Source: Kordiimonadaceae bacterium (GTDB lineage Bacteria > Pseudomonadota > Alphaproteobacteria > Sphingomonadales > Emcibacteraceae). From it: DNA of 64,000 nt. Made by a program: the position numbers and the translations under genes. Numbering within the stretch: position 1 is the first letter of the stretch; each line of letters opens with the position of its first letter. The notes beneath the pieces are model-generated. The model searched no databases. It was not told where the DNA came from and worked only from the letters and a program-made list of their open reading frames with translations. The stretch is from contig JABGYD010000069.1 of assembly GCA_018675425.1 (NCBI GenBank), positions 1 to 64,000 on the forward strand, in the 5' to 3' direction. Positions 1 to 64,000 of the stretch are shown here, in pieces.

Positions 1-600
1 ATCACCAACCGCGACAAACTCTTTTGTTTGAACGATTGTGTTCTCTGCAGCCATGGCCATAATTGGAGCAAAATTCCGCGCTGTTTTATTATAAATAAGA
101 TTACCGTAACGATCCGCCTTAAGACATTTAATCAAAGCAAAGTCTGCAGTGAGGCCATACTCAAGAACGTAATCACGTCCGTTAATATTACGGACCTCTT
201 TGTCATCAGCAAGAGGGGTGCCAACAGACGTTGCAGTATAAAATGCAGGTACACCAGCTCCACCTGCACGGATGCGCTCAGCGAGCGTCCCTTGCGGAAC
301 TAATTCAAGTTCAATCTCATTTTTTCTATAAAGATTAGGAAAAACAAGTGAGTTTGCTGATTTTGGAAATGAACAAATCATTTTAGCAACACGCTTATTT
401 TCTATTAGTGCAGCTAGTCCAACGTGGCCTGACCCCGTGTTGTTATTAATAACAGTTAGATTTTTAGCACCTTGATCAATCAATCCGTGAATTAGTTCGA
501 TGGGACTTCCCGCCTCACCGAAACCGCCAATCATAATGGTTGCGCCATCATGAATTTTTGACACAGAAGCTTCGACCGAGCTTACTTGTTTATTAATCAT
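1..600 (-). CDS. 3-oxoacid CoA-transferase subunit A (truncated by window edge)
   Basis: The minus-strand frame opens with ATG at 600 and stays open to base 1, so about 200 N-terminal residues are visible and the C-terminus lies outside. Residues 25-31 read GGFGEAG, the glycine-rich motif of type I CoA-transferase alpha subunits (ScoA/PcaI/AtoD type), followed by a conserved ELIHGLIDQGAKNLTVI-like stretch. Such enzymes move CoA from an acyl-CoA donor to a 3-oxoacid and need a beta subunit, expected further left. The gene lies 20 bp after the KamA-family gene on the same strand, so the two are probably co-transcribed. The substrate (acetoacetate, 3-oxoadipate or other) cannot be told from this half. 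Confidence 0.88.
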   Translation of the reverse strand, partial: MINKQVSSVEASVSKIHDGATIMIGGFGEAGSPIELIHGLIDQGAKNLTVINNNTGSGHVGLAALIENKRVAKMICSFPKSANSLVFPNLYRKNEIELELVPQGTLAERIRAGGAGVPAFYTATSVGTPLADDKEVRNINGRDYVLEYGLTADFALIKCLKADRYGNLIYNKTARNFAPIMAMAAENTIVQTKEFVAVGD

Positions 601-620
601 AAACTTAAATTCCCTACACT

Positions 621-2033
621 CTATGCCTTAACATCAAAAAGACCCGCTTCATCATAAATCACGCGATCTTTATATCCATCAAACCAAATAGCATCGGGAT
701 TGCGACCAACAACGGCAACCTGACCTTTTTTGGGAGCATCCATCGATGAACGCAACACTTTAAAAATTACCACACCATTCTCACCACCGGGGACGCCCTC
801 CATTGGCTCATTTGTAACGGCAGAAACTTCTGTTTTTCCGTAATAATGGGTAATAGAAAGACGAGCATGTGCTTCAACGCCAGATAGACCGCGCTGTGAT
901 GTATTAAGAAGATTCCACGCCTCTTCAATGGGTACATTAAATGCTTTATGTCCAACAATATCACGGCCACAGAAGAAATAATGATTTTCAACTTTATTGC
1001 GGCGAAGCTCTCTCTGCATAATACGAAGTGCATCAGCATCATTATTTATGTTTTTAATGATAGGCGATTGATTGTCAACGGTTATAAAGCCGCGTTTACC
1101 AAACTCATTAATTGCACGTTTGGTAGCATCAACCCACTTTAGTCCACCGCCGGGGAGATCTATAAAGTTACCATCTTTGTCTTTTTCTAGGAACTCATCA
1201 GGATGATTAAAGTGGATCATGAAACGAAGTTTTGTTTCTGGATATGATTCATGAAAGTCATCAACCATTTTAAAAAAGCTATCATCAAACCTTTGGGGGA
1301 AGAAAGCTAATTCTTTGGTACCCAAACGGATACTTTCAATACCTGCTTCTGCAAGAGCACCCCACCAAGAGGCAATCCCTTTATTGGCAAGAACCATCGG
1401 ATCACCACCAGACATAAGAATTTCGCGGAGTTTTTCGCGGCCCGTTTCTGGGTGAATTCCGCCAGCCTCTTCGACCAATCTATTGTGTTCTATAATATAA
1501 TCAACTAGATCAGGAATTTGCGCGAGGCCTTTAGCTTGAATTGAACCGTCTTCACGGACGATTTCTTTCTTGGCTATAAGTTCTTCACGGTAGCAAAAAC
1601 GGCAATGCGCAGAGCATGTACCAGCCACATAAATTAGACCAAGTTCATACTTATGAATGAGACCTTCAACAGGACTATAACTCATTTGTTTACCCGGGTC
1701 TTCCGAACCATCAAGATCAAAGGTTTCTTTGGGACTAGCTTTAATAAGTGTACGAATTGAGGTACTAACACGAGCACGTTCAAAATAATGACGGGTCATT
1801 TTTACTGGCATACGGGCTTCAAGATCTCGGTTTGTGCCTTTTAAATTGGCAATCGCATCAATTTCCTCTTGGCTATAAAAGTCTTTCATATCATCGTCAA
1901 CTTTACCATCAACAAACTTTTTGAGTCCAGAAACAATACCTCTGTCATATTTAGCATTTTCTACCTTTGCAAGGAATTCTGCTTCCCGGTCAGAAGGAAT
2001 ATGTTTTTTTCTAATTGGCTTTTGTACATTCAT
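621..2033 (-). CDS. KamA-family radical SAM protein (lysine 2,3-aminomutase-like)
   Basis: This is a 470-residue protein of the lysine/glutamate 2,3-aminomutase family. The radical SAM cluster motif CxxxCxxC is present as C140, C144 and C147, followed by YRE. The family normally binds PLP through the Lys of a C-terminal PGGGGK motif; here the matching stretch appears to be PGGENG at about 415-420, with no Lys in place, so aminomutase activity is not assured. It is far longer than EpmB (about 340 residues), so EF-P modification is unlikely. It sits in an operon with a CoA-transferase subunit and diverges from a LysR regulator, a context that fits amino-acid catabolism. Family assignment is firm; the reaction is inferred. 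Confidence 0.82.
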   Translation of the reverse strand: MNVQKPIRKKHIPSDREAEFLAKVENAKYDRGIVSGLKKFVDGKVDDDMKDFYSQEEIDAIANLKGTNRDLEARMPVKMTRHYFERARVSTSIRTLIKASPKETFDLDGSEDPGKQMSYSPVEGLIHKYELGLIYVAGTCSAHCRFCYREELIAKKEIVREDGSIQAKGLAQIPDLVDYIIEHNRLVEEAGGIHPETGREKLREILMSGGDPMVLANKGIASWWGALAEAGIESIRLGTKELAFFPQRFDDSFFKMVDDFHESYPETKLRFMIHFNHPDEFLEKDKDGNFIDLPGGGLKWVDATKRAINEFGKRGFITVDNQSPIIKNINNDADALRIMQRELRRNKVENHYFFCGRDIVGHKAFNVPIEEAWNLLNTSQRGLSGVEAHARLSITHYYGKTEVSAVTNEPMEGVPGGENGVVIFKVLRSSMDAPKKGQVAVVGRNPDAIWFDGYKDRVIYDEAGLFDVKA

Positions 2034-2158
2034 AATAGATGTTCCCTATTTGCGTTGTTTTTCTGGATGCAGACTATAATTATTATTACTAAAACTCACG
2101 TCTTTGTATTGCTAAGAATAAGTAATTAATCTAAATTACCTAACTATATTTAATTAAA

Positions 2159-2182
2159 CAACTTATACTTATGCATAAGTTG
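2159..2182. promoter_or_regulatory. Inverted repeat in the kamA-like/lysR divergent region
   Basis: CAACTTAT (2159-2166) is repeated inverted as ATAAGTTG (2175-2182). The 14-bp palindrome ACTTATGCATAAGT (2167-2180) overlaps it. It lies between the divergent KamA-like and LysR genes, just upstream of the LysR start, where LysR proteins usually bind. Binding is inferred only. Confidence 0.45.
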
Positions 2183-2195
2183 ATGATCTTTGGTA

Positions 2196-3101
2196 ATGAA
2201 AAGAGTAAAAATTTTGCGTCAACGAAGACTTATTCCTAGCACAAGCATGTTGATGGCATTTGATGCATCTGCTCGAAATAATAGCTTTACAGAAGCTGCA
2301 CAAGAGCTCAACCTAACCCAAGGGGCAATAAGTCGGCAAGTAAATGCACTTGAGGTGCAACTAGGCGTTAAATTATTCTATAGAATAAAAAAATCTATAA
2401 AACTTACAGAAGTTGGTGAAATATATGCCAAAGAAATTAATGATGCACTTAAAAATATCCGTAACGCATCTCTTAGTGCGGTAAGTGATACTCATGGGCA
2501 AACTCTTAACCTTGCTATTTTACCAACGTTTGCAACTCGATGGCTCATGCCTAAATTTCCTGACTTTCTTGAAAAAAACCCACAAATTATAATTAACTTT
2601 ACTAGCAAGCTATCACCTTTTGACTTCTCTAATGAAAGCCTTCATTCAGCTATTCACTTTGGTCACGCCAATTGGCCTGGAACTGTAGGTACTTTTTTAA
2701 TGAACGAAGAAGCGGTTCCCGTTGCAGCACCGTCATTTATCGGAAACCATACCGTTCTTAATGTAGCTGAGATTAAGAGTATGCCGCTTCTGCATCTTGA
2801 AACCAGGCCAAACGCTTGGCCAGACTGGTTTAATCAAAATAATCTCACTTCTCCTACTAACAGAGGTATGGTCCTCGAACAATTTTCTATGGTAACTCAG
2901 GCCGCTATCGCTGGGATGGGAGTGGCTATGCTTCCCCACTTTCTTATTAATACTGAACTGGAACGTGGAGAACTTGAATTATTAATTGATACACCACTTA
3001 AAAATAGTGCCGGATATCATCTTGTTACTCCTAAAAACTATAAGAATTACGCGCCTGTTGTAGCGCTTCGTAACTGGCTGCTTGATCAAACTGTAGTTTA
3101 G
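2196..3101 (+). CDS. LysR-family transcriptional regulator (GcvA-like)
   Basis: The protein has about 301 residues. The N-terminus carries the LysR winged helix-turn-helix (SFTEAAQELNLTQGAISRQV), and the rest matches a periplasmic-binding-protein-like effector domain. The leading RRLIPSTSMLMAFDASAR segment resembles the GcvA subgroup. ATG at 2196 is chosen; an in-frame TTG at 2190 would add two residues, and neither has a strong Shine-Dalgarno. It diverges from the KamA-like gene with an inverted repeat between them, so that operon is the likeliest target. It also precedes the HpaB-like gene, but that gene has its own different operators. Confidence 0.88.
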   Translation: MKRVKILRQRRLIPSTSMLMAFDASARNNSFTEAAQELNLTQGAISRQVNALEVQLGVKLFYRIKKSIKLTEVGEIYAKEINDALKNIRNASLSAVSDTHGQTLNLAILPTFATRWLMPKFPDFLEKNPQIIINFTSKLSPFDFSNESLHSAIHFGHANWPGTVGTFLMNEEAVPVAAPSFIGNHTVLNVAEIKSMPLLHLETRPNAWPDWFNQNNLTSPTNRGMVLEQFSMVTQAAIAGMGVAMLPHFLINTELERGELELLIDTPLKNSAGYHLVTPKNYKNYAPVVALRNWLLDQTVV

Positions 3102-3134
3102 TTGAATGTAAGATAATTTAGAGTATTAATTCTA

Positions 3135-3146
3135 TTATTATAATAA
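3135..3146. promoter_or_regulatory. Putative MarR operator, half-conserved copy
   Basis: The 12-bp perfect palindrome TTATTATAATAA is the core of the island operator. Its centre is 24 bp upstream of the centre of the full copy at 3157-3172, so the HpaB-like promoter may carry tandem sites. Confidence 0.55.
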
Positions 3147-3156
3147 CAGACCCTGA

Positions 3157-3172
3157 TGTTATTATAATAACA
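3157..3172. promoter_or_regulatory. Putative MarR operator upstream of the HpaB-like gene
   Basis: TGTTATTATAATAACA is a perfect 16-bp palindrome, identical to the copy at 19399-19414 and nearly identical to copies at 8461 and 12517. It lies about 65 bp before the HpaB-like start and just upstream of its probable promoter. Confidence 0.7.
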
Positions 3173-3177
3173 CTTTT

Positions 3178-3207
3178 TTCTTGCCTCCAAAATTTAAAAA
3201 GTATAAT
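3178..3207 (+). promoter_or_regulatory. Candidate promoter for the HpaB-like gene
   Basis: A consensus -10 TATAAT lies at 3202-3207, with a weak -35 TTCTTG at 3178-3183 and an 18-bp spacer. GGAG at 3227-3230 is the ribosome binding site, six bases before the ATG at 3237. Confidence 0.4.
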
Positions 3208-3236
3208 ATTTTTTCATGTAATGAATGGAGAAAATT

Positions 3237-4742
3237 ATGGAAGTAAAAACTACATTAAAAAAAGTAGTGATCGAACGAGATAAGGAAATGTCGTCTTTTA
3301 AGAATACAAAAGGTAGTGGTATTAAAAATGGGGCACAATTTTTAGAAAGTCTTCGAGATGGAAGGGTTGTGTTCTATAAAGGTGAACGGGTAAAAGATGT
3401 CACAAAACACCCAACTTTCTGTAATATGGCCAATAAAATAGCCGAAACCTATGACAAACAACATGATCCTGACTATCAAGCAAGAATGACTTTTATTGAC
3501 GAGGATAATTTACGTTGTTCAAACTCATACCTCGTCCCTGATACTGTTGAAAAATTAGAATCTCGACGCTCTAATACTGAAGTTTGGGCTAAAGATGCAA
3601 TGGGTATGCTTGGGCGACTACCCGATTTTGTAGCCAGCATGACAGTTGGTTTATATGATATTCGTCACGAACTCGCTAAACTTAATCCAGATCTTGCTAA
3701 AAATACAGAAGACTATCTAAATTACGCCCGCCAAAATGACTTATGTTTATCTCACGGCCTTCACGATCCCTGCATGGATAAATCATTGCGGCCGACCGAT
3801 GACCCAGACCGTTGCGTTCGCGTCGTCAAAGAGCGAGACGATGGAATTGTTGTTCGTGGTGCAAGATTTAATACCTTTGGACTTTTTTCAAATGAAATAG
3901 TGATTTGTCCCACATACGGTTTCAAAGAGGAAGAAGAAGAGTTTGCTATTTGGTTCACTGTTCCTTGTAACGCTCCCGGGTTAAGCCAGATTGCACGAGA
4001 AGGATACGGTGGTCGTAATCCACTTGATCATCCGGCATCAGCGGTTTACGACGAAGTAGACAGCCTTATCGTTTTCGATGATGTCTTCATTCCTTGGGAA
4101 CGAGTTATTTTATACCGTGAGCCGATAAAGGCTAATCAACTTTTTAGAAGCGGAGTTATGCATTGGTCTAGTTTTGCTGGTGGATCTCTAACTATATTAA
4201 GGATGGAAATCCTCTGTGCAATAGCTGAAATGCTAGCTACAACATCCGGTGTTATAAAAAGACCCGAGGTAATAGCAAAGCTTGGCGAAATGTGCACCTA
4301 CACAGGTGCTATAAAATCAAGCTTTGAACTTGCGATGATTAAGGCAATTAAAACACCCACCGGTAATTATAAACCTGCTAACGCACCTGAAAGAAGAGCA
4401 TTTACAACAATGATCTCTGAGCGGTTTATCGAGCTCGTGGAACACATAGGTACCAGCTCATTAATATTTTTACCTACTGCTGAAGATTGGGAAAACCCTG
4501 AAATTAAAGAGTATTTAGATGTTTACATGAGAGGTAAGGACAGTTCCCCTATGGACCGTCATAAAATTTGTAAATTTGCCTGGGATATTTGTGGTGATGG
4601 TTTCGGCTCACGTCAACAAATGTATGAACGACTTCACTCTGGTGACCCTAACGTGATGGTTGCTAATGCCTGGCGTAATACAGACTTAAGTAACGCTCGT
4701 AAACTTATTTCGAGCTTCCTTGATCTTGACGGTAATTACTAA
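3237..4742 (+). CDS. HpaB-type flavin-dependent phenol monooxygenase, oxygenase component
   Basis: The 501-residue protein belongs to the 4-hydroxyphenylacetate 3-monooxygenase (HpaB) / 4-hydroxybutyryl-CoA dehydratase family, with an acyl-CoA-dehydrogenase-like fold. The length fits HpaB (about 520). The central segment GLHDPCMDKSLRPTDDPDR and the following VKERDDGIVVRGA are family-like. Known HpaB enzymes use FADH2 from a partner reductase to ortho-hydroxylate phenols. The probable partner is the reductase at 16139-17065, which shares the same operator type. ATG 3237 is preferred over ATG 3225 because GGAG sits six bases before it. The exact phenolic substrate is unknown. Confidence 0.82.
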   Translation: MEVKTTLKKVVIERDKEMSSFKNTKGSGIKNGAQFLESLRDGRVVFYKGERVKDVTKHPTFCNMANKIAETYDKQHDPDYQARMTFIDEDNLRCSNSYLVPDTVEKLESRRSNTEVWAKDAMGMLGRLPDFVASMTVGLYDIRHELAKLNPDLAKNTEDYLNYARQNDLCLSHGLHDPCMDKSLRPTDDPDRCVRVVKERDDGIVVRGARFNTFGLFSNEIVICPTYGFKEEEEEFAIWFTVPCNAPGLSQIAREGYGGRNPLDHPASAVYDEVDSLIVFDDVFIPWERVILYREPIKANQLFRSGVMHWSSFAGGSLTILRMEILCAIAEMLATTSGVIKRPEVIAKLGEMCTYTGAIKSSFELAMIKAIKTPTGNYKPANAPERRAFTTMISERFIELVEHIGTSSLIFLPTAEDWENPEIKEYLDVYMRGKDSSPMDRHKICKFAWDICGDGFGSRQQMYERLHSGDPNVMVANAWRNTDLSNARKLISSFLDLDGNY

Positions 4743-4752
4743 TCTCACATAT

Positions 4753-4792
4753 AAAAATAGAAGGCGCACAATAAGTAGCGTCTTCTATTTTT
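4753..4792. terminator. Hairpin terminator after the HpaB-like gene
   Basis: A 15-bp stem with one G-U pair (4753-4767 with 4778-4792) surrounds a 10-nt loop. A-rich and T-rich flanks on both arms allow termination on either strand. It begins 10 bp after the HpaB-like stop codon. Confidence 0.75.
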
Positions 4793-5001
4793 AATCATAT
4801 TACTATCGACCCATTGATAACGGGTAGAAAATGCACGAGGGTTTACTTCCGCATCACGCATTTCTGCCATCAATTTAGTACGCATAAAGAAATACCATTT
4901 AGCCTTTGATGTCATTCGCTCCATGAACAATGGAGAATATGGCTATTACCATTTGTTCTTCGAACAATTGGCCTTGCCTTATCATAGTCAATTTTGCCCA
5001 T
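4793..5001 (-). pseudogene. Possible frameshifted remnant of a small gene
   Basis: Two overlapping minus-strand frames look like one broken gene. The first starts with ATG at 5001 (MGKIDYDKARPIVRR...) and stops at 4912. The next frame continues from about 4935 with FMERMTSKAKWYFFMRTKL and runs into the terminator. Both have protein-like composition, and together they would give roughly 70-80 residues at the end of the gentisate operon. I do not recognise the family. Chance frames in AT-rich DNA remain possible. Confidence 0.3.
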
Positions 5002-5024
5002 TAGAGGTTCCTGATGATAATATT

Positions 5025-5666
5025 TTAAATGGCGTCCGGTTGGTTTTCTGGCACAGCTTCTTCGAAGGCTTGAATTTTCAAACATTCCTCGTTAATTCTT
5101 AAAATTGTTGGATAGTCAGAAAGAGTACATTTAAATCTATTAGCGTTATAGACTTGGGGGACTAAAAGACAATCTGCAAAACTAGGTTTGTCACCGTGGC
5201 AGAATAAACCTGTTTCTTGCTCTGTCGACAGTTTCTTTTCAAGTGCGGTAAATTCCTGTTTGACCCAATGGTGATACCATTCGGTCACACCATCTTGATC
5301 AAAACCATTTCTTAAATATTTAAGAATTCTTAAATTCAAAAGTGGATGTATCTCACAGGCTATAGCATATGAAATAGATTGAATTCGAGCCCGTTCATTG
5401 GGATCCTTAGGAAGTAACCTGTAATTAGGCGATATATGATCAAGGTATTCTAAAATCGACATGGACTGAGAAATTGTTTTACCATTTACTTCCAACGTGG
5501 GAACAAGGCCTTGCGGGTTCTTACAAATAAACTCTTCAGTTTTATGTTCTCCAGTGGACAAAGCATAATTTTTTTGTTCATAAGCCAGGCCTTTTAAATT
5601 CAACCCAATCCTTACTCTATAAGAAGCTGAACTTCGCCACATCCCATGTAAAATAATGTCAGACAA
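5025..5666 (-). CDS. Maleylpyruvate isomerase, zeta-class glutathione S-transferase
   Basis: This 213-residue GST has an N-terminal thioredoxin-like domain with WRSSASYRVRIGLNLKG, matching the zeta-class SSxSxRVRIAL active-site motif with Ala where many members have Cys, and a C-terminal helical domain. Zeta GSTs isomerise maleylacetoacetate or maleylpyruvate with glutathione. Its start overlaps the fumarylpyruvate hydrolase end by 8 bp, and gentisate dioxygenase is upstream, so maleylpyruvate to fumarylpyruvate is the likely reaction (NagL-like role). Maleylacetoacetate isomerase is the alternative, but no homogentisate genes are nearby. Confidence 0.85.
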   Translation of the reverse strand: MSDIILHGMWRSSASYRVRIGLNLKGLAYEQKNYALSTGEHKTEEFICKNPQGLVPTLEVNGKTISQSMSILEYLDHISPNYRLLPKDPNERARIQSISYAIACEIHPLLNLRILKYLRNGFDQDGVTEWYHHWVKQEFTALEKKLSTEQETGLFCHGDKPSFADCLLVPQVYNANRFKCTLSDYPTILRINEECLKIQAFEEAVPENQPDAI

Positions 5667-6345
5667 TTTTTGTCTCCAATTCAGTCAATCCATCAATACC
5701 AACTCGAATTACATCACCCTTCACAATAGGACCCACACCTTCAGGTGTTCCAGTATAAATAAGATCACCTGGCATTAACGTAAATAATGTAGACAAGTTC
5801 GTAATAACTTCTGATACCGACCAAATTAATTTATTGATATTACTATCCTGCTTGATATCTCCATTCACAGTGAGCCAAATTCGAGAATTTTCAATATCTA
5901 AAACCTGGTTTATTGGATGAATTTCAGCACAAGGTGCCGAATGATCAAAGGCTTTACCCACGTCCCAAGGCCGACCTTTTGATTTTGCTGCTGATTGAAG
6001 GTCACGACGCGTCAAGTCATTGCCAACTGCATATCCATATACATGTTGAAGGGCATCCTCAATTTTTACATCTTCACATTTTTTTCCAATTGCAACAACA
6101 AGCTCAGCTTCAAAATGAAAGTTATTTGTTTTTGATGGATAAGGAATAGAAGCGCCACTATCAACCACAGCATCATTTGGTTTTGTAAAATAAAATGGTA
6201 CTTCCCGATCAGGATCATGACCCATTTCACGGGCGTGTGCAGCATAATTTCTACCAACGCAGAAAATCCGCCGTACTGCAAAGCGGTCATCACTACCGTG
6301 GATGGCAACACTTGGAGAGGTGGCAGTATCAAAAACATAATTCAT
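5659..6345 (-). CDS. Fumarylpyruvate hydrolase (FAH family)
   Basis: The 228-residue protein of the fumarylacetoacetate hydrolase fold has FHFEAELVVAIG, which supplies the metal-binding acidic residues, and GNDLTRRDLQSAAKSKGRPW, followed by KAFDHSAP, characteristic of fumarylpyruvate hydrolases (NagK type). It splits fumarylpyruvate into fumarate and pyruvate, the last step of the gentisate pathway. Position between gentisate dioxygenase and the isomerase reproduces the usual gentisate operon content. ATG at 6345 is the first start in frame with the conserved N-terminus. Confidence 0.9.
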   Translation of the reverse strand: MNYVFDTATSPSVAIHGSDDRFAVRRIFCVGRNYAAHAREMGHDPDREVPFYFTKPNDAVVDSGASIPYPSKTNNFHFEAELVVAIGKKCEDVKIEDALQHVYGYAVGNDLTRRDLQSAAKSKGRPWDVGKAFDHSAPCAEIHPINQVLDIENSRIWLTVNGDIKQDSNINKLIWSVSEVITNLSTLFTLMPGDLIYTGTPEGVGPIVKGDVIRVGIDGLTELETKIV

Positions 6346-6369
6346 AACTTAAAACTCCTAATTTTATTT

Positions 6370-7410
6370 TTATCTATTACCGCGGTCTTCACGCCATAAG
6401 CCAAGAACTTTTTGCACCGGACGGTCTGAATAGCTAAATAACACACATTCACTATTAGCTATATGATGATGATAATGCCAGCTTGGCACTACAAAGGTAT
6501 CTTTTGGTCCCCATTCGAAGGTCTTGTTACCAATTTTTGTTTGACCAGTTCCCTCTACCACCGAATATACGGTGGCATCAGTTGAACGATAAGATGCGGT
6601 CTCAAAACCACTTGGAAGTAACTGCATAAATGCGCCAAGTGTCGGCATCGCTGATTTTCCATCAGACGGGTTTACATACATAAGTTTTAGTCCGTGACAT
6701 GGATCCCATTCATTTGTTTCTTTCATTTTAAATAGTATTTTACGGGTGCGTGAATACGGATATTTCATTACGGGCGAGGTTGGTACTTCAGCTTCATAAT
6801 CAATCGGCAGCATTCCGCTACCATATCTCGCCATTGAATCGCCATCGCCTTTTGTATGCGGGTGCTCATCTTCTGAGTGATGCTCCATGAACGAAGCATC
6901 AAAAAACTGTACTATAGGAATATCCAGACCGTCGAGCCACAATACTGGTCCATCACCTTCATTACCATGATCATGCCAAGTTCCACTTGGTGTAAGGATT
7001 AAATCCCCAACTTCCATATATGATTTTTCACCATTTACAGCTGTATAAGCACCTTTTTTACCCTCAAGTACAAATCTAAATGCGGACTGAGAGTGCTTAT
7101 GCGCAGGAGCTATTTCTCCTGGCAACACAAGTTGAATGCCAGCATAAAGGGAAGTAGTAATTTTACTTTCTCCTGGAATACCAGGGTTTTCAAGAATAAG
7201 GACACGGCGCTCTGCCTCCTTAGCAGTCAAAAGGTTCCCAGCTTCAATCAACAACGGACGGACAGTATCATAGCGCCATAGCGTTGCTTCGCAGCAACTT
7301 TTTGGTTCTGGCGTAACTAACGTAGAAAGGACGTCCCACAAAGGACGTATGTTATCTTTGATAACTCTATCGGAATAGCTTGATAGATTTTTTGATTTTA
7401 GATCGTCCAT
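6370..7410 (-). CDS. Gentisate 1,2-dioxygenase
   Basis: The 346-residue bicupin protein is the usual size for gentisate dioxygenases. The first cupin carries the iron-ligand motif HKHSQSAFRFVLEG at about 105-120, and the second ends in PSWHYHHH near residue 310. The enzyme opens the ring of gentisate (2,5-dihydroxybenzoate) with O2 to give maleylpyruvate, which the next two genes process. It is second in the minus-strand operon after the LigJ-like gene. 1-Hydroxy-2-naphthoate dioxygenase is a related alternative, but the downstream genes favour gentisate. Confidence 0.92.
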   Translation of the reverse strand: MDDLKSKNLSSYSDRVIKDNIRPLWDVLSTLVTPEPKSCCEATLWRYDTVRPLLIEAGNLLTAKEAERRVLILENPGIPGESKITTSLYAGIQLVLPGEIAPAHKHSQSAFRFVLEGKKGAYTAVNGEKSYMEVGDLILTPSGTWHDHGNEGDGPVLWLDGLDIPIVQFFDASFMEHHSEDEHPHTKGDGDSMARYGSGMLPIDYEAEVPTSPVMKYPYSRTRKILFKMKETNEWDPCHGLKLMYVNPSDGKSAMPTLGAFMQLLPSGFETASYRSTDATVYSVVEGTGQTKIGNKTFEWGPKDTFVVPSWHYHHHIANSECVLFSYSDRPVQKVLGLWREDRGNR

Positions 7411-7433
7411 TATATTTATATCCTTGAAATTAA

Positions 7434-8435
7434 TCAGGCTAGATTAAATACATTTATTGAATTTTTTGAATAAATTGCTTGCCGGTCGGCGTCTGCAAGC
7501 CAATCAAAACCATCAATATAAGGTTTTATATCATCAAATGGACGGCCCGTGTCAGGATTGTGGGTGGAGCCAACGCCTGGACATTCAGCACCAAAAAGTA
7601 AGCGGTCTGCACCAATTTCTTTAATCAGTAATTCAAGCGCCGCCTCTGAATAAAGCACTGTATCAAAATACATTTTTCTTACTTTTTCTCGAAAGCGAAG
7701 CCCTTTACCGCGCATTGATGCACTATCAAAACGGCCCATTTGATAAGGTATAGCCCCACCTCCATGAGAACAGATAATTTTGAGATTAGGAAAATCGTCA
7801 AACACATTTGATTTTAGGAGATGATTAACAGAGATAGTTTCTTCATTGATGAAATGAAGCGAATAGGGCGTGCGCTCTGATCTCGAGCCAGCACTGTGGA
7901 TGTGAGCTGGAACATCAAGCTCACAAAGCCTTTCATAAAGTGGGTACCAATACTCATCACCAAGTCCTGGGGCTTCTTGATTACCATTTTCATAAGGATC
8001 TGGGTTTAAAAGGCACCCCTTAAAACCCAACTCGGTTACGCATCGGTTGAGCTCTGGCAAAACATCTTTGATGGGGCGACCCGCCACTTGCGGAAGTCCC
8101 GCAACACCTATAAAAGTATCAGGAAAAAGTTGTGTTTGACGGTAAATGACATTATTCACTTCTTCATGTAACCAGTCTATGATTTTTGCTGGACTTTCAG
8201 AATGCATCATTTGAAAAGGTCTTGGTGAAATACATTGTTTATCGATGCTATTTTTTTTCAAGTAAGGAAGATGTCCAAACTTACCCATATGCGGTGTGTT
8301 GAGTGCATCGACTATTTCATCGTCCGAAATCACGACCTTTCCTCGTCCATGCGAACCCCTATGGGCAAGCAAAGTTGCTTTGTATGCCCATAGTTTTGCC
8401 GGCGCGCTTACGTGGGCATGACAATCAATTAACAT
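7434..8435 (-). CDS. ligJ: 4-oxalomesaconate hydratase LigJ (amidohydrolase family 2)
   Basis: The 333-residue amidohydrolase-2 protein closely follows Sphingobium LigJ as I remember it: an N-terminal LWAYKATLLAHRGSHGRG, then ISPRPFQMMHSESPA, FKGCLLNPDPYENG and a GAECPGVGST near the end. Metal ligands are visible as DCHAH (D4, H6, H8), H178, H180 and H224. LigJ hydrates 4-oxalomesaconate to 4-carboxy-4-hydroxy-2-oxoadipate in the protocatechuate 4,5-cleavage and gallate pathways, the substrate of LigK-type aldolases found at 17080-17694. It heads the gentisate operon, linking two ring-cleavage routes. The operator at 8461-8476 lies 26 bp upstream. Confidence 0.85.
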   Translation of the reverse strand: MLIDCHAHVSAPAKLWAYKATLLAHRGSHGRGKVVISDDEIVDALNTPHMGKFGHLPYLKKNSIDKQCISPRPFQMMHSESPAKIIDWLHEEVNNVIYRQTQLFPDTFIGVAGLPQVAGRPIKDVLPELNRCVTELGFKGCLLNPDPYENGNQEAPGLGDEYWYPLYERLCELDVPAHIHSAGSRSERTPYSLHFINEETISVNHLLKSNVFDDFPNLKIICSHGGGAIPYQMGRFDSASMRGKGLRFREKVRKMYFDTVLYSEAALELLIKEIGADRLLFGAECPGVGSTHNPDTGRPFDDIKPYIDGFDWLADADRQAIYSKNSINVFNLA

Positions 8436-8460
8436 TTCCTAATCCTTTACATTTTATAAG

Positions 8461-8476
8461 TGTTATTATAATAATA
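8461..8476. promoter_or_regulatory. Putative MarR operator in the ligJ / HD-protein divergent promoter
   Basis: TGTTATTATAATAATA has the perfect 12-bp palindromic core at 8463-8474 and is identical to the copy at 12517-12532. The core contains TATAAT on both strands, so a bound repressor could cover a -10 box for either divergent unit. Confidence 0.7.
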
Positions 8477-8498
8477 CTTGACTAAAAAAAGAGTCAAG
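8477..8498. repeat. Short inverted repeat beside the operator
   Basis: CTTGACT (8477-8483) and AGTCAAG (8492-8498) are inverted around eight A-rich bases. Each arm holds a TTGACT -35-like hexamer, one per strand, consistent with back-to-back promoters, although spacing to the TATAAT of the operator is long (21 bp on the minus strand). Confidence 0.4.
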
Positions 8499-8540
8499 CG
8501 ATATCATGAATTATACAAAGTGTGATTTAGGGGATTAATA

Positions 8541-9329
8541 ATGGATCGAAGAAAATTTCTAGCTTCAGTTGGCGGTGCATCAGCTTTAGCAGCAATGTCA
8601 ACTTCAGAAAAGGCGGACGCCCTAGAACAAGCGATGGGCGAAGAACTAGATAGCATTGTCGTAAAACCTGGATTGTGTACAACATACGGTATTGAACAAA
8701 AACCGATCGTTCGCGGAGGTAAGCGCGATAAATACTTCATGATGGGTCATGATCCACGCCTACCAAGAATGTCTGACAAACCAACGTTAATTGAATTTTT
8801 CAAAAAGCGCTTTGGGTCCGTGCAACATATGTGTCAAAGCGCACGCTTGGCGAAACTTAATGGTCTCCCAGAAAAAATTGTTCTCGCCTGCCTGCTACAT
8901 GATATTTCAGTTGGCGGACTAATCCGTATGGATCATGGATATTGGGGGTCACAACTTTTAGCCCCCTATGTTGATGAAGAAGTGACATGGGCCATTAAAT
9001 ATCATCAAGCCCTTCGGTTTTATGCTGACGAAGAAGTTGGTTATTCCTACCCTAAAGCCTATATCCGTTATTTTGGCCCTGACTTTACTCCAGAACCATA
9101 TGTGGCAAAAGATGCTGAATATGCAAAAAATCACAAATGGTATATGTCTGCAAGACAAATTACAATGAACGATGCCTATTCATTTGATCCCAATATTGTT
9201 GCTAAAATTGAAGATTTTGAAGATATTATTGGTCGCCACTTCAAACAACCCGAGGAAGGCCTAGGCTACGATAATAGCCCGTCCGCCCACATGTGGCGAA
9301 CAATGATATTCCCAAATAATTTCCTTTAA
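8541..9329 (+). CDS. HD-domain protein with twin-arginine-like signal
   Basis: The 262-residue protein starts MDRRKFLASVGGASALAAM, a twin-arginine-type signal (RRKFL), though the hydrophobic stretch is short. The body holds an HD-like metal site: H96, H120-D121, H132 and H155 in an LLHDISVGG...DHGYWG context. HD proteins include phosphohydrolases, hydratases and diiron oxygenases; nothing here decides between them. A good ribosome site (AGGGG at about 8528) precedes the ATG. It is divergent from ligJ across a shared operator and 10 bp upstream of an MFS transporter, so it probably acts on a compound of the aromatic pathway outside the cytoplasm. I do not recognise a named family. Confidence 0.6.
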   Translation: MDRRKFLASVGGASALAAMSTSEKADALEQAMGEELDSIVVKPGLCTTYGIEQKPIVRGGKRDKYFMMGHDPRLPRMSDKPTLIEFFKKRFGSVQHMCQSARLAKLNGLPEKIVLACLLHDISVGGLIRMDHGYWGSQLLAPYVDEEVTWAIKYHQALRFYADEEVGYSYPKAYIRYFGPDFTPEPYVAKDAEYAKNHKWYMSARQITMNDAYSFDPNIVAKIEDFEDIIGRHFKQPEEGLGYDNSPSAHMWRTMIFPNNFL

Positions 9330-9339
9330 GGTTTATTTA

Positions 9340-10614
9340 ATGAACTTCATAGATATTTATTTTACTGGGAAGACTAGACCGGCACTGTTTTACTATGGTT
9401 GGATGGTTGTTTTTGCATCTTTCATCTGCCATATGTTCATTTTTGGTGTCCCTACAGTAATGTTACCCCTGCTATACGGCCCTATGAGCGAAGAGTTTGG
9501 ATGGTCAAGGAGCGACGTAACAATTCTTGCCAGTACTAAATTTATTTCAGGAGCCATAGCAGCTTTTTTCGCCGGGCAGTTTATTCAACGTTTTGGAGCC
9601 AGAGTGACGACCCTGATTACAAGCCTAGTCGTTGGGCTGACAATGATTTGTTTTATCTTTATAACGGAGCTATGGCATCTTGCCGTAATTGGCATTTTTC
9701 TTGGCATAGGCTCCATAAGTTTAGTTATAACTGTAAAAGTAATCGTCTCACGTTGGTTTCATGGCCGAATTGGCCTTGCGCTGGGACTAGCCCTTCTTGG
9801 AACTTCCGCGGCAGGATCAATACTCACCTTTGTCCTAGAGCCCCTAATGATTGAATATGGTTGGCGCACTGCAGTAGCCCTTTTAAGCACAGGTATTTGG
9901 TTTTTTGCCTTACCTTTCTTTTTATTTATAGCACGCGAACGACCAGAAGATATTAACCTTACGACGGAAGGTATAGAACCAAACAGCAAAACTCGTGAGG
10001 ATAATCTGCCACCACAATTTCTTAATTTTTCCCAAACTGTAAAAGGGAAAACTTTTATTGCGATGGGAGTTGGAGTTTTTCTTATTGGTTTTGTTGATCA
10101 GGGCATGCTTCAGCATACAGTAGAATTTATTGATAAAGACGCAGGTCTTGGACGTGAGCTTGCCAGATGGGCATTCAGTACCATAATGCTAATAAGCATT
10201 TTAGGAAAAATATGTTTTGGATGGATATTTGATAAAATAGCTATCAAGGGAGTGATGTTTTGTTATCTTACGATTGGGCTTGGCGTAGTTCTAGCATTTC
10301 CAGTCGGCGGTATGGAAACACTAATTATTTTTTGTATTGCACGAGGTATATCCCATGGGGGAACAATTGTTGATGTTCCTTATATGTGTCGCCAAGCCTT
10401 TGGGCCAGCTATACTGCCTCGTACAGTTGGTACTATGACCATGATCCTGTCAGCTGGTTTTGCTGCAGGACCTTATATAATCGGGACATTATACGAAAAT
10501 TCAGGTAGTTACGATAGTGCCTTTTATTTGTGCATAGTACTTTCACTTATCGCTGCCGGATCACTATTTTTTGTAAGAACCTCCTATCGGAACTGGCTTA
10601 AGACGCAGGACTAA
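9340..10614 (+). CDS. MFS transporter, probably for an aromatic acid
   Basis: The 424-residue polytopic protein with about 12 membrane segments has two MFS halves separated by a hydrophilic loop near residues 205-225 (RPEDINLTTEGIEPN). The opening YYGWMVVFASFICHMFIFGV resembles the monocarboxylate/oxalate-formate transporter branch. It follows the HD gene by 10 bp and ends convergently, overlapping the FAD monooxygenase gene by 4 bp. Uptake of the island's aromatic substrate is inferred from context only. Confidence 0.82.
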   Translation: MNFIDIYFTGKTRPALFYYGWMVVFASFICHMFIFGVPTVMLPLLYGPMSEEFGWSRSDVTILASTKFISGAIAAFFAGQFIQRFGARVTTLITSLVVGLTMICFIFITELWHLAVIGIFLGIGSISLVITVKVIVSRWFHGRIGLALGLALLGTSAAGSILTFVLEPLMIEYGWRTAVALLSTGIWFFALPFFLFIARERPEDINLTTEGIEPNSKTREDNLPPQFLNFSQTVKGKTFIAMGVGVFLIGFVDQGMLQHTVEFIDKDAGLGRELARWAFSTIMLISILGKICFGWIFDKIAIKGVMFCYLTIGLGVVLAFPVGGMETLIIFCIARGISHGGTIVDVPYMCRQAFGPAILPRTVGTMTMILSAGFAAGPYIIGTLYENSGSYDSAFYLCIVLSLIAAGSLFFVRTSYRNWLKTQD

Positions 10615-11798
10615 ACCAGAACCACATTCATAGGATCATATGAGTAAAGCCATTCATTTCTTTCCTTGGCTATATTTCTTCGCTCAAAGCCGTCCTCAAA
10701 TTCTGCTTTAGTGGTTAAATGGTAAAGATCACCAAGTTCAGTACTTCCATTCACAATCCTTGCTGTTCGTTTGAGGCGGTTTCTCTGAAACATATCAAGA
10801 GCTTCAGAGATGTTTTCATTCCCCTTTATGCATCGCATAAGTATTGCACCATCTTCGATAGCCATTGCTGCACCAGACGCCATATAAGGCAGCGTTGGAT
10901 GAGCAGCATCTCCGATTATTACAGCACGGTCTGTACGCCAATTATTTATTGGCTTCCTATTATTCAAAGCCCAACGATAGCATTGATCTTTATCAACACT
11001 ATTAATGATTGTTTGAATCTCATCATTCCAGCCATCAAAATAGGCTTTTAACTCATCCCAAGGTGCTTTTACTGTCCAGCTTTCTTCTATCCAATTATCA
11101 TATTCACCGCAGCCAACAAAATTAAGAAGTTCCCCAGAACGTAAATAATAAACTACTGCATGTTTTTTGGGTCCACACCAGATAGCAACAATTTTATCCA
11201 TAAAATTCTTGGGAAGGTTCTTAACCGGCACAGTAGCCCGCCAGGCGATTTGACCTGTAAAATCTGGCTCTGCTACACCAACAATCTGATCACGGATTAC
11301 CGATTTAATACCATCAGCACCGATGAGAATGTCGCCATCAATCCTTCTTCCGTCCGACAATTTAAGCGTAACGGTGTTGGCATCTTCATCAAAGCCAACC
11401 GCTTTAGAATTTAAAACTATCGCATTTGGATCAAGTTCAAGAACCTTATCGGCTAGAATACGATGTATATCGCTTCGATGAATATGATAATATGGGGCTC
11501 CATGCTGAGTTTCGTGCTTATCTGCAAGTGGCACCTTATGCATCACTTCACCTGTGTCAAACAAACGAAATTCAAATGCTTTAGGCTTCACCGAAACCTC
11601 AGCAAGTTGTTCTGCAAGACCTATATGATGCAATACTTTAACCGCATTAGCACTGGTTTGAATGCCGGCACCAATTTCACCAAGTTCTGATGCTTTCTCA
11701 TAGACACGAACCTGATAACCTTCTTGAATTAAGCAGGCGGCTGCCGTCAATCCGCCAATACCAGCACCGCTTATAATAATTTTTTTTGATTTATTCAT
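10611..11798 (-). CDS. FAD-dependent aromatic ring hydroxylase (3-hydroxybenzoate 6-hydroxylase / salicylate hydroxylase type)
   Basis: The 395-residue class A flavoprotein monooxygenase has the dinucleotide-binding GAGIGG at 11-16 and the second FAD motif GDAAHPTLP near residue 300, then GAAMAIEDGA. The overall pattern is that of salicylate 1-hydroxylase, 3-hydroxybenzoate 6-hydroxylase and 6-hydroxynicotinate 3-monooxygenase. With a gentisate operon nearby, 3-hydroxybenzoate to gentisate is an attractive reaction, but the substrate is unproven. It lies 2 bp after an RraA-like gene in a minus-strand unit controlled from the operator at 12517. Confidence 0.85.
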   Translation of the reverse strand: MNKSKKIIISGAGIGGLTAAACLIQEGYQVRVYEKASELGEIGAGIQTSANAVKVLHHIGLAEQLAEVSVKPKAFEFRLFDTGEVMHKVPLADKHETQHGAPYYHIHRSDIHRILADKVLELDPNAIVLNSKAVGFDEDANTVTLKLSDGRRIDGDILIGADGIKSVIRDQIVGVAEPDFTGQIAWRATVPVKNLPKNFMDKIVAIWCGPKKHAVVYYLRSGELLNFVGCGEYDNWIEESWTVKAPWDELKAYFDGWNDEIQTIINSVDKDQCYRWALNNRKPINNWRTDRAVIIGDAAHPTLPYMASGAAMAIEDGAILMRCIKGNENISEALDMFQRNRLKRTARIVNGSTELGDLYHLTTKAEFEDGFERRNIAKERNEWLYSYDPMNVVLV

Positions 11799-11800
11799 AT

Positions 11801-12466
11801 TTACTTACCTAGATCATCAAGCATATTTTCGTAATTTGAGCCCATAACGGCCCCAACAGGTGAACCAGAACGAACAGCTTCGGTCATTAATTTTTCTTTA
11901 GCAATAATGCGTTCGCCAATTTTTATTACCTCTTCTGCTCGCGCCAAAGGTATAAAAACAATTGCACTTCCATCAGCAATTACATAATCTCCCTCATTGA
12001 CCTTCACATTACCAACGGTTATTTCTTTGTTGAAGCATTGTTCATAAATTCGACCGCGTGCAGTGCGAGCGGTGTGGCCTCGAGCATAAACACTAAACCC
12101 AAGCTCTGCTGCTTCATCAATATCGCGAGCTGGACCTTCTACAATTACCCCATCTATACCATTATGTTGTGCGGCATTGGAAAGTACACCACCCCATCCT
12201 GCGGCATCAATACCCGTACTTTGTTGTATAACAATCACATTTCCAACATTCCCACATTCGATTGCACCTGAACATAAATGTTTTGTGCTGCCCCCAGCTG
12301 GTTTTTCATTGCCAAGCTCAACTGTAAGAGTTCGACCAACAATTTTATCTTTAGTAGTTTGATTATTTATCCCTGTCACCTCACCGAATAACCCAAGACT
12401 ATCCATTGCATCAGAAACTGCACAACTGTCCATATTTTTAAGACGAACTAAAAGATCATTACTCAT
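11801..12466 (-). CDS. RraA-family protein (aldolase/lyase-like), first of three
   Basis: The 221-residue protein has the RraA/HMG-aldolase fold, recognised by SDAMDSLGL near the N-terminus, AGWGGVLSNAA about residue 92 and VEGPARDIDEAAELGFSVYARG. In aldolases of this fold a WGD...RD set binds the metal and oxaloacetate; here the first part is WGG, so the Asp is missing, while RD remains. It may be a lyase or decarboxylase with altered chemistry. It is the first gene of the unit that continues into the FAD hydroxylase, with the operator upstream. Confidence 0.72.
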   Translation of the reverse strand: MSNDLLVRLKNMDSCAVSDAMDSLGLFGEVTGINNQTTKDKIVGRTLTVELGNEKPAGGSTKHLCSGAIECGNVGNVIVIQQSTGIDAAGWGGVLSNAAQHNGIDGVIVEGPARDIDEAAELGFSVYARGHTARTARGRIYEQCFNKEITVGNVKVNEGDYVIADGSAIVFIPLARAEEVIKIGERIIAKEKLMTEAVRSGSPVGAVMGSNYENMLDDLGK

Positions 12467-12516
12467 ATTTCATTATCCATAATTATAATTTTAGGAAAGC
12501 ATTTTTTTATTTTTAA

Positions 12517-12532
12517 TGTTATTATAATAATA
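12517..12532. promoter_or_regulatory. Putative MarR operator between RraA-like and maleylacetate reductase-like genes
   Basis: TGTTATTATAATAATA is identical to the copy at 8461-8476 and lies between divergent genes (starts at 12466 minus and 12571 plus), so one site could control both. Confidence 0.7.
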
Positions 12533-12570
12533 CTTACTGAATATCGACTGTCAAGTGCGGGAAAAAACAA

Positions 12571-13632
12571 ATGATATTTGACTATAACCCTATTCCAAGC
12601 AGATCTGTGTTTGGTAAAAACTCAGCTCTTAAACTGAAAGAAGAGATAATTTCTCTCGGTGGAAAAAGGGTTATGATTGCCTGCTCAAAAGGTATGACCA
12701 AGCGTATTACTGCTATTATACAAAGTCTTGATGACTTGCTTGTGACAATATATGATGGAGCAAAACCACATTGTCCTGAAGAAGTTGCAATGGCCGCCCT
12801 CGATTTATATAAAAAGAAAAAAGCCGACTGTATTGTTGCAATCGGTGGCGGCTCAACTATTGGAATCGGAAAAGCTATTGCCTTGCGCACTAATGCAAAA
12901 TTTATTGTAATTGTTACTAGCCCATGCGGCTCAGAAAGTACGCCAATACATGGTATGCTAATTGGCAAAGAAAAAAAAACAGGTAGAGATAAAAGAGTTA
13001 TTGCAAAAACCAGTATTTACGATCCAATTCTTACTACAAGTATGAGTGCGCATCACACAGCAACTATAGGTATGAATAGCCTCGCTCACTGTATAGAAGC
13101 ACTTTATGCAAAGGTAAAAAATCCTATTTCCGATCAGTTTGCTATCTCCGGCATAAAAGCACTAATAACTGGCATCCCAGAAAGTATTAAAAACCCGAAT
13201 AATCTAAATGCCCGTAGCAATGTACTTTATGGAGGTATGTTAAGTGGTTACTGTGTAACACTTGCTGGTATAGCCATCCATCACAAACTTTGCCATGTGC
13301 TCGGAGGTCATCATGGAATTGAACATGGTTCCTCCAATAGTGTCATACTTCCTTATGCCGTCGCTTACAACGAGAGGGCAGCACCTGAAGCAATGGAAAT
13401 AATAAAAAAGACGATGGGCACGACCAGCGCGTCGGGTGGCATTTATGATTTCGCCCGCAAAATTGGAGTGCCAAAAAGCCTTATGGAACTTGGAATGTGT
13501 GAAGGAGACCTCGATCGTGCAGCACAAGAAATATTAAAAAAAACCTTTAATAATCCAAAAAAATTAGTTGAAAAATCTGTCCGAGAACTTCTTCAGCAGG
13601 CGTTTGAAGGGAAAAGACCAGTACCATTTTAA
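12571..13632 (+). CDS. Iron-containing alcohol dehydrogenase, maleylacetate reductase-like
   Basis: The 353-residue protein of the type III (iron-containing) dehydrogenase family has FDYNPIPSRSVFGKNSA at the start, as in maleylacetate reductases, and the nucleotide-binding IGGGSTIG at 91-98. Possible metal-site histidines are in LAHCIEALYA and in HHKLCHVLGGHHGIEHG. Maleylacetate reductases convert maleylacetate to 3-oxoadipate after hydroxyquinol cleavage, but no hydroxyquinol dioxygenase is in the window. It may act on another keto acid here. It is followed by the orphan molybdenum hydroxylase subunit 106 bp downstream. Confidence 0.82.
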   Translation: MIFDYNPIPSRSVFGKNSALKLKEEIISLGGKRVMIACSKGMTKRITAIIQSLDDLLVTIYDGAKPHCPEEVAMAALDLYKKKKADCIVAIGGGSTIGIGKAIALRTNAKFIVIVTSPCGSESTPIHGMLIGKEKKTGRDKRVIAKTSIYDPILTTSMSAHHTATIGMNSLAHCIEALYAKVKNPISDQFAISGIKALITGIPESIKNPNNLNARSNVLYGGMLSGYCVTLAGIAIHHKLCHVLGGHHGIEHGSSNSVILPYAVAYNERAAPEAMEIIKKTMGTTSASGGIYDFARKIGVPKSLMELGMCEGDLDRAAQEILKKTFNNPKKLVEKSVRELLQQAFEGKRPVPF

Positions 13633-13738
13633 ACATATAAATGAGATTATTGATAATAAATTTATTATTGCAAATGTAAGTTTCAACGCTTAGGCTTAAT
13701 TTTAGATGTCTAAGGTAATTAGGTAGGTAAATCATAAA

Positions 13739-16138
13739 ATGGCATATAAACTTATTGGAAAAAATTTTACGCCGCCAGATGTTCGGGCCAAAATTACAGG
13801 TAAAGCAAAATACGCTGAAGACTTTAAAGCAGATGGTATGGTTTATATTAAAATGCTGTTAAGCCCGATGCCGAACGCCAATGTTATCAGTATGGATGCA
13901 TCTGAAGCTTTAGATATGGATGGTGTAATTGATATCCTAACTGCCGATGATGTGCCGGCTCCACCTCCACCAGCTGATCCTATGCTGACAAATAATCCTA
14001 AATATGCTGGACAGCCTATTTTAGCAATTGCAGCTGTAGACGAAGCAACAGCAGCTGAGGCTCTAGAAAAAATAAAAATTACATACGAGGCCCTCCCCTT
14101 TACAATTGATCCCCTCGATAGTCTTTATCCTGGGGGTCCTGACGTATATGATCATATAAATTCAGCTACTCGAGGATTTAAAACAAAAAAAATAAAATGG
14201 ACAGCTCGCGATTTTGCCGTTGCAGGTGAAGATAAACTGCCTATGGGTGAGGCATCAAAAGAATGGGAATACGGTGATATTGAAGCTGGAATTAAAAATG
14301 CTGCATACATCATTGATGAAAGCTTTGTAACTGCTAGTAACTCTCATCACAGTATGGAACCAAGAAGCGCATTTGCGTATTGGGAAAACGGAAAATGTCA
14401 CCTCCACGGGTCCTCACAAAGTCAAAGTTTTATGATGCCAGGTCTTTCGCAAATGCTAGGTATTCCAGCTAGCGATATTATTTATGTTGCAGAATTTTGT
14501 GGTGGTGGTTTTGGCTCAAAGGGAAGCCCGTACCCAACAATGCTTCTACCAGCCCACATGTCGAGAAAGATTGGTAGGCCATGTATGCTTAGAATAACGC
14601 GAGCTGAAGAATATTATCTCGGTTCTGCACGCTCAGGTTTTCAGGGAAATGTTAAACTTGGGTTTAATAAAAAAGGGCGTATTCTTGCCGCTGATCTTTA
14701 TATTATTCAGCAAAATGGTCCTAATTCTGGTTTTCCTGACCTTGCTAGTGCCGGTGGTGCGCTTTCACTTGTTTACACACCTCAATCCATGCGTTGGCGC
14801 GGTATTCCAATCATGACAAATAGACCTCCTTGCGGCGCTCAACGCGGGCCTGGGCAAAACCAGATAGCCGTAATAATTGAGCCACTCCTCGATAAAGCAG
14901 CGAAGGAACTAGGTATTGACCGGCTTGCTATTCGCCAAATCAACGCTCCGTCACATGATGCACTTTATGATGGGGATCAACACGGTATTACTAGCTCGTA
15001 TATGCCAGAAGCCTTAAAAATGGGTGCTGAACGTTTTAATTATGCTGAAAAAATTAAACTGAGTGGTAAAAAAAATGGATCAAAAGTTATAGGGATTGGA
15101 ATTGGTCAGGCTTATCATTCTGCTGGCGCTAGTGGTTTTGATGGACTAATACAGATAACTGCCGATGGAAAATTACATCTGCACAGCGGTGTCGGTAACC
15201 TCGGCACCTATTCTTATGCAACGACGCCCCGTGTTGCGGCTGAAGTTCTCGGAATGAGTTGGGAAAACTGTGTGGTAATATCTGGTGATAGTAGTAAACA
15301 TCTTCCTTGGGTACTTGGTCAATTTGGCAGTAACACGTCTTTTACAACCACTCGAAGTAACTATGCGGCAGCAATAGACGCAAAACAAAAAATTCAAGAA
15401 ATTGCTGCCTTAGACCTTGGAGGCGAACCACAAGATTATGACCTAAAAGATGAAACAGTATTTTTGATATCAAATCCAAAAATACTCATGACATTTTCTC
15501 AAATTGGTAAACGCGCTATTAATCTTGGCGGTAAATATGATGGTCATGAGGTGCCCGATGATATTTTTCCAATTACCAAAGATGCAGCAGCAGGGATAGC
15601 CGGCGGTGGTTTAGTTGGTGTTGCAAAAGACAAAATACATCACGGAACTGTACCTGCCCTAGCCACTGGCTTTATAATGATTGAGCTCGATCTAGAAACC
15701 GGTCGACATGAAATACTTGACTATGTTGGCACTGCTGACTGCGGAACTGTGCTTCATCCTCAAGGCCTTGATCAACAAATTCGTGGTGGAGCTATCATGG
15801 GAATAGGGATGGCAACATCTGAAAAGACAGTTTATGATCCACAAAATGGCCTTCCGGCCAACGTAGGTTTATACCAAGCAAAACCACCATCAATTCTTGA
15901 TGTACCAAGCGAGATGATTACACAGGCTGTTGATCAACCAGATCCACAAAACCCTGTCGGTGCTAAAGGTATCGGCGAACCTTTAATGGGATGTGCCGCA
16001 TCCGCACTTGTTTGCGCTATTTCTGATGCCATGGGTGGTCACTATTTTCACCGAAACCCAATTATGCCTGATATGGTTGTTAATGCTGCAGCTGGTCAGC
16101 CCCAGTCTTATAAAAGGTTACAAGTAAATACACAGTGA
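13739..16138 (+). CDS. Xanthine dehydrogenase-family molybdopterin-binding subunit (orphan)
   Basis: The 799-residue protein covers the N-terminal Ald_Xan_dh_C domain (about 20-130) and the molybdenum-cofactor-binding domain. EFCGGGFGSKGSP lies near 255, and the C-terminal GAKGIGEP at 741-748 holds the presumed catalytic Glu747. There is no signal peptide, so it should be cytoplasmic. Family members hydroxylate aromatic heterocycles, aldehydes or ring carbons using water, but need a [2Fe-2S] subunit and usually a FAD subunit; neither is encoded anywhere in this window. It ends exactly one base before the convergent flavin reductase gene. Substrate unknown, though island context suggests ring hydroxylation. 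Confidence 0.86.
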   Translation: MAYKLIGKNFTPPDVRAKITGKAKYAEDFKADGMVYIKMLLSPMPNANVISMDASEALDMDGVIDILTADDVPAPPPPADPMLTNNPKYAGQPILAIAAVDEATAAEALEKIKITYEALPFTIDPLDSLYPGGPDVYDHINSATRGFKTKKIKWTARDFAVAGEDKLPMGEASKEWEYGDIEAGIKNAAYIIDESFVTASNSHHSMEPRSAFAYWENGKCHLHGSSQSQSFMMPGLSQMLGIPASDIIYVAEFCGGGFGSKGSPYPTMLLPAHMSRKIGRPCMLRITRAEEYYLGSARSGFQGNVKLGFNKKGRILAADLYIIQQNGPNSGFPDLASAGGALSLVYTPQSMRWRGIPIMTNRPPCGAQRGPGQNQIAVIIEPLLDKAAKELGIDRLAIRQINAPSHDALYDGDQHGITSSYMPEALKMGAERFNYAEKIKLSGKKNGSKVIGIGIGQAYHSAGASGFDGLIQITADGKLHLHSGVGNLGTYSYATTPRVAAEVLGMSWENCVVISGDSSKHLPWVLGQFGSNTSFTTTRSNYAAAIDAKQKIQEIAALDLGGEPQDYDLKDETVFLISNPKILMTFSQIGKRAINLGGKYDGHEVPDDIFPITKDAAAGIAGGGLVGVAKDKIHHGTVPALATGFIMIELDLETGRHEILDYVGTADCGTVLHPQGLDQQIRGGAIMGIGMATSEKTVYDPQNGLPANVGLYQAKPPSILDVPSEMITQAVDQPDPQNPVGAKGIGEPLMGCAASALVCAISDAMGGHYFHRNPIMPDMVVNAAAGQPQSYKRLQVNTQ

Positions 16139-17065
16139 TCATACATCTTGGCGATTTATAATTTTTTTCAACATGGATTTAAGCATGTTAACGTCTTCAT
16201 TACTATAACCATCAAGTACTTCTTTTTCCAATCTCTGTGCCCGGAGTTGGACATCTTTTAAGTGTTCATTACCTGCGGGTGAAAGAGTGAGTTGATCATT
16301 ATTAAGCGTGTTTAGATAACCATTATCACATAACCAAGCTACTGATGTCGTCACAGCTGTCATATCAACGCGAATTGCCTTACTCAATTCAGCTTTAGTC
16401 AGGTTAGGCGAATGACTAAGGTGCACAATAATACGTGCATGGGAAATGGGCATTCCCTCATCTTGAAGTTCACGGTAAAATGGATCGGAAATTTCCCAGT
16501 AGCTACGTAATAAAAGTGGCACAATAAAATCATCTTTTTTTGAGACGTCTTTTTCTTCAGGTGCCGGCATTTTCACTGCTGGATGACGTGCTGCTATTGT
16601 ATATTGACCATTTGTATATAAAAGTGGCTTTTTATTGCTTGTTTTAAAATGTTCAACTTCACCGATAAAAATAAGATGATCACCACCTTCGTAGGTACTA
16701 ATATTTTTACATTCAAGATGGGCAACGGTGCCAGAAAGTAAAGGAAGATCATATTTACTTTCTGAAAGTTTAATATTATTAAATTTATCTTCACTAGTCC
16801 TGGCAAAGTTATTAGAAATATCCATCTGATCAGACGCCAGAACATTAATGGCAAAATGTGTTGCGGCTATAAAAGCACTAAGGCTTTTAGATTTTTTATC
16901 GAGGCTCCAAAGAACCAATGGTGGCTCGAGGCTAAGACTGCTAAATGAGTTCACTGTCAGGCCAATTTTTGTACCATCAGGCGCAAGTGCGGTAATCACC
17001 GTTATTCCTGTAGCAAATTTTCCAAAGCAATTTCTGAGTATTTTTATATCAAGTTCTTTTGTCAT
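16139..17065 (-). CDS. Flavin reductase fused to a MarR-like domain (HPA hydroxylase C1-type reductase)
   Basis: The 308-residue fusion has an N-terminal flavin reductase domain (about 1-160: NCFGKFATGITVITA and TVNSFSSLSLEPPLVLWSLD) and a C-terminal MarR-type winged helix (about 185-300: LTKAELSKAIRVDMTAVTTS). This layout and length match the reductase C1 of Acinetobacter p-hydroxyphenylacetate hydroxylase, in which the MarR-like domain binds the aromatic substrate and relieves autoinhibition. It is last in the LigB/RraA/RraA unit. The likely oxygenase partner is the HpaB-like protein at 3237-4742, since no nearer oxygenase of that kind exists. Confidence 0.85.
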   Translation of the reverse strand: MTKELDIKILRNCFGKFATGITVITALAPDGTKIGLTVNSFSSLSLEPPLVLWSLDKKSKSLSAFIAATHFAINVLASDQMDISNNFARTSEDKFNNIKLSESKYDLPLLSGTVAHLECKNISTYEGGDHLIFIGEVEHFKTSNKKPLLYTNGQYTIAARHPAVKMPAPEEKDVSKKDDFIVPLLLRSYWEISDPFYRELQDEGMPISHARIIVHLSHSPNLTKAELSKAIRVDMTAVTTSVAWLCDNGYLNTLNNDQLTLSPAGNEHLKDVQLRAQRLEKEVLDGYSNEDVNMLKSMLKKIINRQDV

Positions 17066-17079
17066 TATTTAACCTAAAT

Positions 17080-17694
17080 TCATGGAAATTTATAAATTTC
17101 TAAGCTGCTTTCACCATTTTTCAAACGGCACCTAATTACTTCTTCTTTATCTTCACGGGCTCTTGAGGCATCGATAACTTCCTGAAGTTTCTCTGCAGGA
17201 ATTACTACAAGACCGTCACGATCTCCAATAATAACGTCACCCAAATTTATTTCGACATCACCAATTATTATTGTAACACCAACAGAGCCACCACGTTCTT
17301 TACCCGTTCCGAGAATATTAACCCCTCGAGAAAAAACTGAAAAACCCAATTCATCTATGTCATCTGCATCCCTTACACAGGCATCCAAAACTAATCCTTT
17401 TAAACCTTTTTTCTGGGCTGCACACGTTAAAATATCACCCCAATATCCTGCATTAGGCATTCCTGCAACACTTCCAACTAGAATATCACCAGCTTGAGCC
17501 TGATAAATAGCTTCATGTAGATTTATATTACTTAGGGATAGGCAATGAAGGGGAAACGCTGGGCCACATATTTTCATAGTCTGTGATAATGGTTTTATCG
17601 CTCCTGGAAGAGCACCTATTTGTCCTGCTGCTTCATGTATTGTAGCTGTTCCGTATTGGCCAATTTTTTTAATCAGTTTAGGGTCTGGCCTCAT
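17080..17694 (-). CDS. 4-carboxy-4-hydroxy-2-oxoadipate aldolase-like (LigK/GalC type, RraA fold)
   Basis: This 204-residue RraA-fold protein is the closest of the three to LigK: the start GQYGTATIHEAAGQIGALP matches the ATVHEAxGRTG motif, YWGDIL and LDACVRDADD give the metal/oxaloacetate set (GD...RD), and the end RCRLKNGESSLEIY parallels LigK's RLAxGExGLDIY. Such aldolases cut 4-carboxy-4-hydroxy-2-oxoadipate to pyruvate and oxaloacetate, directly after LigJ. It lies 2 bp after the preceding RraA gene. Confidence 0.8.
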   Translation of the reverse strand: MRPDPKLIKKIGQYGTATIHEAAGQIGALPGAIKPLSQTMKICGPAFPLHCLSLSNINLHEAIYQAQAGDILVGSVAGMPNAGYWGDILTCAAQKKGLKGLVLDACVRDADDIDELGFSVFSRGVNILGTGKERGGSVGVTIIIGDVEINLGDVIIGDRDGLVVIPAEKLQEVIDASRAREDKEEVIRCRLKNGESSLEIYKFP

Positions 17695-17696
17695 AT

Positions 17697-18347
17697 TTAA
17701 TCTTCTCGACTTTGTAGGTGGTGGTATTGATTAAGTTGACGGGCTTCATCTAAACGCATACCACTTTTAAGAGCAGCTCGTATTTTATCCTCGGCAGCTT
17801 CAATTGCCTCAGCAGCCTCAAGAACTTTATCTTCATGTTCTTTAGGAATTACTATTACTCCATCACTATCGCCACGCATAATATCATTAGGATGAACTCG
17901 AGCGCCACCAATACTTACTGGAACGTTAGTAGCATCAACTTGAACCCGATCTTTACCGGTGCGCATGGAATAACTGCGACTATAAACAGGATAGCCAAGC
18001 TTCAGACACATATGAACATCTCGACAAGCACCATCAATCACTGTTCCAGCCACACCATTTTTATGAGAAAGGTAAGTGAGTATATCTCCCCAAACGGTTG
18101 CGTCTTCACGTCCACTATTATCAAGGACAACAACACTTCCTGGTTCCAAATCATCAATGTAATCACCAACCGTTCCTGGCACCACATCGGCAGGACCGTA
18201 AGAAACAGTATAAGCTCGGCCAGTCATTTTAAATTTATGATCACGAGGTTTTATGCCAAGACAGTGACCTTTTAACCCCAGTTTATCAAGGGCATCACTA
18301 AGCGTAGCCGTATCAAGTTTTGAGGCTCGTTCTATTGCTTGATCCAT
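17697..18347 (-). CDS. RraA-family protein (aldolase/decarboxylase-like)
   Basis: The 216-residue RraA-fold protein contains TATLSDALDKLGLKG, ATVWGDILTYLS near residue 85 and IDGACRDVHMCLKLGYPVYSR, keeping the WGD...RD metal-binding set. It is an intact-looking second aldolase or oxaloacetate decarboxylase-type enzyme beside the LigK-like gene. It lies between the LigB-type dioxygenase and the LigK-like aldolase, so action on a ring-cleavage product is likely. Which of the three RraA-fold proteins is the true CHA aldolase cannot be settled here. Confidence 0.75.
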   Translation of the reverse strand: MDQAIERASKLDTATLSDALDKLGLKGHCLGIKPRDHKFKMTGRAYTVSYGPADVVPGTVGDYIDDLEPGSVVVLDNSGREDATVWGDILTYLSHKNGVAGTVIDGACRDVHMCLKLGYPVYSRSYSMRTGKDRVQVDATNVPVSIGGARVHPNDIMRGDSDGVIVIPKEHEDKVLEAAEAIEAAEDKIRAALKSGMRLDEARQLNQYHHLQSRED

Positions 18348-18362
18348 TTTATTCTCCTATTA

Positions 18363-19376
18363 TTAACGCCAACAAACGAAACCATTGGCAGTGCCTGTTC
18401 CAGCTTCAGACCTATAACAAGGAACATAATCAATCATCTCACCCTGCAACGAAGTTTCAAACATTACACCCGCAGCCGATATCCAGTTCTTAAGTTCAGA
18501 GGTTCCCGTTTGAAAGTAACCTTCATCGAGATTTGTCAAAACATCTGCATTTCGGCTCTCTAATGCTTTCATAAATAAGTTATCAAGATCTTCATCAATA
18601 ACAAAATGGCTCATACCGCCAGAACCTATAATCGCCACCGTCAAATCACTATCCCAACCTTTGATTGCTCGCCCGACCATTCGCCCAAATTCAAAGCACC
18701 TTTTCGCCGTCGGTTGATTAGGGGGAAAAAAGGTATTAGCGATGATTGGAACATTTGGAACCACTTTATCTCGCATCACTTGTCTGTAAATATAACCAAA
18801 AGCATGCCCAACCCCAGATGACCAATGCTTCTCATGTTTTGGCAACTTTGTCATTTGTGCTACATCAAAACCTTCTTTAGTCGCTTGCTCTATTATTAGA
18901 CGCCCAAGCTCTGGCTGCCCAGGGTATTCAGTATATTCTGAGGGATTATGACCGTCTTCTGCTTCATGGATACCTGGGGCCATCATGGAAATTTGTTCCG
19001 CGCTTGCCGGTTCATTATAAAGTGTATCTCCTGAAAATACTGTAAATGCTGGTATCATCTCATCATTAAAAATTTCTTTTTGATCGTTACCCATAATAAT
19101 AGCAACATCAGGTTTAACATCATTCCAGATATCAGCCATTTTTGAAATTGCTGTCATACAACGACCGTGACGAATAGTTCTCTGATCCAGCGAGGCCTGC
19201 TCAGCTAAATCTTCAGATCTACGAAGATCTCTAAGTTCATCGAAAGAATAATTTTTTAACCGGAATGGATGAGATGGGCGATTTTGGTCAGCCTTTACAC
19301 GCATTAACCACTCCTGAGGTGTAGTTGAAAGCGTCGGCCCGTGTGATGTCCACATGCCAAGTGTGATTTTAGCCAT
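18363..19376 (-). CDS. LigB-type extradiol ring-cleavage dioxygenase
   Basis: The 337-residue protein belongs to the class III extradiol family (protocatechuate 4,5-dioxygenase beta / gallate and 3-O-methylgallate dioxygenases). An N-terminal TSHGP at 10-14 supplies the first presumed iron-ligand His, and IGSGGMSHFVIDEDLD near residue 250 contains another conserved His used in catalysis. It is longer than LigB (about 302) and shorter than gallate dioxygenase (about 420), and no LigA-like small subunit is beside it. Together with LigJ and LigK-like proteins it would make a meta-cleavage route for a trihydroxy- or carboxylated catechol. Substrate is inferred. Confidence 0.82.
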   Translation of the reverse strand: MAKITLGMWTSHGPTLSTTPQEWLMRVKADQNRPSHPFRLKNYSFDELRDLRRSEDLAEQASLDQRTIRHGRCMTAISKMADIWNDVKPDVAIIMGNDQKEIFNDEMIPAFTVFSGDTLYNEPASAEQISMMAPGIHEAEDGHNPSEYTEYPGQPELGRLIIEQATKEGFDVAQMTKLPKHEKHWSSGVGHAFGYIYRQVMRDKVVPNVPIIANTFFPPNQPTAKRCFEFGRMVGRAIKGWDSDLTVAIIGSGGMSHFVIDEDLDNLFMKALESRNADVLTNLDEGYFQTGTSELKNWISAAGVMFETSLQGEMIDYVPCYRSEAGTGTANGFVCWR

Positions 19377-19398
19377 TTTAATATTCCTTGAATTTATA

Positions 19399-19414
19399 TG
19401 TTATTATAATAACA
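19399..19414. promoter_or_regulatory. Putative MarR operator upstream of the LigB-type operon
   Basis: TGTTATTATAATAACA is a perfect 16-bp palindrome identical to 3157-3172. It lies 23 bp before the dioxygenase start, between that gene and the MarR gene on the same strand. Confidence 0.72.
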
Positions 19415-19443
19415 CTGTCTATCCGAGAGTCAACACCACTGAT

Positions 19444-19878
19444 CTACAAAAGGCGCCTTAAATAACCCAGAAATTTTTCCTGTTCTTTTAAAGTAAGCGG
19501 TTCTAGAGTTTCCTTACCTGCCTCTACTCCAAGAGGAATAACTTTATCAACAATATCCCTACCTTCGTCAGTAAGGTCAAGAATGTGAAGGCCAGGCCCT
19601 TCATTAATAAAGTTTGAGGTTATCATCCCCTTTTTAAGGAGGCGATCAACTAGACCATGAACATTACCTGGCTCCATGCCTATGCGTCGGCCTAGCTTAT
19701 TTTGAGAAGTTGAGCCTTTTTTACGAAGTGAGGTCATGGCAGAAGTTTGCATCGGACTAAGGCCGGTATCTGCAATTTTTTTCTGCATCCTATTGCGCGC
19801 TTTATGAAAGACACGTCTAAGCAGATGGCCGACATGATTTTCTAAACCTGATTCTTCTATTTCATAATTCTGAGACAA
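19444..19878 (-). CDS. MarR-family regulator, probable regulator of the aromatic island
   Basis: The 144-residue protein is MarR-like throughout: an N-terminal dimerisation helix, a winged helix with LSPMQTSAMTSLRKKGSTSQ, then NKLGRRIGMEPGNVHGLVDRLLKKGMI and a C-terminal helix (VEAGKETLEPLTLKEQEKFLGYL). MarR proteins bind palindromes of 16-20 bp and are released by aromatic ligands. It is immediately upstream of the LigB-type operon, and palindromes of one type occur before every unit of the island, including a weaker one before this gene, so autoregulation is likely. Confidence 0.88.
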   Translation of the reverse strand: MSQNYEIEESGLENHVGHLLRRVFHKARNRMQKKIADTGLSPMQTSAMTSLRKKGSTSQNKLGRRIGMEPGNVHGLVDRLLKKGMITSNFINEGPGLHILDLTDEGRDIVDKVIPLGVEAGKETLEPLTLKEQEKFLGYLRRLL

Positions 19879-19907
19879 TAAATACCTCTCTTTAATAAAT
19901 TAATCTG

Positions 19908-19919
19908 CTATTATAATAG
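19908..19919. promoter_or_regulatory. Weaker MarR operator copy upstream of the marR gene
   Basis: CTATTATAATAG is a perfect 12-bp palindrome sharing the TATTATAATA core of the island operator. It lies 30 bp before the MarR start, consistent with weaker autoregulation. Confidence 0.55.
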
Positions 19920-19995
19920 GTATTGTTGCAAAAATGATCTTTATGATCAAGCCCAATAAAGAAACTTTTACTAAAGCAGAGTTAAAAATAGAATT

Positions 19996-20463
19996 ATGAA
20001 GGAAAAACTTGAAACTTCAATCTTTGTTGATGGTGATGCTTGTCCAGTTAAGGATGAAATTCTTAAGGTTGCTTATAGGCACAAAGTTCCTGTGTTTATG
20101 GTTAGCAATCAATGGATGCGTATTGAGGTCGGACCACTGGTTAAGAAAGTTGTCGTATCTGCTGGACCAGATGAGGCTGACGATTGGATCGCTGACCGTG
20201 TTGGCCAAAATGATATTGCAATAACAGCAGATATTCCCTTAGCAAAACGGTGCCTCGAGGCTGGAGCCATTGTTCTAGGAATGACCGGACGGTTATTCTC
20301 AAGTGACAATATTGGAATGGCGCTTGCGATGAGGGAATTGAAGGCGCACCTGAGGGAAACTGGAGAAAGCAGCGGCTATAATGCCGCATTCACTAAGGCA
20401 GATAGGTCAAAATTTTTACAAGAACTGGACCGACAAATCATCTTACACTCTAAGAATAGATGA
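19996..20463 (+). CDS. UPF0178 (YaiI/YqxD) family protein
   Basis: The 155-residue protein matches the UPF0178 family: FVDGDACPVKDEILKVAYR at the N-terminus with conserved acidic residues of a PIN-like fold, then VSAGPDEADDWIADRV and ITADIPLAKRCLEAGA. No biochemical role is established for the family; a nuclease-like fold has been suggested. It lies 118 bp from the divergent MarR gene and is probably not part of the aromatic regulon, although the weak operator at 19908 lies between them. Confidence 0.88.
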   Translation: MKEKLETSIFVDGDACPVKDEILKVAYRHKVPVFMVSNQWMRIEVGPLVKKVVVSAGPDEADDWIADRVGQNDIAITADIPLAKRCLEAGAIVLGMTGRLFSSDNIGMALAMRELKAHLRETGESSGYNAAFTKADRSKFLQELDRQIILHSKNR

Positions 20464-20594
20464 TTTTAATAATACTATTAGTTCAATATATATCTATCCG
20501 TTCAATTATGCTTCGCTGGGGGAGTTAAAAGATACCTCTTTAAATATTAATAACCTTCCACTAGAGTTATAAAAAATAAATTCAAGGGAATTTT

Positions 20595-22106
20595 ATGGAA
20601 AATTACGGATTTCTGTCCATTCTGCCGCCAACTCTCAGTATTGCACTGGCAGTTTATACGCGAAATATAGTTTTTTCATTGGCATCGGGAGCACTTAGTG
20701 GGGCATTGATTATTGCTAATTTCAACCCTTTTATGGCTTTTGCTGAAATTTTAGAAGATCATGTATTTGTTCAGTTAGCTATCCCATCCAACAATCAAGT
20801 TATGATCGTTATGTTTACGATTGGTGGTTTCATACATATGCTTGATAAATCGGGCGGCTCAAGGGCATTCGCAGGAGTAATGGTAAAATTCATTGGTAGT
20901 CCAGTAAAGGCACAAATTGCAGCTTGGGTAACCGGCTTAAGCGTATTTTTTACTGATAGTGGTAATGCATTAATTGTCGGGCCATTGTTTAAACCTGTAT
21001 TTGCTGAACTGAAGATTTGCCGTGAAAAGCTGGCATATATTATTGACACTACAGCAGCGCCATTATGCATCCTTATTCCATTTGTCGGGTGGGGTGTTTA
21101 TATAATGTCACTTATTGAAAACTCCTATGCTGCGGTTGGCATAGATGGCGACCCTATTAGAGTATTACTATCAGTTTGGCCCTATCAGTTTTATGCCTTC
21201 CTCGCACTCATTTCTATTCCCATGATCCTTTCAACTGGTCGTGATTTTGGCCCTATGGCCAACGCCCAAAAGGATTATAACAGGGCGGTAGACACTGGAA
21301 AATTAATAGATGTTCCAGAAAAAAAACAAACGGAAAACCACAAAATAAGTACAGTTATTTTACCTCTTTCCGTTATGTTAGCAACCATGGTAATTTATAT
21401 GGGATATTTTGCGTATATGGAAGGTATCAAGAGTGTCCACGTGCGCGCAGGGATTTGTCTATCCTACCTATTCGCTTCGATTGCCTGCGGATATTTAATG
21501 AAAAAGCATCAAAATAAACCATATGATGAAAGTCTTGGCTTATTTTTTGAGGGGATGCAAAAACTTGTCTTTATGTGTGTTATATTGGTACTTGCATGGA
21601 CACTGAGTTCGCTTTGTGGAGAACTCCAAACTGGTGCATACCTTGCCACTCTGATCGGTGATAAAATTGAACCTAGCTTTTTCCCGCTAATAGTATTCTT
21701 ACTTGGAGCAATTATGTCATTTGCAACAGGATCATCATATGGCACTTTTGCTATTCTCATGATTATTGTTGTTCCTATCGCTCACGCGCTAAATGCACCG
21801 ATGGTATTAACAATTGCTGCAGTATTGAGTGGTGGTTTATTTGGTGATCACACCTCCCCAATATCGGACACTACCGTTCTAGCCAGCATGGCTGCTGGTT
21901 GTAGCCACATTGATCATGTCTCAACCCAATTTTGGTATGCGTTACTTAATGGTGTCATGACTGTATTAGCTTTTATTGTTGTCGGTTTTTACCAATCACC
22001 TTACATCATTTTTCTAATAATTATTATCCAATATTTAAGCATTCGTTTGATTATGAAGTTTTATGGCCGTAACGCCTTCGAGGAAAAAAACACTCTATTA
22101 ACTTAA
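20595..22106 (+). CDS. Na+/H+ antiporter NhaC-family transporter
   Basis: The 503-residue integral membrane protein has about 11-13 hydrophobic segments. The stretches GGFIHMLDKSGGSRAFAG, FFTDSGNALIVGPLFKP, ATGSSYGTFAILMI and GDHTSPISDTTVLASMAAGC are typical of the NhaC/YqkI group, which exchanges sodium or organic anions for protons. A clear ribosome site (AAGGG) precedes the ATG. It sits 78 bp upstream of the M20 hydrolase gene and may import its substrate, but no sequence feature tells the cargo. Confidence 0.85.
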   Translation: MENYGFLSILPPTLSIALAVYTRNIVFSLASGALSGALIIANFNPFMAFAEILEDHVFVQLAIPSNNQVMIVMFTIGGFIHMLDKSGGSRAFAGVMVKFIGSPVKAQIAAWVTGLSVFFTDSGNALIVGPLFKPVFAELKICREKLAYIIDTTAAPLCILIPFVGWGVYIMSLIENSYAAVGIDGDPIRVLLSVWPYQFYAFLALISIPMILSTGRDFGPMANAQKDYNRAVDTGKLIDVPEKKQTENHKISTVILPLSVMLATMVIYMGYFAYMEGIKSVHVRAGICLSYLFASIACGYLMKKHQNKPYDESLGLFFEGMQKLVFMCVILVLAWTLSSLCGELQTGAYLATLIGDKIEPSFFPLIVFLLGAIMSFATGSSYGTFAILMIIVVPIAHALNAPMVLTIAAVLSGGLFGDHTSPISDTTVLASMAAGCSHIDHVSTQFWYALLNGVMTVLAFIVVGFYQSPYIIFLIIIIQYLSIRLIMKFYGRNAFEEKNTLLT

Positions 22107-22183
22107 GTTCATGAACTATACTTAGAATGATAAGGTTAATAATGCCTCAGTCATTGAACGTTTTTGGAATAAAGGTAGATTAA

Positions 22184-23413
22184 TTGAAATTAAATACATC
22201 AAGAATGCATGAACGAATTGCATCACTAGCTCATATTGGAAAAACTTCGGATGGCGGATCTCGAAGAATTGCACTTACTGATGATGATATCGCGGGAAGA
22301 AATCTTGTAATATCTTGGATGAAAGATACCGGCCTTGACGTTCAAGTCGATCAAATAGGTAATGTCTTTGCAACCCTTAAGGGTGAAGTTGAAGGCAGTC
22401 CAATTATGATGGGTTCTCATATTGATACGGTTGGAAATGGCGGCCATCTTGATGGTTCATATGGTGTAATTGGTGGACTTGAAATTTTAGCAGCATATAA
22501 AGAAAGTGGTAAAATAAATAAACACGATCTTTGCGTAGCTATTTTTACTAATGAGGAAGGCGTTCGTTTTCAACCAGACATGCTTGGCTCTCTTGTATAT
22601 GCAGGTGGGATGAGTTTAGATGATGCTCATAATATTATTTCTACTGATGGGAAAACAATTTATGATGAATTAACTAGAACAGGAACCCTGGGGTCCATGG
22701 TCTGTGGTTCAATAACACCGTACGCATTTATTGAACTCCATATTGAACAAGGTCCAGTGCTAGAAAGTAAAAATAGTCAAATAGGCGCTGTTGAAGGTGT
22801 ACAGGGAATTTCATGGACCGGTGTAACCTTTAAAGGTCAGTCCAACCACGCTGGAACAACACCAATGAACCTTAGGAAGGATGCAGCATACGCAGCATCA
22901 CAACTGTCAGTAGCTGTTCGTGAAATCACAAAAATTATTGGTAGTGGGCAAGTTGGCACCGTCGGAGTTATTTCCCCCAAACCCAACCTCATAAATGTTG
23001 TACCTGGTGAAGTATACATGACAGTCGATCTTAGAAATATTGACGAAAAAAAACTTAAAAAAGCAGAAGATCTTTTGAAACAAAAAATTAAACATATTTG
23101 TCTTGCAGAAAAAGTAAATGTTGAAACTGAACAGCTCGTTAGATTTAAACCTGTAAATTTTGATAAAAGAATATCAAATATTATTGCCAATATTTCCGAT
23201 GAAAAAGGCCTGCAGTGCACACGCCTAAACTCAGGGGCAGGACATGATGCACAGATGATGGCACGCATATGTCCAACATCGATGGTCTTCGTTCCTTCTA
23301 AAGATGGTATAAGCCATAACCCTAGAGAATATACATCAAAGGAACATTTAAACTACGGATTACAAATACTTTATGAGACTATAAATCGGATTGATTTAAA
23401 CTTATTAGACTAA
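22184..23413 (+). CDS. M20-family Zn-dependent amidohydrolase (N-carbamoyl-amino acid hydrolase / allantoate amidohydrolase type)
   Basis: The 409-residue protein carries the M20 metal-binding pattern: GSHIDTVGNGGHLDG (H79, D81, D90), TNEEGVRF (Glu pair near 125) and HIEQGPVLES, with the dimerisation domain around 210-330 (GVQGISWTGVTFKGQSNHAG). It hydrolyses N-carbamoyl or ureido groups, releasing CO2 and ammonia. The start is TTG at 22184 with an AAAGG ribosome site; ATG at 22205 is the alternative. Neighbouring ornithine cyclodeaminase and CtlX genes suggest a shared ureido/citrulline-type catabolism. Confidence 0.86.
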   Translation: MKLNTSRMHERIASLAHIGKTSDGGSRRIALTDDDIAGRNLVISWMKDTGLDVQVDQIGNVFATLKGEVEGSPIMMGSHIDTVGNGGHLDGSYGVIGGLEILAAYKESGKINKHDLCVAIFTNEEGVRFQPDMLGSLVYAGGMSLDDAHNIISTDGKTIYDELTRTGTLGSMVCGSITPYAFIELHIEQGPVLESKNSQIGAVEGVQGISWTGVTFKGQSNHAGTTPMNLRKDAAYAASQLSVAVREITKIIGSGQVGTVGVISPKPNLINVVPGEVYMTVDLRNIDEKKLKKAEDLLKQKIKHICLAEKVNVETEQLVRFKPVNFDKRISNIIANISDEKGLQCTRLNSGAGHDAQMMARICPTSMVFVPSKDGISHNPREYTSKEHLNYGLQILYETINRIDLNLLD

Positions 23414-23441
23414 TTTTCATAAAAGTCGTGACAAAGTAAAT

Positions 23442-23470
23442 AGATTATGACAATATTATTGTCATAATCT
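23442..23470. promoter_or_regulatory. Perfect 13-bp inverted repeat upstream of the MarR gene
   Basis: AGATTATGACAAT (23442-23454) is repeated exactly inverted as ATTGTCATAATCT (23458-23470) around the three bases ATT. It ends seven bases before the GGAGG ribosome site of the MarR gene. This is a likely autoregulatory operator. GACAATATTA from it recurs at 24418-24427. Confidence 0.7.
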
Positions 23471-23488
23471 ATAATATGGAGGTTTTTT

Positions 23489-23932
23489 TTGAAAACAGAA
23501 GCAAAACGACTTAATGCCGTCATCAGAGATATTCATCAATGTTCTAATCATTTGCGTATGCGTACTAATGAAATTCATCAAAATCTTAATGGAATTAACG
23601 CCTCTATGCGAAGTGTCATGGAAATACTTTCTTACGCTGGATCAATTACAGTGCCAGAGATTGGGCGAGTAAAAAGTGTTTCACGCCAACATATTCAATT
23701 AGTAGTCAATACCCTTTTAGAGATGAATTTAATTAAGCGACAAAATAATCCTAATGATAAAAGAACATATTTAGTTTCGCTTACTTCCTTAGGCAGAGAT
23801 ACTTACGATGCTATTCAAATTAGGGAGATGACCGAACTACAAACTCTTTGCGATGAATTTGATAGTGAAGAGTTAAGAGTAGCAACTAAAATGATGCAAA
23901 AATTAAACAAGCTATTGAAAAATATAAATTAA
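23489..23932 (+). CDS. MarR-family regulator of the ureido/citrulline module
   Basis: This 147-residue winged-helix protein has the MarR layout: helix-turn-helix TVPEIGRVKSVSRQHIQLVVNTLLEMNLI followed by the wing RQNNPNDKRTYLVSLT. The start is TTG at 23489, supported by a strong GGAGG at 23478-23482 six bases before it. A perfect 29-bp inverted repeat overlaps its promoter region, so it is likely autoregulated. Its position between the M20 hydrolase and ornithine cyclodeaminase suggests it controls both. Confidence 0.86.
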   Translation: MKTEAKRLNAVIRDIHQCSNHLRMRTNEIHQNLNGINASMRSVMEILSYAGSITVPEIGRVKSVSRQHIQLVVNTLLEMNLIKRQNNPNDKRTYLVSLTSLGRDTYDAIQIREMTELQTLCDEFDSEELRVATKMMQKLNKLLKNIN

Positions 23933-23944
23933 AAATTTATTTTA

Positions 23945-24340
23945 TTAAACTGAACTAAGAAGAATGCTTGTTTCACTATTTAACACACCATCAATCATAC
24001 GAACTTCCCGTAATACTCTATCAAAATCATTAAGGCTTAAAGTTTGAATTTCGGCAACAAGGTCCCAAGCACCATTGGTTGTGTGAAGGGTTTGTAATTC
24101 TGGAATACCTCGAAGCTTCATTATTACTTGTGAAGTCGATTTTCCCACTACTTCTATCATCATCAAAGATCTGATTGCATCATGTTCATAATCATCCCTA
24201 ACACGAACAGTAAAACCGTGTAGGGTGCCCGAACTCAATAAGCGATCAAGTCTATTTTGAACGGTACCCCGCGATACTTTTAAAATTTCAGCAAGCTTTG
24301 ATAGTGGGGCTCGACCATCTGTTCGCAATAACCCTATCAA
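23945..24340 (-). CDS. Lrp/AsnC-family regulator
   Basis: The protein has an N-terminal helix-turn-helix (PLSKLAEILKVSRGTVQNRLDRL) and a C-terminal RAM ligand-binding domain (about 60-131). Beginning at TTG 24340 it has 131 residues but lacks the normal first residues of helix 1. The frame stays open upstream and encodes SNAKYIYDHLDRELIGLL, the expected Lrp N-terminus, up to a possible ATT start at 24382 preceded by a good GAGG eight bases away. It is divergent from ornithine cyclodeaminase, so it probably senses an amino acid such as ornithine, arginine or proline. The start is uncertain. Confidence 0.82.
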   Translation of the reverse strand: MIGLLRTDGRAPLSKLAEILKVSRGTVQNRLDRLLSSGTLHGFTVRVRDDYEHDAIRSLMMIEVVGKSTSQVIMKLRGIPELQTLHTTNGAWDLVAEIQTLSLNDFDRVLREVRMIDGVLNSETSILLSSV

Positions 24341-24417
24341 TTCTCGATCAAGGTGATCATAAATGTATTTTGCATTTGAAATATTATTATCCTCACCCTA
24401 AAAGGTTATAATGAATT

Positions 24418-24480
24418 GACAATATTAACAATTTATACTGTAAATATTATATAAATGCCACAATATTTTATAAAATTGTG
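24418..24480. promoter_or_regulatory. Regulatory repeats upstream of ornithine cyclodeaminase
   Basis: GACAATATTA at 24418-24427 matches the half-site of the MarR inverted repeat at 23442-23470. CACAAT (24459-24464) and ATTGTG (24475-24480) form a separate inverted repeat with a 10-bp spacer. The Lrp and/or MarR neighbours are the likely binders. Confidence 0.45.
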
Positions 24481-24557
24481 ACATTGTTTATAATTATTCT
24501 ATAGTTTACCTTATCATCTAATGAAAATAATTTGTTGTTTAAGAAGTGGAAATTGTT

Positions 24558-25616
24558 ATGACTAAAAAAGTAGCAAACGACCTTAATCTTGTGCCATTCG
24601 TCAGTGTAGACAATATGATGAAAATTGTTCTGGAAATTGGTATTGAAGAAGTTCTAATCGGAATAGCAAACTACCTAGAAGTTGACTTCAAACGATGGGA
24701 ACTTTTTGATAAGACACCACGTGTAGCTTCACATTCTAATGAGGGCGTCATTGAATTGATGCCTACCAGCGACGGTCAAGTTTACGGATTTAAATATGTA
24801 AACGGTCACCCTAAAAACACAAAAGATGGCCTTCAAACCGTGACTGCTTTTGGTGTACTTTCGGATGTTGAAACGGGTTATCCCGTTATGCTCTCTGAAA
24901 TGACGATCTTAACAGCCCTCAGGACAGCGGCAACTTCAGCTATGGCTGCAAAATACTTGATGCCAAAAAAATCCAAGATGATGGCGATGATTGGAAATGG
25001 AGCCCAATCAGAATTTCAAGCACTCGCGTTTAAGGCTATTTGTGGAATTGATGAGCTTAGACTTTACGATATTGATGGCGAGGCCACCGACCGCTGTATG
25101 AAAAACTTAACTGGATTTGGCATAAATATGGTCAAATGTTCCAGCGAACAAATAGCTGTTGAAGGAGCAGACATAATTACTACTGTAACAGCCGACAAAC
25201 AATGCGCCACAATCCTTACTGATAATATGGTTGGTTCAGGAGTACATATTAATGCCATCGGCGGTGACTGCCCAGGCAAAACCGAATTACACAGAGATAT
25301 TCTTCTTCGCTCAGAGATATTTGTCGAATACCCACCGCAGACACGTATTGAAGGAGAAATTCAGCAGCTTGACGACGACTACCCAGTAACTGAATTATGG
25401 CAGGTAATGACTGGGAAAGCAGAAGGCCGCACAAACGAAAAACAAATTACTCTATTTGACAGCGTTGGTTTTGCAATCGAAGATTTTTCAGCCCTGCGTT
25501 ATATTCGCGATCAATTGGAAAAAACAAAACAGTTCCAAAATCTAGATATGGTTGCTGACCCTGATGAGCCGCGTGATTTATTTGGTATGGTTTTACGCGC
25601 TAAGGAAGCCAAATAA
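24558..25616 (+). CDS. Ornithine cyclodeaminase / mu-crystallin family protein
   Basis: The 352-residue protein of the ornithine cyclodeaminase/mu-crystallin family has an N-terminal dimerisation part, then the NAD-binding core around MAMIGNGAQSEFQALAFKA, IITTVTADKQ and GVHINAIGGDCPGKTELH. The family converts ornithine to proline and ammonia, or reduces related imines. Length fits bacterial ornithine cyclodeaminase. ATG 24558 is preferred to GTG 24546 because the GTGGA stretch then serves as ribosome site seven bases upstream. The CtlX-like gene follows after 15 bp, giving an operon that would make ornithine and then proline. Confidence 0.88.
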   Translation: MTKKVANDLNLVPFVSVDNMMKIVLEIGIEEVLIGIANYLEVDFKRWELFDKTPRVASHSNEGVIELMPTSDGQVYGFKYVNGHPKNTKDGLQTVTAFGVLSDVETGYPVMLSEMTILTALRTAATSAMAAKYLMPKKSKMMAMIGNGAQSEFQALAFKAICGIDELRLYDIDGEATDRCMKNLTGFGINMVKCSSEQIAVEGADIITTVTADKQCATILTDNMVGSGVHINAIGGDCPGKTELHRDILLRSEIFVEYPPQTRIEGEIQQLDDDYPVTELWQVMTGKAEGRTNEKQITLFDSVGFAIEDFSALRYIRDQLEKTKQFQNLDMVADPDEPRDLFGMVLRAKEAK

Positions 25617-25631
25617 TCGAGGATCTTTAAA

Positions 25632-26558
25632 ATGAACAGAAGAAGCGCCCAAGCACCCGCAGCAGTAATTATGATCCGTCCTCATCATTTCTTACCAAAC
25701 CAAGAAACAGCTAAAGACAACGCTTTTCAAAAAAATGGTGGCGGCTTAAATTTATCTGAAATGGCAAAATCTGCTTTTACAGAAACAACAAATGTTGCTA
25801 ACAAACTAACCTCTTTTGGAATTAAAACTCATATATTTGAAGATGAGAGCACGAAAAGTCCTGATTCAGTTTTTCCAAATAATTGGTTTTCCACTCACCC
25901 AGGTGGTCATATTGCTATCTATCCAATGTACCCGGAAAATCGTCGTCTTGAACGCCGGCATGATGTCATTGAGATGCTTAAAAGAAATTATCGTGTCCAA
26001 GATGTTATCGATTATTCAGGGCTCGAGCCTGATGGTCTATTCCTAGAGGGTACCGGCGCAATGGTTCTTGATCATATAGACCGTGTCGCTTATGCAGTTC
26101 GATCAAACCGAACTAATCCAGTGGCTCTTGAACGCTTCTGCACTCATTTTAATTATGAGCCGATGGTTTTTGATGCTGTTGATGATAATAGAAATCCAGT
26201 TTACCACACCAACGTGCTTATGTGTATAGCTACAGATTTTGTCATGATATGTCTCGATATGATTCCTGACAGTACTCGCCGTTTAGAAATAGAAGAACGT
26301 TTTACGCGCTCAGGACGTCAAATAATAGCACTCTCTATAAAACAAATTAAAAACTTTGCTGGAAATGCGCTTGAATTACAAAGCAATAAAGGTCTCGTAT
26401 TAGCACTTTCCAACGTTGCCTTAAAAGCGCTAGATCCGAAGCAGAAAGCCATTATTGAACAAAGCACAATAATACTGCCTCTTGATATTCCTACTATAGA
26501 ACTAGCTGGTGGTTCGGTGCGCTGTATGTTGGCCGGAGTTCATTTATCACCCCGGTAG
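25632..26558 (+). CDS. ctlX: CtlX-type citrulline hydrolase (amidinotransferase/deiminase superfamily)
   Basis: The 308-residue protein is of the arginine deiminase-like pentein fold. Recognisable segments are the N-terminal QAPAAVIMIRPHHF, FPNNWFSTHPGGHIAIYPMY, DGLFLEGTGAMVLDH, NPVYHTNVLMCIA and the C-terminal ELAGGSVRCMLAGVHL, which holds the presumed catalytic Cys (RCM) preceded by the conserved GG. CtlX proteins hydrolyse citrulline to ornithine, ammonia and CO2. Pairing with ornithine cyclodeaminase makes citrulline to proline a coherent route. Other guanidine or ureido substrates remain possible. Confidence 0.85.
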   Translation: MNRRSAQAPAAVIMIRPHHFLPNQETAKDNAFQKNGGGLNLSEMAKSAFTETTNVANKLTSFGIKTHIFEDESTKSPDSVFPNNWFSTHPGGHIAIYPMYPENRRLERRHDVIEMLKRNYRVQDVIDYSGLEPDGLFLEGTGAMVLDHIDRVAYAVRSNRTNPVALERFCTHFNYEPMVFDAVDDNRNPVYHTNVLMCIATDFVMICLDMIPDSTRRLEIEERFTRSGRQIIALSIKQIKNFAGNALELQSNKGLVLALSNVALKALDPKQKAIIEQSTIILPLDIPTIELAGGSVRCMLAGVHLSPR

Positions 26559-26595
26559 AATAATAGTTTCTTCGGTCTCAGCTAACGCAGCTTAT

Positions 26596-27474
26596 TTAGT
26601 GATGATTAGTCTTAGATAAAACCCCGTCGCTACTTACTGTAAGTCTTACACTTTTCTCATGAAAAGTAATTTTTTCTTGTTTAAAAAGTTTTCCAAGTGA
26701 TTTTTTAAAATTGGATTTACTAACATGAAACACCTCATAAATTTCCGTGGGCGAACTTTTATCAGTTAAGTGTGTTTTTCCACCATGCTCTGAAAGATGT
26801 TTTAGTATTTTTTCTGCTAATTCATCCCTCACTTCATAAGACATTTTCTGTAAAGTGATATTAATGCGTTTATCCTCACGTGGCTCACCTATATAACCTT
26901 TAAATGTATCCCCTACCTTTATAGGTCTAACAATTTCATTGCTATGAATAAGACCAAGGTGAGTGCCATTAACCACCGCCTTAAAGCCAAGGTCGCTGCG
27001 GCTACAAATTAGTAAATCAACTTCCTGTCTGACCTCAAAAGCGACATCATTCTCTTCATTTAAAAATCTACTGAGACGTGACGTTGCCGCGATACGCTCG
27101 GTTTTATCAATAAAAATATAGACTACATAACTGCGCCCTAATTCCATTGGCACTCTTTGTTCCTTAAAAGGAACTAGTAAATCCTTAGTTAACCCCCAGT
27201 CAACAAAACTTCCAAATTGGCTTTGTCCAACAACTGTTAAAAACACAGCCTCTCCAACCTTAGCGAAAGGTATTTCAGTTGTAGCAATGGGCCTATCTTC
27301 AGAATCAAGATAGATAAAAACGTCAATAAATTTTCCTACTTCCCAAAGTGTTTCATCTTTAGGTAAATATTTTCCAGGCAACAATATTTCTTCTTCATCA
27401 CTCAAAAGGTAAACACCAAAATCAACATGTTTTGCAATTTCAAGCGTATGATTTTTGCCGACTTCTATCATCAT
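26596..27474 (-). CDS. CvfB/YitL-like S1-domain RNA-binding protein
   Basis: The 292-residue protein follows the CvfB pattern: several S1-like OB domains (IEVGKNHTLEIAKHVDFGVYLL; EAVFLTVVGQSQFGSFVDWGL; VDLLICSRSDLGFKAVVNG) and a C-terminal winged helix (SPTEIYEVFHVSKSNFKKSLGKLFKQ). CvfB binds RNA and affects virulence-gene expression in staphylococci; the role elsewhere is unknown. Its ATG overlaps the stop codon of the reductive-dehalogenase-like gene in an ATGA, so translation is coupled. No functional link between the two is obvious. Confidence 0.86.
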   Translation of the reverse strand: MMIEVGKNHTLEIAKHVDFGVYLLSDEEEILLPGKYLPKDETLWEVGKFIDVFIYLDSEDRPIATTEIPFAKVGEAVFLTVVGQSQFGSFVDWGLTKDLLVPFKEQRVPMELGRSYVVYIFIDKTERIAATSRLSRFLNEENDVAFEVRQEVDLLICSRSDLGFKAVVNGTHLGLIHSNEIVRPIKVGDTFKGYIGEPREDKRINITLQKMSYEVRDELAEKILKHLSEHGGKTHLTDKSSPTEIYEVFHVSKSNFKKSLGKLFKQEKITFHEKSVRLTVSSDGVLSKTNHH

Positions 27475-28721
27475 TTTCTTTTCTGTGTATGCTTGGGGTT
27501 ACTTTCTGCTTTCGCATTTACAAGCTCTGGTCTCCACCAATCACTAGTTTTCAATCTTCCGCGATCCATAAACCAGTCATCAAGCTTGAGAGCAATTTTT
27601 TTAAACGGTCCCTTGGCAAGTTGCAACCACAATCGGTGAATGAGTTTTGAAAAATCTCGATTGTAAGGACAGGTGCGTATGCAGATGCTGCAATCGGTAT
27701 TTTGATTACACCAAAAATTAAAACACTTTTCAGCAGAAGGTGTCCATTTAACAACACCCTTTATATTACTCTCGCTATGTGTTTGATCAGTTGGCGGCCC
27801 AAATGGAATTGCCTTGGGTGGACAGGCCTTAGCACAGCGATCACAGGTATTACAAAACTCTTCAACACCAAACTTCTTCGGACTGTTAATTTCAAGAGGC
27901 ATATCTGTGAAAATTTTACCAATTCTAAACCTAGGTCCGTACTTTTCATTAATTAGCATCCCATGACGCCCAACCTCACCAAGCCCAGCTTGTAAAGCTA
28001 ACGGAATACAAAGAGCACTATCATTAAGGGTTGCATATGCCCGATAGCCCATATTCCGTATGTATTGTGCCAACGTAATAATCGCTACCCCATCAAAGGT
28101 ATATCCAAGTCCAGTAGCCGCGCCTGATAGAGCCGAGGGCACCGTCTTAATAAGACCATGGTCCATAGGCTCAAGCGTCACTATCACATTTGGGATATCA
28201 TGGGGAATTTCCTGAGGTTTTTGTCCATCACCCTGAGCCGTAAAAATAGATTTATACATCCAACGCTCATCATATTCACACACACCAAGATCGCCAACAC
28301 CACAAAATCCAGCAACCTTTCGCAGATCTCGCGTTGCTTCGGCCAAATTTTCATAAGGATATGGATCCGGCCAGCCCTCATCATGCGATGTATAATAATC
28401 CCAAAAGCCTTCCTTGCGAATTTCATTTGGCTTTTCGTTTCTAAATTCACCAGCTTTTTCAATATCACGAACAACATTATTTACATGCCAAGCCGCATTT
28501 CGAAATGCATAATCTTTCTGACTAAAACCGTCTGTTTTTCGTGCTTTTGCGTGAGGCATATAATAGCCCTCAAAAAACTTATCTGCTTTCTCAGACTTTA
28601 TCTTGGGATCCCACATAGCTCGACAGTAAATATCAAATTTTTGTTCAAACCTTTCAAAATTCTCATTTACCTCTATACCTGTTTCATCATCAATGGGGCG
28701 AGAATTCTTAGATTTTACCAT
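27471..28721 (-). CDS. Reductive dehalogenase-like cobalamin/iron-sulfur protein, cytosolic
   Basis: The 416-residue protein has the RdhA/QueG-type core: SALCIPLALQAGLGEVGRHG (about 235-254), YGPRFRIGKIFTDMPL, then two ferredoxin motifs, C290/C293/C296/C300 and a second Cys group (C333, C338, C344, C347, C351). The long N-terminus with YKSIF and the unusual second cluster spacing fit reductive dehalogenases rather than epoxyqueuosine reductase. There is no Tat signal and no RdhB anchor gene, so it should be cytosolic and catabolic, as in aerobic dehalogenases of the BhbA/NpRdhA kind, although the C-terminal reductase domain of those proteins is absent. Electrons must come from an unlinked donor. 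Confidence 0.75.
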   Translation of the reverse strand: MVKSKNSRPIDDETGIEVNENFERFEQKFDIYCRAMWDPKIKSEKADKFFEGYYMPHAKARKTDGFSQKDYAFRNAAWHVNNVVRDIEKAGEFRNEKPNEIRKEGFWDYYTSHDEGWPDPYPYENLAEATRDLRKVAGFCGVGDLGVCEYDERWMYKSIFTAQGDGQKPQEIPHDIPNVIVTLEPMDHGLIKTVPSALSGAATGLGYTFDGVAIITLAQYIRNMGYRAYATLNDSALCIPLALQAGLGEVGRHGMLINEKYGPRFRIGKIFTDMPLEINSPKKFGVEEFCNTCDRCAKACPPKAIPFGPPTDQTHSESNIKGVVKWTPSAEKCFNFWCNQNTDCSICIRTCPYNRDFSKLIHRLWLQLAKGPFKKIALKLDDWFMDRGRLKTSDWWRPELVNAKAESNPKHTQKRK

Positions 28722-28829
28722 CAGTTGTCCTATATTAATTAGTATACGTCAGAAGATAACCAAATTTTGCTTTTGCATCAATCAAATATAAATGTCATGC
28801 TTCCATGAAGATTAATAAGGATAATTTTA

Positions 28830-29912
28830 ATGAGAAGTTTTTTTCAACGATATTTATTACCTGGGCTTATCTTCCAGTCGGTTACTATAGCTGGAGGATA
28901 TGCCACTGGTCGTGAAATTGTTGAATTTTTTTTTAATGCCGGTCCAACAGGTGGATTACTTGGTATTCTTGTTGCTATGGTAATATGGAGTATCACTCTC
29001 GCTGCTTGCTTTGAACTTGCACGTGTTACAAAAAGTTACGATTATCAAACTTATTTCAGTCAAACGCTAGGCCGCGGCAGCATCTTGTTTGAAATTACTT
29101 ATATGCTACAAATAATATTAGTTATCTCTATTGTTGGTGCAGCCGCTGGCGAACTACTTTCAGAAAATTATGGAATTAAGGCCATCTGGGGCACAGTAAC
29201 AATGATGATATCTGTGGCTATACTTGTATTTTTTGGATCAGGCTTAATCGAAAAATTTCTAAGCCTGTGGTCTATAATGCTTTATTTAGCATACGCCGCA
29301 TTCGTCATCCTCTGTATTAGTGTTTTTGGAGATAAAATAGCAACGAATTTTACCACCTATTCAATTGGTGAGGGATGGTTTATTAGTGGATTAACTTATT
29401 CTGGCTATAATCTCGCTACAATTGCTGCTGTTCTCTTTTGCATACGTCACATCAAAACCCGTAAAGAGGCTATCTCGGCTGGGCTCCTTGCTGGGCCGAT
29501 TGCAATGATACCAGCTATCTTCTTCTTTGTTGCCATGATTGGATATTATCCAGAAATCATGGAGCAGTCATTGCCTGTTAATTACTTACTCAATATCCTT
29601 GATGTACCAGTTTTTAAAATTTTATTTGAAGTAATTCTCTTTGGTACTTTTATTGAGACTTGCACGGCACTGATCCATTCCGTTAATGAAAGAATTGCAG
29701 TAGCGTACGACGACAGAAAGAGCCATATGCCTCGCTATATGCGCCCAGTAATTGCATTGGTGATCCTCTTTACCGCCATAGTAATGGCAACTAACTTTGG
29801 TGTTGTTAATTTAATATCTTCAGGGTACGGGACACTAACCTGGATATTTATTATATTGATTATTGTTCCGCTTTTTACTATTGGTATACGGAAAATAATA
29901 AAGCAAAAATAG
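28830..29912 (+). CDS. YkvI-like membrane protein, putative transporter (APC superfamily-like)
   Basis: The 360-residue protein has about ten hydrophobic segments and no signal peptide. LPGLIFQSVTIAGGYATGREIVEFF at the start resembles the YkvI membrane protein family, thought to have a LeuT/APC-like fold. It lies 2 bp before a D-amino-acid dehydrogenase-like gene, so transport of the oxidase's amino-acid substrate is a reasonable inference. No characterised member is recognised, and the substrate is unknown. Confidence 0.7.
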   Translation: MRSFFQRYLLPGLIFQSVTIAGGYATGREIVEFFFNAGPTGGLLGILVAMVIWSITLAACFELARVTKSYDYQTYFSQTLGRGSILFEITYMLQIILVISIVGAAAGELLSENYGIKAIWGTVTMMISVAILVFFGSGLIEKFLSLWSIMLYLAYAAFVILCISVFGDKIATNFTTYSIGEGWFISGLTYSGYNLATIAAVLFCIRHIKTRKEAISAGLLAGPIAMIPAIFFFVAMIGYYPEIMEQSLPVNYLLNILDVPVFKILFEVILFGTFIETCTALIHSVNERIAVAYDDRKSHMPRYMRPVIALVILFTAIVMATNFGVVNLISSGYGTLTWIFIILIIVPLFTIGIRKIIKQK

Positions 29913-29914
29913 CT

Positions 29915-31174
29915 ATGAAAATAACTATCATTGGCGCTGGAATAATAGGCGTATCTAGTGCATACTTTCTCGCAAAGAGTGGCTACGAAGTCGAAGTTAT
30001 TGACCGACAGGATGGTCCCGGACTGGAGACTAGTTTTGCCAACGCTGGTATGCTAACGCCATCGATGTCAGACCCTTGGAATTCTCCAGGTATAATGGGG
30101 ACCCTTATATCTTCTTTAATTGGTGGACATAGTTCCATAATTTTGTCACCTAAGATACTGCCTTCCATAGTTGGTTGGGGGCTTTCTTTTTTAAATCAAT
30201 CAAGACAAAAGTATTTTTATAACAACCTACATCGGAGCGCTGAACTCTGCTGCTATTCCATGAAAGTGCTTGCAAAACTAAATGATGATCTTGATATTAA
30301 TTATCAAGGTTATAAGACAGGTTCAATGAAGGTTTTTCGAGATCAAAGTGCAATGGATAAATTGGCTAAACTATCGGAGCAATTAAAGGACCACGGCATG
30401 ACATATCAAGTTCTTAAAAGTAAAGAACTGTTGAAGTTGGAACCTTCACTTAAAGGAGCTGAACATCGTCTGTGTGGAGGAGTATATTTCCCAGATGATC
30501 AAGCAGGTAACGCATACCAATTTACTTGCGAAATGGAAGTGAAAGCTCGAAATCTTGGTGTTAGTTTTCATTACGGCGTAAGTGTCAATAAAATGATTAG
30601 GGAAGGAGAAAAAATAACTAAAATAATTACTAGTGAAGGTGAAGTTAACTCGAATATGTTCATACTCTGCACTGGAAGTTATTCGATGCCCCTTGCCCGC
30701 ACAGCTAGCTTGAATATTCCTGTGAGACCCGCAAAGGGTTATTCGCTTACGATCCCAATTAATGGCTGGAAATCTGGTCCGCGCATGCCGCTCATCGACG
30801 ATGGATCCCATTTAGCTATTACTCCTCTGGGCGATACTATTAGGATTGCTGGTGCAGCAGAATTTTCTGGCTATGACCGACAAATAAAGAAAAATCGTAT
30901 TGGTAAACTTTATGATTTGCTTGATGAAATTTATCCACAATTTGGTCCTTACCTCGAGCGCGATAAAGTAAAAGAATGGTCAGGCTTAAGGCCACTCACC
31001 CCAGATGGTTCGCCTTACATTGGCAGAACACCAATCAAAAACTTGTATCTTAATACCGGACACGGCCCCTTAGGGTGGACTATGGCAGCAGGGTCTGCAA
31101 AAATGCTAAGTAATATTATAGATGGCAAAAAAACAATCCTAAATGAAAACAACTATTGCTTAAACCGCCATTAG
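29915..31174 (+). CDS. FAD-dependent D-amino-acid dehydrogenase (DadA-like)
   Basis: The 419-residue protein of the DAO family has an N-terminal Rossmann motif TIIGAGIIGVSSAYFLAKSGYEVEVIDR, then GLETSFANAGMLTPSMSDPWNSPG, characteristic of DadA. The C-terminal RPLTPDGSPYIGRTPIKNLYLNTGHGPLGWTMAAGSA completes FAD binding. It oxidatively deaminates D-amino acids (or related secondary amines) to 2-oxo acids and feeds electrons to the membrane. It is coupled to the preceding transporter-like gene, and its end overlaps the convergent transporter gene by 4 bp. Glycine or sarcosine oxidase-like activity cannot be excluded. Confidence 0.87.
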   Translation: MKITIIGAGIIGVSSAYFLAKSGYEVEVIDRQDGPGLETSFANAGMLTPSMSDPWNSPGIMGTLISSLIGGHSSIILSPKILPSIVGWGLSFLNQSRQKYFYNNLHRSAELCCYSMKVLAKLNDDLDINYQGYKTGSMKVFRDQSAMDKLAKLSEQLKDHGMTYQVLKSKELLKLEPSLKGAEHRLCGGVYFPDDQAGNAYQFTCEMEVKARNLGVSFHYGVSVNKMIREGEKITKIITSEGEVNSNMFILCTGSYSMPLARTASLNIPVRPAKGYSLTIPINGWKSGPRMPLIDDGSHLAITPLGDTIRIAGAAEFSGYDRQIKKNRIGKLYDLLDEIYPQFGPYLERDKVKEWSGLRPLTPDGSPYIGRTPIKNLYLNTGHGPLGWTMAAGSAKMLSNIIDGKKTILNENNYCLNRH

Positions 31175-32553
31175 AACGGATTGCCAAATATCATCATATA
31201 AACAACAAGGGTTATAGCAAAAGTAGCAATATACTTTGTACTAATTCGCCATATGATAAATTCTATACTTCCAATTGCAAAACCTAATTGCTTTTCTGCC
31301 ATTTCATTTGTCATCGCCCAACCAGCAAAAAGACCAATCATAAGCGCATTGATAGGTATGAGTAAATTAGCAACAGTAAAGTCCATGATGCCAAAAAGAT
31401 TCTTACCTTCAAATAGCGGTATAAAATCAAGGGGTTTAAATTCTACTAATACATTAAAGGATAACACCATAAATATACCAATAGACCAAGCAATCATACC
31501 TGACGTCCAAGCCATTTTAGCCCGTGACTTGCCTTTATCAACAAACCAAGCAACAATAGGCTCAAGCATTCCTATAGTGGACGATAAAGCAGCAAAAGAA
31601 AGTAATATAAAGAAGAGCCCTCCGAATAGTATTCCTCCCGGCATTTGGCCAAAAGCTATTGGAAGCGTGACAAATATAAGTCCAGGACCCTCACTCGGCT
31701 CAAGACCATAAGCAAAAACTATTGGAAAGATCGCAAAGCCAGCAAGCAGGGCAACTAAAGTATCCGCCATGGCAATCACCCCAGCAGATTTGGGAAGTGA
31801 TACATCATCTGGGAGATAAGCACCGTAAGTTATAAGTGCACCAACTCCAATAGCAAGTGAAAATAGTGCCTGCCCCAATGCCTCAAGTATCGCTCGTGGT
31901 GTAAGTTTTGAAAAATCAGGATTTAGTAAAAATTCAACAGTAGCAGCTGCATCCCCAGTTATCATAGCATAAATAGCAAGGAAAAATAGAATGACGAATA
32001 ATGCAGGTAACATAATTCTCACAGCCTTTTCAAGACCGTTTTTTACACCCCTCGAAATTATAGAGACTGTCGTAAATAAGAAAATACTAAACCACAATAT
32101 AGATGAAAAGACATTATCCTGCGACGCTTTAAAAATGGCGCCAGAGCCTGCACCGTCAACATCTCTAAATTTCCCCATTATAGCTTTAAAAGTATACTCC
32201 ACTGACCAACCTGCTATCACAGCATAATAAGAGAGACCAAGTATAGGAACTAAGATACTAATCCAGCCAATAATTTTCCATATGGGGTGGTACCCTTTTT
32301 TTACAAAGCGGTTCATCGTCTCTACAGCACTTAACTTCCCTTCACGACCCATGGCAAGCTCAGACATAATCAGGGGAACACCTAGAATGAGAACAAAGCC
32401 CACATAAACCATAATAAATGCACTACCGCCATTTTGCCCAGCAATATAAGGAAACCGCCATAAATTTCCGAGACCAACGGAGCAGCCAATAGCTGCCATT
32501 AAAAATGTTGACCTGGATGACCAGATTTCTTTTGGCTTTACTACATCGTCCAT
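31171..32553 (-). CDS. Neurotransmitter:sodium symporter (SNF) family transporter
   Basis: The protein is about 460 residues from ATG 32553, chosen because AGGA lies eight bases before it and the conserved start WSSRSTFLMAAIGCSVGLGNLWRFPYIAGQNGG follows at once; an upstream in-frame start would add an atypical 34-residue leader. About 12 membrane segments follow the LeuT pattern. SNF proteins import amino acids or related solutes with Na+. It lies convergent to the DadA-like gene with a 4-bp overlap; a role in amino-acid uptake is inferred. Confidence 0.88.
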   Translation of the reverse strand: MDDVVKPKEIWSSRSTFLMAAIGCSVGLGNLWRFPYIAGQNGGSAFIMVYVGFVLILGVPLIMSELAMGREGKLSAVETMNRFVKKGYHPIWKIIGWISILVPILGLSYYAVIAGWSVEYTFKAIMGKFRDVDGAGSGAIFKASQDNVFSSILWFSIFLFTTVSIISRGVKNGLEKAVRIMLPALFVILFFLAIYAMITGDAAATVEFLLNPDFSKLTPRAILEALGQALFSLAIGVGALITYGAYLPDDVSLPKSAGVIAMADTLVALLAGFAIFPIVFAYGLEPSEGPGLIFVTLPIAFGQMPGGILFGGLFFILLSFAALSSTIGMLEPIVAWFVDKGKSRAKMAWTSGMIAWSIGIFMVLSFNVLVEFKPLDFIPLFEGKNLFGIMDFTVANLLIPINALMIGLFAGWAMTNEMAEKQLGFAIGSIEFIIWRISTKYIATFAITLVVYMMIFGNPF

Positions 32554-32739
32554 AAAAAATGTCCTACTATCTAAATTTTTCATTATAATTTGATAAACCC
32601 TAGCGAGAATATTATTACTTTTCAATGCCTCTTTAATACTTTGTAATAATGCCACAAAAAAATAAACTTCATATTGATTGACTTTTTGTTAAAAATTCTC
32701 CGATAATCACCTCAACAAATTTAATTTTAGGATTTTGAT

Positions 32740-34407
32740 ATGAAAAAAATATTAGTACTTATTATCTTTTCTTTTGCACTTTACTCGTGCGATGCACCAA
32801 AAGTTTTGGACCCCGCAGAGCAATTAAAAGTTGATGATAGACCAAATATTCTTTTAATAATGGCAGATGATTTAGGCTATTCTGATATTGGGCCTTTTGG
32901 TGGTGAGATCTCAACCCCCAATCTTGATGCCCTTGCAGCAGGTGGTATCAAAATGAGCAATCTTTATGCGGCTTCGGCATGCTCCCCAACACGTACAATG
33001 CTTCTTGGTGGTGCAGATAGTCACCGCGGGGGAATGGGCACTATGTATAATGATCAAGCCCCAAACCAGGTTGGGCAGCCAGGGTATGAAGGTTATATGA
33101 ACCATGATGTTGTCTCTGTAGCTACACTGCTACAAGATACCGGTTATAATACATATATGACAGGTAAGTGGCACTTAGGCTACGAAGATGACCAATCCCC
33201 TAAAGCCAGAGGGTTTGAACGTTCTTTTGGCCTGCTCCAAGGCGGCAGTAGTCACTTTGATGATCAACCAATGACTGTTCAACATGATAAATCATGGTTT
33301 CGTGAAAACGGTAAGATGGTTGGTCTTCCCGAAGATTTTTTCTCAACTCAATTTTATACTGATAAGATGATCAACTATATGGAACTAGATGAAGAAGATG
33401 GAAAACCATTTTTTGCTTATCTTGCCTATACTGCGCCACACTGGCCTCTGCAGGCACCGACCGAATATCTGGATAAATACAAGGGCAGATATGATGCTGG
33501 TTATGAAAATCTCACTAAACAACGACATAAATCTCTGCAAGACCTAGGGCTTATAAAAGAGGACATACAAATGCCTGCACCAGCATATCCGCAGACTGAA
33601 AGCTGGGAAAATATAAGTGAACAGCAAAAAAAAATAGACGCCAGGGAAATGGAGATTTATGCAGCTATGGTTGACAATATGGACTTTCATATTGGTCGTG
33701 TTCTTGATTACCTCGAAGCGTCAGGTCAGCGCGAAAATACTATTATTATATTTATGTCTGATAATGGTGCGGCCGGCTTCGGACCAGGGATGGCCAAAGC
33801 TTTTCCTCAAGATTGGATAGACAGTAATTTTGATAATAGCTTTGAGAACATGGGTAAAAAAGGCTCATATATTTATTATGGCCCCCACTGGGCACGTGCC
33901 GGAACAGCCCCCTCAAGAATGTTTAAAGGGTTTTCGTCTGAAGGAGGACTTAAGGTACCAGGGATCATAAACTGGGGTGATAATTTAGCTATTAAAACTG
34001 GAGGTTTTAATGATCAATTCGTGACTGTTCATGATCTTCCTGTAACTTTTCTTGAAATTGCAGAAACGCAGCATCCTGGTACATCTTATAAAGGAAGGGA
34101 CGTATATCCCTATGTTGGAACTTCGATTCTTCCCTACTTAAGTGGAAAACAAGAAAGTATTCATGGCCCCACAGACATTGTCGCCTGGGAGCTTCATGAC
34201 CGCATGGCAGTTCGTAAAGGTGACTGGAAAATTATTAAAATTCCTGGCACATACGGCACTGGGGACTGGGAACTTTTTAATATCAAGAATGACCCAGGTG
34301 AGCGTAATGACTTAAGCACAAAAAACCTTACAAAACTCTCTGAACTAATTGCTGATTGGGAAACTTATGCGTTAGAAAATGGAGTTATCACACCCGAGTG
34401 GAAATAA
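32740..34407 (+). CDS. Lipoprotein arylsulfatase
   Basis: The 555-residue protein is a type I sulfatase with a lipoprotein signal: hydrophobic residues 4-14 and lipobox LYSC with C17. Metal ligands MADDLGYSDIG (D43, D44) and the activation motif CSPTR at 81-85 are present, so Cys81 should be converted to formylglycine by a separate maturase not seen here. It continues through TGKWHLGY, PFFAYLAYTAPHWPLQAP and MSDNGAAG to a C-terminal sub-domain. It would desulfate a sulfated compound or glycan at the cell envelope. It has no close operon partner. Confidence 0.9.
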   Translation: MKKILVLIIFSFALYSCDAPKVLDPAEQLKVDDRPNILLIMADDLGYSDIGPFGGEISTPNLDALAAGGIKMSNLYAASACSPTRTMLLGGADSHRGGMGTMYNDQAPNQVGQPGYEGYMNHDVVSVATLLQDTGYNTYMTGKWHLGYEDDQSPKARGFERSFGLLQGGSSHFDDQPMTVQHDKSWFRENGKMVGLPEDFFSTQFYTDKMINYMELDEEDGKPFFAYLAYTAPHWPLQAPTEYLDKYKGRYDAGYENLTKQRHKSLQDLGLIKEDIQMPAPAYPQTESWENISEQQKKIDAREMEIYAAMVDNMDFHIGRVLDYLEASGQRENTIIIFMSDNGAAGFGPGMAKAFPQDWIDSNFDNSFENMGKKGSYIYYGPHWARAGTAPSRMFKGFSSEGGLKVPGIINWGDNLAIKTGGFNDQFVTVHDLPVTFLEIAETQHPGTSYKGRDVYPYVGTSILPYLSGKQESIHGPTDIVAWELHDRMAVRKGDWKIIKIPGTYGTGDWELFNIKNDPGERNDLSTKNLTKLSELIADWETYALENGVITPEWK

Positions 34408-34475
34408 TAAATTTTGGGTCACGATCGACGTTCAATATTCAACTAGAATTGATACCGTAAGGGTCAATAAAAAAT

Positions 34476-35738
34476 CTACAATGTCACCTTAGGTCTCACA
34501 ATTGTATTTGCAATAAGGAGCCCTGCTGCAATCACAAGCGCAACGATAAACATTTGTAGAAATTGATTGAGGCCCTTGCTAGTTTCTTCTGTAGCAGCAA
34601 TAAAAAGCGCCTGAAAACCGACAGACCCACTAACCATAACGGTGATTGCTGGTACCAATACAATTGAGGTAGGGCGATTAAACTTTCGAGCCCAAAGGTT
34701 ACCAAAAATATTAGCAACAATAGCTCCCATTAAAGTACCAAGATATTCAATTTCAAAGGAGTTACCAAAAATCACCCCAAAATAAGAGACGAGACAGCAT
34801 AAAATTACCCAAGGAAAGTCACGCATAAGGGACTGGTAAGCAACACCAAGACCAATGAAAAGAAGTGGTAAGAAGATCCACGGGTTCCATAAATTAAGAC
34901 TTGTATACAGCACAGTATTTTCTTGAATTGTTGGTAAAAAAATACTGACCGTCGCAAGGCCAAACCAAGCACCAAAAAACTGTTTAAGTAAATAAGTAAT
35001 ACCAGCAATAAGGTTAGCACTCCCCGAAACCACATGATCACTAACAATTTCAACAATTCCAGCGCTAACCGTGAAGCCTGGAATTAATACGATAATGGAA
35101 GATAACACAACAACTTGAATATTTATTTCTGGAAGAAAAATTTTCAAAAAAGTTGCAAGCACTCCAACAATATAAGCACTTGAAAAGGGAAGAAGTTCAA
35201 TTAACCGACCATGAAACTGATGGGCAATATATACGTTTATGTAAACAACAAGTGCTAATCCACCTGCCAGCAATATATCCCAAATATTTCCAGTCATTAA
35301 GCCAGCGAAACCAACTCCAATAAGAAGAAAACTAATCGCTTTAGCAAATGGTCCCCAAGGGTCTGGAAGTTTATCTATTTTATCAAGAAGTGTGTAGGCA
35401 TCTTCAAGAGAAATTTCGCCTGCAACTACCAACTCCACAAGCTCTCCAACACGAGCAAGTTTGGCCATATTAAAGGCACCCTTTTCAACTTTTTCAACAT
35501 GCTGGGTTTGGACCATAGGATCATCTTTCCAAAACACATACATAATCTCTGATCTAGTTGAATGAAAAATCCCTTGATAACCTAATGTTTCGGTCACTTG
35601 GGTTAAATAACTCTCAAGCCGCGCAGCCGATGGGCCATAGCTATGCGCCATTATACCAAGCTTTATGATAAATCGCCTAGCAACACTATATTTTACAAGT
35701 TTTTCATTATATTCTGTCATAGGGGTCGACTCAATCAC
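34476..35738 (-). CDS. ThrE-type threonine/serine exporter family protein
   Basis: The 420-residue protein has a soluble N-terminal domain (about 1-130; YGPSAARLESYLTQVTETLG) and about ten membrane segments after it, the combined two-domain layout (DUF1212 plus DUF3815) of ThrE. Such proteins export threonine and serine. GTG at 35738 and ATG at 35720 are both possible starts. It is a single gene, tail to tail with the sulfatase. Confidence 0.82.
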   Translation of the reverse strand: MIESTPMTEYNEKLVKYSVARRFIIKLGIMAHSYGPSAARLESYLTQVTETLGYQGIFHSTRSEIMYVFWKDDPMVQTQHVEKVEKGAFNMAKLARVGELVELVVAGEISLEDAYTLLDKIDKLPDPWGPFAKAISFLLIGVGFAGLMTGNIWDILLAGGLALVVYINVYIAHQFHGRLIELLPFSSAYIVGVLATFLKIFLPEINIQVVVLSSIIVLIPGFTVSAGIVEIVSDHVVSGSANLIAGITYLLKQFFGAWFGLATVSIFLPTIQENTVLYTSLNLWNPWIFLPLLFIGLGVAYQSLMRDFPWVILCCLVSYFGVIFGNSFEIEYLGTLMGAIVANIFGNLWARKFNRPTSIVLVPAITVMVSGSVGFQALFIAATEETSKGLNQFLQMFIVALVIAAGLLIANTIVRPKVTL

Positions 35739-35923
35739 CTTATATTATGAGCAACGTTAGGTCATTTTTATTAAAATGCAAAACAATTATAACCCATAGG
35801 AAAAATAAAGATTTTATAGACGATACTTGATCATATAAGTTCGAATTTACTTTATTGTTCTTGAAAGAGCTACCCTAAACCCTTACATAGGAATTGAGAA
35901 CTTGTGACTATAGAGTTAAAAAT

Positions 35924-36928
35924 ATGTCTATTCCACTAATGCCAAACGAAAGTTTACCTAAAGTAGAACTTATAAGTGAGATTAAACGCCTGCGAAAAGA
36001 AAAAAACGCGGTCATCCTTGCTCATTACTACCAAGACCCCGAAATTCAGGACATTGCTGATTTTGTTGGAGATAGTCTTGACCTATCGCGCAAAGCAGCG
36101 GCAACCGATGCCGATATCATAGTCTTTTGCGGCGTAAGATTTATGGCAGAAGTAGCCAAAATAATCAGCCCTAGCAAAACTGTTATACTTCCAGATATGG
36201 AAGCTGGTTGTTCACTTGAAGATAGTTGTCCACCAGATGAATTTATTAAATTTCGCGAAAAATATCCAGAACATCTCTGCCTCACTTATATTAACTGCTC
36301 CGCTGATATTAAAGCGATGTCTGATATCATAGTTACATCTTCGAATGCTGAACATATTCTTAATCAACTTCCTAAAGACCAAAAAATTATGATGGCCCCC
36401 GACAGACATCTCGGTGCATACCTATCTAAGAAAACAGGTCGTGAAATGATTTTTTGGCCCGGAAGTTGTATTGTACATGAACAATTTTCAGAAAAAGAAC
36501 TAATTAAGCTAAAGGCCAGTCACCCGGATGCCCCGGTTACGGCACACCCGGAATGCCCAGAAACTATTTTACGACATGCTGATCATGTAGGATCTACATC
36601 ATCAATTCTTAAATTTGTTATTGAAAATCCAGCGAAAAAATTCTTAGTTGCAACCGAGCCAGGTATAATCCACCAAATGCAAAAAAGTGCGCCAGATAAA
36701 AAATTTATTGGTGCACCCGGTGCAGATGGAAATTGCAACTGTAATCAATGTCCATTTATGGCCTTGAATACTTTAGAGAAGCTTTACAAATGTCTCAATA
36801 CACTTCAACCTGAAATTAAGGTTGATGAGATCACTCGCATTAAAGCTCTGGCACCACTCAATAAAATGCTTGAAATGTCCCCTTCTATTTCATCAAATAA
36901 AAATCCTAGTGCTGGACGGGCATTTTAA
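35924..36928 (+). CDS. nadA: Quinolinate synthase A
   Basis: The 334-residue protein condenses iminoaspartate and dihydroxyacetone phosphate to quinolinate in NAD synthesis. LAHYYQDPEIQDIADFVGDS, VFCGVRFMAEVAKI and HPECPETILRHADHVGSTSS are typical, and three separated Cys (VFCGV, HPECP and the NCNCNQCPF group) can bind the [4Fe-4S] cluster. ATG 35924 is taken; the frame runs ten codons further upstream without a better site. NadC follows after one base. nadB is not in the window, so the iminoaspartate source is encoded elsewhere. Confidence 0.95.
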   Translation: MSIPLMPNESLPKVELISEIKRLRKEKNAVILAHYYQDPEIQDIADFVGDSLDLSRKAAATDADIIVFCGVRFMAEVAKIISPSKTVILPDMEAGCSLEDSCPPDEFIKFREKYPEHLCLTYINCSADIKAMSDIIVTSSNAEHILNQLPKDQKIMMAPDRHLGAYLSKKTGREMIFWPGSCIVHEQFSEKELIKLKASHPDAPVTAHPECPETILRHADHVGSTSSILKFVIENPAKKFLVATEPGIIHQMQKSAPDKKFIGAPGADGNCNCNQCPFMALNTLEKLYKCLNTLQPEIKVDEITRIKALAPLNKMLEMSPSISSNKNPSAGRAF

Positions 36929-36929
36929 A

Positions 36930-37775
36930 GTGCCTCTCTTTAAAGAAGAACTTAGACATTTTATAAGCTGCGTCCTTGATGAAGATATTGGATCGGGCGA
37001 TCTCACCACGCTCGCTACTATTCCTAGTATCACAAATCTAAGAGCAGAATTGAATACTCGTGAAACTATAGTAGTTGCTGGGATTGATATTGCTGAGCGG
37101 ATCATACACACTGTTGATAGCGCTATAAGCATAGAAATTCTTGTTCAAGACGGTGTTGAAGTTACAACAGGAAACACACTCATGCGTCTTGAAGGTAATG
37201 CAAGAAAAATCCTTACCGCTGAGAGATCTGCTCTCAATGTTTTACAACATTTATCAGGCATAGCTACTCTCACACGTAAATATGTTAAAGAAATTGCACA
37301 CACGAACTGTCGTCTTCTTGATACTAGAAAAACTATTCCCATGATGCGAAAACTTGCTAAGTACGCCACACGCATGGGAGGGGCAATGAACCATCGTATG
37401 TGCCTTGATGACGGCATCCTGATTAAAGATAATCATATTGCTAGTGTTGGTTCAATTAAAAATGCGATTAAAGCCGCTAAAAATTATGGATCATTAGCCA
37501 GTAGTATTGGCATTACCGTTGAATGTGACACGATCGAACAAGCCGCAGAAGCTACTGCAGCTGGTGCTGATAGACTACTACTTGATAACATGTCTCTTGA
37601 TATGCTTCGCCTTGCGGTATCTGAATTTAGTGCCAAAGTGAACCTAGAAGCATCTGGGGGTGTAACTCTTGATACCATAAAGGAGATCGCGGAAACTGGT
37701 GTCGATTTTATTTCCGTTGGCCGCATCACGCAGTCTGCACCAGCTGTTGATATTGGCCTTGATTATTTAAAATAA
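36930..37775 (+). CDS. nadC: Nicotinate-nucleotide pyrophosphorylase (quinolinate phosphoribosyltransferase)
   Basis: The protein (about 281 residues) joins quinolinate to phosphoribosyl pyrophosphate to give nicotinate mononucleotide. Key stretches are DEDIGSGDLTT near the start, LNVLQHLSGIAT, LDTRKTIPMMRKLAKYA, GAMNHRMCLDDGILIKDNHI and LEASGGVTLDTI. GTG at 36930, one base after the nadA stop and downstream of GGACGGG, best fits the family N-terminus; the frame is open far into nadA but gives an implausible leader. It is coupled to nadA. Confidence 0.94.
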   Translation: MPLFKEELRHFISCVLDEDIGSGDLTTLATIPSITNLRAELNTRETIVVAGIDIAERIIHTVDSAISIEILVQDGVEVTTGNTLMRLEGNARKILTAERSALNVLQHLSGIATLTRKYVKEIAHTNCRLLDTRKTIPMMRKLAKYATRMGGAMNHRMCLDDGILIKDNHIASVGSIKNAIKAAKNYGSLASSIGITVECDTIEQAAEATAAGADRLLLDNMSLDMLRLAVSEFSAKVNLEASGGVTLDTIKEIAETGVDFISVGRITQSAPAVDIGLDYLK

Positions 37776-37833
37776 ATTAGTTTTTTTTACAAAATTTTTC
37801 ATTACTCACAAACTTGCATTTGATAAAAAATAT

Positions 37834-38190
37834 TTATTTTAGAAGTTTTCCACCAAGTTTTTCCTGATCCTGACGAGAAAACCCAACAGAAAAATAACCC
37901 TCTAAGTCGAAAATAGGTCTTTTAATCATCGCTTCATTTTCACACATTAATTTAATTAAACTTTCTTCATCAAGCTTAAGTTTAATTTCTTCAGAAATTT
38001 TTCGCCAAGTGGTACCACGCTTATTAAGCACCAAATCTATACCAAGCTGATCGACAAATTGTTGGACCATTTTTTCATCAATACCATCTTTGCGATAATC
38101 ATGAAATTTATAATTGATTCCGTTTTCATCTAACCATTTAAATGCCCTTTTCATAGTGTCACAATTTTTAATACCAAATATTGTATTCAT
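37834..38190 (-). CDS. ArsC/Spx-like (YffB-type) thioredoxin-fold protein
   Basis: This 118-residue protein has the ArsC/Spx fold. FGIKNCDTMKRAFKWLDENGI has the single N-terminal Cys of the YffB-type group, then DYRKDGIDEK and KRGTTWRK; RPIFDLEGYFSVGF is the typical end. A role in glutathione-linked reduction is likely but unproved. ATG 38190 is preferred: it overlaps the CDF stop (TGATG), with GGAG seven bases upstream; GTG 38193 is the alternative. Confidence 0.84.
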   Translation of the reverse strand: MNTIFGIKNCDTMKRAFKWLDENGINYKFHDYRKDGIDEKMVQQFVDQLGIDLVLNKRGTTWRKISEEIKLKLDEESLIKLMCENEAMIKRPIFDLEGYFSVGFSRQDQEKLGGKLLK

Positions 38191-39095
38191 CACATTGCTC
38201 CATGCTTACTATCATCGTATGGATCCGCATGAATAAAAACTTCTGAATTGGGATAAAATTCGATGATGTTTGCTTCAACTTGATCAGATATATCATGTGC
38301 TTCTTCAAGGCTGATGCCTTGTTCAAGTTCCATATGAAACTGAATAAAAATATTGAGACCAGAACGGCGAGTACGGAGCTCATGAATGCCTACAACTTCA
38401 ACATGATTACGAATAATTTCTTTTATCTTATACCTTTCTTCTTCACTCATTTCCTTATCCATAAGCACATCCGTGCTGGTAATGAAAACCTGATAGGCAC
38501 TATGAAGTAGATAAAGGCAAGCTATAGCCCCGAAAATAGGATCAGCATATATGACATCAAAGTAACCGCCTAATATAAGGGAGAAAGCAACGCCAAAATT
38601 TAGAAGAATATCACCTGAATAATGCATTTCGTCAGCTTCAATTGCAACTGAACCTGTTCGTTTTGTAACATACTTCTGATAAATCACCAGCAGAACAGTT
38701 AGTACTATTGAAGCAACAATGATACCAATACCCAATTCAGCTTTACGGATAGTTTGAGGGTTAATGATCTTATCTATCACCTCGTACATTAGGAATATAG
38801 AAGTGACCGTAATAACAAACGCTTGCAAAAGGCCTGCAATTGCCTCAGCTTTTCCATGGCCGAAACGATGATCTTCATCAGCAGGAACCAACGAAAAGCG
38901 GACGGCAACAAAAATTATAATCGATGATAAGCTGTCCATTACACTATCTAGTAATGTTCCAAATATCGCTACAGAGCCACTTTCAATATAGCCCCAAGTT
39001 TTAAGGCCAATTAGTGCAAAAGCCAAACTAACGGACGCTGTCGTTGCACGTTTTAAAAGCTTTTCCGCCTCTAATTTATCTACATAATCTCTCAT
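38190..39095 (-). CDS. Cation diffusion facilitator (CDF) metal transporter
   Basis: The protein has about 301 residues with six membrane segments and a C-terminal cytoplasmic domain. The metal-site pattern is seen as LLDSVMDSLSS (DxxxD) and EADEMHYSGDILLN (HxxxD), typical of FieF/ZitB-type zinc, iron or cobalt efflux by proton exchange. The start is taken as the ATG overlapping the pdxH stop (TAATG) at 39095; an in-frame ATG at 39122 is possible and would overlap pdxH by 28 bp. The ArsC-like gene follows with its own overlap. Confidence 0.86.
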   Translation of the reverse strand: MRDYVDKLEAEKLLKRATTASVSLAFALIGLKTWGYIESGSVAIFGTLLDSVMDSLSSIIIFVAVRFSLVPADEDHRFGHGKAEAIAGLLQAFVITVTSIFLMYEVIDKIINPQTIRKAELGIGIIVASIVLTVLLVIYQKYVTKRTGSVAIEADEMHYSGDILLNFGVAFSLILGGYFDVIYADPIFGAIACLYLLHSAYQVFITSTDVLMDKEMSEEERYKIKEIIRNHVEVVGIHELRTRRSGLNIFIQFHMELEQGISLEEAHDISDQVEANIIEFYPNSEVFIHADPYDDSKHGAM

Positions 39096-39670
39096 TATGG
39101 GTAAAGGGTCTCTGTGACCCATCCCCCAATATCGTTTCGTTTATAAACATTTCGATCATGAAGTCTGAATTTACGATCTTGCCAAAACTCTATTCTTTGA
39201 GGATTTAAACGAAACCCTGACCAAAAGTCTGGCCGTGGAATGGTTCCAAGGCCAAATCTTGTAGTATATTTTAATATTCTTGCTTCAAATTCTAATCTAC
39301 CTTCCATAGACTGGCTTTGTTTTGATGCCCATGCACCGATTTGACTATCTCTTGGGCGAGAAGAAAAATAAATATCAGCTTCTTCATCGCTAACAGAATT
39401 AACATTGCCCTCGATCCTAATTTGACGTGCTAGACTTTTCCAATGAAAACAAAAAGCTACATTAGGATTATTTTTTATTTCCTCGCCCTTTCTGCTCGAT
39501 AGATTTGTATAAAAGGTAAAACCATCAGGACCATGATCTTTGAGAAGTACCATACGGATCGAAGGTTTCCCCATTTTATCAACAGTCGCAATTGACATTG
39601 CTTCAGCCATATCTTCTTTATTGAGGGCTTCATCAAACCAGTCCGCAAACTTTTCAAATGGATCCTGCAT
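39095..39670 (-). CDS. pdxH: Pyridoxamine 5'-phosphate oxidase
   Basis: The 191-residue flavoprotein oxidises pyridoxamine or pyridoxine 5'-phosphate to pyridoxal 5'-phosphate. RMVLLKDHGPDGFTFYTNLSSRKGEE, FHWKSLARQIRIEG, SRPRDSQIGAWASKQS and the end WQDRKFRLHDR are diagnostic. ATG 39670 is selected because GGAG lies five bases upstream; the GTG at 39676 overlaps that ribosome site. The CDF gene is coupled at its end. Confidence 0.94.
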   Translation of the reverse strand: MQDPFEKFADWFDEALNKEDMAEAMSIATVDKMGKPSIRMVLLKDHGPDGFTFYTNLSSRKGEEIKNNPNVAFCFHWKSLARQIRIEGNVNSVSDEEADIYFSSRPRDSQIGAWASKQSQSMEGRLEFEARILKYTTRFGLGTIPRPDFWSGFRLNPQRIEFWQDRKFRLHDRNVYKRNDIGGWVTETLYP

Positions 39671-39760
39671 ATTCACTCCAACCTTGTAATATTTTATTGT
39701 GATATTAAATGTGTGTTATATAATAAAAGATAACTATAGAGCAAGATAGAGGATAAAATA

Positions 39761-40228
39761 ATGTTAAAATCAAAAACTATCTCAAACACTTTAATTATTT
39801 CTGCTTTGTTTCTAACAACCACATCTTGCACAAAAGAAACTACGGGTGGTTTTTTTGGTGCTATTGGCGGTGCGTTAATTGGAAGTGAAATCACTGGTGG
39901 AAGTGATTTAGGTATTATTTTAGGCTCAGTTTATGGCAGTATTCTTGGTGGTGAAATTGGCAGACAACTTGATGAAGCCGATCAATTAAAAATGTATCAA
40001 ACAACTCAGAATGCACTTGAAAAGGGTGTTTCAGGCAATACATCAACCTGGTATAATCCCGATAGCGGTCACCGTGGAACAGTGACCCCCCAACCTAGGC
40101 TTCCTAACAGAGGTGGACAAGTTTGTCGTGAATATCACCAAACAGTCACCATCGCAAACGAGCAAAAAACAGCATATGGTACTGCTTGTCGCCAATCTGA
40201 TGGTTCATGGAAAATAATAAATAGTTAA
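39761..40228 (+). CDS. Outer-membrane lipoprotein, glycine-zipper 17 kDa surface antigen-like (RT0821 type)
   Basis: The 155-residue protein has a signal peptide ending in lipobox TTSC (C23), a glycine-zipper segment GGFFGAIGGALIGSEITGG and a second one (DLGIILGSVYGSILGGEIGRQLDE), and a C-terminal domain with two Cys (VCREYHQTVTIANEQ and GTACRQSDGSW). This layout is that of the rickettsial 17 kDa antigen / RT0821 family common in alphaproteobacteria. It lies divergent from pdxH and 42 bp before the J-domain gene. Function: envelope lipoprotein of unknown role. Confidence 0.86.
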   Translation: MLKSKTISNTLIISALFLTTTSCTKETTGGFFGAIGGALIGSEITGGSDLGIILGSVYGSILGGEIGRQLDEADQLKMYQTTQNALEKGVSGNTSTWYNPDSGHRGTVTPQPRLPNRGGQVCREYHQTVTIANEQKTAYGTACRQSDGSWKIINS

Positions 40229-40270
40229 CAATATTTAATATATAGTTTTCAATAAAGTAAGAATAAAAAT

Positions 40271-41212
40271 ATGCAAGATCCATATACAGTCCTTGGCGTA
40301 AACAAAAGTACGGGTCAAGCTGATTTAAAAAAGACCTACCGAAAATTAGCAATGAAACTCCACCCAGATCAAAATCCAGACGACGACAAAATTGCTGAAA
40401 AATTTAAAGAAGTGTCTGCTGCCTATGCTCTCCTCAGTGATGAAAAAATGAAAGCCCGATATGATCGTGGTGAAATTAACCCTGATGGTTCCGAAAAAGG
40501 TTTCTCTGGCTATAGGCAAAGCTCTGCTAGAGGAGCTAATCCATTTGGTAATATGGGTGGCAATTCGAGCCATAGTGGTTTTGGAGCTGGTTTTGATGCT
40601 GAAGACTTATTTTCAAACTTATTTGGTGGGGCGCGTACCCGAACTCAAAGACCAAAGGTAAAAAAACGCGGTGAAGATAAAGTTTATAAAATAAAAATTG
40701 ATTTTTTAGATGCTATTCACGGCAGTAAAGAAACAATTAAACTTGAAAATGGTAAAACTTTATCTATCAATACGCCAAACAATGTTAAAGAGGGCCAGCA
40801 AATAAGATTAAAAGGACAAGGCCGCCCTAGTATGAGTGGTGGTCCAAACGGTGATGCGCTGATAGAAATAAATATAAGACAGCACCCATATTTTACCTTG
40901 AAGGATAACAACATCCACATGGACCTTCCTATTACGCTTGAGGAAGCTGTTCTTGGAGGGAAGGTTACCGTGCCAACAATATTTGGAAAAATTGCGTTAA
41001 CAATTCCAAAAAATTCCAACTCTGGAAAAAAGATGCGCCTCAAGGATAAGGGAATAAAAGATATTAAAAATAAAAAAGTCGGAGATCAAGTAGTTAAGTT
41101 GATGATTATGATACCAGAAAAGCTCCATTCAGTCCTAAAAAAGAATATCAAAAAATGGTCAAGTAAAGACAAAGAAGAAGAAATTATAAGTGTACGCGGT
41201 CATTTACAATAA
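40271..41212 (+). CDS. J-domain co-chaperone, CbpA-like (DnaJ C-terminal type)
   Basis: The 313-residue protein has an N-terminal J domain with the HPD motif at 31-33, a Gly/Ser-rich linker (about 85-115), no zinc-finger repeats, and two C-terminal beta domains (KKRGEDKVYKIKIDFLDAIHG; DLPITLEEAVLGGKVTVPT). This is the CbpA-type class B arrangement that recruits Hsp70. It sits in the conserved pdxH - lipoprotein - dnaJ-like - fabI - aroC block, upstream of fabI by 244 bp. Confidence 0.9.
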   Translation: MQDPYTVLGVNKSTGQADLKKTYRKLAMKLHPDQNPDDDKIAEKFKEVSAAYALLSDEKMKARYDRGEINPDGSEKGFSGYRQSSARGANPFGNMGGNSSHSGFGAGFDAEDLFSNLFGGARTRTQRPKVKKRGEDKVYKIKIDFLDAIHGSKETIKLENGKTLSINTPNNVKEGQQIRLKGQGRPSMSGGPNGDALIEINIRQHPYFTLKDNNIHMDLPITLEEAVLGGKVTVPTIFGKIALTIPKNSNSGKKMRLKDKGIKDIKNKKVGDQVVKLMIMIPEKLHSVLKKNIKKWSSKDKEEEIISVRGHLQ

Positions 41213-41288
41213 AAAGAAAAATTGACTATTTATTTACTTTATTTTTATTTTTTTATAATTGCTTTATAATACCGCAAACATACTAACG

Positions 41289-41325
41289 CTGCTAATACAG
41301 ATCATATAACCACTATCTGCGGCAG
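41289..41325. other. Possible leader hairpin upstream of fabI
   Basis: CTGC (41289-41292) and CAGAT (41298-41302) can pair with ATCTG (41315-41319) and GCAG (41322-41325), giving a stem with an internal loop in the 244-bp gap before fabI. TATAAT boxes occur just before it (41265-41270). Weak evidence; no known riboswitch is recognised. Confidence 0.2.
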
Positions 41326-41456
41326 GGCTTATAAAATGTGAAAAAAGTAAGCCAAGTGATTGAAGTTTAGCATATATTGTGTAGGATATTATAAATTAGT
41401 AACGGATACCTTATCAGTGAAATAATTTTAAGACAGATATCCAAGGGAAACGAAAA

Positions 41457-42278
41457 ATGAGTGACAGAAAAGGACTTCTTTCAGGAAAACGTGGTATCAT
41501 CATGGGGGCGGCCAATAACCGTTCAATTGCATGGGGTATAGCAAAGAAAGCAGCAGACGAAGGAGCTGAGCTCGCATTTACCTTTCAAGGAGAGCAACTC
41601 GAAAAGCGTGTTCGGCCGCTTGCTGAAAGTATTGGCTCAAATATTATTCTTCCGTGTGATGTCACTGACGCTTCATCTATTGAGGCGGTGTTTTCTAAAC
41701 TTGAAAAAAAATGGGGTAAACTTGATTTCCTTGTTCATGCAATTGCCTATTCGGATAAAGATGAACTCAATGGACGCTATGTAGACACCACACCAGATAA
41801 TTTTTCTAGAAGTATGAATATATCCTGCTATTCCTTTACAGCTGTTGCCCAGCGCGCAGAAAAAATGATGTCCAGTGGGGGTAGTATGATTACGCTGAGC
41901 TACTATGGCGCTGAAAAAGTAATACCTCACTACAACGTAATGGGCGTTGCTAAAGCCGCTCTCGAAGCTAGTGTCAAATATTTGGCCTATGACCTCGGAC
42001 CGAAAAATATTCGCGTTAATAGCATTTCTGCAGGACCTATCAAAACACTAGCCGCATCGGGTATTGGTGACTTTCGTGATATTCTTAAATGGAACGAACT
42101 TAATTCACCAATGGGACGAAATGTTAGCATAGAAGAAGTAGGTAACGCTGGCGTTTACTTCATAAGTGATCTTTCATCAGGTGTTACAGGTGAAAACCAT
42201 CACGTAGATGCGGGTTATCATGTGATGGGAATGAAACGCGATAATAATAATGACCTCCCCTTAAGTAAGGAAAAATAG
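41457..42278 (+). CDS. fabI: Enoyl-[acyl-carrier-protein] reductase [NADH]
   Basis: The 273-residue short-chain dehydrogenase of type II fatty-acid synthesis reduces enoyl-[34 protein letters not shown], with its variant NAD motif, and the catalytic pair (Tyr in HYNVMGVAK, Lys six residues on) are typical Fab[27 protein letters not shown] is the usual adjacent stretch. Ribosome site AAGGGA is about 11 bases upstream. aroC begins two bases after the stop, so they form an operon. Confidence 0.95.
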
Positions 42279-42280
42279 CT

Positions 42281-43351
42281 ATGTCAGACAACAGCTACGG
42301 CAAATTATTCCGAGTTACCACATGGGGAGAATCCCATGGACCATCTATCGGGTGCGTAGTTGACGGTGTTCCTCCACGTCTTGAACTATCTGAAGCTGAC
42401 ATTCAACCATTCCTTGACCAAAGAAAACCTGGTCAAAACCGCTTTACAACACAAAGACAGGAACCAGATCAGGTCAAAATATTGTCTGGGGTATTTAAAG
42501 GTCTAACCACCGGAACACCCATAAGTATGATTATTGATAATAAAGATCAACGTTCAAAAGACTATGGCGATATCAAAGATAAGTTTCGTCCCGGGCACGC
42601 TGATTTTACATATATTCAAAAATATGGCATCCGCGACTATCGTGGTGGTGGCCGCTCCTCAGCACGAGAAACAGCAATGCGTGTCGCTGCAGGTGGAGTG
42701 GCACGAAAAGTTCTTAGTGATAATATTAAAATTACTGGTGCGCTAGTCCAAGTTGGTGATAAAAAAATTAATCCTGATAATTGGGATGACAACCAAATTA
42801 ATAAAAACCCTTTCTGGTGTCCAGACCCTGAAATGGTATCACAATGGGAAACATACCTTGATAAAGTTCGTAAATCAGGAAGTTCTATAGGCGCTGTAAT
42901 TGAAATCCGCGCTAGTGGTGTTCCTGCAGGACTTGGCGAACCTATTTATGGTAAATTAGATGCTGAACTTGCTAGCGCAATGATGAGTATTAACGCAGTT
43001 AAGGGTGTAGAAATAGGCTCCGGATTTAGCACAGCTAGCCTTACTGGCGAAGAAAATGCAGATCAAATTCGTATAATTAATGAAAAGCCACATTTTCAAA
43101 GTAATCATGCTGGTGGTATCAGTGGCGGGATATCTTCTGGGCAAGATTTAGTTGTCCGTTTTGTTGTTAAACCAACATCATCTATTCTTACCCCTCGAGA
43201 TACTATCGATAAAAACGGAAATGAAACTGAAATTTTTACTAAGGGTCGTCACGACCCTTGCGTTGGCATACGCGCAGTTCCTATTGGAGAGGCCATGATG
43301 GCATGTGTCATTGCAGATCATATTATGCGCCATAAAGGGCAGTGTGGTTAG
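42281..43351 (+). CDS. aroC: Chorismate synthase
   Basis: The 356-residue protein makes chorismate from 5-enolpyruvylshikimate 3-phosphate with reduced [51 protein letters not shown] and [14 protein letters not shown] are signature stretches, and [17 protein letters not shown] marks the C-terminal part. It is full length and coupled to fabI. Confidence 0.96.
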
Positions 43352-43567
43352 GTTTATAATTTCTAGCAAGAATATAAAACCTATTTGGCATGAAATATTA
43401 AAACAGTGACAGCTTGTTGAATTTTAGCTCAATATTTGAAAAAAATTTGAATAATCAGATCTATTCTATTTAGTTGATTTAATACTGAAGGTGTTTTTGA
43501 ATTTTTAAGCTATCTCGCAACTAGCTTATAAAACAATAAGATAATTACGAGATACTTTTATATTTAA

Positions 43568-43587
43568 AAGCCGTAAATTTATGGCTT
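43568..43587. terminator. Weak hairpin overlapping the end of the small membrane protein gene
   Basis: AAGCCGTAAA (43568-43577) abuts TTTATGGCTT (43578-43587), an inverted repeat with one G-U pair, followed on the minus strand by TTAAATAT. It includes the stop codon of the minus-strand gene and could terminate it, but lacks a clear U run. Confidence 0.35.
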
Positions 43588-43908
43588 AACTCTGTTGTAC
43601 ATGCTTGTGGCAAAATTTGCTACCCAAACACCACCGGCCGCAACAGCAACACTATCAACGATGTGGTTAATGTACATACCAGCTATCGGTATTGCATTCA
43701 TACTATCAGCCACACCTCCAGCAAGAGCTGCAACTATAAGCCATGCAGTTCTTTCTTTGATGCATTCAATTGGGTTCATGAACCCATAAGCTAAACCTAT
43801 TACTAAAATTGCGAGAGCAGTCATTGGAATTGTCCCTGCTGCGACAGCTTCAATAACAGCTAATGCTAGTATAAGAGCCATTATTCCTTTTTCTTTTATA
43901 TATAACAT
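43579..43908 (-). CDS. Small hydrophobic membrane protein, unknown function
   Basis: The protein has about 109 residues from ATG 43908, which has AGGG eight bases upstream; a longer frame to 44001 would add an unlikely leader. Three or four hydrophobic segments are visible (GIMALILALAVIEAVAAGTI; ALAILVIGLAYGF; WLIVAALAGG; HIVDSVAVAAGGVWVANFA). I do not recognise a family. It stands alone between aroC and the non-coding stretch before the polysaccharide locus. Confidence 0.55.
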   Translation of the reverse strand: MLYIKEKGIMALILALAVIEAVAAGTIPMTALAILVIGLAYGFMNPIECIKERTAWLIVAALAGGVADSMNAIPIAGMYINHIVDSVAVAAGGVWVANFATSMYNRVKP

Positions 43909-44587
43909 AATATTTTCCCTGTATTTTGTTTTAAAACACGACTTATGATTAAATCGATTACAAACCATGGGTATAATTACTAGACTTGTCAAGTTTCGCA
44001 CCGTATTTCAGAATTGTCCAATAATTTAATGCTTGGATAAGAAATTATTTTTTTATAACTTAAAGGATAGAAAATAATAAATTGAAAGTATTTCACAGTC
44101 CGAGTGAACCATAAACATATTTGGGTTTGGGATGTTTATGCCCTGCTACTTGCCACAGCATTTTTGGGAAATATAAAACCCTTCTAATAGATGGTGCGGT
44201 TGATTAAAATTGAAGTAATAAATACTATTGTAGGAAGATGCCCGAGATTGATTCTCAGAAGACTACGTCATAGTGTCTGAATTAAAGAGAGGATCAGTCT
44301 TGGGAAAAATTACTTGAACTAAAGTAATTTATAGAGGCAATTTTATAAAAAGAACGAAATCAGCCAGAATTATGATGTTTCCTTAAGAAATTTATATTAG
44401 TTACAGAGATTTTTCTAAAATATTAACAGAAAGTTATTTGCAGTAAATCAGTGAGGGAAGTTATTGAATTATTAACGATAAATAGATTATAAGATAATAC
44501 TAACGTTGCATTCCTTGATTATTAAAATACTATAAGAGAAATTTTTTATATGATTATTTCGTATGAATTTATGAACTGGATTGAATA
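43909..44587. other. 679-bp region without an intact gene
   Basis: No long reading frame, tRNA or clear hairpin is seen. Two short protein-like stretches occur: a GTG-started 27-codon frame at 44104-44187 (HKHIWVWDVYALLLATAFLG, membrane-like) and a short open stretch around 44245-44315 (SEDYVIVSELKRGSVLGK). Both are cut by stops, which suggests decayed genes at the edge of the polysaccharide locus. An AT-rich promoter for the next gene probably lies near its end. Confidence 0.4.
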
Positions 44588-45727
44588 ATGAAAAAAATTT
44601 GGATTGTGGGTGGGGAAGATATACATATGCGCCTGCCATTACTAAAATTGCTAAAATTCCGAGGGTTTGATGTAACCGCCGTTGGCACCGGTCCTGGAAC
44701 GGCATTTATAGGGAACAATATACCTTACTTCGAATACAAAATGAATCGTTTTTTATCACCAATTTCTGATCATCAAACTATTAAAGAATTGACTAATTTA
44801 TTTATAAAACACAAACCAGATGTAGTACACGGGGTAGATACTAAACCTGCTATATTTACCGCTATAGCAGGTAATAAGGCTAACATAAAAGGCATCATGC
44901 GTACAATTACTGGTATGGGATATATTTTCTCATCTCATTCACCGCTTGCATTTCTATTGAAACCCATATACCGATATTTACAGAGAAAAGCAGATAAATT
45001 TGCTCCCCTTACCGTATTTCAAAATCCTGATGATCAAGACTATTTTGTTCGCCACAATATGATTACATCCGATCGCTCACGATTAATACTTGGATCCGGT
45101 ATTGACCTTGGATCATTGAACAAGACCATAATTACGGAAAAAATTAAGACGGATTTAAAACAACAATTAGGATTAAATAATGAAGTTGTTTTCTTAATGA
45201 TTGCTCGACTGGTTAAACACAAGGGTGTAGTTGAATATTTAAAAGCAGCGAGAGAAACAAAATTGAAAACAAATAAAAAAACCTGCTTTTTACTTGTTGG
45301 GCCAACTACAAATGAAGGTGGGCAAGCAGTATCACTAGATACTATTAAAAAATATAGAGATGACGTCGTGTATTTAGGTGCACGCAATGATGTTCCCGTA
45401 TTATTAACAATTTCTGATGTATTTGCATTACCAACATATTACCGTGAGGGCGTTCCACGCGTATTAATGGAAGCTTCGGTTATGGGATTACCACTTGTAA
45501 CTACGGATATGCCAGGCTGCAGAGAAGTTGCACTTGATGATGTTACAGGATTAATTATACCTCCGCGAAATTCAACTAAAATGGCTGATGCTTTTGTAAA
45601 ACTTGCTGAAAATAAAAAATTACGTCAACGGCTGGGGGCAGCTGGATCGACCCATATAAAAAATGGTTTTACTTTAGAACAAGTCGCCGAACAATATATC
45701 CAAATATATAATTCGTTAATAAATTAA
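44588..45727 (+). CDS. Family 4-type glycosyltransferase
   Basis: The 379-residue GT-B protein opens with KKIWIVGGEDIHMRLPLLKLLKFRGFDVTAVG, an N-terminal Rossmann domain, and has the GT4 C-terminal domain: FLMIARLVKHKGVVEYLKAA, FALPTYYREGVPRVLMEASVMGLPLVTTDMPGCREV with the EGxxRVxxE donor motif. It adds a sugar, probably cytosolically, to the lipid-linked repeat unit. It leads the plus-strand half of the polysaccharide locus and is followed by the flippase. Confidence 0.85.
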   Translation: MKKIWIVGGEDIHMRLPLLKLLKFRGFDVTAVGTGPGTAFIGNNIPYFEYKMNRFLSPISDHQTIKELTNLFIKHKPDVVHGVDTKPAIFTAIAGNKANIKGIMRTITGMGYIFSSHSPLAFLLKPIYRYLQRKADKFAPLTVFQNPDDQDYFVRHNMITSDRSRLILGSGIDLGSLNKTIITEKIKTDLKQQLGLNNEVVFLMIARLVKHKGVVEYLKAARETKLKTNKKTCFLLVGPTTNEGGQAVSLDTIKKYRDDVVYLGARNDVPVLLTISDVFALPTYYREGVPRVLMEASVMGLPLVTTDMPGCREVALDDVTGLIIPPRNSTKMADAFVKLAENKKLRQRLGAAGSTHIKNGFTLEQVAEQYIQIYNSLIN

Positions 45728-45770
45728 AATTGAATTTAAGCTGAATTAAGTTTATCGGTAATAATCCAAA

Positions 45771-47318
45771 ATGACAAGGTCAACTGAGCAACTAAATATG
45801 TATAAAAATACCGCTAAACTAACAGCACAAAACTTTGTAGCGTCGAGCGGTATTGCAGTCGTTGCAATATTATTATCAAGTTTGTTAAGAATTATAGTAA
45901 TGGGCGTTTTATCCAGAATACTAGTGCCCGAGGCTTACGGACATTATATAATCGGATACGGGTTAATAATTATTTTGTCTGGCACGGCACAATGGGGTAT
46001 GCCAAATGCGATGCTTCGCTGGGGAGCAGTCGAGTTTTATGAGCAACGCTTTCAAAGCCTAAAAGCATTTATGTATTTTGGCTTATTCATTACCCTCGCG
46101 GCAATGATGACTTTAGGCGCTATTTCTTTTGTTTTTGTAGAACAAATTATAGGACTTTTAGGTAACTCTATAACTATTTATGAATTTAAGTTATTTTTAA
46201 TATCTGGACCATTAATAGTAACCGTTGAAATTTTTGCTGCTATAGCAAGGAGTTCTAAATCTATAGGTTGGTATTTCTTATTAAAAGAAATTATTCCCTC
46301 CACAGTTTTATTATTACTCATATTAATGGCTTTTTATATGAAGATGACGACTGAAACAGTAGTGATATGTTTCATCCTTTCTTACTTAATAACTTTTTTT
46401 GTTGGATGGGGTTACTTAAAAAGACATTTCTTTAAGGACGTACAAGCCAAGTGGTTAGCAACCAAATATTCAAAAAAATCAATTTTCATTTTTGGGATAT
46501 CTATTGCCCTTATTGGATTTTTGAGTCTCACTAAAGATAGAGCCATAATCTTCCTTGTTGCGACCTATAACGATGCAGCTGCTGCAGGTATTTTCTTCAA
46601 TGCTACTCGATTAGCTATGTTAATGACAATTATTCTTTCAGGAATTAATGCAGTCCTAGCCCCACAAATTGCAATCTTATACGAAAATGGCTCGATCCAT
46701 GAAATACAAATACTTTATCAAAGAATAGTTAAGTGGATCATTTTTTTAATTACACCAGTTGTCATTATTTCAGTACTTGAAGCTGATTTAGTAATGTGGA
46801 TTGTTTTTGGTTCTGAATATGGATTGGCGGGACAAGTTTTTATAATATTTGCCTTATTCCGCTTTTTCAACCTTATTTGTGGCCCAACCGGGATCGTTAT
46901 ACAAATGACTGGAATTGAACGTTTAGACGTATATGCAAACGCTCTGAGCTTGGCGCTTGTTACGATATCTTTGATAATAGTACTTCCTAAATACGGCCTT
47001 TATTGGGGAGCAGTTGCTTCTGGGGTTGTGGGCTTATTAATTGACATGCTAAGAGTCTGGTTCATAAAAATAAAAATAGGAATTATACCAATCAATTTAA
47101 AAAGGGTTGTGACATTATGTGGTTTAATTATAATAGTATTCGCGGCAAGCATTGTTATAAGTAAATTTAAAATTAGTGAAGGAATCCATTTCTTTATTAC
47201 TCTTTCCTTAGCAAGTTTGACAGTAATAATTTCATGGAAAACATTATTGAACAATGAAGATAGGTTTTTATTAATTCAATTGATAAAAAATATAAAGAAA
47301 TCATCACTTGGAAAATAA
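45771..47318 (+). CDS. Wzx-type polysaccharide flippase
   Basis: The 515-residue protein with about 14 membrane segments is of the MATE/MOP superfamily Wzx branch. SLLRIIVMGVLSRILVPEAYGHYIIGYGL is near the N-terminus, and SLTKDRAIIFLVATYNDAAAAGIFFNATRLAMLM starts the second half. Such flippases move undecaprenyl-linked repeat units across the inner membrane. It fits with the Wzy-like and Wzz-like genes on the other strand. ATG 45771 or the in-frame ATG at 45798 may be the start. Confidence 0.85.
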   Translation: MTRSTEQLNMYKNTAKLTAQNFVASSGIAVVAILLSSLLRIIVMGVLSRILVPEAYGHYIIGYGLIIILSGTAQWGMPNAMLRWGAVEFYEQRFQSLKAFMYFGLFITLAAMMTLGAISFVFVEQIIGLLGNSITIYEFKLFLISGPLIVTVEIFAAIARSSKSIGWYFLLKEIIPSTVLLLLILMAFYMKMTTETVVICFILSYLITFFVGWGYLKRHFFKDVQAKWLATKYSKKSIFIFGISIALIGFLSLTKDRAIIFLVATYNDAAAAGIFFNATRLAMLMTIILSGINAVLAPQIAILYENGSIHEIQILYQRIVKWIIFLITPVVIISVLEADLVMWIVFGSEYGLAGQVFIIFALFRFFNLICGPTGIVIQMTGIERLDVYANALSLALVTISLIIVLPKYGLYWGAVASGVVGLLIDMLRVWFIKIKIGIIPINLKRVVTLCGLIIIVFAASIVISKFKISEGIHFFITLSLASLTVIISWKTLLNNEDRFLLIQLIKNIKKSSLGK

Positions 47319-47447
47319 ACATTGTATAAAATCAAATCACTTAATTAAATTCACTAGCTAAGCTTACATTATAGAACATAAAAGAAAAAACTGGCCTTGT
47401 ATTTGGGTTACAAAGACAGATAATCTGAGATTCTAAAATAGGTAATT

Positions 47448-48185
47448 ATGATTTTTTTTCCGAATAAAAGCAAAAAATATACTCCTTTAATTCTAGCATA
47501 TCATAGAGTGTGTGAAGAAGATTGTGGGGACTCTCTTGCGTCTACTCTCAAACAATTGAAATGGCACATTATTTTTTTAAAAAATCGTGGATATAAATTT
47601 TGCACATTGAACCAATGGGCTACAGGAACATTCTCCTCAGACCCGTCGAAAACAGCAATTTTAACATTTGATGATGGTTGGCGTGATAATTACGAACTTG
47701 CTTTTCCATTACTAAAAGAACTAGGGGTTTCTGCCACAATATTTCTTATTGCCGACTATATTGGATTAAGTAAATTGCCCGATGGTATGGTCCAAGCAGA
47801 AGGAAGGCGATTTCTTACATTAGAAATGATTAAAGAAATGTCAAAATATGGCATTGACTTTGGCTCTCACACCTTAACACATAAGGTATTAACAGAGTGT
47901 CCTAAACAAGAAGCCTTCACCGAATTAGCAGGCTCAAGAGATAAATTAAATTCTTTATTAAAGAGTGATGTTATCATCATTTGTTATCCTAAAAGCCAAG
48001 TGAATGAGGACGTCATCAATGCAGCAATAAAGGCTGGATACAAATATGGGGTAGTAACCCAACCATTCCGTAAGCCACGCAATAAATTAGTTTCTCCGTT
48101 AGCTTTATCAAGAATAGGACTGTATTCTAAAGACAATAAACTGCGCTTCCTAATCAAGTATTTCAATTTTTTGATAAGAAACTAA
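47448..48185 (+). CDS. Polysaccharide deacetylase (NodB homology domain)
   Basis: The 245-residue protein has the carbohydrate esterase 4 pattern: ILTFDDGWRDNYELAFPLL (the DD metal/catalytic motif, about 70-80) and FGSHTLTHKVLTECP (HxxxH metal motif near 140). There is no obvious signal peptide, so it may act in the cytoplasm on a lipid-linked intermediate. It would N-deacetylate an amino sugar, giving a free amine. The next gene starts 5 bp later. Confidence 0.86.
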   Translation: MIFFPNKSKKYTPLILAYHRVCEEDCGDSLASTLKQLKWHIIFLKNRGYKFCTLNQWATGTFSSDPSKTAILTFDDGWRDNYELAFPLLKELGVSATIFLIADYIGLSKLPDGMVQAEGRRFLTLEMIKEMSKYGIDFGSHTLTHKVLTECPKQEAFTELAGSRDKLNSLLKSDVIIICYPKSQVNEDVINAAIKAGYKYGVVTQPFRKPRNKLVSPLALSRIGLYSKDNKLRFLIKYFNFLIRN

Positions 48186-48190
48186 TAATA

Positions 48191-49249
48191 ATGAATGCAA
48201 CAACTTACATAGTCGATCATTGGACGGGAACAGATACTGAGTGGGACAACCTAGTATTCAAAAGTCCTTCACCTCACCTACTACAATCTTCAAGTTATGC
48301 TCGTGCAAAAGAAAGATCCGGCTCAAAAATTATTTTTTTAAAATGGGTTGATAAACATGAAAATATCATTGCAATAGGTACGGCTATCATTCGAAAAAAA
48401 ATAGGCTTGCAGATAGCCTTTTTTCCTAGAGGCCCTATTTTCTTAGAACCACTTATCAAGATTCTAGTTAAGAATGTATATACAGCACTGCGGTCTTTCT
48501 GTAAGTCTTCAGGTATCATTTGGGCCAAGGTAGCTCCTACAATTCTGTTAGAAGAAGCGACATGGTATGACAACACGATAAATTCTGCGAATGTATTATA
48601 TGTAGGGTCAAGAAATATTCATGCAAGAACGAGTGTGGTTCAGTTAAGTTCTGGTGTTGATTCTGTTCTTAAAAGCTTTGAGTCCAGATTACGGTATAGT
48701 ATCCGAAAATCGGACATGGAGGGTGTCGTTATATCTCAGGGAGCAAATGCAAAAAATATTGACGCTTATTGTTTGCTTGCCGGAAAGACCAGTGAACGAG
48801 GTGGTTTTTCAATAAAGGACCAAACTTTTTATTCTCAATTTTTAGGTGACGAATTTAATCAATTTTCAAGATTATATGTTCTGTTTAAAGACGATGTACC
48901 TCTCGCTGCAGCGATAGTTCTAACAGATGGAGGAATGGCAACCTACCTATGGGGTGCTTCAGCGCGAGCACCAAAGAAATTTTCGCCGGGAGCGGTTTTA
49001 CATTGGGAAATTATAAAGAAGTTAATTGATGAGAACGTTAAAACATACGATCTGCAAGGTATTCCTTTATATCCAAATGAAAAAGATAAAAATTGGGGAG
49101 TTTACCTTTTCAAACGTGGATTTAAAGGACAAGAGAAAACATATGTTCCAGAAACAGATATTTTCTCTTCATCTATAATAAGTTTTATTTTGACTGTTAT
49201 ACTTGGCAAAAGAAAAAAGAAAGATCTGCCTCTAATCAACCAAGCCTAA
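48191..49249 (+). CDS. FemAB-like GNAT-fold acyl/aminoacyl transferase
   Basis: The 352-residue protein has a tandem GNAT layout of the FemAB/BioF2-like type: SPSPHLLQSSSYARAKERSGSK at the start, LRYSIRKSDMEGVVIS in the middle and AATYLWGASARAPKKFSPGAVLHWEIIKKL-like motif (observed as MATYLWGASARAPKKFSPGA) near 255-275. Such proteins in exopolysaccharide loci attach amino acids or acyl groups to sugars or peptides. It follows the deacetylase by 5 bp, so acylation of the amine freed by that enzyme is a plausible sequence of steps. Acceptor unknown. Confidence 0.75.
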   Translation: MNATTYIVDHWTGTDTEWDNLVFKSPSPHLLQSSSYARAKERSGSKIIFLKWVDKHENIIAIGTAIIRKKIGLQIAFFPRGPIFLEPLIKILVKNVYTALRSFCKSSGIIWAKVAPTILLEEATWYDNTINSANVLYVGSRNIHARTSVVQLSSGVDSVLKSFESRLRYSIRKSDMEGVVISQGANAKNIDAYCLLAGKTSERGGFSIKDQTFYSQFLGDEFNQFSRLYVLFKDDVPLAAAIVLTDGGMATYLWGASARAPKKFSPGAVLHWEIIKKLIDENVKTYDLQGIPLYPNEKDKNWGVYLFKRGFKGQEKTYVPETDIFSSSIISFILTVILGKRKKKDLPLINQA

Positions 49250-49284
49250 TCCATTTTCCAAAACCCTCATAATATTCAGTTACA

Positions 49285-50040
49285 TTAATTGTCATTATTT
49301 TTTTGAACTATTAAACTAATCACAACACGATTATTATTTGGAATAAACCACTCAAATAAAATACAGTCAATTGCGTACAACCAAGTACCTAATCTTTTTA
49401 CTCCTAAATCTGTAAAACTCAGAAATCCGAATGTTTTCCACTTATATTTCCCCAAAGATTGCACTTTATTAATATATTTATTAGGAGAAAAATAGTTCCA
49501 TGGCTTGCTATTTTTTCTATAATTTTTACGCATATAATCATGCATAAAAGTTCCTCTCACATTTTCAGCTAAAGCTAAATACCCACCGGGCTTAACTGCC
49601 TCCCAAGCCGCATCTATACCTTTAGACCAGTTATCACAATCATTTAATTTAGAAATTCCTCCTAGGACTGATTTCATACAGACAATATCAAATTCTTCAT
49701 TGAAGGGCATTTCAAATATATTTAATGGGATAACATTAACTGTTCCATCCAATTCTAAATCCATATTTTTCAAAAAGTGTTCAGGAGAGTCTTTAGGTAA
49801 AGGATAATATCCTAATGTACAGTCTGCCCCCTTATCTGCGAATACAAGTGAGACGGCAGATCTCTTATTTGCGCCTATTTCTAGCACTTTCATATTTGAA
49901 AAATCACTACCAGATAAACATTCTCCCCAATACCGAATTGCCCGGGACCAAATACCGAAGTTCCAAACGATTGTGTAATCAATAAGTTTTTTAGAGAGGA
50001 AAGTACCGATTATTTTATGTTTTTTATTTTGTTTTTTCAC
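49285..50040 (-). CDS. Class I SAM-dependent methyltransferase
   Basis: The 251-residue protein has a Rossmann-type methyltransferase core: MKVLEIGANKRSAVSLVFADKGAD is motif I, IVCMKSVLGGIS resembles motif II and AWEAVKPGGYLALAENVRG is the usual post-motif. It could methylate a sugar or another group of the glycan. It is the most distal gene of the minus-strand polysaccharide run, 206 bp from pntC-like, and converges on the FemAB-like gene. Target unknown. Confidence 0.7.
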   Translation of the reverse strand: MKKQNKKHKIIGTFLSKKLIDYTIVWNFGIWSRAIRYWGECLSGSDFSNMKVLEIGANKRSAVSLVFADKGADCTLGYYPLPKDSPEHFLKNMDLELDGTVNVIPLNIFEMPFNEEFDIVCMKSVLGGISKLNDCDNWSKGIDAAWEAVKPGGYLALAENVRGTFMHDYMRKNYRKNSKPWNYFSPNKYINKVQSLGKYKWKTFGFLSFTDLGVKRLGTWLYAIDCILFEWFIPNNNRVVISLIVQKNNDN

Positions 50041-50246
50041 ATTTTAACTCTTTAAAATTCTATAAGATAAGTCAGTTTTTTCCAATACTATACTTTCAAC
50101 TAACACAACAAATGCAAATGCTTTCATTTAGCTCCAGTTAAGTCTAATGTTTTTAAATCAGGCATAATTTGAAAATTCTCAATATTATCCAACATATCTC
50201 GTTAGGCCATATTTTGTCTGCTTATTATAATAGTTGAGATTGAGGT

Positions 50247-50996
50247 TCAAACACAATCACATTTGATAATAAGTGGATAAACATCACTTTTCGCTCTAGC
50301 CAAATGGCTATGATCGTCAATTTCGGCCCAAACTAGGTTTTTTACCAACACCAAAGGTATATTCATTTCTTTTGCGACAGCGACTAGACCATCTGTTTCA
50401 TAACATATTTGAGGATTCTTAGATAAGTTTTGCTCCGCCCACTTTATCAAAAATTTATGTATAGAGGGTGTTATGAGAGAAATACCAACTAATTCTCCTA
50501 TGATGTTATTTAATTCATTAGCTTTCTTAGACATATTATCTAAAAAATCACCTTTACCAGAAACATATACTTCATCCCCAGCTTTTGTTGAGCTAGATAA
50601 TAGAATTCCACCTGTTTCAATCGCCTTTGTCAAAGATGAGAGGGCTAAACTTTCATAGATTATATCAGATTCTAGCAGATAATAAGGGGCTTTTTTAATA
50701 TAAAGCTCCACCTTATGCAACGACACCATGCTTCCGGTTGTTGCATATTCAGAATTATGAATAAGTTGTATAATATTAGAATATTTCTGATTAACGAGTT
50801 CTTCGTATTGACCTTTCAAATGGCCCGTAACAATAAAAATTTTTTCAACACCTACGCTGATTAATTTATCAATAGATTCTTCTATAATAGTTTTATTACC
50901 TAGACGTAGAAAACCTTTCGGAATTACTTTACCAATATCTTCAAGACGCGTCCCCATACCTGCTGCAAGGATAACAGCCTGTTTAATTTTAACCAT
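50247..50996 (-). CDS. PntC-like phosphonate cytidylyltransferase
   Basis: The 249-residue nucleotidyltransferase has AVILAAGMGTRLEDIGK at the start with K27 in PKGFLRLG, then HNSEYATTGSMVSLHKVEL, LLESDIIYE, AGDEVYVSGKGDFLDNMSKK and IDDHSHLARAK, the pattern of the PntC family that activates 2-aminoethylphosphonate as CMP-AEP. In some bacteria PntC is fused to the AEP transaminase; here the transaminase gene is immediately adjacent (8 bp). It can feed the CDP-alcohol phosphotransferase-like enzyme at 55769-56566. Assignment from pattern memory, not alignment. Confidence 0.8.
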   Translation of the reverse strand: MVKIKQAVILAAGMGTRLEDIGKVIPKGFLRLGNKTIIEESIDKLISVGVEKIFIVTGHLKGQYEELVNQKYSNIIQLIHNSEYATTGSMVSLHKVELYIKKAPYYLLESDIIYESLALSSLTKAIETGGILLSSSTKAGDEVYVSGKGDFLDNMSKKANELNNIIGELVGISLITPSIHKFLIKWAEQNLSKNPQICYETDGLVAVAKEMNIPLVLVKNLVWAEIDDHSHLARAKSDVYPLIIKCDCV

Positions 50997-51004
50997 TTAC
51001 AAAC

Positions 51005-52099
51005 TCACTTTTGAGATAATTTTTGAAAAACATTAATTAGTCGATCAACATCTTTGTTTTGGATATTTCCCATATTGGCAATTCTAAACATACTTCCTTC
51101 AAATCCACCTTGTCCGGCATAAATAATAAAACCAGCTTCATAACATGTCTCGTGAATTTCTTCATAAGTTAAATAATCTGGAACATTGAATGAAGTAATC
51201 ATAGAACTATAATCATCTGTGCGTAAATATGTATAAAAGCCAAGATTATTAAGTTCACTTTGGATACGTTCTGACAATTCCTTATAACGTTCATGTCGAG
51301 CTTTGATACCACCACTTTCTTCTAATTCATCAAGCGCCGCTTCAAGTGCAAAATAGTTATGTACCGCTTGAGTAAAAGGTGAGAAGCCTTTTTTTTGTGC
51401 TTGATAATAAGGGATTAGATCAAGATAAAGGCTCATGGAATTGCTTTTTCCTAATTCAAGAAGTTCCATTTCTGCTAATACAAAAGAAACTCCTGGTGTA
51501 CCATGCAAACATTTGTTTGCAGTAGCTGCAACTGCTTTTACAGTTCCATACTCATCTAGAAAATCAAACAATTCTCCACCGAAACTACTAACGGCATCGA
51601 CTAACAAAAACTTATTATATTTTTTGCAAAGTTCTGTAACACGCTTAACATCATTCAAACGACCAGTCGTCGTTTCATTATGAACGGTAACAATGTAAAG
51701 AATGTCATTCTCACCTGACAGCAGCTTTTCCGCTTCTTCAAATTGAATTTCATCACTCCAATCAGAGGACAAGACGCAAGTCTTTTTTCCTTGGCGTTCA
51801 AGGATAGATGCCATCCGTTCACCGTAAACACCATTTGCTAGGATTAACGTAGAACTATTTTCTTTCTCAATAAAAGTTGATAACATAGCCTCAACAGCAC
51901 TTGTCCCTGAGCCTGTTAATAAAACTGCTTTATATTTATCCGCCATTTCATGATAAACATTTTCTATTTTATTTTGGATACGTTGTGCCATTTGTGCAAA
52001 ATTATTTTCTCTATGACACATATCGGGTGTAAGAAGAGCTTGGCGCACCTTGTTCGATAAAGTAACTGGGCCAGGATTGAGTAAAATATGTGAGCGCAT
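51005..52099 (-). CDS. phnW: 2-aminoethylphosphonate--pyruvate transaminase
   Basis: The 364-residue class V PLP aminotransferase opens with LLNPGPVTLSNKVRQALLTPDMCHRE, as in PhnW. The PLP Lys is in ATANKCLHGTPGVSFVLA (normally SANKCLQG), preceded by LVDAVSSFGGE. It interconverts AEP plus pyruvate with phosphonoacetaldehyde plus alanine; in this context the aminating direction is expected. Its ATG overlaps the stop of the decarboxylase (TAATG), so the two are coupled. Confidence 0.92.
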   Translation of the reverse strand: MRSHILLNPGPVTLSNKVRQALLTPDMCHRENNFAQMAQRIQNKIENVYHEMADKYKAVLLTGSGTSAVEAMLSTFIEKENSSTLILANGVYGERMASILERQGKKTCVLSSDWSDEIQFEEAEKLLSGENDILYIVTVHNETTTGRLNDVKRVTELCKKYNKFLLVDAVSSFGGELFDFLDEYGTVKAVAATANKCLHGTPGVSFVLAEMELLELGKSNSMSLYLDLIPYYQAQKKGFSPFTQAVHNYFALEAALDELEESGGIKARHERYKELSERIQSELNNLGFYTYLRTDDYSSMITSFNVPDYLTYEEIHETCYEAGFIIYAGQGGFEGSMFRIANMGNIQNKDVDRLINVFQKLSQK

Positions 52100-53235
52100 T
52101 AATTTTCTTCCATAAATTTTTTTAATCTAATAGATACCTCATGTGGCGTCACGTTAGGTCGAGGTAAGTTTTCTGGTAGACCTGCTGAGATACTCATATC
52201 AATAAAAGTTAATTCTTTTGTGAGGTTTTGCAAGGTATTACTTAATTGTTCAAGGTCATTGATTTGATTTACTTTTGGGTAACTACTTGCTGTGGCTATT
52301 GCTGAAAAATCAACAGAGTGGGCAACTGTTGATTGTCCACCCGTTGACTCATGTAAATTATTATCTAATAAAATATGAATTAAATTATTTGGTTGTTCAT
52401 ATCCTATGGTTGTAAGAGCTCCTAACCTCATTAAACAGGCTCCATCACCATCGATCACCACTATTCGATTATCAGGCCGTTGTATAGCAAGACCAAGGCC
52501 TAAACTGGATATACACCCCATTGAACCAACCATATATAGTTGATTTAAACGATCATCTAAAGCAAACAGTTCACGTCCACAAACACCTGTAGATGCCAAA
52601 ACAATATCATCATTAGTAAATTTTTGAATAACCGTTAAAGCTTCGAATCGTTTTGGTGGAATTACAGAAGTGCGCAGTCTCAATGGTGCGGGCGCCCTTC
52701 CTCGAGGAATAGGCTTAGTTAATATTTTTCTTGGCTCAGCAGTATTTTTCTTCATTACAAATGCATATGGTAAACCCGTTTCATCCATATGCTTACTTGC
52801 TTTATCCATTGCCAATGCTAGTTCTTCAGAATTATTGGGAAAATATTCCCAAGATACTCTCATAACATCTAACATTTGCGTAGTAATTTGTCCCATTAAT
52901 TCATGCTGAGGCTCGTCTGGTGCACCACCAGGTTCCCCTCTCAAGGTTACTATAATCAAAACAGGGATTTTAAACGTAAAACATAAAGATGTAATTGGAC
53001 TTACTGCATTCCCTAAACCTGAATTTTGAAATACAGCTATCCCTTTTCCGCCACCGATTGTAGCACCACTTGCAATAGCAATAGCGTCACCTTCGTTAGC
53101 AGCAGAAACATAATGCATTCGAGCTGAATCAATAATTCCGTTAATAAATGGTTTTAAATAAGAGCATGGCACTCCTGAACAGATCGAATAACCATGCTGA
53201 ATAGCTAAATCAATAAAGTAATCTGATGAGATCAT
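52099..53235 (-). CDS. aepY: Phosphonopyruvate decarboxylase
   Basis: The 378-residue TPP enzyme has an N-terminal pyrimidine-binding half ([36 protein letters not shown] with the catalytic Glu in NEGDA) and a C-terminal diphosphate-binding half ([30 protein letters not shown] with [10 protein letters not shown] completing the GDG...NN motif). It decarboxylates phosphonopyruvate to phosphonoacetaldehyde, pulling the unfavourable mutase step forward. It overlaps the mutase end by 4 bp. Confidence 0.93.
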
Positions 53236-54854
53236 CCGTTAAAAGCTCCAGCCTCGACAATATCCTCCAGACTATCAACATCTAACCAATGCCCTGTCGT
53301 GTATAATACTCTAATTTTTTCACCATCTTTTATTAATTGATTAATGAGGTGAGGCAATTTTGCTTCCTTAATATTGCCTTCTTCTAGAATGGTGTCCATT
53401 CCAGTTTTAACACGTTCCATACCATTTTTTGAAACTGTCAAAAATCCCATCCATTCACCATTAATCACTTCCTGATTAAGGCTATTACTTACTTCTTTTA
53501 ATGTAACCTGTTCACCATAATTTTGACGTGAGTTAGAATAGGAACACTTTACCCAATCGGCATGGCGGTTACGATTTCGACTTTGAGACCAATCAGCATC
53601 TACCATTATTACAAAATCATCATCAGCGTCTTGCATCATTTGAACAATATATTTATGAAACAGAACGTCACCATATGAAATTATGGTGCATTCAGATTGT
53701 TTTTGCTGCGCATCAAGTGCAAGTTTTAATGACCATAATTCACCAGTAGTTTCATATTCATCATTATCTACAAAATTTATATTTGAAAGGTTGACTGCAT
53801 CTTTTGCAAACCCCCTAACAACCGTAAGGTCCTTAATATTAATCGCATTATATGTATCAACTATATGTGATAATATCGGTTTACCGCGTACTGGCACCAT
53901 AACTTTAGGCTTATCTAGCGTAAGGTCTCCAAGATCTTTTCCTTGTGATGCTGCGAGTATTATGACAGACGTATCATCCTTTACGACTGGTAAATAACGT
54001 TTTTCTGCTTCTTTTAATTCTGCCGCACCTTGCAAACGGAAAACTTCTGAAACTGAGGCCACATTATCTTCAATCGAAAGTAAATTCTCATCTTCCATTA
54101 ATGTTTTTGTTATTTTTTGCATCGTTGTAATATTTGCACGCAATAAGTGATTGGCCCAAATTGCTATCGAAATACCACTATCTCTATATACATCGGTTGG
54201 TGTAGAATAATATTTGGTAGGCACAATTAAAACAGGGCTGCGGTCACCCCACTCTTTTTTAAAGGCTAAAATCTCATCAGGAACGGCTAAAGCGCTGTGC
54301 ATTAGAATGCCATCTGCGCCAGCTTCATGATATGCCTCAGCACGTTTCAATGCTTCTGAAAGTCCCCAACCAGCTATAAATGCTTCAACTCTGGCAATAA
54401 CTGAAAAATCATCATCTTTTTGGGCATCTTTTGCAGCTTTTATTTTACCACTAAATTCATCAATATTGGCAAGGGGCTGTGTGTGCCCTCCAATAAAGCT
54501 ATTTGTTTTAGGGAATATTTTATCTTCAATACATACGGCAGATATATCTCTCTGTTCCAATTTATTTACTAAACGTCGCATATTATTAAAGTTACCGTAG
54601 CCTGTATCACCATCAAGCAATATTGGAATGGACGTTGCATCCGACATAAATTCCAAATTATCTAAAACTTGAGTCCAGCTGGCTTCATTATTATCCCGTA
54701 CCCCAAATTGAGCTGAGATAGTCAACCCGCTACCCCATATACCTTTGAACCCGGCCTCTTCCACAATTTTCGCGCTTAGGCCATTGTGCGCTTCACAAAT
54801 AAAATCAAGTTCACCGGATTTTAAAATATTACAAAATTGAGCGTTCTTTTTCAA
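53232..54854 (-). CDS. aepX: Phosphoenolpyruvate mutase fused to a nucleotidyltransferase domain
   Basis: The 540-residue fusion has an N-terminal isocitrate lyase-like PEP mutase (about 1-285) with DGDTGYGN (D81, D83) and the signature [10 protein letters not shown] at 110-119, converting phosphoenolpyruvate to phosphonopyruvate. From about residue 295 follows an NTP transferase domain: [18 protein letters not shown], where the usual GxGxR loop is altered (Ser and Asp in place of Gly and Arg). Its donor role is thus uncertain. The start is TTG 54854 with AAAGGA seven to twelve bases upstream. It begins the phosphonate sub-operon, 22 bp after the Wzz-like gene. Confidence 0.92.
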
Positions 54855-54875
54855 TTATTATTCCTTTATATGTTG

Positions 54876-55733
54876 CTAATTTTTCATTAGCTTAGTGAAA
54901 TTTAAATGTAATATTATAAAAGTCATCGCTGCCAAAATACCACCTATAAATCCTAATATTAAAACTAATGATTTCGAGGGCCAATTATGACTTGAGGCTG
55001 GTGGATGGCTTGGTGTGTCAATTATCTCATAAGCAAAATTTGATTGAGTTCTGGCCATAGTAAGTTTTCGAAGTTCATCTTCGATTAAACTGGCCAATGC
55101 AATTTGCGTATCCATTACTTTAATATTTTGAGCTTCTGATTTCAAAAAAATCAATTTTTCATTAGAATCTACTATTGCTTTTTCGCGGGCTTCTTCATTT
55201 ACTTGTTTGATCAATAAAGTTCCCCATTCATAAGCTATTTTAGGTGATGTCCATTCAATGAATAATGTTACCAATCCAGATTTAGCATCTTGAGAAACTC
55301 TGAAAGTGTTTTTCTTAAAAAAGTTTACAGCATACCAGAGTTGCTCGCTCTCTGCAATTTTACTGTCTGGTTTTAAGGGGTTAATAATAGAAATTAGATT
55401 ATTGTTCTTAATAAAATTAGACAGAAATTTTCGGCTTTTAAACTGTTCTAGTATTGTTATATTAAGTGATGCACCGTCTGTATTGCCGGCAAGGAGCAAA
55501 GACAATTGACTATTCTGCCCACCCATCTGTGAAGACATATCTGTTGCATTTGGATTTAATACAGCTTTACTGATATATGTTTTTGGCGTTACCACTAAAT
55601 AAACAACAGCACCAATAATACCCAACAAACAAAAACACAGAATAGATTTCCAGTATATCTTTACCATAGAGATTATAACTATGAAAAAACTATCAGAATA
55701 TTGTTCTGAAATATCTTCGATTGAATCATTCAT
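54876..55733 (-). CDS. Wzz-type chain-length determinant protein
   Basis: The 285-residue protein has two membrane segments, near 25-50 (IYWKSILCFCLLGIIGAVVYLV) and 255-277 (SLVLILGFIGGILAAMTFII), flanking a periplasmic coiled-coil-rich domain. PSHPPASSHNWPSKS before the second segment is the proline-rich Wzz signature. There is no attached tyrosine kinase domain. It regulates the length of a Wzy-made polymer. The next gene upstream is the CDP-alcohol phosphotransferase. Confidence 0.85.
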   Translation of the reverse strand: MNDSIEDISEQYSDSFFIVIISMVKIYWKSILCFCLLGIIGAVVYLVVTPKTYISKAVLNPNATDMSSQMGGQNSQLSLLLAGNTDGASLNITILEQFKSRKFLSNFIKNNNLISIINPLKPDSKIAESEQLWYAVNFFKKNTFRVSQDAKSGLVTLFIEWTSPKIAYEWGTLLIKQVNEEAREKAIVDSNEKLIFLKSEAQNIKVMDTQIALASLIEDELRKLTMARTQSNFAYEIIDTPSHPPASSHNWPSKSLVLILGFIGGILAAMTFIILHLNFTKLMKN

Positions 55734-55768
55734 ACCAAAGCCTTGAGATTAATTTCAAATCTAAAATG

Positions 55769-56566
55769 CTACTCATTTGAAGCATCCGATTTAGCAGGTT
55801 TTTTTAATGTGCTTTGTATTATATCAAATTCATTCAATTTCCAAAGACATTTTTGGATTACCAATAAATTAACAATTACCAACAATAAATTGTAAATTAA
55901 TAGATACATTAAACTTATATTGAAATATACGAAAACAAATAATATTGGAAACAGAAAACCGCTAGGGTTTAAAATACTGTTGGCCATCATTTTTGATGAT
56001 TTAATAAAAGATTTTATTAGGGACACGTTATCTTCAGGTTGATTATTATTTTGAAATTTTATTTTTAACCCATAATTTGTAACTTTTTGATATAACAACC
56101 TAGAGAAAATACCTAATATTCCTGCTGATGCACCCAATACTATAATAAATTTTGGCTCTATTGGGAGGCCCATTGAATTAGATATACCAATGGATAGCCC
56201 TACTGGGAATATCGCCAATGTAACGTAGCATACAAAAGTATCAAGAAAATCTCCAACTATAGAAGGGCTCTTATAGTAGCGCGCTAAATTTCCATCGACA
56301 TGATCTAATAATATCCATAGAAAAAACAATGTACATCCCGTGAGTTTCCAAGCAACCCCAGGCATTGCAAGACAAATCGTCCCGAGCAAACTAACAATTA
56401 ATGAAATCCAAGTAACACTATTGGCTGATACACCAAATATTGCGAAGAACCAAGCCACGTAAAAAGATAGGGGCCTAACTATATATCGAACCATCATCAA
56501 TGAATCGTCATCTGCTTTTTCTTGAGGATTATATTCTTTCCGTATATCTTCGACAGAAATTTTCAT
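55769..56566 (-). CDS. CDP-alcohol phosphotransferase-family membrane enzyme, candidate phosphonate transferase
   Basis: The 265-residue membrane protein carries the CDP-alcohol phosphatidyltransferase signature at 88-113: D88-HV-D91-G92-NL-A95-R96, eight residues, G105, three residues, D109, three residues, then C113 where the family has its fourth Asp. About six to eight membrane helices follow. Enzymes of this fold transfer a phospho-alcohol from a CDP/CMP donor; beside a full CMP-AEP pathway, AEP transfer onto the polysaccharide or its lipid carrier is inferred. The missing Asp, usually the catalytic base, is a real oddity. It lies 1 bp after a glycosyltransferase. Confidence 0.82.
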   Translation of the reverse strand: MKISVEDIRKEYNPQEKADDDSLMMVRYIVRPLSFYVAWFFAIFGVSANSVTWISLIVSLLGTICLAMPGVAWKLTGCTLFFLWILLDHVDGNLARYYKSPSIVGDFLDTFVCYVTLAIFPVGLSIGISNSMGLPIEPKFIIVLGASAGILGIFSRLLYQKVTNYGLKIKFQNNNQPEDNVSLIKSFIKSSKMMANSILNPSGFLFPILFVFVYFNISLMYLLIYNLLLVIVNLLVIQKCLWKLNEFDIIQSTLKKPAKSDASNE

Positions 56567-56567
56567 T

Positions 56568-57725
56568 TTATTTATCCTCTGTATTTCGTTCTAATAAATC
56601 CAGATAAAAACTTCTATAATCTTTAACTATATTGAATATATCAAGCATTTGAATTGCACGTTCTAGGTTATAATTTCCCCAGCGCTCTCTTTCACCTTCA
56701 TCCTCATACAATTCAATTGCTCTATTAGCAAATCCATTTGCATCATTTGAATCATAACAATTACAAGATTGCTGTGGAGTTAACAACTCCACATTTGGAT
56801 CAATATTCGATGCAATTACAACTTTTTTTGAGGCCATTGCCTGCGCTATAGCTTCCGACAAGCCCTCCACAAGAGAAGGCATTATAAATACATCAATATC
56901 TTTCAAACAACTATAAACTTCACTTCGTTCAACCTGCCCTGTAAAAAATACATTATTCTCCAAACTTCTTCTCTTTATTTCCAATTCTAAAGAGTTCTTC
57001 ATCCCCCCGCCTCCAATTAATACTAATCTTATCATTGGGTGAGTTTTTACGATGGTTGACATCATTACAAGAAGTATTCCAAGGTTTTTTATTGGTTTTA
57101 AATCACTTACGCAAGCTATCAAAAAGTCTGACCCCGATAACCCTAATTTTTCATGCAATCCAAAACTTTGACTGCTCTTAATCTCATCCAAGTCCACGCC
57201 ATTATAAATGACACGCCTCTTTTGCTTCTTCATTAATGTATTAGTAAAAATATTATTCGTTTTTTCCACAGCGTTCGATACACATATGACACCATGAGAA
57301 TAGGAATAAATCACCCAAAAGAACAACCTTTTTATATTAGAGTAATCGGACATCAAGGTACCTTCAAAATTCACAACAATAGGGCAATATGATGTTAGAT
57401 TAACAAGTGCTATCATTACCATAGCTGAAAAAGTATGGTTAGTTTGCACAACATCCGGGCGCCATTGTCGAAGAATATTAAATAATACTTTTATACAAAC
57501 TAGACGACTTTTTGACCCAATACCTATCAATTGATCAGAAGTCAAATTAGGAGCCAGTTTTTTCGCTTTTCTTTCAAACTCTTCTTGGGTATCAAAACAT
57601 GAGATAATTTTTACATCAGTATTAATATCTGGCAAACGGAAGGCTCTTTGAAAAGGTCCAGTGCCCGGATTTAAAACATTTAAAACAAACATTACTTTAA
57701 TACCATCAGAGTTCTTTACTTCCAT
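56568..57725 (-). CDS. Family 4-type glycosyltransferase
   Basis: The 385-residue GT-B protein has NVLNPGTGPFQRAFRLP near the start and a GT4 domain: LIACVSDLKPIKNLGILL, VFFTGQVERSEVYSCLKDIDVFIMPSLVEGLSEAIAQAMASKKVV with EGLSE donor motif and IASNIDPNVELL. It adds a hexose-like unit to the repeat. It overlaps the sulfotransferase end by 10 bp. Confidence 0.86.
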   Translation of the reverse strand: MEVKNSDGIKVMFVLNVLNPGTGPFQRAFRLPDINTDVKIISCFDTQEEFERKAKKLAPNLTSDQLIGIGSKSRLVCIKVLFNILRQWRPDVVQTNHTFSAMVMIALVNLTSYCPIVVNFEGTLMSDYSNIKRLFFWVIYSYSHGVICVSNAVEKTNNIFTNTLMKKQKRRVIYNGVDLDEIKSSQSFGLHEKLGLSGSDFLIACVSDLKPIKNLGILLVMMSTIVKTHPMIRLVLIGGGGMKNSLELEIKRRSLENNVFFTGQVERSEVYSCLKDIDVFIMPSLVEGLSEAIAQAMASKKVVIASNIDPNVELLTPQQSCNCYDSNDANGFANRAIELYEDEGERERWGNYNLERAIQMLDIFNIVKDYRSFYLDLLERNTEDK

Positions 57726-58666
57726 AATTGATACCCTATAAAAATCCCTACGGGTGAACCAATTAAAACAAATAACATGCGAAACTGTATGGATAGTTTT
57801 TTATGCCAACTAAGGTCTGGTTTGAGCGTCACTTTTTTTTCAAAACGCAACCGGTTTCCACCTAAATTATGTCCTGATGAAATATCACCCAAACCTGATG
57901 TTGCATAAATAACTTCCTTCATATCCAGTTCAAGAAACTCCCCTATTTGAGAGAGCGTTTTATCTGGATCTTGGCATAAGTCTTCGTACCTAACATGCAA
58001 ATAAGTTCCTTTCTTCATGAAAAGCGTCGTTATGCCCGTTAATAAATTTGTCATAGACCAACTTAAAACTGCGCGCATATAATTGATCAGTGGTAATTCT
58101 GTAGATCGCTTACGTTCATCACTCCCAGTTCGTTTTATAGCCGACCAGCCCACGCCACGGCCATCTCTCGTCAACCATATAGATTTAAGTGGCATACCAG
58201 CTACTTTCCCTAAAGCTAAAGCTCGACCAGTGCAATCTCTTGTTGATTTTGATGAATCCACAACAAAATTTACAGATGCTACATCAGCTATATTTCCATA
58301 GAGTTCATTCATTCCTTCACGATAAGAAGTTTCCTCTAATTCGCTGTGAAATCCTGCAACTAGTTTCCATAAGCTTGATAATCTTTCAAATTTAAATTGT
58401 AATGTTCTCGCCTCAAATGGAGACTTCGAATTAGCCAAAATATTATTTCCGGTTAAAACATCAGACCAAAATTCACAGTCCGACAAATAATTTTCACAAG
58501 AACATTTTTCAGATTTAAGTTGCCAATCATAAATATTATTAAGCGCACCAGCACTTATTATATCAGAATGTTGCTGCAATAACATATCTAATATTGTTGA
58601 ACCACTTCGCCCGTATCCCATTATATATATAATAGTTGGCACAGAAGAATCGTCTTTAATCGTCAT
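57716..58666 (-). CDS. PAPS-dependent sulfotransferase
   Basis: The protein has about 316 residues from ATG 58666 (AGGA nine bases upstream; an upstream in-frame start at 58699 overlaps the Wzy gene more deeply). The 5'-phosphosulfate loop is GYGRSGSTILDMLLQQH at about 17-33, and VDSSKSTRDC plus LTRDGRGVGWSAIKR fit the 3'-phosphate-binding strand-helix. It would transfer sulfate from PAPS to a glycan sugar. It sits between the polymerase and a glycosyltransferase of the run, so a sulfated repeat is inferred. Confidence 0.82.
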   Translation of the reverse strand: MTIKDDSSVPTIIYIMGYGRSGSTILDMLLQQHSDIISAGALNNIYDWQLKSEKCSCENYLSDCEFWSDVLTGNNILANSKSPFEARTLQFKFERLSSLWKLVAGFHSELEETSYREGMNELYGNIADVASVNFVVDSSKSTRDCTGRALALGKVAGMPLKSIWLTRDGRGVGWSAIKRTGSDERKRSTELPLINYMRAVLSWSMTNLLTGITTLFMKKGTYLHVRYEDLCQDPDKTLSQIGEFLELDMKEVIYATSGLGDISSGHNLGGNRLRFEKKVTLKPDLSWHKKLSIQFRMLFVLIGSPVGIFIGYQLWK

Positions 58667-60140
58667 AGGTTTTATTCCTCTGAGATTTATTTTCAACAAT
58701 TTGAAAATTAGTTATTAAATATGCGATCGATCCCGTTTTCCATATAAGCCAGAAGAATAAGAAAAATGAGACCATAAGTAAAAAACCAATAAAATTTGCA
58801 AAAAACATCGTCCTTACAATCAACAATGAGTTTTGGAAAAAAAGTATATACAAAATAAGATGTATATACTTTTCACTATACAAAATAAAATAAGAATATA
58901 TGCGTCCATATACTAATCCAACTGAAAACAATCCTAATATAATAGCTGATAAACCACCCATAGTATAAAATTCCCCAAAAACGGAAACTGCGGGTGAAGG
59001 TGCACTTGTTTTAGAGGTCCAATAATTATTCACCACCCATTGCGATATAGGAAGCGGCTTATCAAATTCAAAAACACTTTGAGGAAACACTGACAAGATA
59101 AAATATTTTAAATTATAAAGCGGCATAAATTTTTCATATTCAAATACGTCAACCAATCTGGCAAAATAGTCAAAATAACTAAACATACCCCCAAGAATTA
59201 ATTGATTAACTAAAAAGAGCGCCGTCTGATCATCCCACATAATGCTTGCTGTGTTCGATTCCGATAAAGCATAGGAATAATTTCTGATTAATTTCAATCC
59301 TAATAATATTATTATTGCTAAAATTGAGAAAATACTAATCTTTGTCAACGTAACTTTTGTTTTTTTATAACTATAAATAATCAACAATGAAGCAATATAA
59401 ATAACTAGCCATTTCCTATCGTGAAACGATATGCTAATTATCACAGACATTAACGAATGTACCAAAAATAATAAATTATAATGTTTGACCTCTACGCGAC
59501 TTATTAAACTATAAAAATACAATAAATTAGCGACAATAAACATCCATGAAGTAGCAAACAAACTATATTTCCCCCCCTTATCGACATTTGCACTGGCTAC
59601 AAGAAATTCGGAAGGAGAAAAACCCGAAGACATGATATAAACACCATAACCAACCAACCCGATAATTGATAAAAAAAGAATGAGAGAGTTCACTTTAAGA
59701 GGATTGCAGTCTTTTTTAACAGGAGGTTTAGTTTTCCCCCCTACCATAAACTGATAGCCTAAATTAAATGATATATATCCAATTTGCCCTATAAATAAAG
59801 CCTTTAAACTAAGTCGAATAAAACCTTCGTGAGAGTATAACCAGTCAGAGCGATAAAAATTATCAAGGAATGCGTATAATATATATGGTCTAATTACGAA
59901 CCCTATAAAAAATAATAATGAAAAAAATGATATAGGTGAAAAATAATCTATTGAACCTTTTGCACTCTCAACCCGTAATATAAAAAACGTAATTATTAAA
60001 GAAACAATGCACGATAGATAAATAGAGCCATATTGATAAGCAAGCCACGAAAGTCCAATTAATGGCCAAGCTAATAAAACTGAGGACATTACTGAATTTG
60101 AGAGTTTTATAATGGGTACTTTAAGTGGTGAATTTAACAT
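58656..60140 (-). CDS. Wzy-like O-antigen/exopolysaccharide polymerase
   Basis: The 494-residue protein has about 12 hydrophobic segments and a large extracytoplasmic loop around 330-390 (YNLKYFILSVFPQSVFEFDKP...), the usual build of O-antigen polymerases. No sharp motif defines the family, so the call rests on topology, size and location with Wzx and Wzz genes. SFHDRKWLVIYIASLLIIYS and ALSESNTASIMWDDQTALFL lie in the middle. Confidence 0.72.
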   Translation of the reverse strand: MLNSPLKVPIIKLSNSVMSSVLLAWPLIGLSWLAYQYGSIYLSCIVSLIITFFILRVESAKGSIDYFSPISFFSLLFFIGFVIRPYILYAFLDNFYRSDWLYSHEGFIRLSLKALFIGQIGYISFNLGYQFMVGGKTKPPVKKDCNPLKVNSLILFLSIIGLVGYGVYIMSSGFSPSEFLVASANVDKGGKYSLFATSWMFIVANLLYFYSLISRVEVKHYNLLFLVHSLMSVIISISFHDRKWLVIYIASLLIIYSYKKTKVTLTKISIFSILAIIILLGLKLIRNYSYALSESNTASIMWDDQTALFLVNQLILGGMFSYFDYFARLVDVFEYEKFMPLYNLKYFILSVFPQSVFEFDKPLPISQWVVNNYWTSKTSAPSPAVSVFGEFYTMGGLSAIILGLFSVGLVYGRIYSYFILYSEKYIHLILYILFFQNSLLIVRTMFFANFIGFLLMVSFFLFFWLIWKTGSIAYLITNFQIVENKSQRNKTYDD

Positions 60141-60211
60141 TGAATTAAATTATCACATTATTTTGTTTAGGCAATGTATTTAAAATTGCCCTAATTTGCG
60201 TTTTACTATAC

Positions 60212-60877
60212 TTAGTTTAAATTCAACTCAGGTGGTGGACTTGGCAAATTGTTTAAAATAGATTTATAAATGGTACTTTTTGAAAATAAAACCACCCATA
60301 CTGTTGCAAAAATTAATTTGAAATAGTTACTAATTGAATTGTTCTCAACATACCATTGTTCTAACTTTCCTTTATACGGAGCAATAATTTCATCATAGTA
60401 TTTTAAACGATCAATATTAAGATCCTCAAGGATTTCCTCTTCAGCACGAAACACAATAGAACCTAAACCAGATAGTCCAGGCCTCACTTTAATAATAACA
60501 TCTTGTGAAACCTTTGGGAACGCATAAAAACAGCGCTGCGTCTGGGGCCGTGGTCCAATAAGGCTCATTTCTCCTAATAAAACATTTAGCAATTGCGGTA
60601 ATTCGTTAATTTTGGTTTTTCTTAAAAATTTCCCCATTGGAAGTACCCTCGGGTCGTCTTTAACAGTTACCGTTCCCATGGACATATTCGGACTATCTTT
60701 AAGCATTGTTGCAAACTTTAACAATCCAAAAATATTTCCTTGCTTTCCTACACGAGATTGAACAAAGAATATTTCACCTTCTCCAGTTAATTTCAATAAA
60801 ATACTAATTGGAATAAGGAATGGAGACAAAACAATTAAGGCCACAGAACAAAAAATTATATCGAAAAATCTTTGCAT
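60212..60877 (-). CDS. Initiating sugar-phosphate transferase (bacterial sugar transferase, PglC type)
   Basis: The 221-residue monotopic phosphoglycosyl transferase has one N-terminal hydrophobic segment (8-28; IIFCSVALIVLSPFLIPISIL), VQSRVGKQGNIFGLLKF, and the catalytic KINELPQLLNVLLGEMSLIGPRP. It loads a sugar-1-phosphate onto undecaprenyl phosphate, the first step of repeat synthesis. Preceded in the operon by the nucleotide-sugar dehydratase (2-bp gap), which likely makes its substrate. Confidence 0.9.
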   Translation of the reverse strand: MQRFFDIIFCSVALIVLSPFLIPISILLKLTGEGEIFFVQSRVGKQGNIFGLLKFATMLKDSPNMSMGTVTVKDDPRVLPMGKFLRKTKINELPQLLNVLLGEMSLIGPRPQTQRCFYAFPKVSQDVIIKVRPGLSGLGSIVFRAEEEILEDLNIDRLKYYDEIIAPYKGKLEQWYVENNSISNYFKLIFATVWVVLFSKSTIYKSILNNLPSPPPELNLN

Positions 60878-60879
60878 AA

Positions 60880-62070
60880 TTACATTCTATTATCTAAATA
60901 TTTACCTGTTTCTTTATGACCAAATTCTGGGATCATAGTAAAAAACAATTCAACAATTTCATCTTTAGTCCAACGACCTTGTTCCTGCAGCTTTAAAGTA
61001 GTCTGGGTAAAAAAATCAAGCTTCTTTTTATCAAATTCTGGTTCAGTTTTAATCACCCCTAAATCTTCAAATCTATCTAAATCCAATAATTCATTGTCAG
61101 TAAAAAACTCCTCAAAGTCTTTTTCGCCCGTTGTATTAGTTGAAAAGAAATAGCAAGGCCATTTACCTTGGGCAGGTAATGAACTAACTAACTCCCTAGC
61201 TTCTTCTTCACTAGAACAAAGATATGGTTCATATCCTAAATTTAATAAATACTTTACAGCTATATCACTAAATGTGATCAGGTGAAGATTTTCATTTAAT
61301 TTGGGAAATAATATATCTCGGTTATCACCAAATATACAGGACATTAAGCATAACTCTCCTGATTCTTTAGGGGTAACAAAATATCTTTTAATATCATTAG
61401 GAGCAGATATTGGTTGTCCTTTTTGAATTCTTTGATTAAATCCATGTAATAATGAACCATCTGAAAATGCGACATTAGCAAAGCGGGCAGTTGAAATCGG
61501 TATTTTATGACTACGCCTCATAAGAAACATTTCCATAATCCGTTTCGAAGCCCCCATCATATTCACCGGATTTGCGGCCTTGTCTGTAGAAACACAAAAA
61601 TATTTCTTACTATTATTCTGAATAGATTGCAGAATAGTCTTATCAGTATTTTCAATATTGACTTCGATCATACGCATCAACGTATATGCATCTTTTTCGC
61701 TTCGGACGTGTTTTAATGCTGATAAATTTAAAACATAATCGTATTTTCCGTCTGAATCTATAAATGCATCATAATGTTTAGATCCAATATCAAGAGCAAA
61801 TGTTTTAAAATCACCATTAATATACCCTAAAGAACTGCGTATATCCCGCACCAACTCGACCATGTTATTTTCACTTATATCAACAACATGTAGTTTATTC
61901 GGCGAACGTTTAAATATCTCCTTAGTTACAGCCTGCCCTATAGATCCAGCGGCACCTAACACCAAAAACGAAGAGTTTGAAACTATTTTCTGTAATTCGA
62001 CTTTATGTTTTTCCATATCATTATTAAAAAGAGTGTTGGTGCGCCCAATTAACTTAAGTGTTAAATCCAT
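60880..62070 (-). CDS. UDP-N-acetylglucosamine 4,6-dehydratase-like SDR
   Basis: The 396-residue protein of the FlaA1/CapD-type extended SDR family has LVLGAAGSIGQAVTKEIFKRSP (about 34-55), DYVLNLSALKHVRSEKD and STDKAANPVNMMGASKRIMEMF, with the Met/Lys catalytic pair used in this family instead of Tyr/Lys. Such enzymes make UDP-4-keto-6-deoxy-HexNAc. It is longer than minimal FlaA1 (about 330) but lacks the CapD membrane domain. The DegT aminotransferase gene upstream by 2 bp would aminate the keto sugar. Confidence 0.83.
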   Translation of the reverse strand: MDLTLKLIGRTNTLFNNDMEKHKVELQKIVSNSSFLVLGAAGSIGQAVTKEIFKRSPNKLHVVDISENNMVELVRDIRSSLGYINGDFKTFALDIGSKHYDAFIDSDGKYDYVLNLSALKHVRSEKDAYTLMRMIEVNIENTDKTILQSIQNNSKKYFCVSTDKAANPVNMMGASKRIMEMFLMRRSHKIPISTARFANVAFSDGSLLHGFNQRIQKGQPISAPNDIKRYFVTPKESGELCLMSCIFGDNRDILFPKLNENLHLITFSDIAVKYLLNLGYEPYLCSSEEEARELVSSLPAQGKWPCYFFSTNTTGEKDFEEFFTDNELLDLDRFEDLGVIKTEPEFDKKKLDFFTQTTLKLQEQGRWTKDEIVELFFTMIPEFGHKETGKYLDNRM

Positions 62071-62072
62071 TA

Positions 62073-63221
62073 TTAACTTCCTAAAGCGCTTTTTATACTT
62101 ATTACAACTAATTCTACTTCTTCAAAAGTCATTGTTGGGTATAGGGGTAACGTTAATTCTCTTTTAGCTATATCCTCAGCAATATGAGCCTCATTAAGAT
62201 TAAGATCACTGAACGCAGTAAAATCTCTAAAGGAAGGATAATGAATTGATGTTTGAATACCATCTTGTTTCATTAGTTCGATTATTCCCAATCTATCAAT
62301 TCCGACGCCTAATAGAATAGGAAAAATATGGTATACTGACTTTAAATTTTTGGTGTCCATAAAAGGAATGGATATACCGTTGGTTCCTTCCAGAAGTTCA
62401 ATATATTTTTCTACTAATAATTTTCGTCTTTCGTTTGCTTTGGTCAATTTTTCCAGTTGCACCAAACCAAGAGCTGAACGTATTTCGTCAATTCTATAGT
62501 TAAGGCCAGGTTGAGAAACATCATACGTAATTGCCCTACCTTTATGACGGTCGAGTGTTAGTGATGTCATTCCATGTGACCGAAAATACTTTACTTTCTG
62601 GTCAAGTTCGGCATTCATAGTCGTTAACATCCCTCCCTCGCCTACAGAAAGATTTTTATTAGTAAAAAAACTAAAACATCCAAAATCACCAAATGTTCCA
62701 ACTGACTGATTTTTATATTTAGCTCCAGGTGCATGTGCACAATCTTCAATAATTGCAATTTTATTTTTATTACATAAAGCTACTATTTCATCCATTTTGC
62801 AAGGATACCCAGCAAAATGAACTAGTATAATGGCTTTAGTTTTTGGTGTAATCACTTTTTCGATTGTGGCTGCTGTCATATTCCAATTTTCGAGACTTTC
62901 ACAGTCTGCAAGGACTGGGGTTGCTCCAACAATTCTTACAACATTTATATCAGCAACAAATGTCAGAGCCGGAATAATTACTTCATCCTCCGCTTTAATA
63001 CCTAGTGCTAGTAGCGCCAAATGAAGAGCGGCAGTACAATTTGTTACAGCCGTACTATGCACATCATTTTGTAAAAAAGTAGAAAATTTTGATTCAAATT
63101 CTTTGCTTTTTTCACCCATTGTGATCCAGCCACTATCAATGACGTTTTTAACAGCTAGAGATTCTTGGTCATCATAGTTTAACTTAAATAGCTGTACATT
63201 CCACATATTTATTTTTCTCAA
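62073..63221 (-). CDS. DegT/DnrJ/EryC1 sugar aminotransferase
   Basis: The 382-residue PLP enzyme has TNCTAALHLALLALGI, the AFVADINVVRIVGATPVLADCE segment, and IEDCAHAPGAKYKNQSVGTFGDFGCFSFFTNKNLSVGEGGML, with the PLP-binding Lys in TNKN near residue 186. It aminates a keto sugar, here probably the product of the adjacent 4,6-dehydratase to give a 4-amino-6-deoxy sugar. Glycans with such sugars are common in surface polymers. Confidence 0.9.
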   Translation of the reverse strand: MRKINMWNVQLFKLNYDDQESLAVKNVIDSGWITMGEKSKEFESKFSTFLQNDVHSTAVTNCTAALHLALLALGIKAEDEVIIPALTFVADINVVRIVGATPVLADCESLENWNMTAATIEKVITPKTKAIILVHFAGYPCKMDEIVALCNKNKIAIIEDCAHAPGAKYKNQSVGTFGDFGCFSFFTNKNLSVGEGGMLTTMNAELDQKVKYFRSHGMTSLTLDRHKGRAITYDVSQPGLNYRIDEIRSALGLVQLEKLTKANERRKLLVEKYIELLEGTNGISIPFMDTKNLKSVYHIFPILLGVGIDRLGIIELMKQDGIQTSIHYPSFRDFTAFSDLNLNEAHIAEDIAKRELTLPLYPTMTFEEVELVVISIKSALGS

Positions 63222-63247
63222 TAATTAATTTTTTATATAATAGAGGT

Positions 63248-64000
63248 TTATATGTATTTATGAAGTATTTCCTTCATATCATTTTTAAGCCCATCCCGTT
63301 CTAATGAAAAAGCAATATTAGCTTCAAGCCATCCAATCCGACTACCACAATCAAATCGATTCCCATCAATTTCAACCGCATGAAAATTTTGGAGTTTAAT
63401 TAATTTGACCATCGCGTCCGTTAATTGAATTTCACCTCCTACACCTTTATTTCCTTTTGCCAAACACTTAAAAATTTCTGGCTGAAATATATAGCGTCCC
63501 ATTACGGCGAGACAAGAAGGAGTGTTTGCAGGATCGGGCTTTTCAACTAATCCATCTACTTCCGTAAGTCTTCCAAAGGTTGTTCCAGGGGTAATAATTC
63601 CATATTTTGATGTTTGCTCTTGGGGGACTTCCATTGCAGCAACTAGATTTCCACCGACTTCTTCATATACCTCAACCATCTGTTTAAGGCAGCCCTTTTC
63701 AGCTAAGAAAATATCATCGGCTAAAAGTACAGCAAACGGTTCATTTCCTATTATACTTTCAGCACACCCAACAGCATGCCCTAAACCTAGAGGCTCTCCC
63801 TGACGTGTATAAGTTAAACGTAATCCGCTCGTAGATAACAAGCTTTCAAGCTCGTCAAGTACACTAAATTTTTCACGACTTTTAAGAATACTTTCCAGTT
63901 CATACGATCTATCAAAATGATCCTCTAAGGCCGTTTTCCCGCGCCCTGTCACAAAAACAACCTCTTCTATTCCTGCTTCTCTAGCCTCTTCAACAGCATA
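63248..64000 (-). CDS. galU: UTP--glucose-1-phosphate uridylyltransferase (GalU), truncated by window edge
   Basis: The frame runs from the stop at 63248 open to base 64000, about 250 residues; the N-terminal nucleotide-binding loop lies outside. FVTGRGKTALEDHFDRSYELE, RQGEPLGLGHAVGCAESIIGNEPFAVLLADDI, PQEQTSKYGIITPG, VEKPDPANTPSCLAVMGRYI and GGEIQLTDAM are GalU hallmarks. It makes UDP-glucose for the polysaccharide and closes the minus-strand run. Confidence 0.92.
   Translation of the reverse strand, partial: YAVEEAREAGIEEVVFVTGRGKTALEDHFDRSYELESILKSREKFSVLDELESLLSTSGLRLTYTRQGEPLGLGHAVGCAESIIGNEPFAVLLADDIFLAEKGCLKQMVEVYEEVGGNLVAAMEVPQEQTSKYGIITPGTTFGRLTEVDGLVEKPDPANTPSCLAVMGRYIFQPEIFKCLAKGNKGVGGEIQLTDAMVKLIKLQNFHAVEIDGNRFDCGSRIGWLEANIAFSLERDGLKNDMKEILHKYI

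Follow-up and report, generated by a model that had tools for sequence, protein, structure and literature searches.

Gene clusters built around PEP mutase are common, and phosphonates in the sea contribute to the production of methane. In the Pnt clusters with PntC described by Rice et al. 2019 (PMC6697681), PEP mutase, phosphonopyruvate decarboxylase (AepY), 2-aminoethylphosphonate (AEP) transaminase (AepZ) and the cytidylyltransferase PntC occur together, with LicD-like phosphotransferases or glycosyltransferases nearby. That survey found about a third of PEP mutases fused to PF12804 and reported two nucleotidyltransferases in one Pnt cluster, and it did not settle which enzyme links the phosphonate, once activated, to polymers of the cell surface. 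We found no later identification of such an enzyme in the literature searched. In the glycan loci of Prochlorococcus and SAR11 (Acker et al. 2022, PMC8931226), PEP mutase stands beside PglC, Wzx and polymer genes, and clusters from Burkholderia, Mycetohabitans and Nostoc (PMC5987646; NC_014718) bring together a CDP-alcohol phosphotransferase (CDP-AP), a cytidylyltransferase, an aepX fusion, aepY and a transaminase.

The window, as we call the whole 64,000-nucleotide stretch of DNA analysed here, resembles each of these systems in the gene associations just named. No LicD-like phosphotransferase was recognised among the window genes scanned; in its place, a Wzx/Wzi locus holds a candidate of CDP-AP fold that lacks the fourth signature aspartate (D4-less; Table 1).

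Genes for the supply of CMP-AEP

An earlier note on this DNA had proposed a complete pathway to AEP, a compound with a direct bond between carbon and phosphorus. All of the open reading frames (ORFs) that it named lie on the minus strand where it had placed them, and its AEP synthesis genes are real, with the mutase and decarboxylase families above their cut-offs. The mutase ORF also matches PDB 1M1B (E=6e-125) and visibly carries the motif EDKx5NS, and the next-best families of the transaminase ORF are likewise AEP transaminases. The genes for PEP mutase, AepY, AepZ and PntC make up an operon of four, and gammaproteobacteria, Gemmatimonadota and Moorena show the same gene order; AepZ is present in 17 of 18 loci with a free PntC of the window type. 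The long ORFs with curated matches, together with this gene order in many genomes, indicate that the cassette is more than a chance assembly, and its supply genes belong to a type that is already described and widespread.

The PntC-like identity that the earlier note had given the free cytidylyltransferase was borne out by the match to crystallised Tde-PntC. The protein carries the GxG(T/S)Rx4-8PK loop and equivalents of K153, E104 and E196, and with R15 and K25 it keeps all five catalytic or specificity residues of Tde-PntC that we checked. In an alignment of 12 homologues and Tde-PntC, its R17, K27, E109, K157 and E200 are invariant. Given this match and the five residues kept, the predicted supply of CMP-AEP by the cassette is well supported.

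The PEP mutase itself, correctly named in the earlier note, is a bifunctional fusion whose second domain had been missed. Its 540 residues comprise the mutase (residues 1-289) and a second NTP-transferase domain (about 294-540), the AF2 model of which (pLDDT 91.8) has PntC (6PD2) and then LicC (1JYL) as its top PDB fold matches. The phosphate loop of this domain reads ASQGKDLG (AASRGxxLG as the family form of its relatives) instead of GxG(T/S)R, and we therefore do not file it as PntC despite its fold. Decay of the domain can be ruled out: the odd loop is the norm of the subfamily, the Lys of the PK pair and both metal-site Asp positions are kept, and the model is confident. The fusion occurs in at least 38 of 385 genomes of the same class, and 61 fusion loci have neither AepZ nor a free PntC of the window type. 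In our reading, the domain is probably a second PntC-fold cytidylyltransferase.

Neither the C-P lyase PhnJ nor a phosphonatase scored above cut-off in a search of the genome, which suggests a phosphonate producer; producer genomes of Prochlorococcus and SAR11 likewise mostly lack phosphonate catabolism (PMC8931226). For phosphonates in Nitrospira, we found nothing in the literature searched.

Table 1. Features of the phosphonate and polysaccharide locus in the window
Feature	Position	Strand	Evidence
GT4-family glycosyltransferase	44588..45727	+	PF00534
Wzx-type flippase	45771..47318	+	PF13440 above cut-off
Polysaccharide deacetylase	47448..48185	+	PF01522
FemAB/GNAT-type transferase	48191..49249	+	PF02388 and PF13480
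Methyltransferase-like protein, downstream of PntC	49285..50040	-	PF13489, 21.2 bits, below cut-off
PntC, AEP cytidylyltransferase	50247..50996	-	PF12804 and PF00483 above cut-off; E=2e-47 to 6PD1/6PD2
AEP transaminase (AepZ/PhnW type)	51005..52099	-	TIGR03301, 356.4 bits, full length, just below cut-off 360.8
Phosphonopyruvate decarboxylase (AepY/Ppd)	52099..53235	-	TIGR03297, 396.6 bits (cut-off 312.5)
PEP mutase (AepX/Ppm) with fused C-terminal nucleotidyltransferase	53232..54854	-	TIGR02320, 376.5 bits (cut-off 319.55)
Fused PntC/LicC-fold nucleotidyltransferase domain	53235..53999	-	Sequence alignments
Wzz-like chain-length protein, between CDP-AP and PEP mutase genes	54876..55733	-	PF02706, 27.2 bits (cut-off 25.5)
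D4-less CDP-AP-fold membrane protein, candidate AEP transferase	55769..56566	-	PF01066, 32.7 bits (cut-off 22)
CDP-AP signature DHVDGNLARYYKSPSIVGDFLDTFVC	56229..56305	-	Pattern match and alignment
Glycosyltransferase, ending 1 bp before CDP-AP gene start	56568..57725	-	PF00534
Sulfotransferase	57716..58699	-	PF13469
Candidate Wzy polymerase	58656..60140	-	TIGR04370, 34.6 bits, below 40-bit cut-off
Initiating sugar-phosphate transferase	60212..60877	-	PF02397
Nucleotide-sugar genes Polysacc_synt_2, DegT aminotransferase, GalU	60880..63952	-	PF02719, PF01041, PF00483

The CDP-AP-fold protein and its fourth aspartate

The earlier note had assigned this protein both a CDP-AP fold and a transferase role. 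The fold holds. The core of the AF2 model matches AF2299 and PIP synthases best, AF2299 being the top Foldseek match (prob 1.00, E=2.6e-3); the C-terminal half is poorly modelled, with pLDDT about 40 in places. A single-sequence phmmer search against the PDB gave no match, and a profile was needed. The role does not follow from the fold. Of the eight signature residues, the protein keeps seven (D88, D91, G92, A95, R96, G105 and D109), among them the three metal Asp, as does the D4-less clade, and it has a His (His89) between the first two Asp, but its fourth Asp is replaced by Cys113. The family is proposed to use its fourth Asp as catalytic base, and a PIP synthase with the D93N substitution loses nearly all activity. 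The window protein may therefore lack activity or have some other function, and belonging to the family is not enough to call it a transferase. The predicted attaching enzyme is an undescribed CDP-AP variant without the putative catalytic base.

We scanned 190 genomes of the same class with a DNA pattern first tried on known loci. D4-less CDP-APs were found in 12 of them, all among the genomes with PEP mutase (12/28, versus 0/162 without; p~1e-11), and in at least seven clusters the D4-less gene overlaps or adjoins a nucleotidyltransferase gene. A separate Asp (D179) is invariant among the D4-less proteins, and most of them have a His after the first Asp. In our tree, the window protein falls outside the main alphaproteobacterial D4-less clade and groups (97/92) with the nearest relative found, a D4-less protein encoded beside tagD in a Lactiplantibacillus plantarum exopolysaccharide cluster. 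This grouping rules out a sporadic mutation to Cys113 as well as membership of the main clade. A first tree had placed the window protein next to L009, a D4-kept sequence from a nonulosonate-type locus; this join dissolved once the L. plantarum sequence was added. Loss of D4 as a strictly phosphonate-specific trait is also ruled out, since the stretch shown of the L. plantarum cluster carries tagD but lacks phosphonate genes.

Polysaccharide setting and proposed phosphonate transfer

A Wzx-dependent polysaccharide setting, as the earlier note had described, is supported by the PF13440 match and by Wzi: the Wzx, initiating transferase, chain-length and capsule-assembly families are all present (PF13440, PF02397, PF02706, PF14052). 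Of its Wzx/Wzy/Wzz trio, Wzx and the Wzz-like protein stand, the latter's gene interrupting the cassette as noted, and the Wzy candidate falls below its cut-off. The GalU gene crosses the window edge and is complete in L236. Beyond the window, the locus continues with Wzi and PAPS-synthesis genes (CysNC/CysD), which makes a capsule-like polymer with added sulfate probable; a Wza-like protein is encoded on another contig. G+C content is 0.34-0.37 in the cassette, 0.385-0.395 in the flanks and 0.30-0.36 in the glycan genes, with no sharp break between them that would mark recent import.

Our best reading is that the window CDP-AP is a glycan-directed AEP transferase and that the polymer is decorated with phosphonate, the transferase role being suggested by the operon pairing and by the D4-less relative in an exopolysaccharide cluster. 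Judging from the enzyme families, PEP mutase would make phosphonopyruvate, AepY would decarboxylate it, AepZ would transaminate the product to AEP, and PntC, judging also from its active-site residues, would make CMP-AEP. The membrane-embedded CDP-AP-fold protein would then take CMP-AEP as donor and move its aminoethylphosphonyl group onto a lipid-linked glycan intermediate on the cytosolic side of the membrane, by means of an altered catalytic site with Cys in place of the fourth Asp and His89 between the first two. Wzx would flip the decorated unit, with polymerisation and export to follow, and the same polymer would probably carry sulfate. We consider it reasonably likely that the Pnt cassette serves a Wzx-dependent capsule or exopolysaccharide locus in this way, with AEP moved onto a lipid-linked glycan.

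Alternatively, diacylglycerol or some other lipid of the membrane could be the acceptor of the AEP that the CDP-AP transfers, as with CEPT/EPT-type enzymes, and the cassette would then only happen to lie in a glycan locus. CDP-APs classically make phospholipids, the Burkholderia and Nostoc clusters have been proposed as phosphonolipid makers (PMC5987646) and that of Mycetohabitans likewise, and the His proposed as base in CEPT1 would tolerate loss of Asp4. However, the Burkholderia-type and Mycetohabitans CDP-APs that we compared keep Asp4 and fall in a separate clade, whereas the window gene is surrounded by glycan genes and its nearest relative belongs to an exopolysaccharide cluster. At 265 residues, moreover, the protein is close to the six-TM enzymes described with soluble acceptors and not to the longer eukaryotic lipid enzymes (PMC4634129). 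We regard phosphonolipid synthesis as unlikely.

It is also conceivable that the CDP-AP-fold protein has no catalytic activity and serves as a scaffold or heterodimer partner, with AEP attached by the FemAB-like protein, a glycosyltransferase or another transferase. The missing base, with its near-fatal mutation in PIP synthase, would fit, as would the many alphaproteobacterial clusters with two CDP-APs, of which often one has lost D4 and the other has kept it. Yet the window cluster has one CDP-AP alone, as does that of L. plantarum with its adjoining tagD, and the three metal Asp, D179 and, mostly, the His after the first Asp are retained, which makes a dead protein quite unlikely. That the final phosphonate is instead a derivative of AEP, hydroxylated or N-acylated for example, and that the fused domain activates a second phosphonate, is very improbable: two PntC-fold domains in one cassette, fusions where neither transaminase nor window-type PntC is near and dioxygenases in related clusters speak for it, but profile scans recognised no dioxygenase or alcohol dehydrogenase in the window cassette, and in its specificity residues the PntC agrees with the AEP enzyme.

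Returning to glycan decoration, D4-less CDP-APs might form a distinct glycan-decorating class, each member paired with a cytidylyltransferase of its own encoded nearby (PntC, TagD or others). The acceptor would be activated by a group other than Asp4, possibly the His that follows the first Asp, and the class would include the transferase still sought for phosphonyl tailoring in bacteria. We offer this wider proposal tentatively, as possible more than probable. A D4-less subfamily that occurred, among the genomes sampled, solely in those with phosphonate synthesis is a concrete candidate for the phosphonate-attaching step, and it also tests the real role of the fourth Asp in a well-studied membrane-enzyme family.

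Relation to described systems

Canonical CDP-APs (AF2299, PIP synthase and CEPT1) share the fold and seven of eight signature residues with the window protein, and differ in having the putative catalytic base where it has Cys. In the L. plantarum SN35N plasmid cluster, as here, a cytidylyltransferase gene (tagD) adjoins that of a D4-less CDP-AP (WP_126321129; 27% identity to the window protein over 248 aa) within a flippase/polymerase locus, but the donor would be CDP-glycerol and not CMP-AEP. No Wzx or Wzi genes were seen in the inspected part of the Burkholderia, Mycetohabitans and Nostoc clusters. A point against our reading is that in Prochlorococcus, whose gene setting is similar, phosphonate turned up in the protein and not the polysaccharide fraction (PMC8931226); unlike the loci of Prochlorococcus and SAR11, the window locus has Wzi and sulfation genes, which suggest a polymer of capsule-like type. 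Taken together, the locus joins a known pathway to a new transferase variant, which makes the transfer step testable.

A CDP-alcohol phosphotransferase-fold protein lacking the fourth aspartate

The candidate 2-aminoethylphosphonate (AEP) transferase of the locus, a membrane protein of the CDP-alcohol phosphotransferase fold (CDP-AP), departs from its family at a putative catalytic position, which the earlier note had overlooked. Its signature D1xxD2GxxARx8GxxxD3xxxD4 reads DHVDGNLARYYKSPSIVGDFLDTFVC, placing Cys113 at D4. The D4 aspartate is the proposed catalytic base, and a D93N exchange nearly abolishes the activity of one PIP synthase with substrate binding kept (PMC4634129); for CEPT1, a histidine was proposed as base by its authors (PMC10156783). 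A histidine after the first aspartate, H89 in the window protein, occurs in 17 of 20 CDP-APs lacking D4 (D4-less) vs 3 of 22 that keep it. An invariant aspartate between TM4 and TM5 (D179 here), within an '(E/D)D' motif that is GFExED in most, is common to all CDP-APs aligned and could serve in acceptor binding or as a base.

CDP-APs in which D4 is replaced by Gly, Val, Ala, Ser or Met are abundant in the neighbourhoods of PEP mutase fusions. The signature minus D4 was turned into a DNA pattern, which was validated on known loci and then run on 190 same-class genomes, with matches translated; since the pattern demands x8 spacing and AR, divergent D4-less cases can escape it. True D4-less CDP-APs were found in 12 of the 190 genomes, in 11 families, and all fell among the genomes with a PEP mutase (match at E<=1e-60): 12/28 vs 0/162 of the others (p=9e-12; genomes phylogenetically non-independent). 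In nine of the twelve, a D4-less gene and the PEP mutase share a contig and are no more than about 12 kb apart. A control pattern in which the D4 codon has A as its second base matched all 58 genomes tested, PEP mutase present or not.

The recurring feature near D4-less CDP-APs is a neighbouring cytidylyltransferase. At loci L058, L075, L088, L094, L095, L240 and L241, the D4-less gene lies directly against a nucleotidyltransferase gene or overlaps it, as does a Gly-type gene at L239. Many alphaproteobacterial PEP mutase clusters (L057, L061, L065, L093, L094, L095, L075, L058) carry two CDP-APs, one Gly-type and one Val/Ala or Asp-type, which suggests heterodimers or two transfer steps. The open-licence literature searched yielded no description of CDP-APs without D4, nor of a CMP-AEP transferase.

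The AEP supply cassette and its fused nucleotidyltransferase

The genes that the earlier note had read as an AEP pathway are present on the minus strand at the coordinates claimed, with curated family matches. The predicted assignments of PEP mutase, phosphonopyruvate decarboxylase, AEP transaminase (AepZ) and AEP cytidylyltransferase (PntC) are well supported by sequence, the transaminase only marginally missing the TIGR03301 cut-off (356.4 vs 360.8 bits) and its next-best families likewise being AEP transaminases. These four genes overlap or almost touch one another, and a Wzz-like gene stands between them and the CDP-AP gene. PEP mutase is single-copy in the genome, which lacks PhnJ and has no phosphonatase above its cut-off.

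Free PntC (249 aa) matches Tde-PntC (E=2e-47) and, in the alignment, retains residues equivalent to R15, K25, E104, K153 and E196, to which the Tde-PntC crystal paper assigns mechanistic or AEP-binding roles. Of the PEP-mutase-fusion loci, 86 had sufficient downstream sequence; among these, window-type PntC was accompanied by AepZ in 17 of 18 and 61 had neither (Fisher p=1e-11; related loci not independent), as an AEP-specific enzyme predicts; the fused domain is present regardless.

That fused domain, also missed earlier, is a second nucleotidyltransferase beginning at about residue 294 of the 540-aa PEP mutase ORF, whose residues 1-289 match PEP mutase 1M1B (E=6e-125). The domain's AlphaFold2 model (pLDDT 91.8) has PntC (6PD2) and LicC as top PDB folds. 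ASQGKDLG replaces the GxG(T/S)R loop, a subfamily trait since relatives have AASRGxxLG; no variation is seen in the alignment at the Lys of PK or at the two metal-site Asp positions. Such fusions are already known (PMC6697681) and common, with full-length relatives in at least 38 of 385 same-class genomes and, among others, in Rhodospirillaceae, Nitrospira, Gemmatimonadota, Gammaproteobacteria and Moorena; within the window's family, only its own genome of 33 has one. Many Nitrospira and other Nitrospirota MAGs (L098-L148) carry fusions 60-64% identical to the window's, mostly without window-type AepZ/PntC; the literature searched yielded no paper on phosphonates of Nitrospira. A same-family genome (G004, locus L003) has a different PEP mutase with an N-terminally fused cytidylyltransferase beside an Fe-alcohol dehydrogenase (names read from sequence, not family search), resembling a hydroxyethylphosphonate-type cluster.

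Downstream of these four genes, many gammaproteobacteria encode sulfatase-fold proteins, and some YidC-type proteins as well, in place of a CDP-AP. The cassette for AEP supply thus appears modular, with acceptor machinery swapped. At L159 and similar loci, the DUF3413/sulfatase-fold protein and YidC-family insertase are alternative candidate transfer machinery. In Myxococcota and relatives (L150, L172, L173, L174), the gene behind the transaminase encodes a D4-kept CDP-AP, in the position that PntC takes in other phyla.

Lineage, probable acceptor and the surrounding capsule-type locus

The window CDP-AP falls outside the main alphaproteobacterial D4-less clade. The best relative found, a Lactiplantibacillus plantarum plasmid protein (27% identity over 248 aa), is also D4-less (DCIDGNIARTTHTSSKLGMYLDGISG) and groups with it (support 97/92); its gene directly follows tagD in an exopolysaccharide cluster with a sugar transferase, EpsG and a flippase. 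D4 has therefore probably been lost repeatedly, and its loss has no strict link to phosphonates. The L. plantarum case, without evident lipid role, favours a glycan acceptor for the window protein. CMP-AEP, PntC's expected product, would be the donor, and AEP would be placed on the glycan in the cytosol, prior to Wzx flipping.

Past the window, the same contig encodes GalU, Ugd, epimerases, PGM/PMM, the capsule-assembly protein Wzi (PF14052, E=5e-62), CysNC and CysD; a Wza-like exporter is encoded on another contig. CysNC and CysD make PAPS. Together with the sulfotransferase in the window, Wzi and the PAPS genes suggest a sulfated, capsule-like polymer.

Coordinates of features in the window, its genome and a gammaproteobacterial locus
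Feature	Location	Coordinates	Strand
CDP-AP, Cys113 at D4	window	55769..56566	-
Sulfotransferase	window	57716-58699	
Wzi gene adjoining CysNC and CysD	L236 (own genome, contig C66, right of window)	9874-14146	
Further CDP-AP, D4-kept, adjoining a Wzx-like flippase	L238 (own genome, contig C63)	8969-9868	
DUF3413/sulfatase-fold protein and YidC-family insertase behind four-gene AEP cassette	L159	8206-11563	

A lipid acceptor is a less likely alternative: Burkholderia-type clusters, whose CDP-AP keeps D4, have been proposed to make phosphonolipids. The AEP pathway itself and its glycan-locus setting are of known kinds (PMC6697681, PMC8931226).
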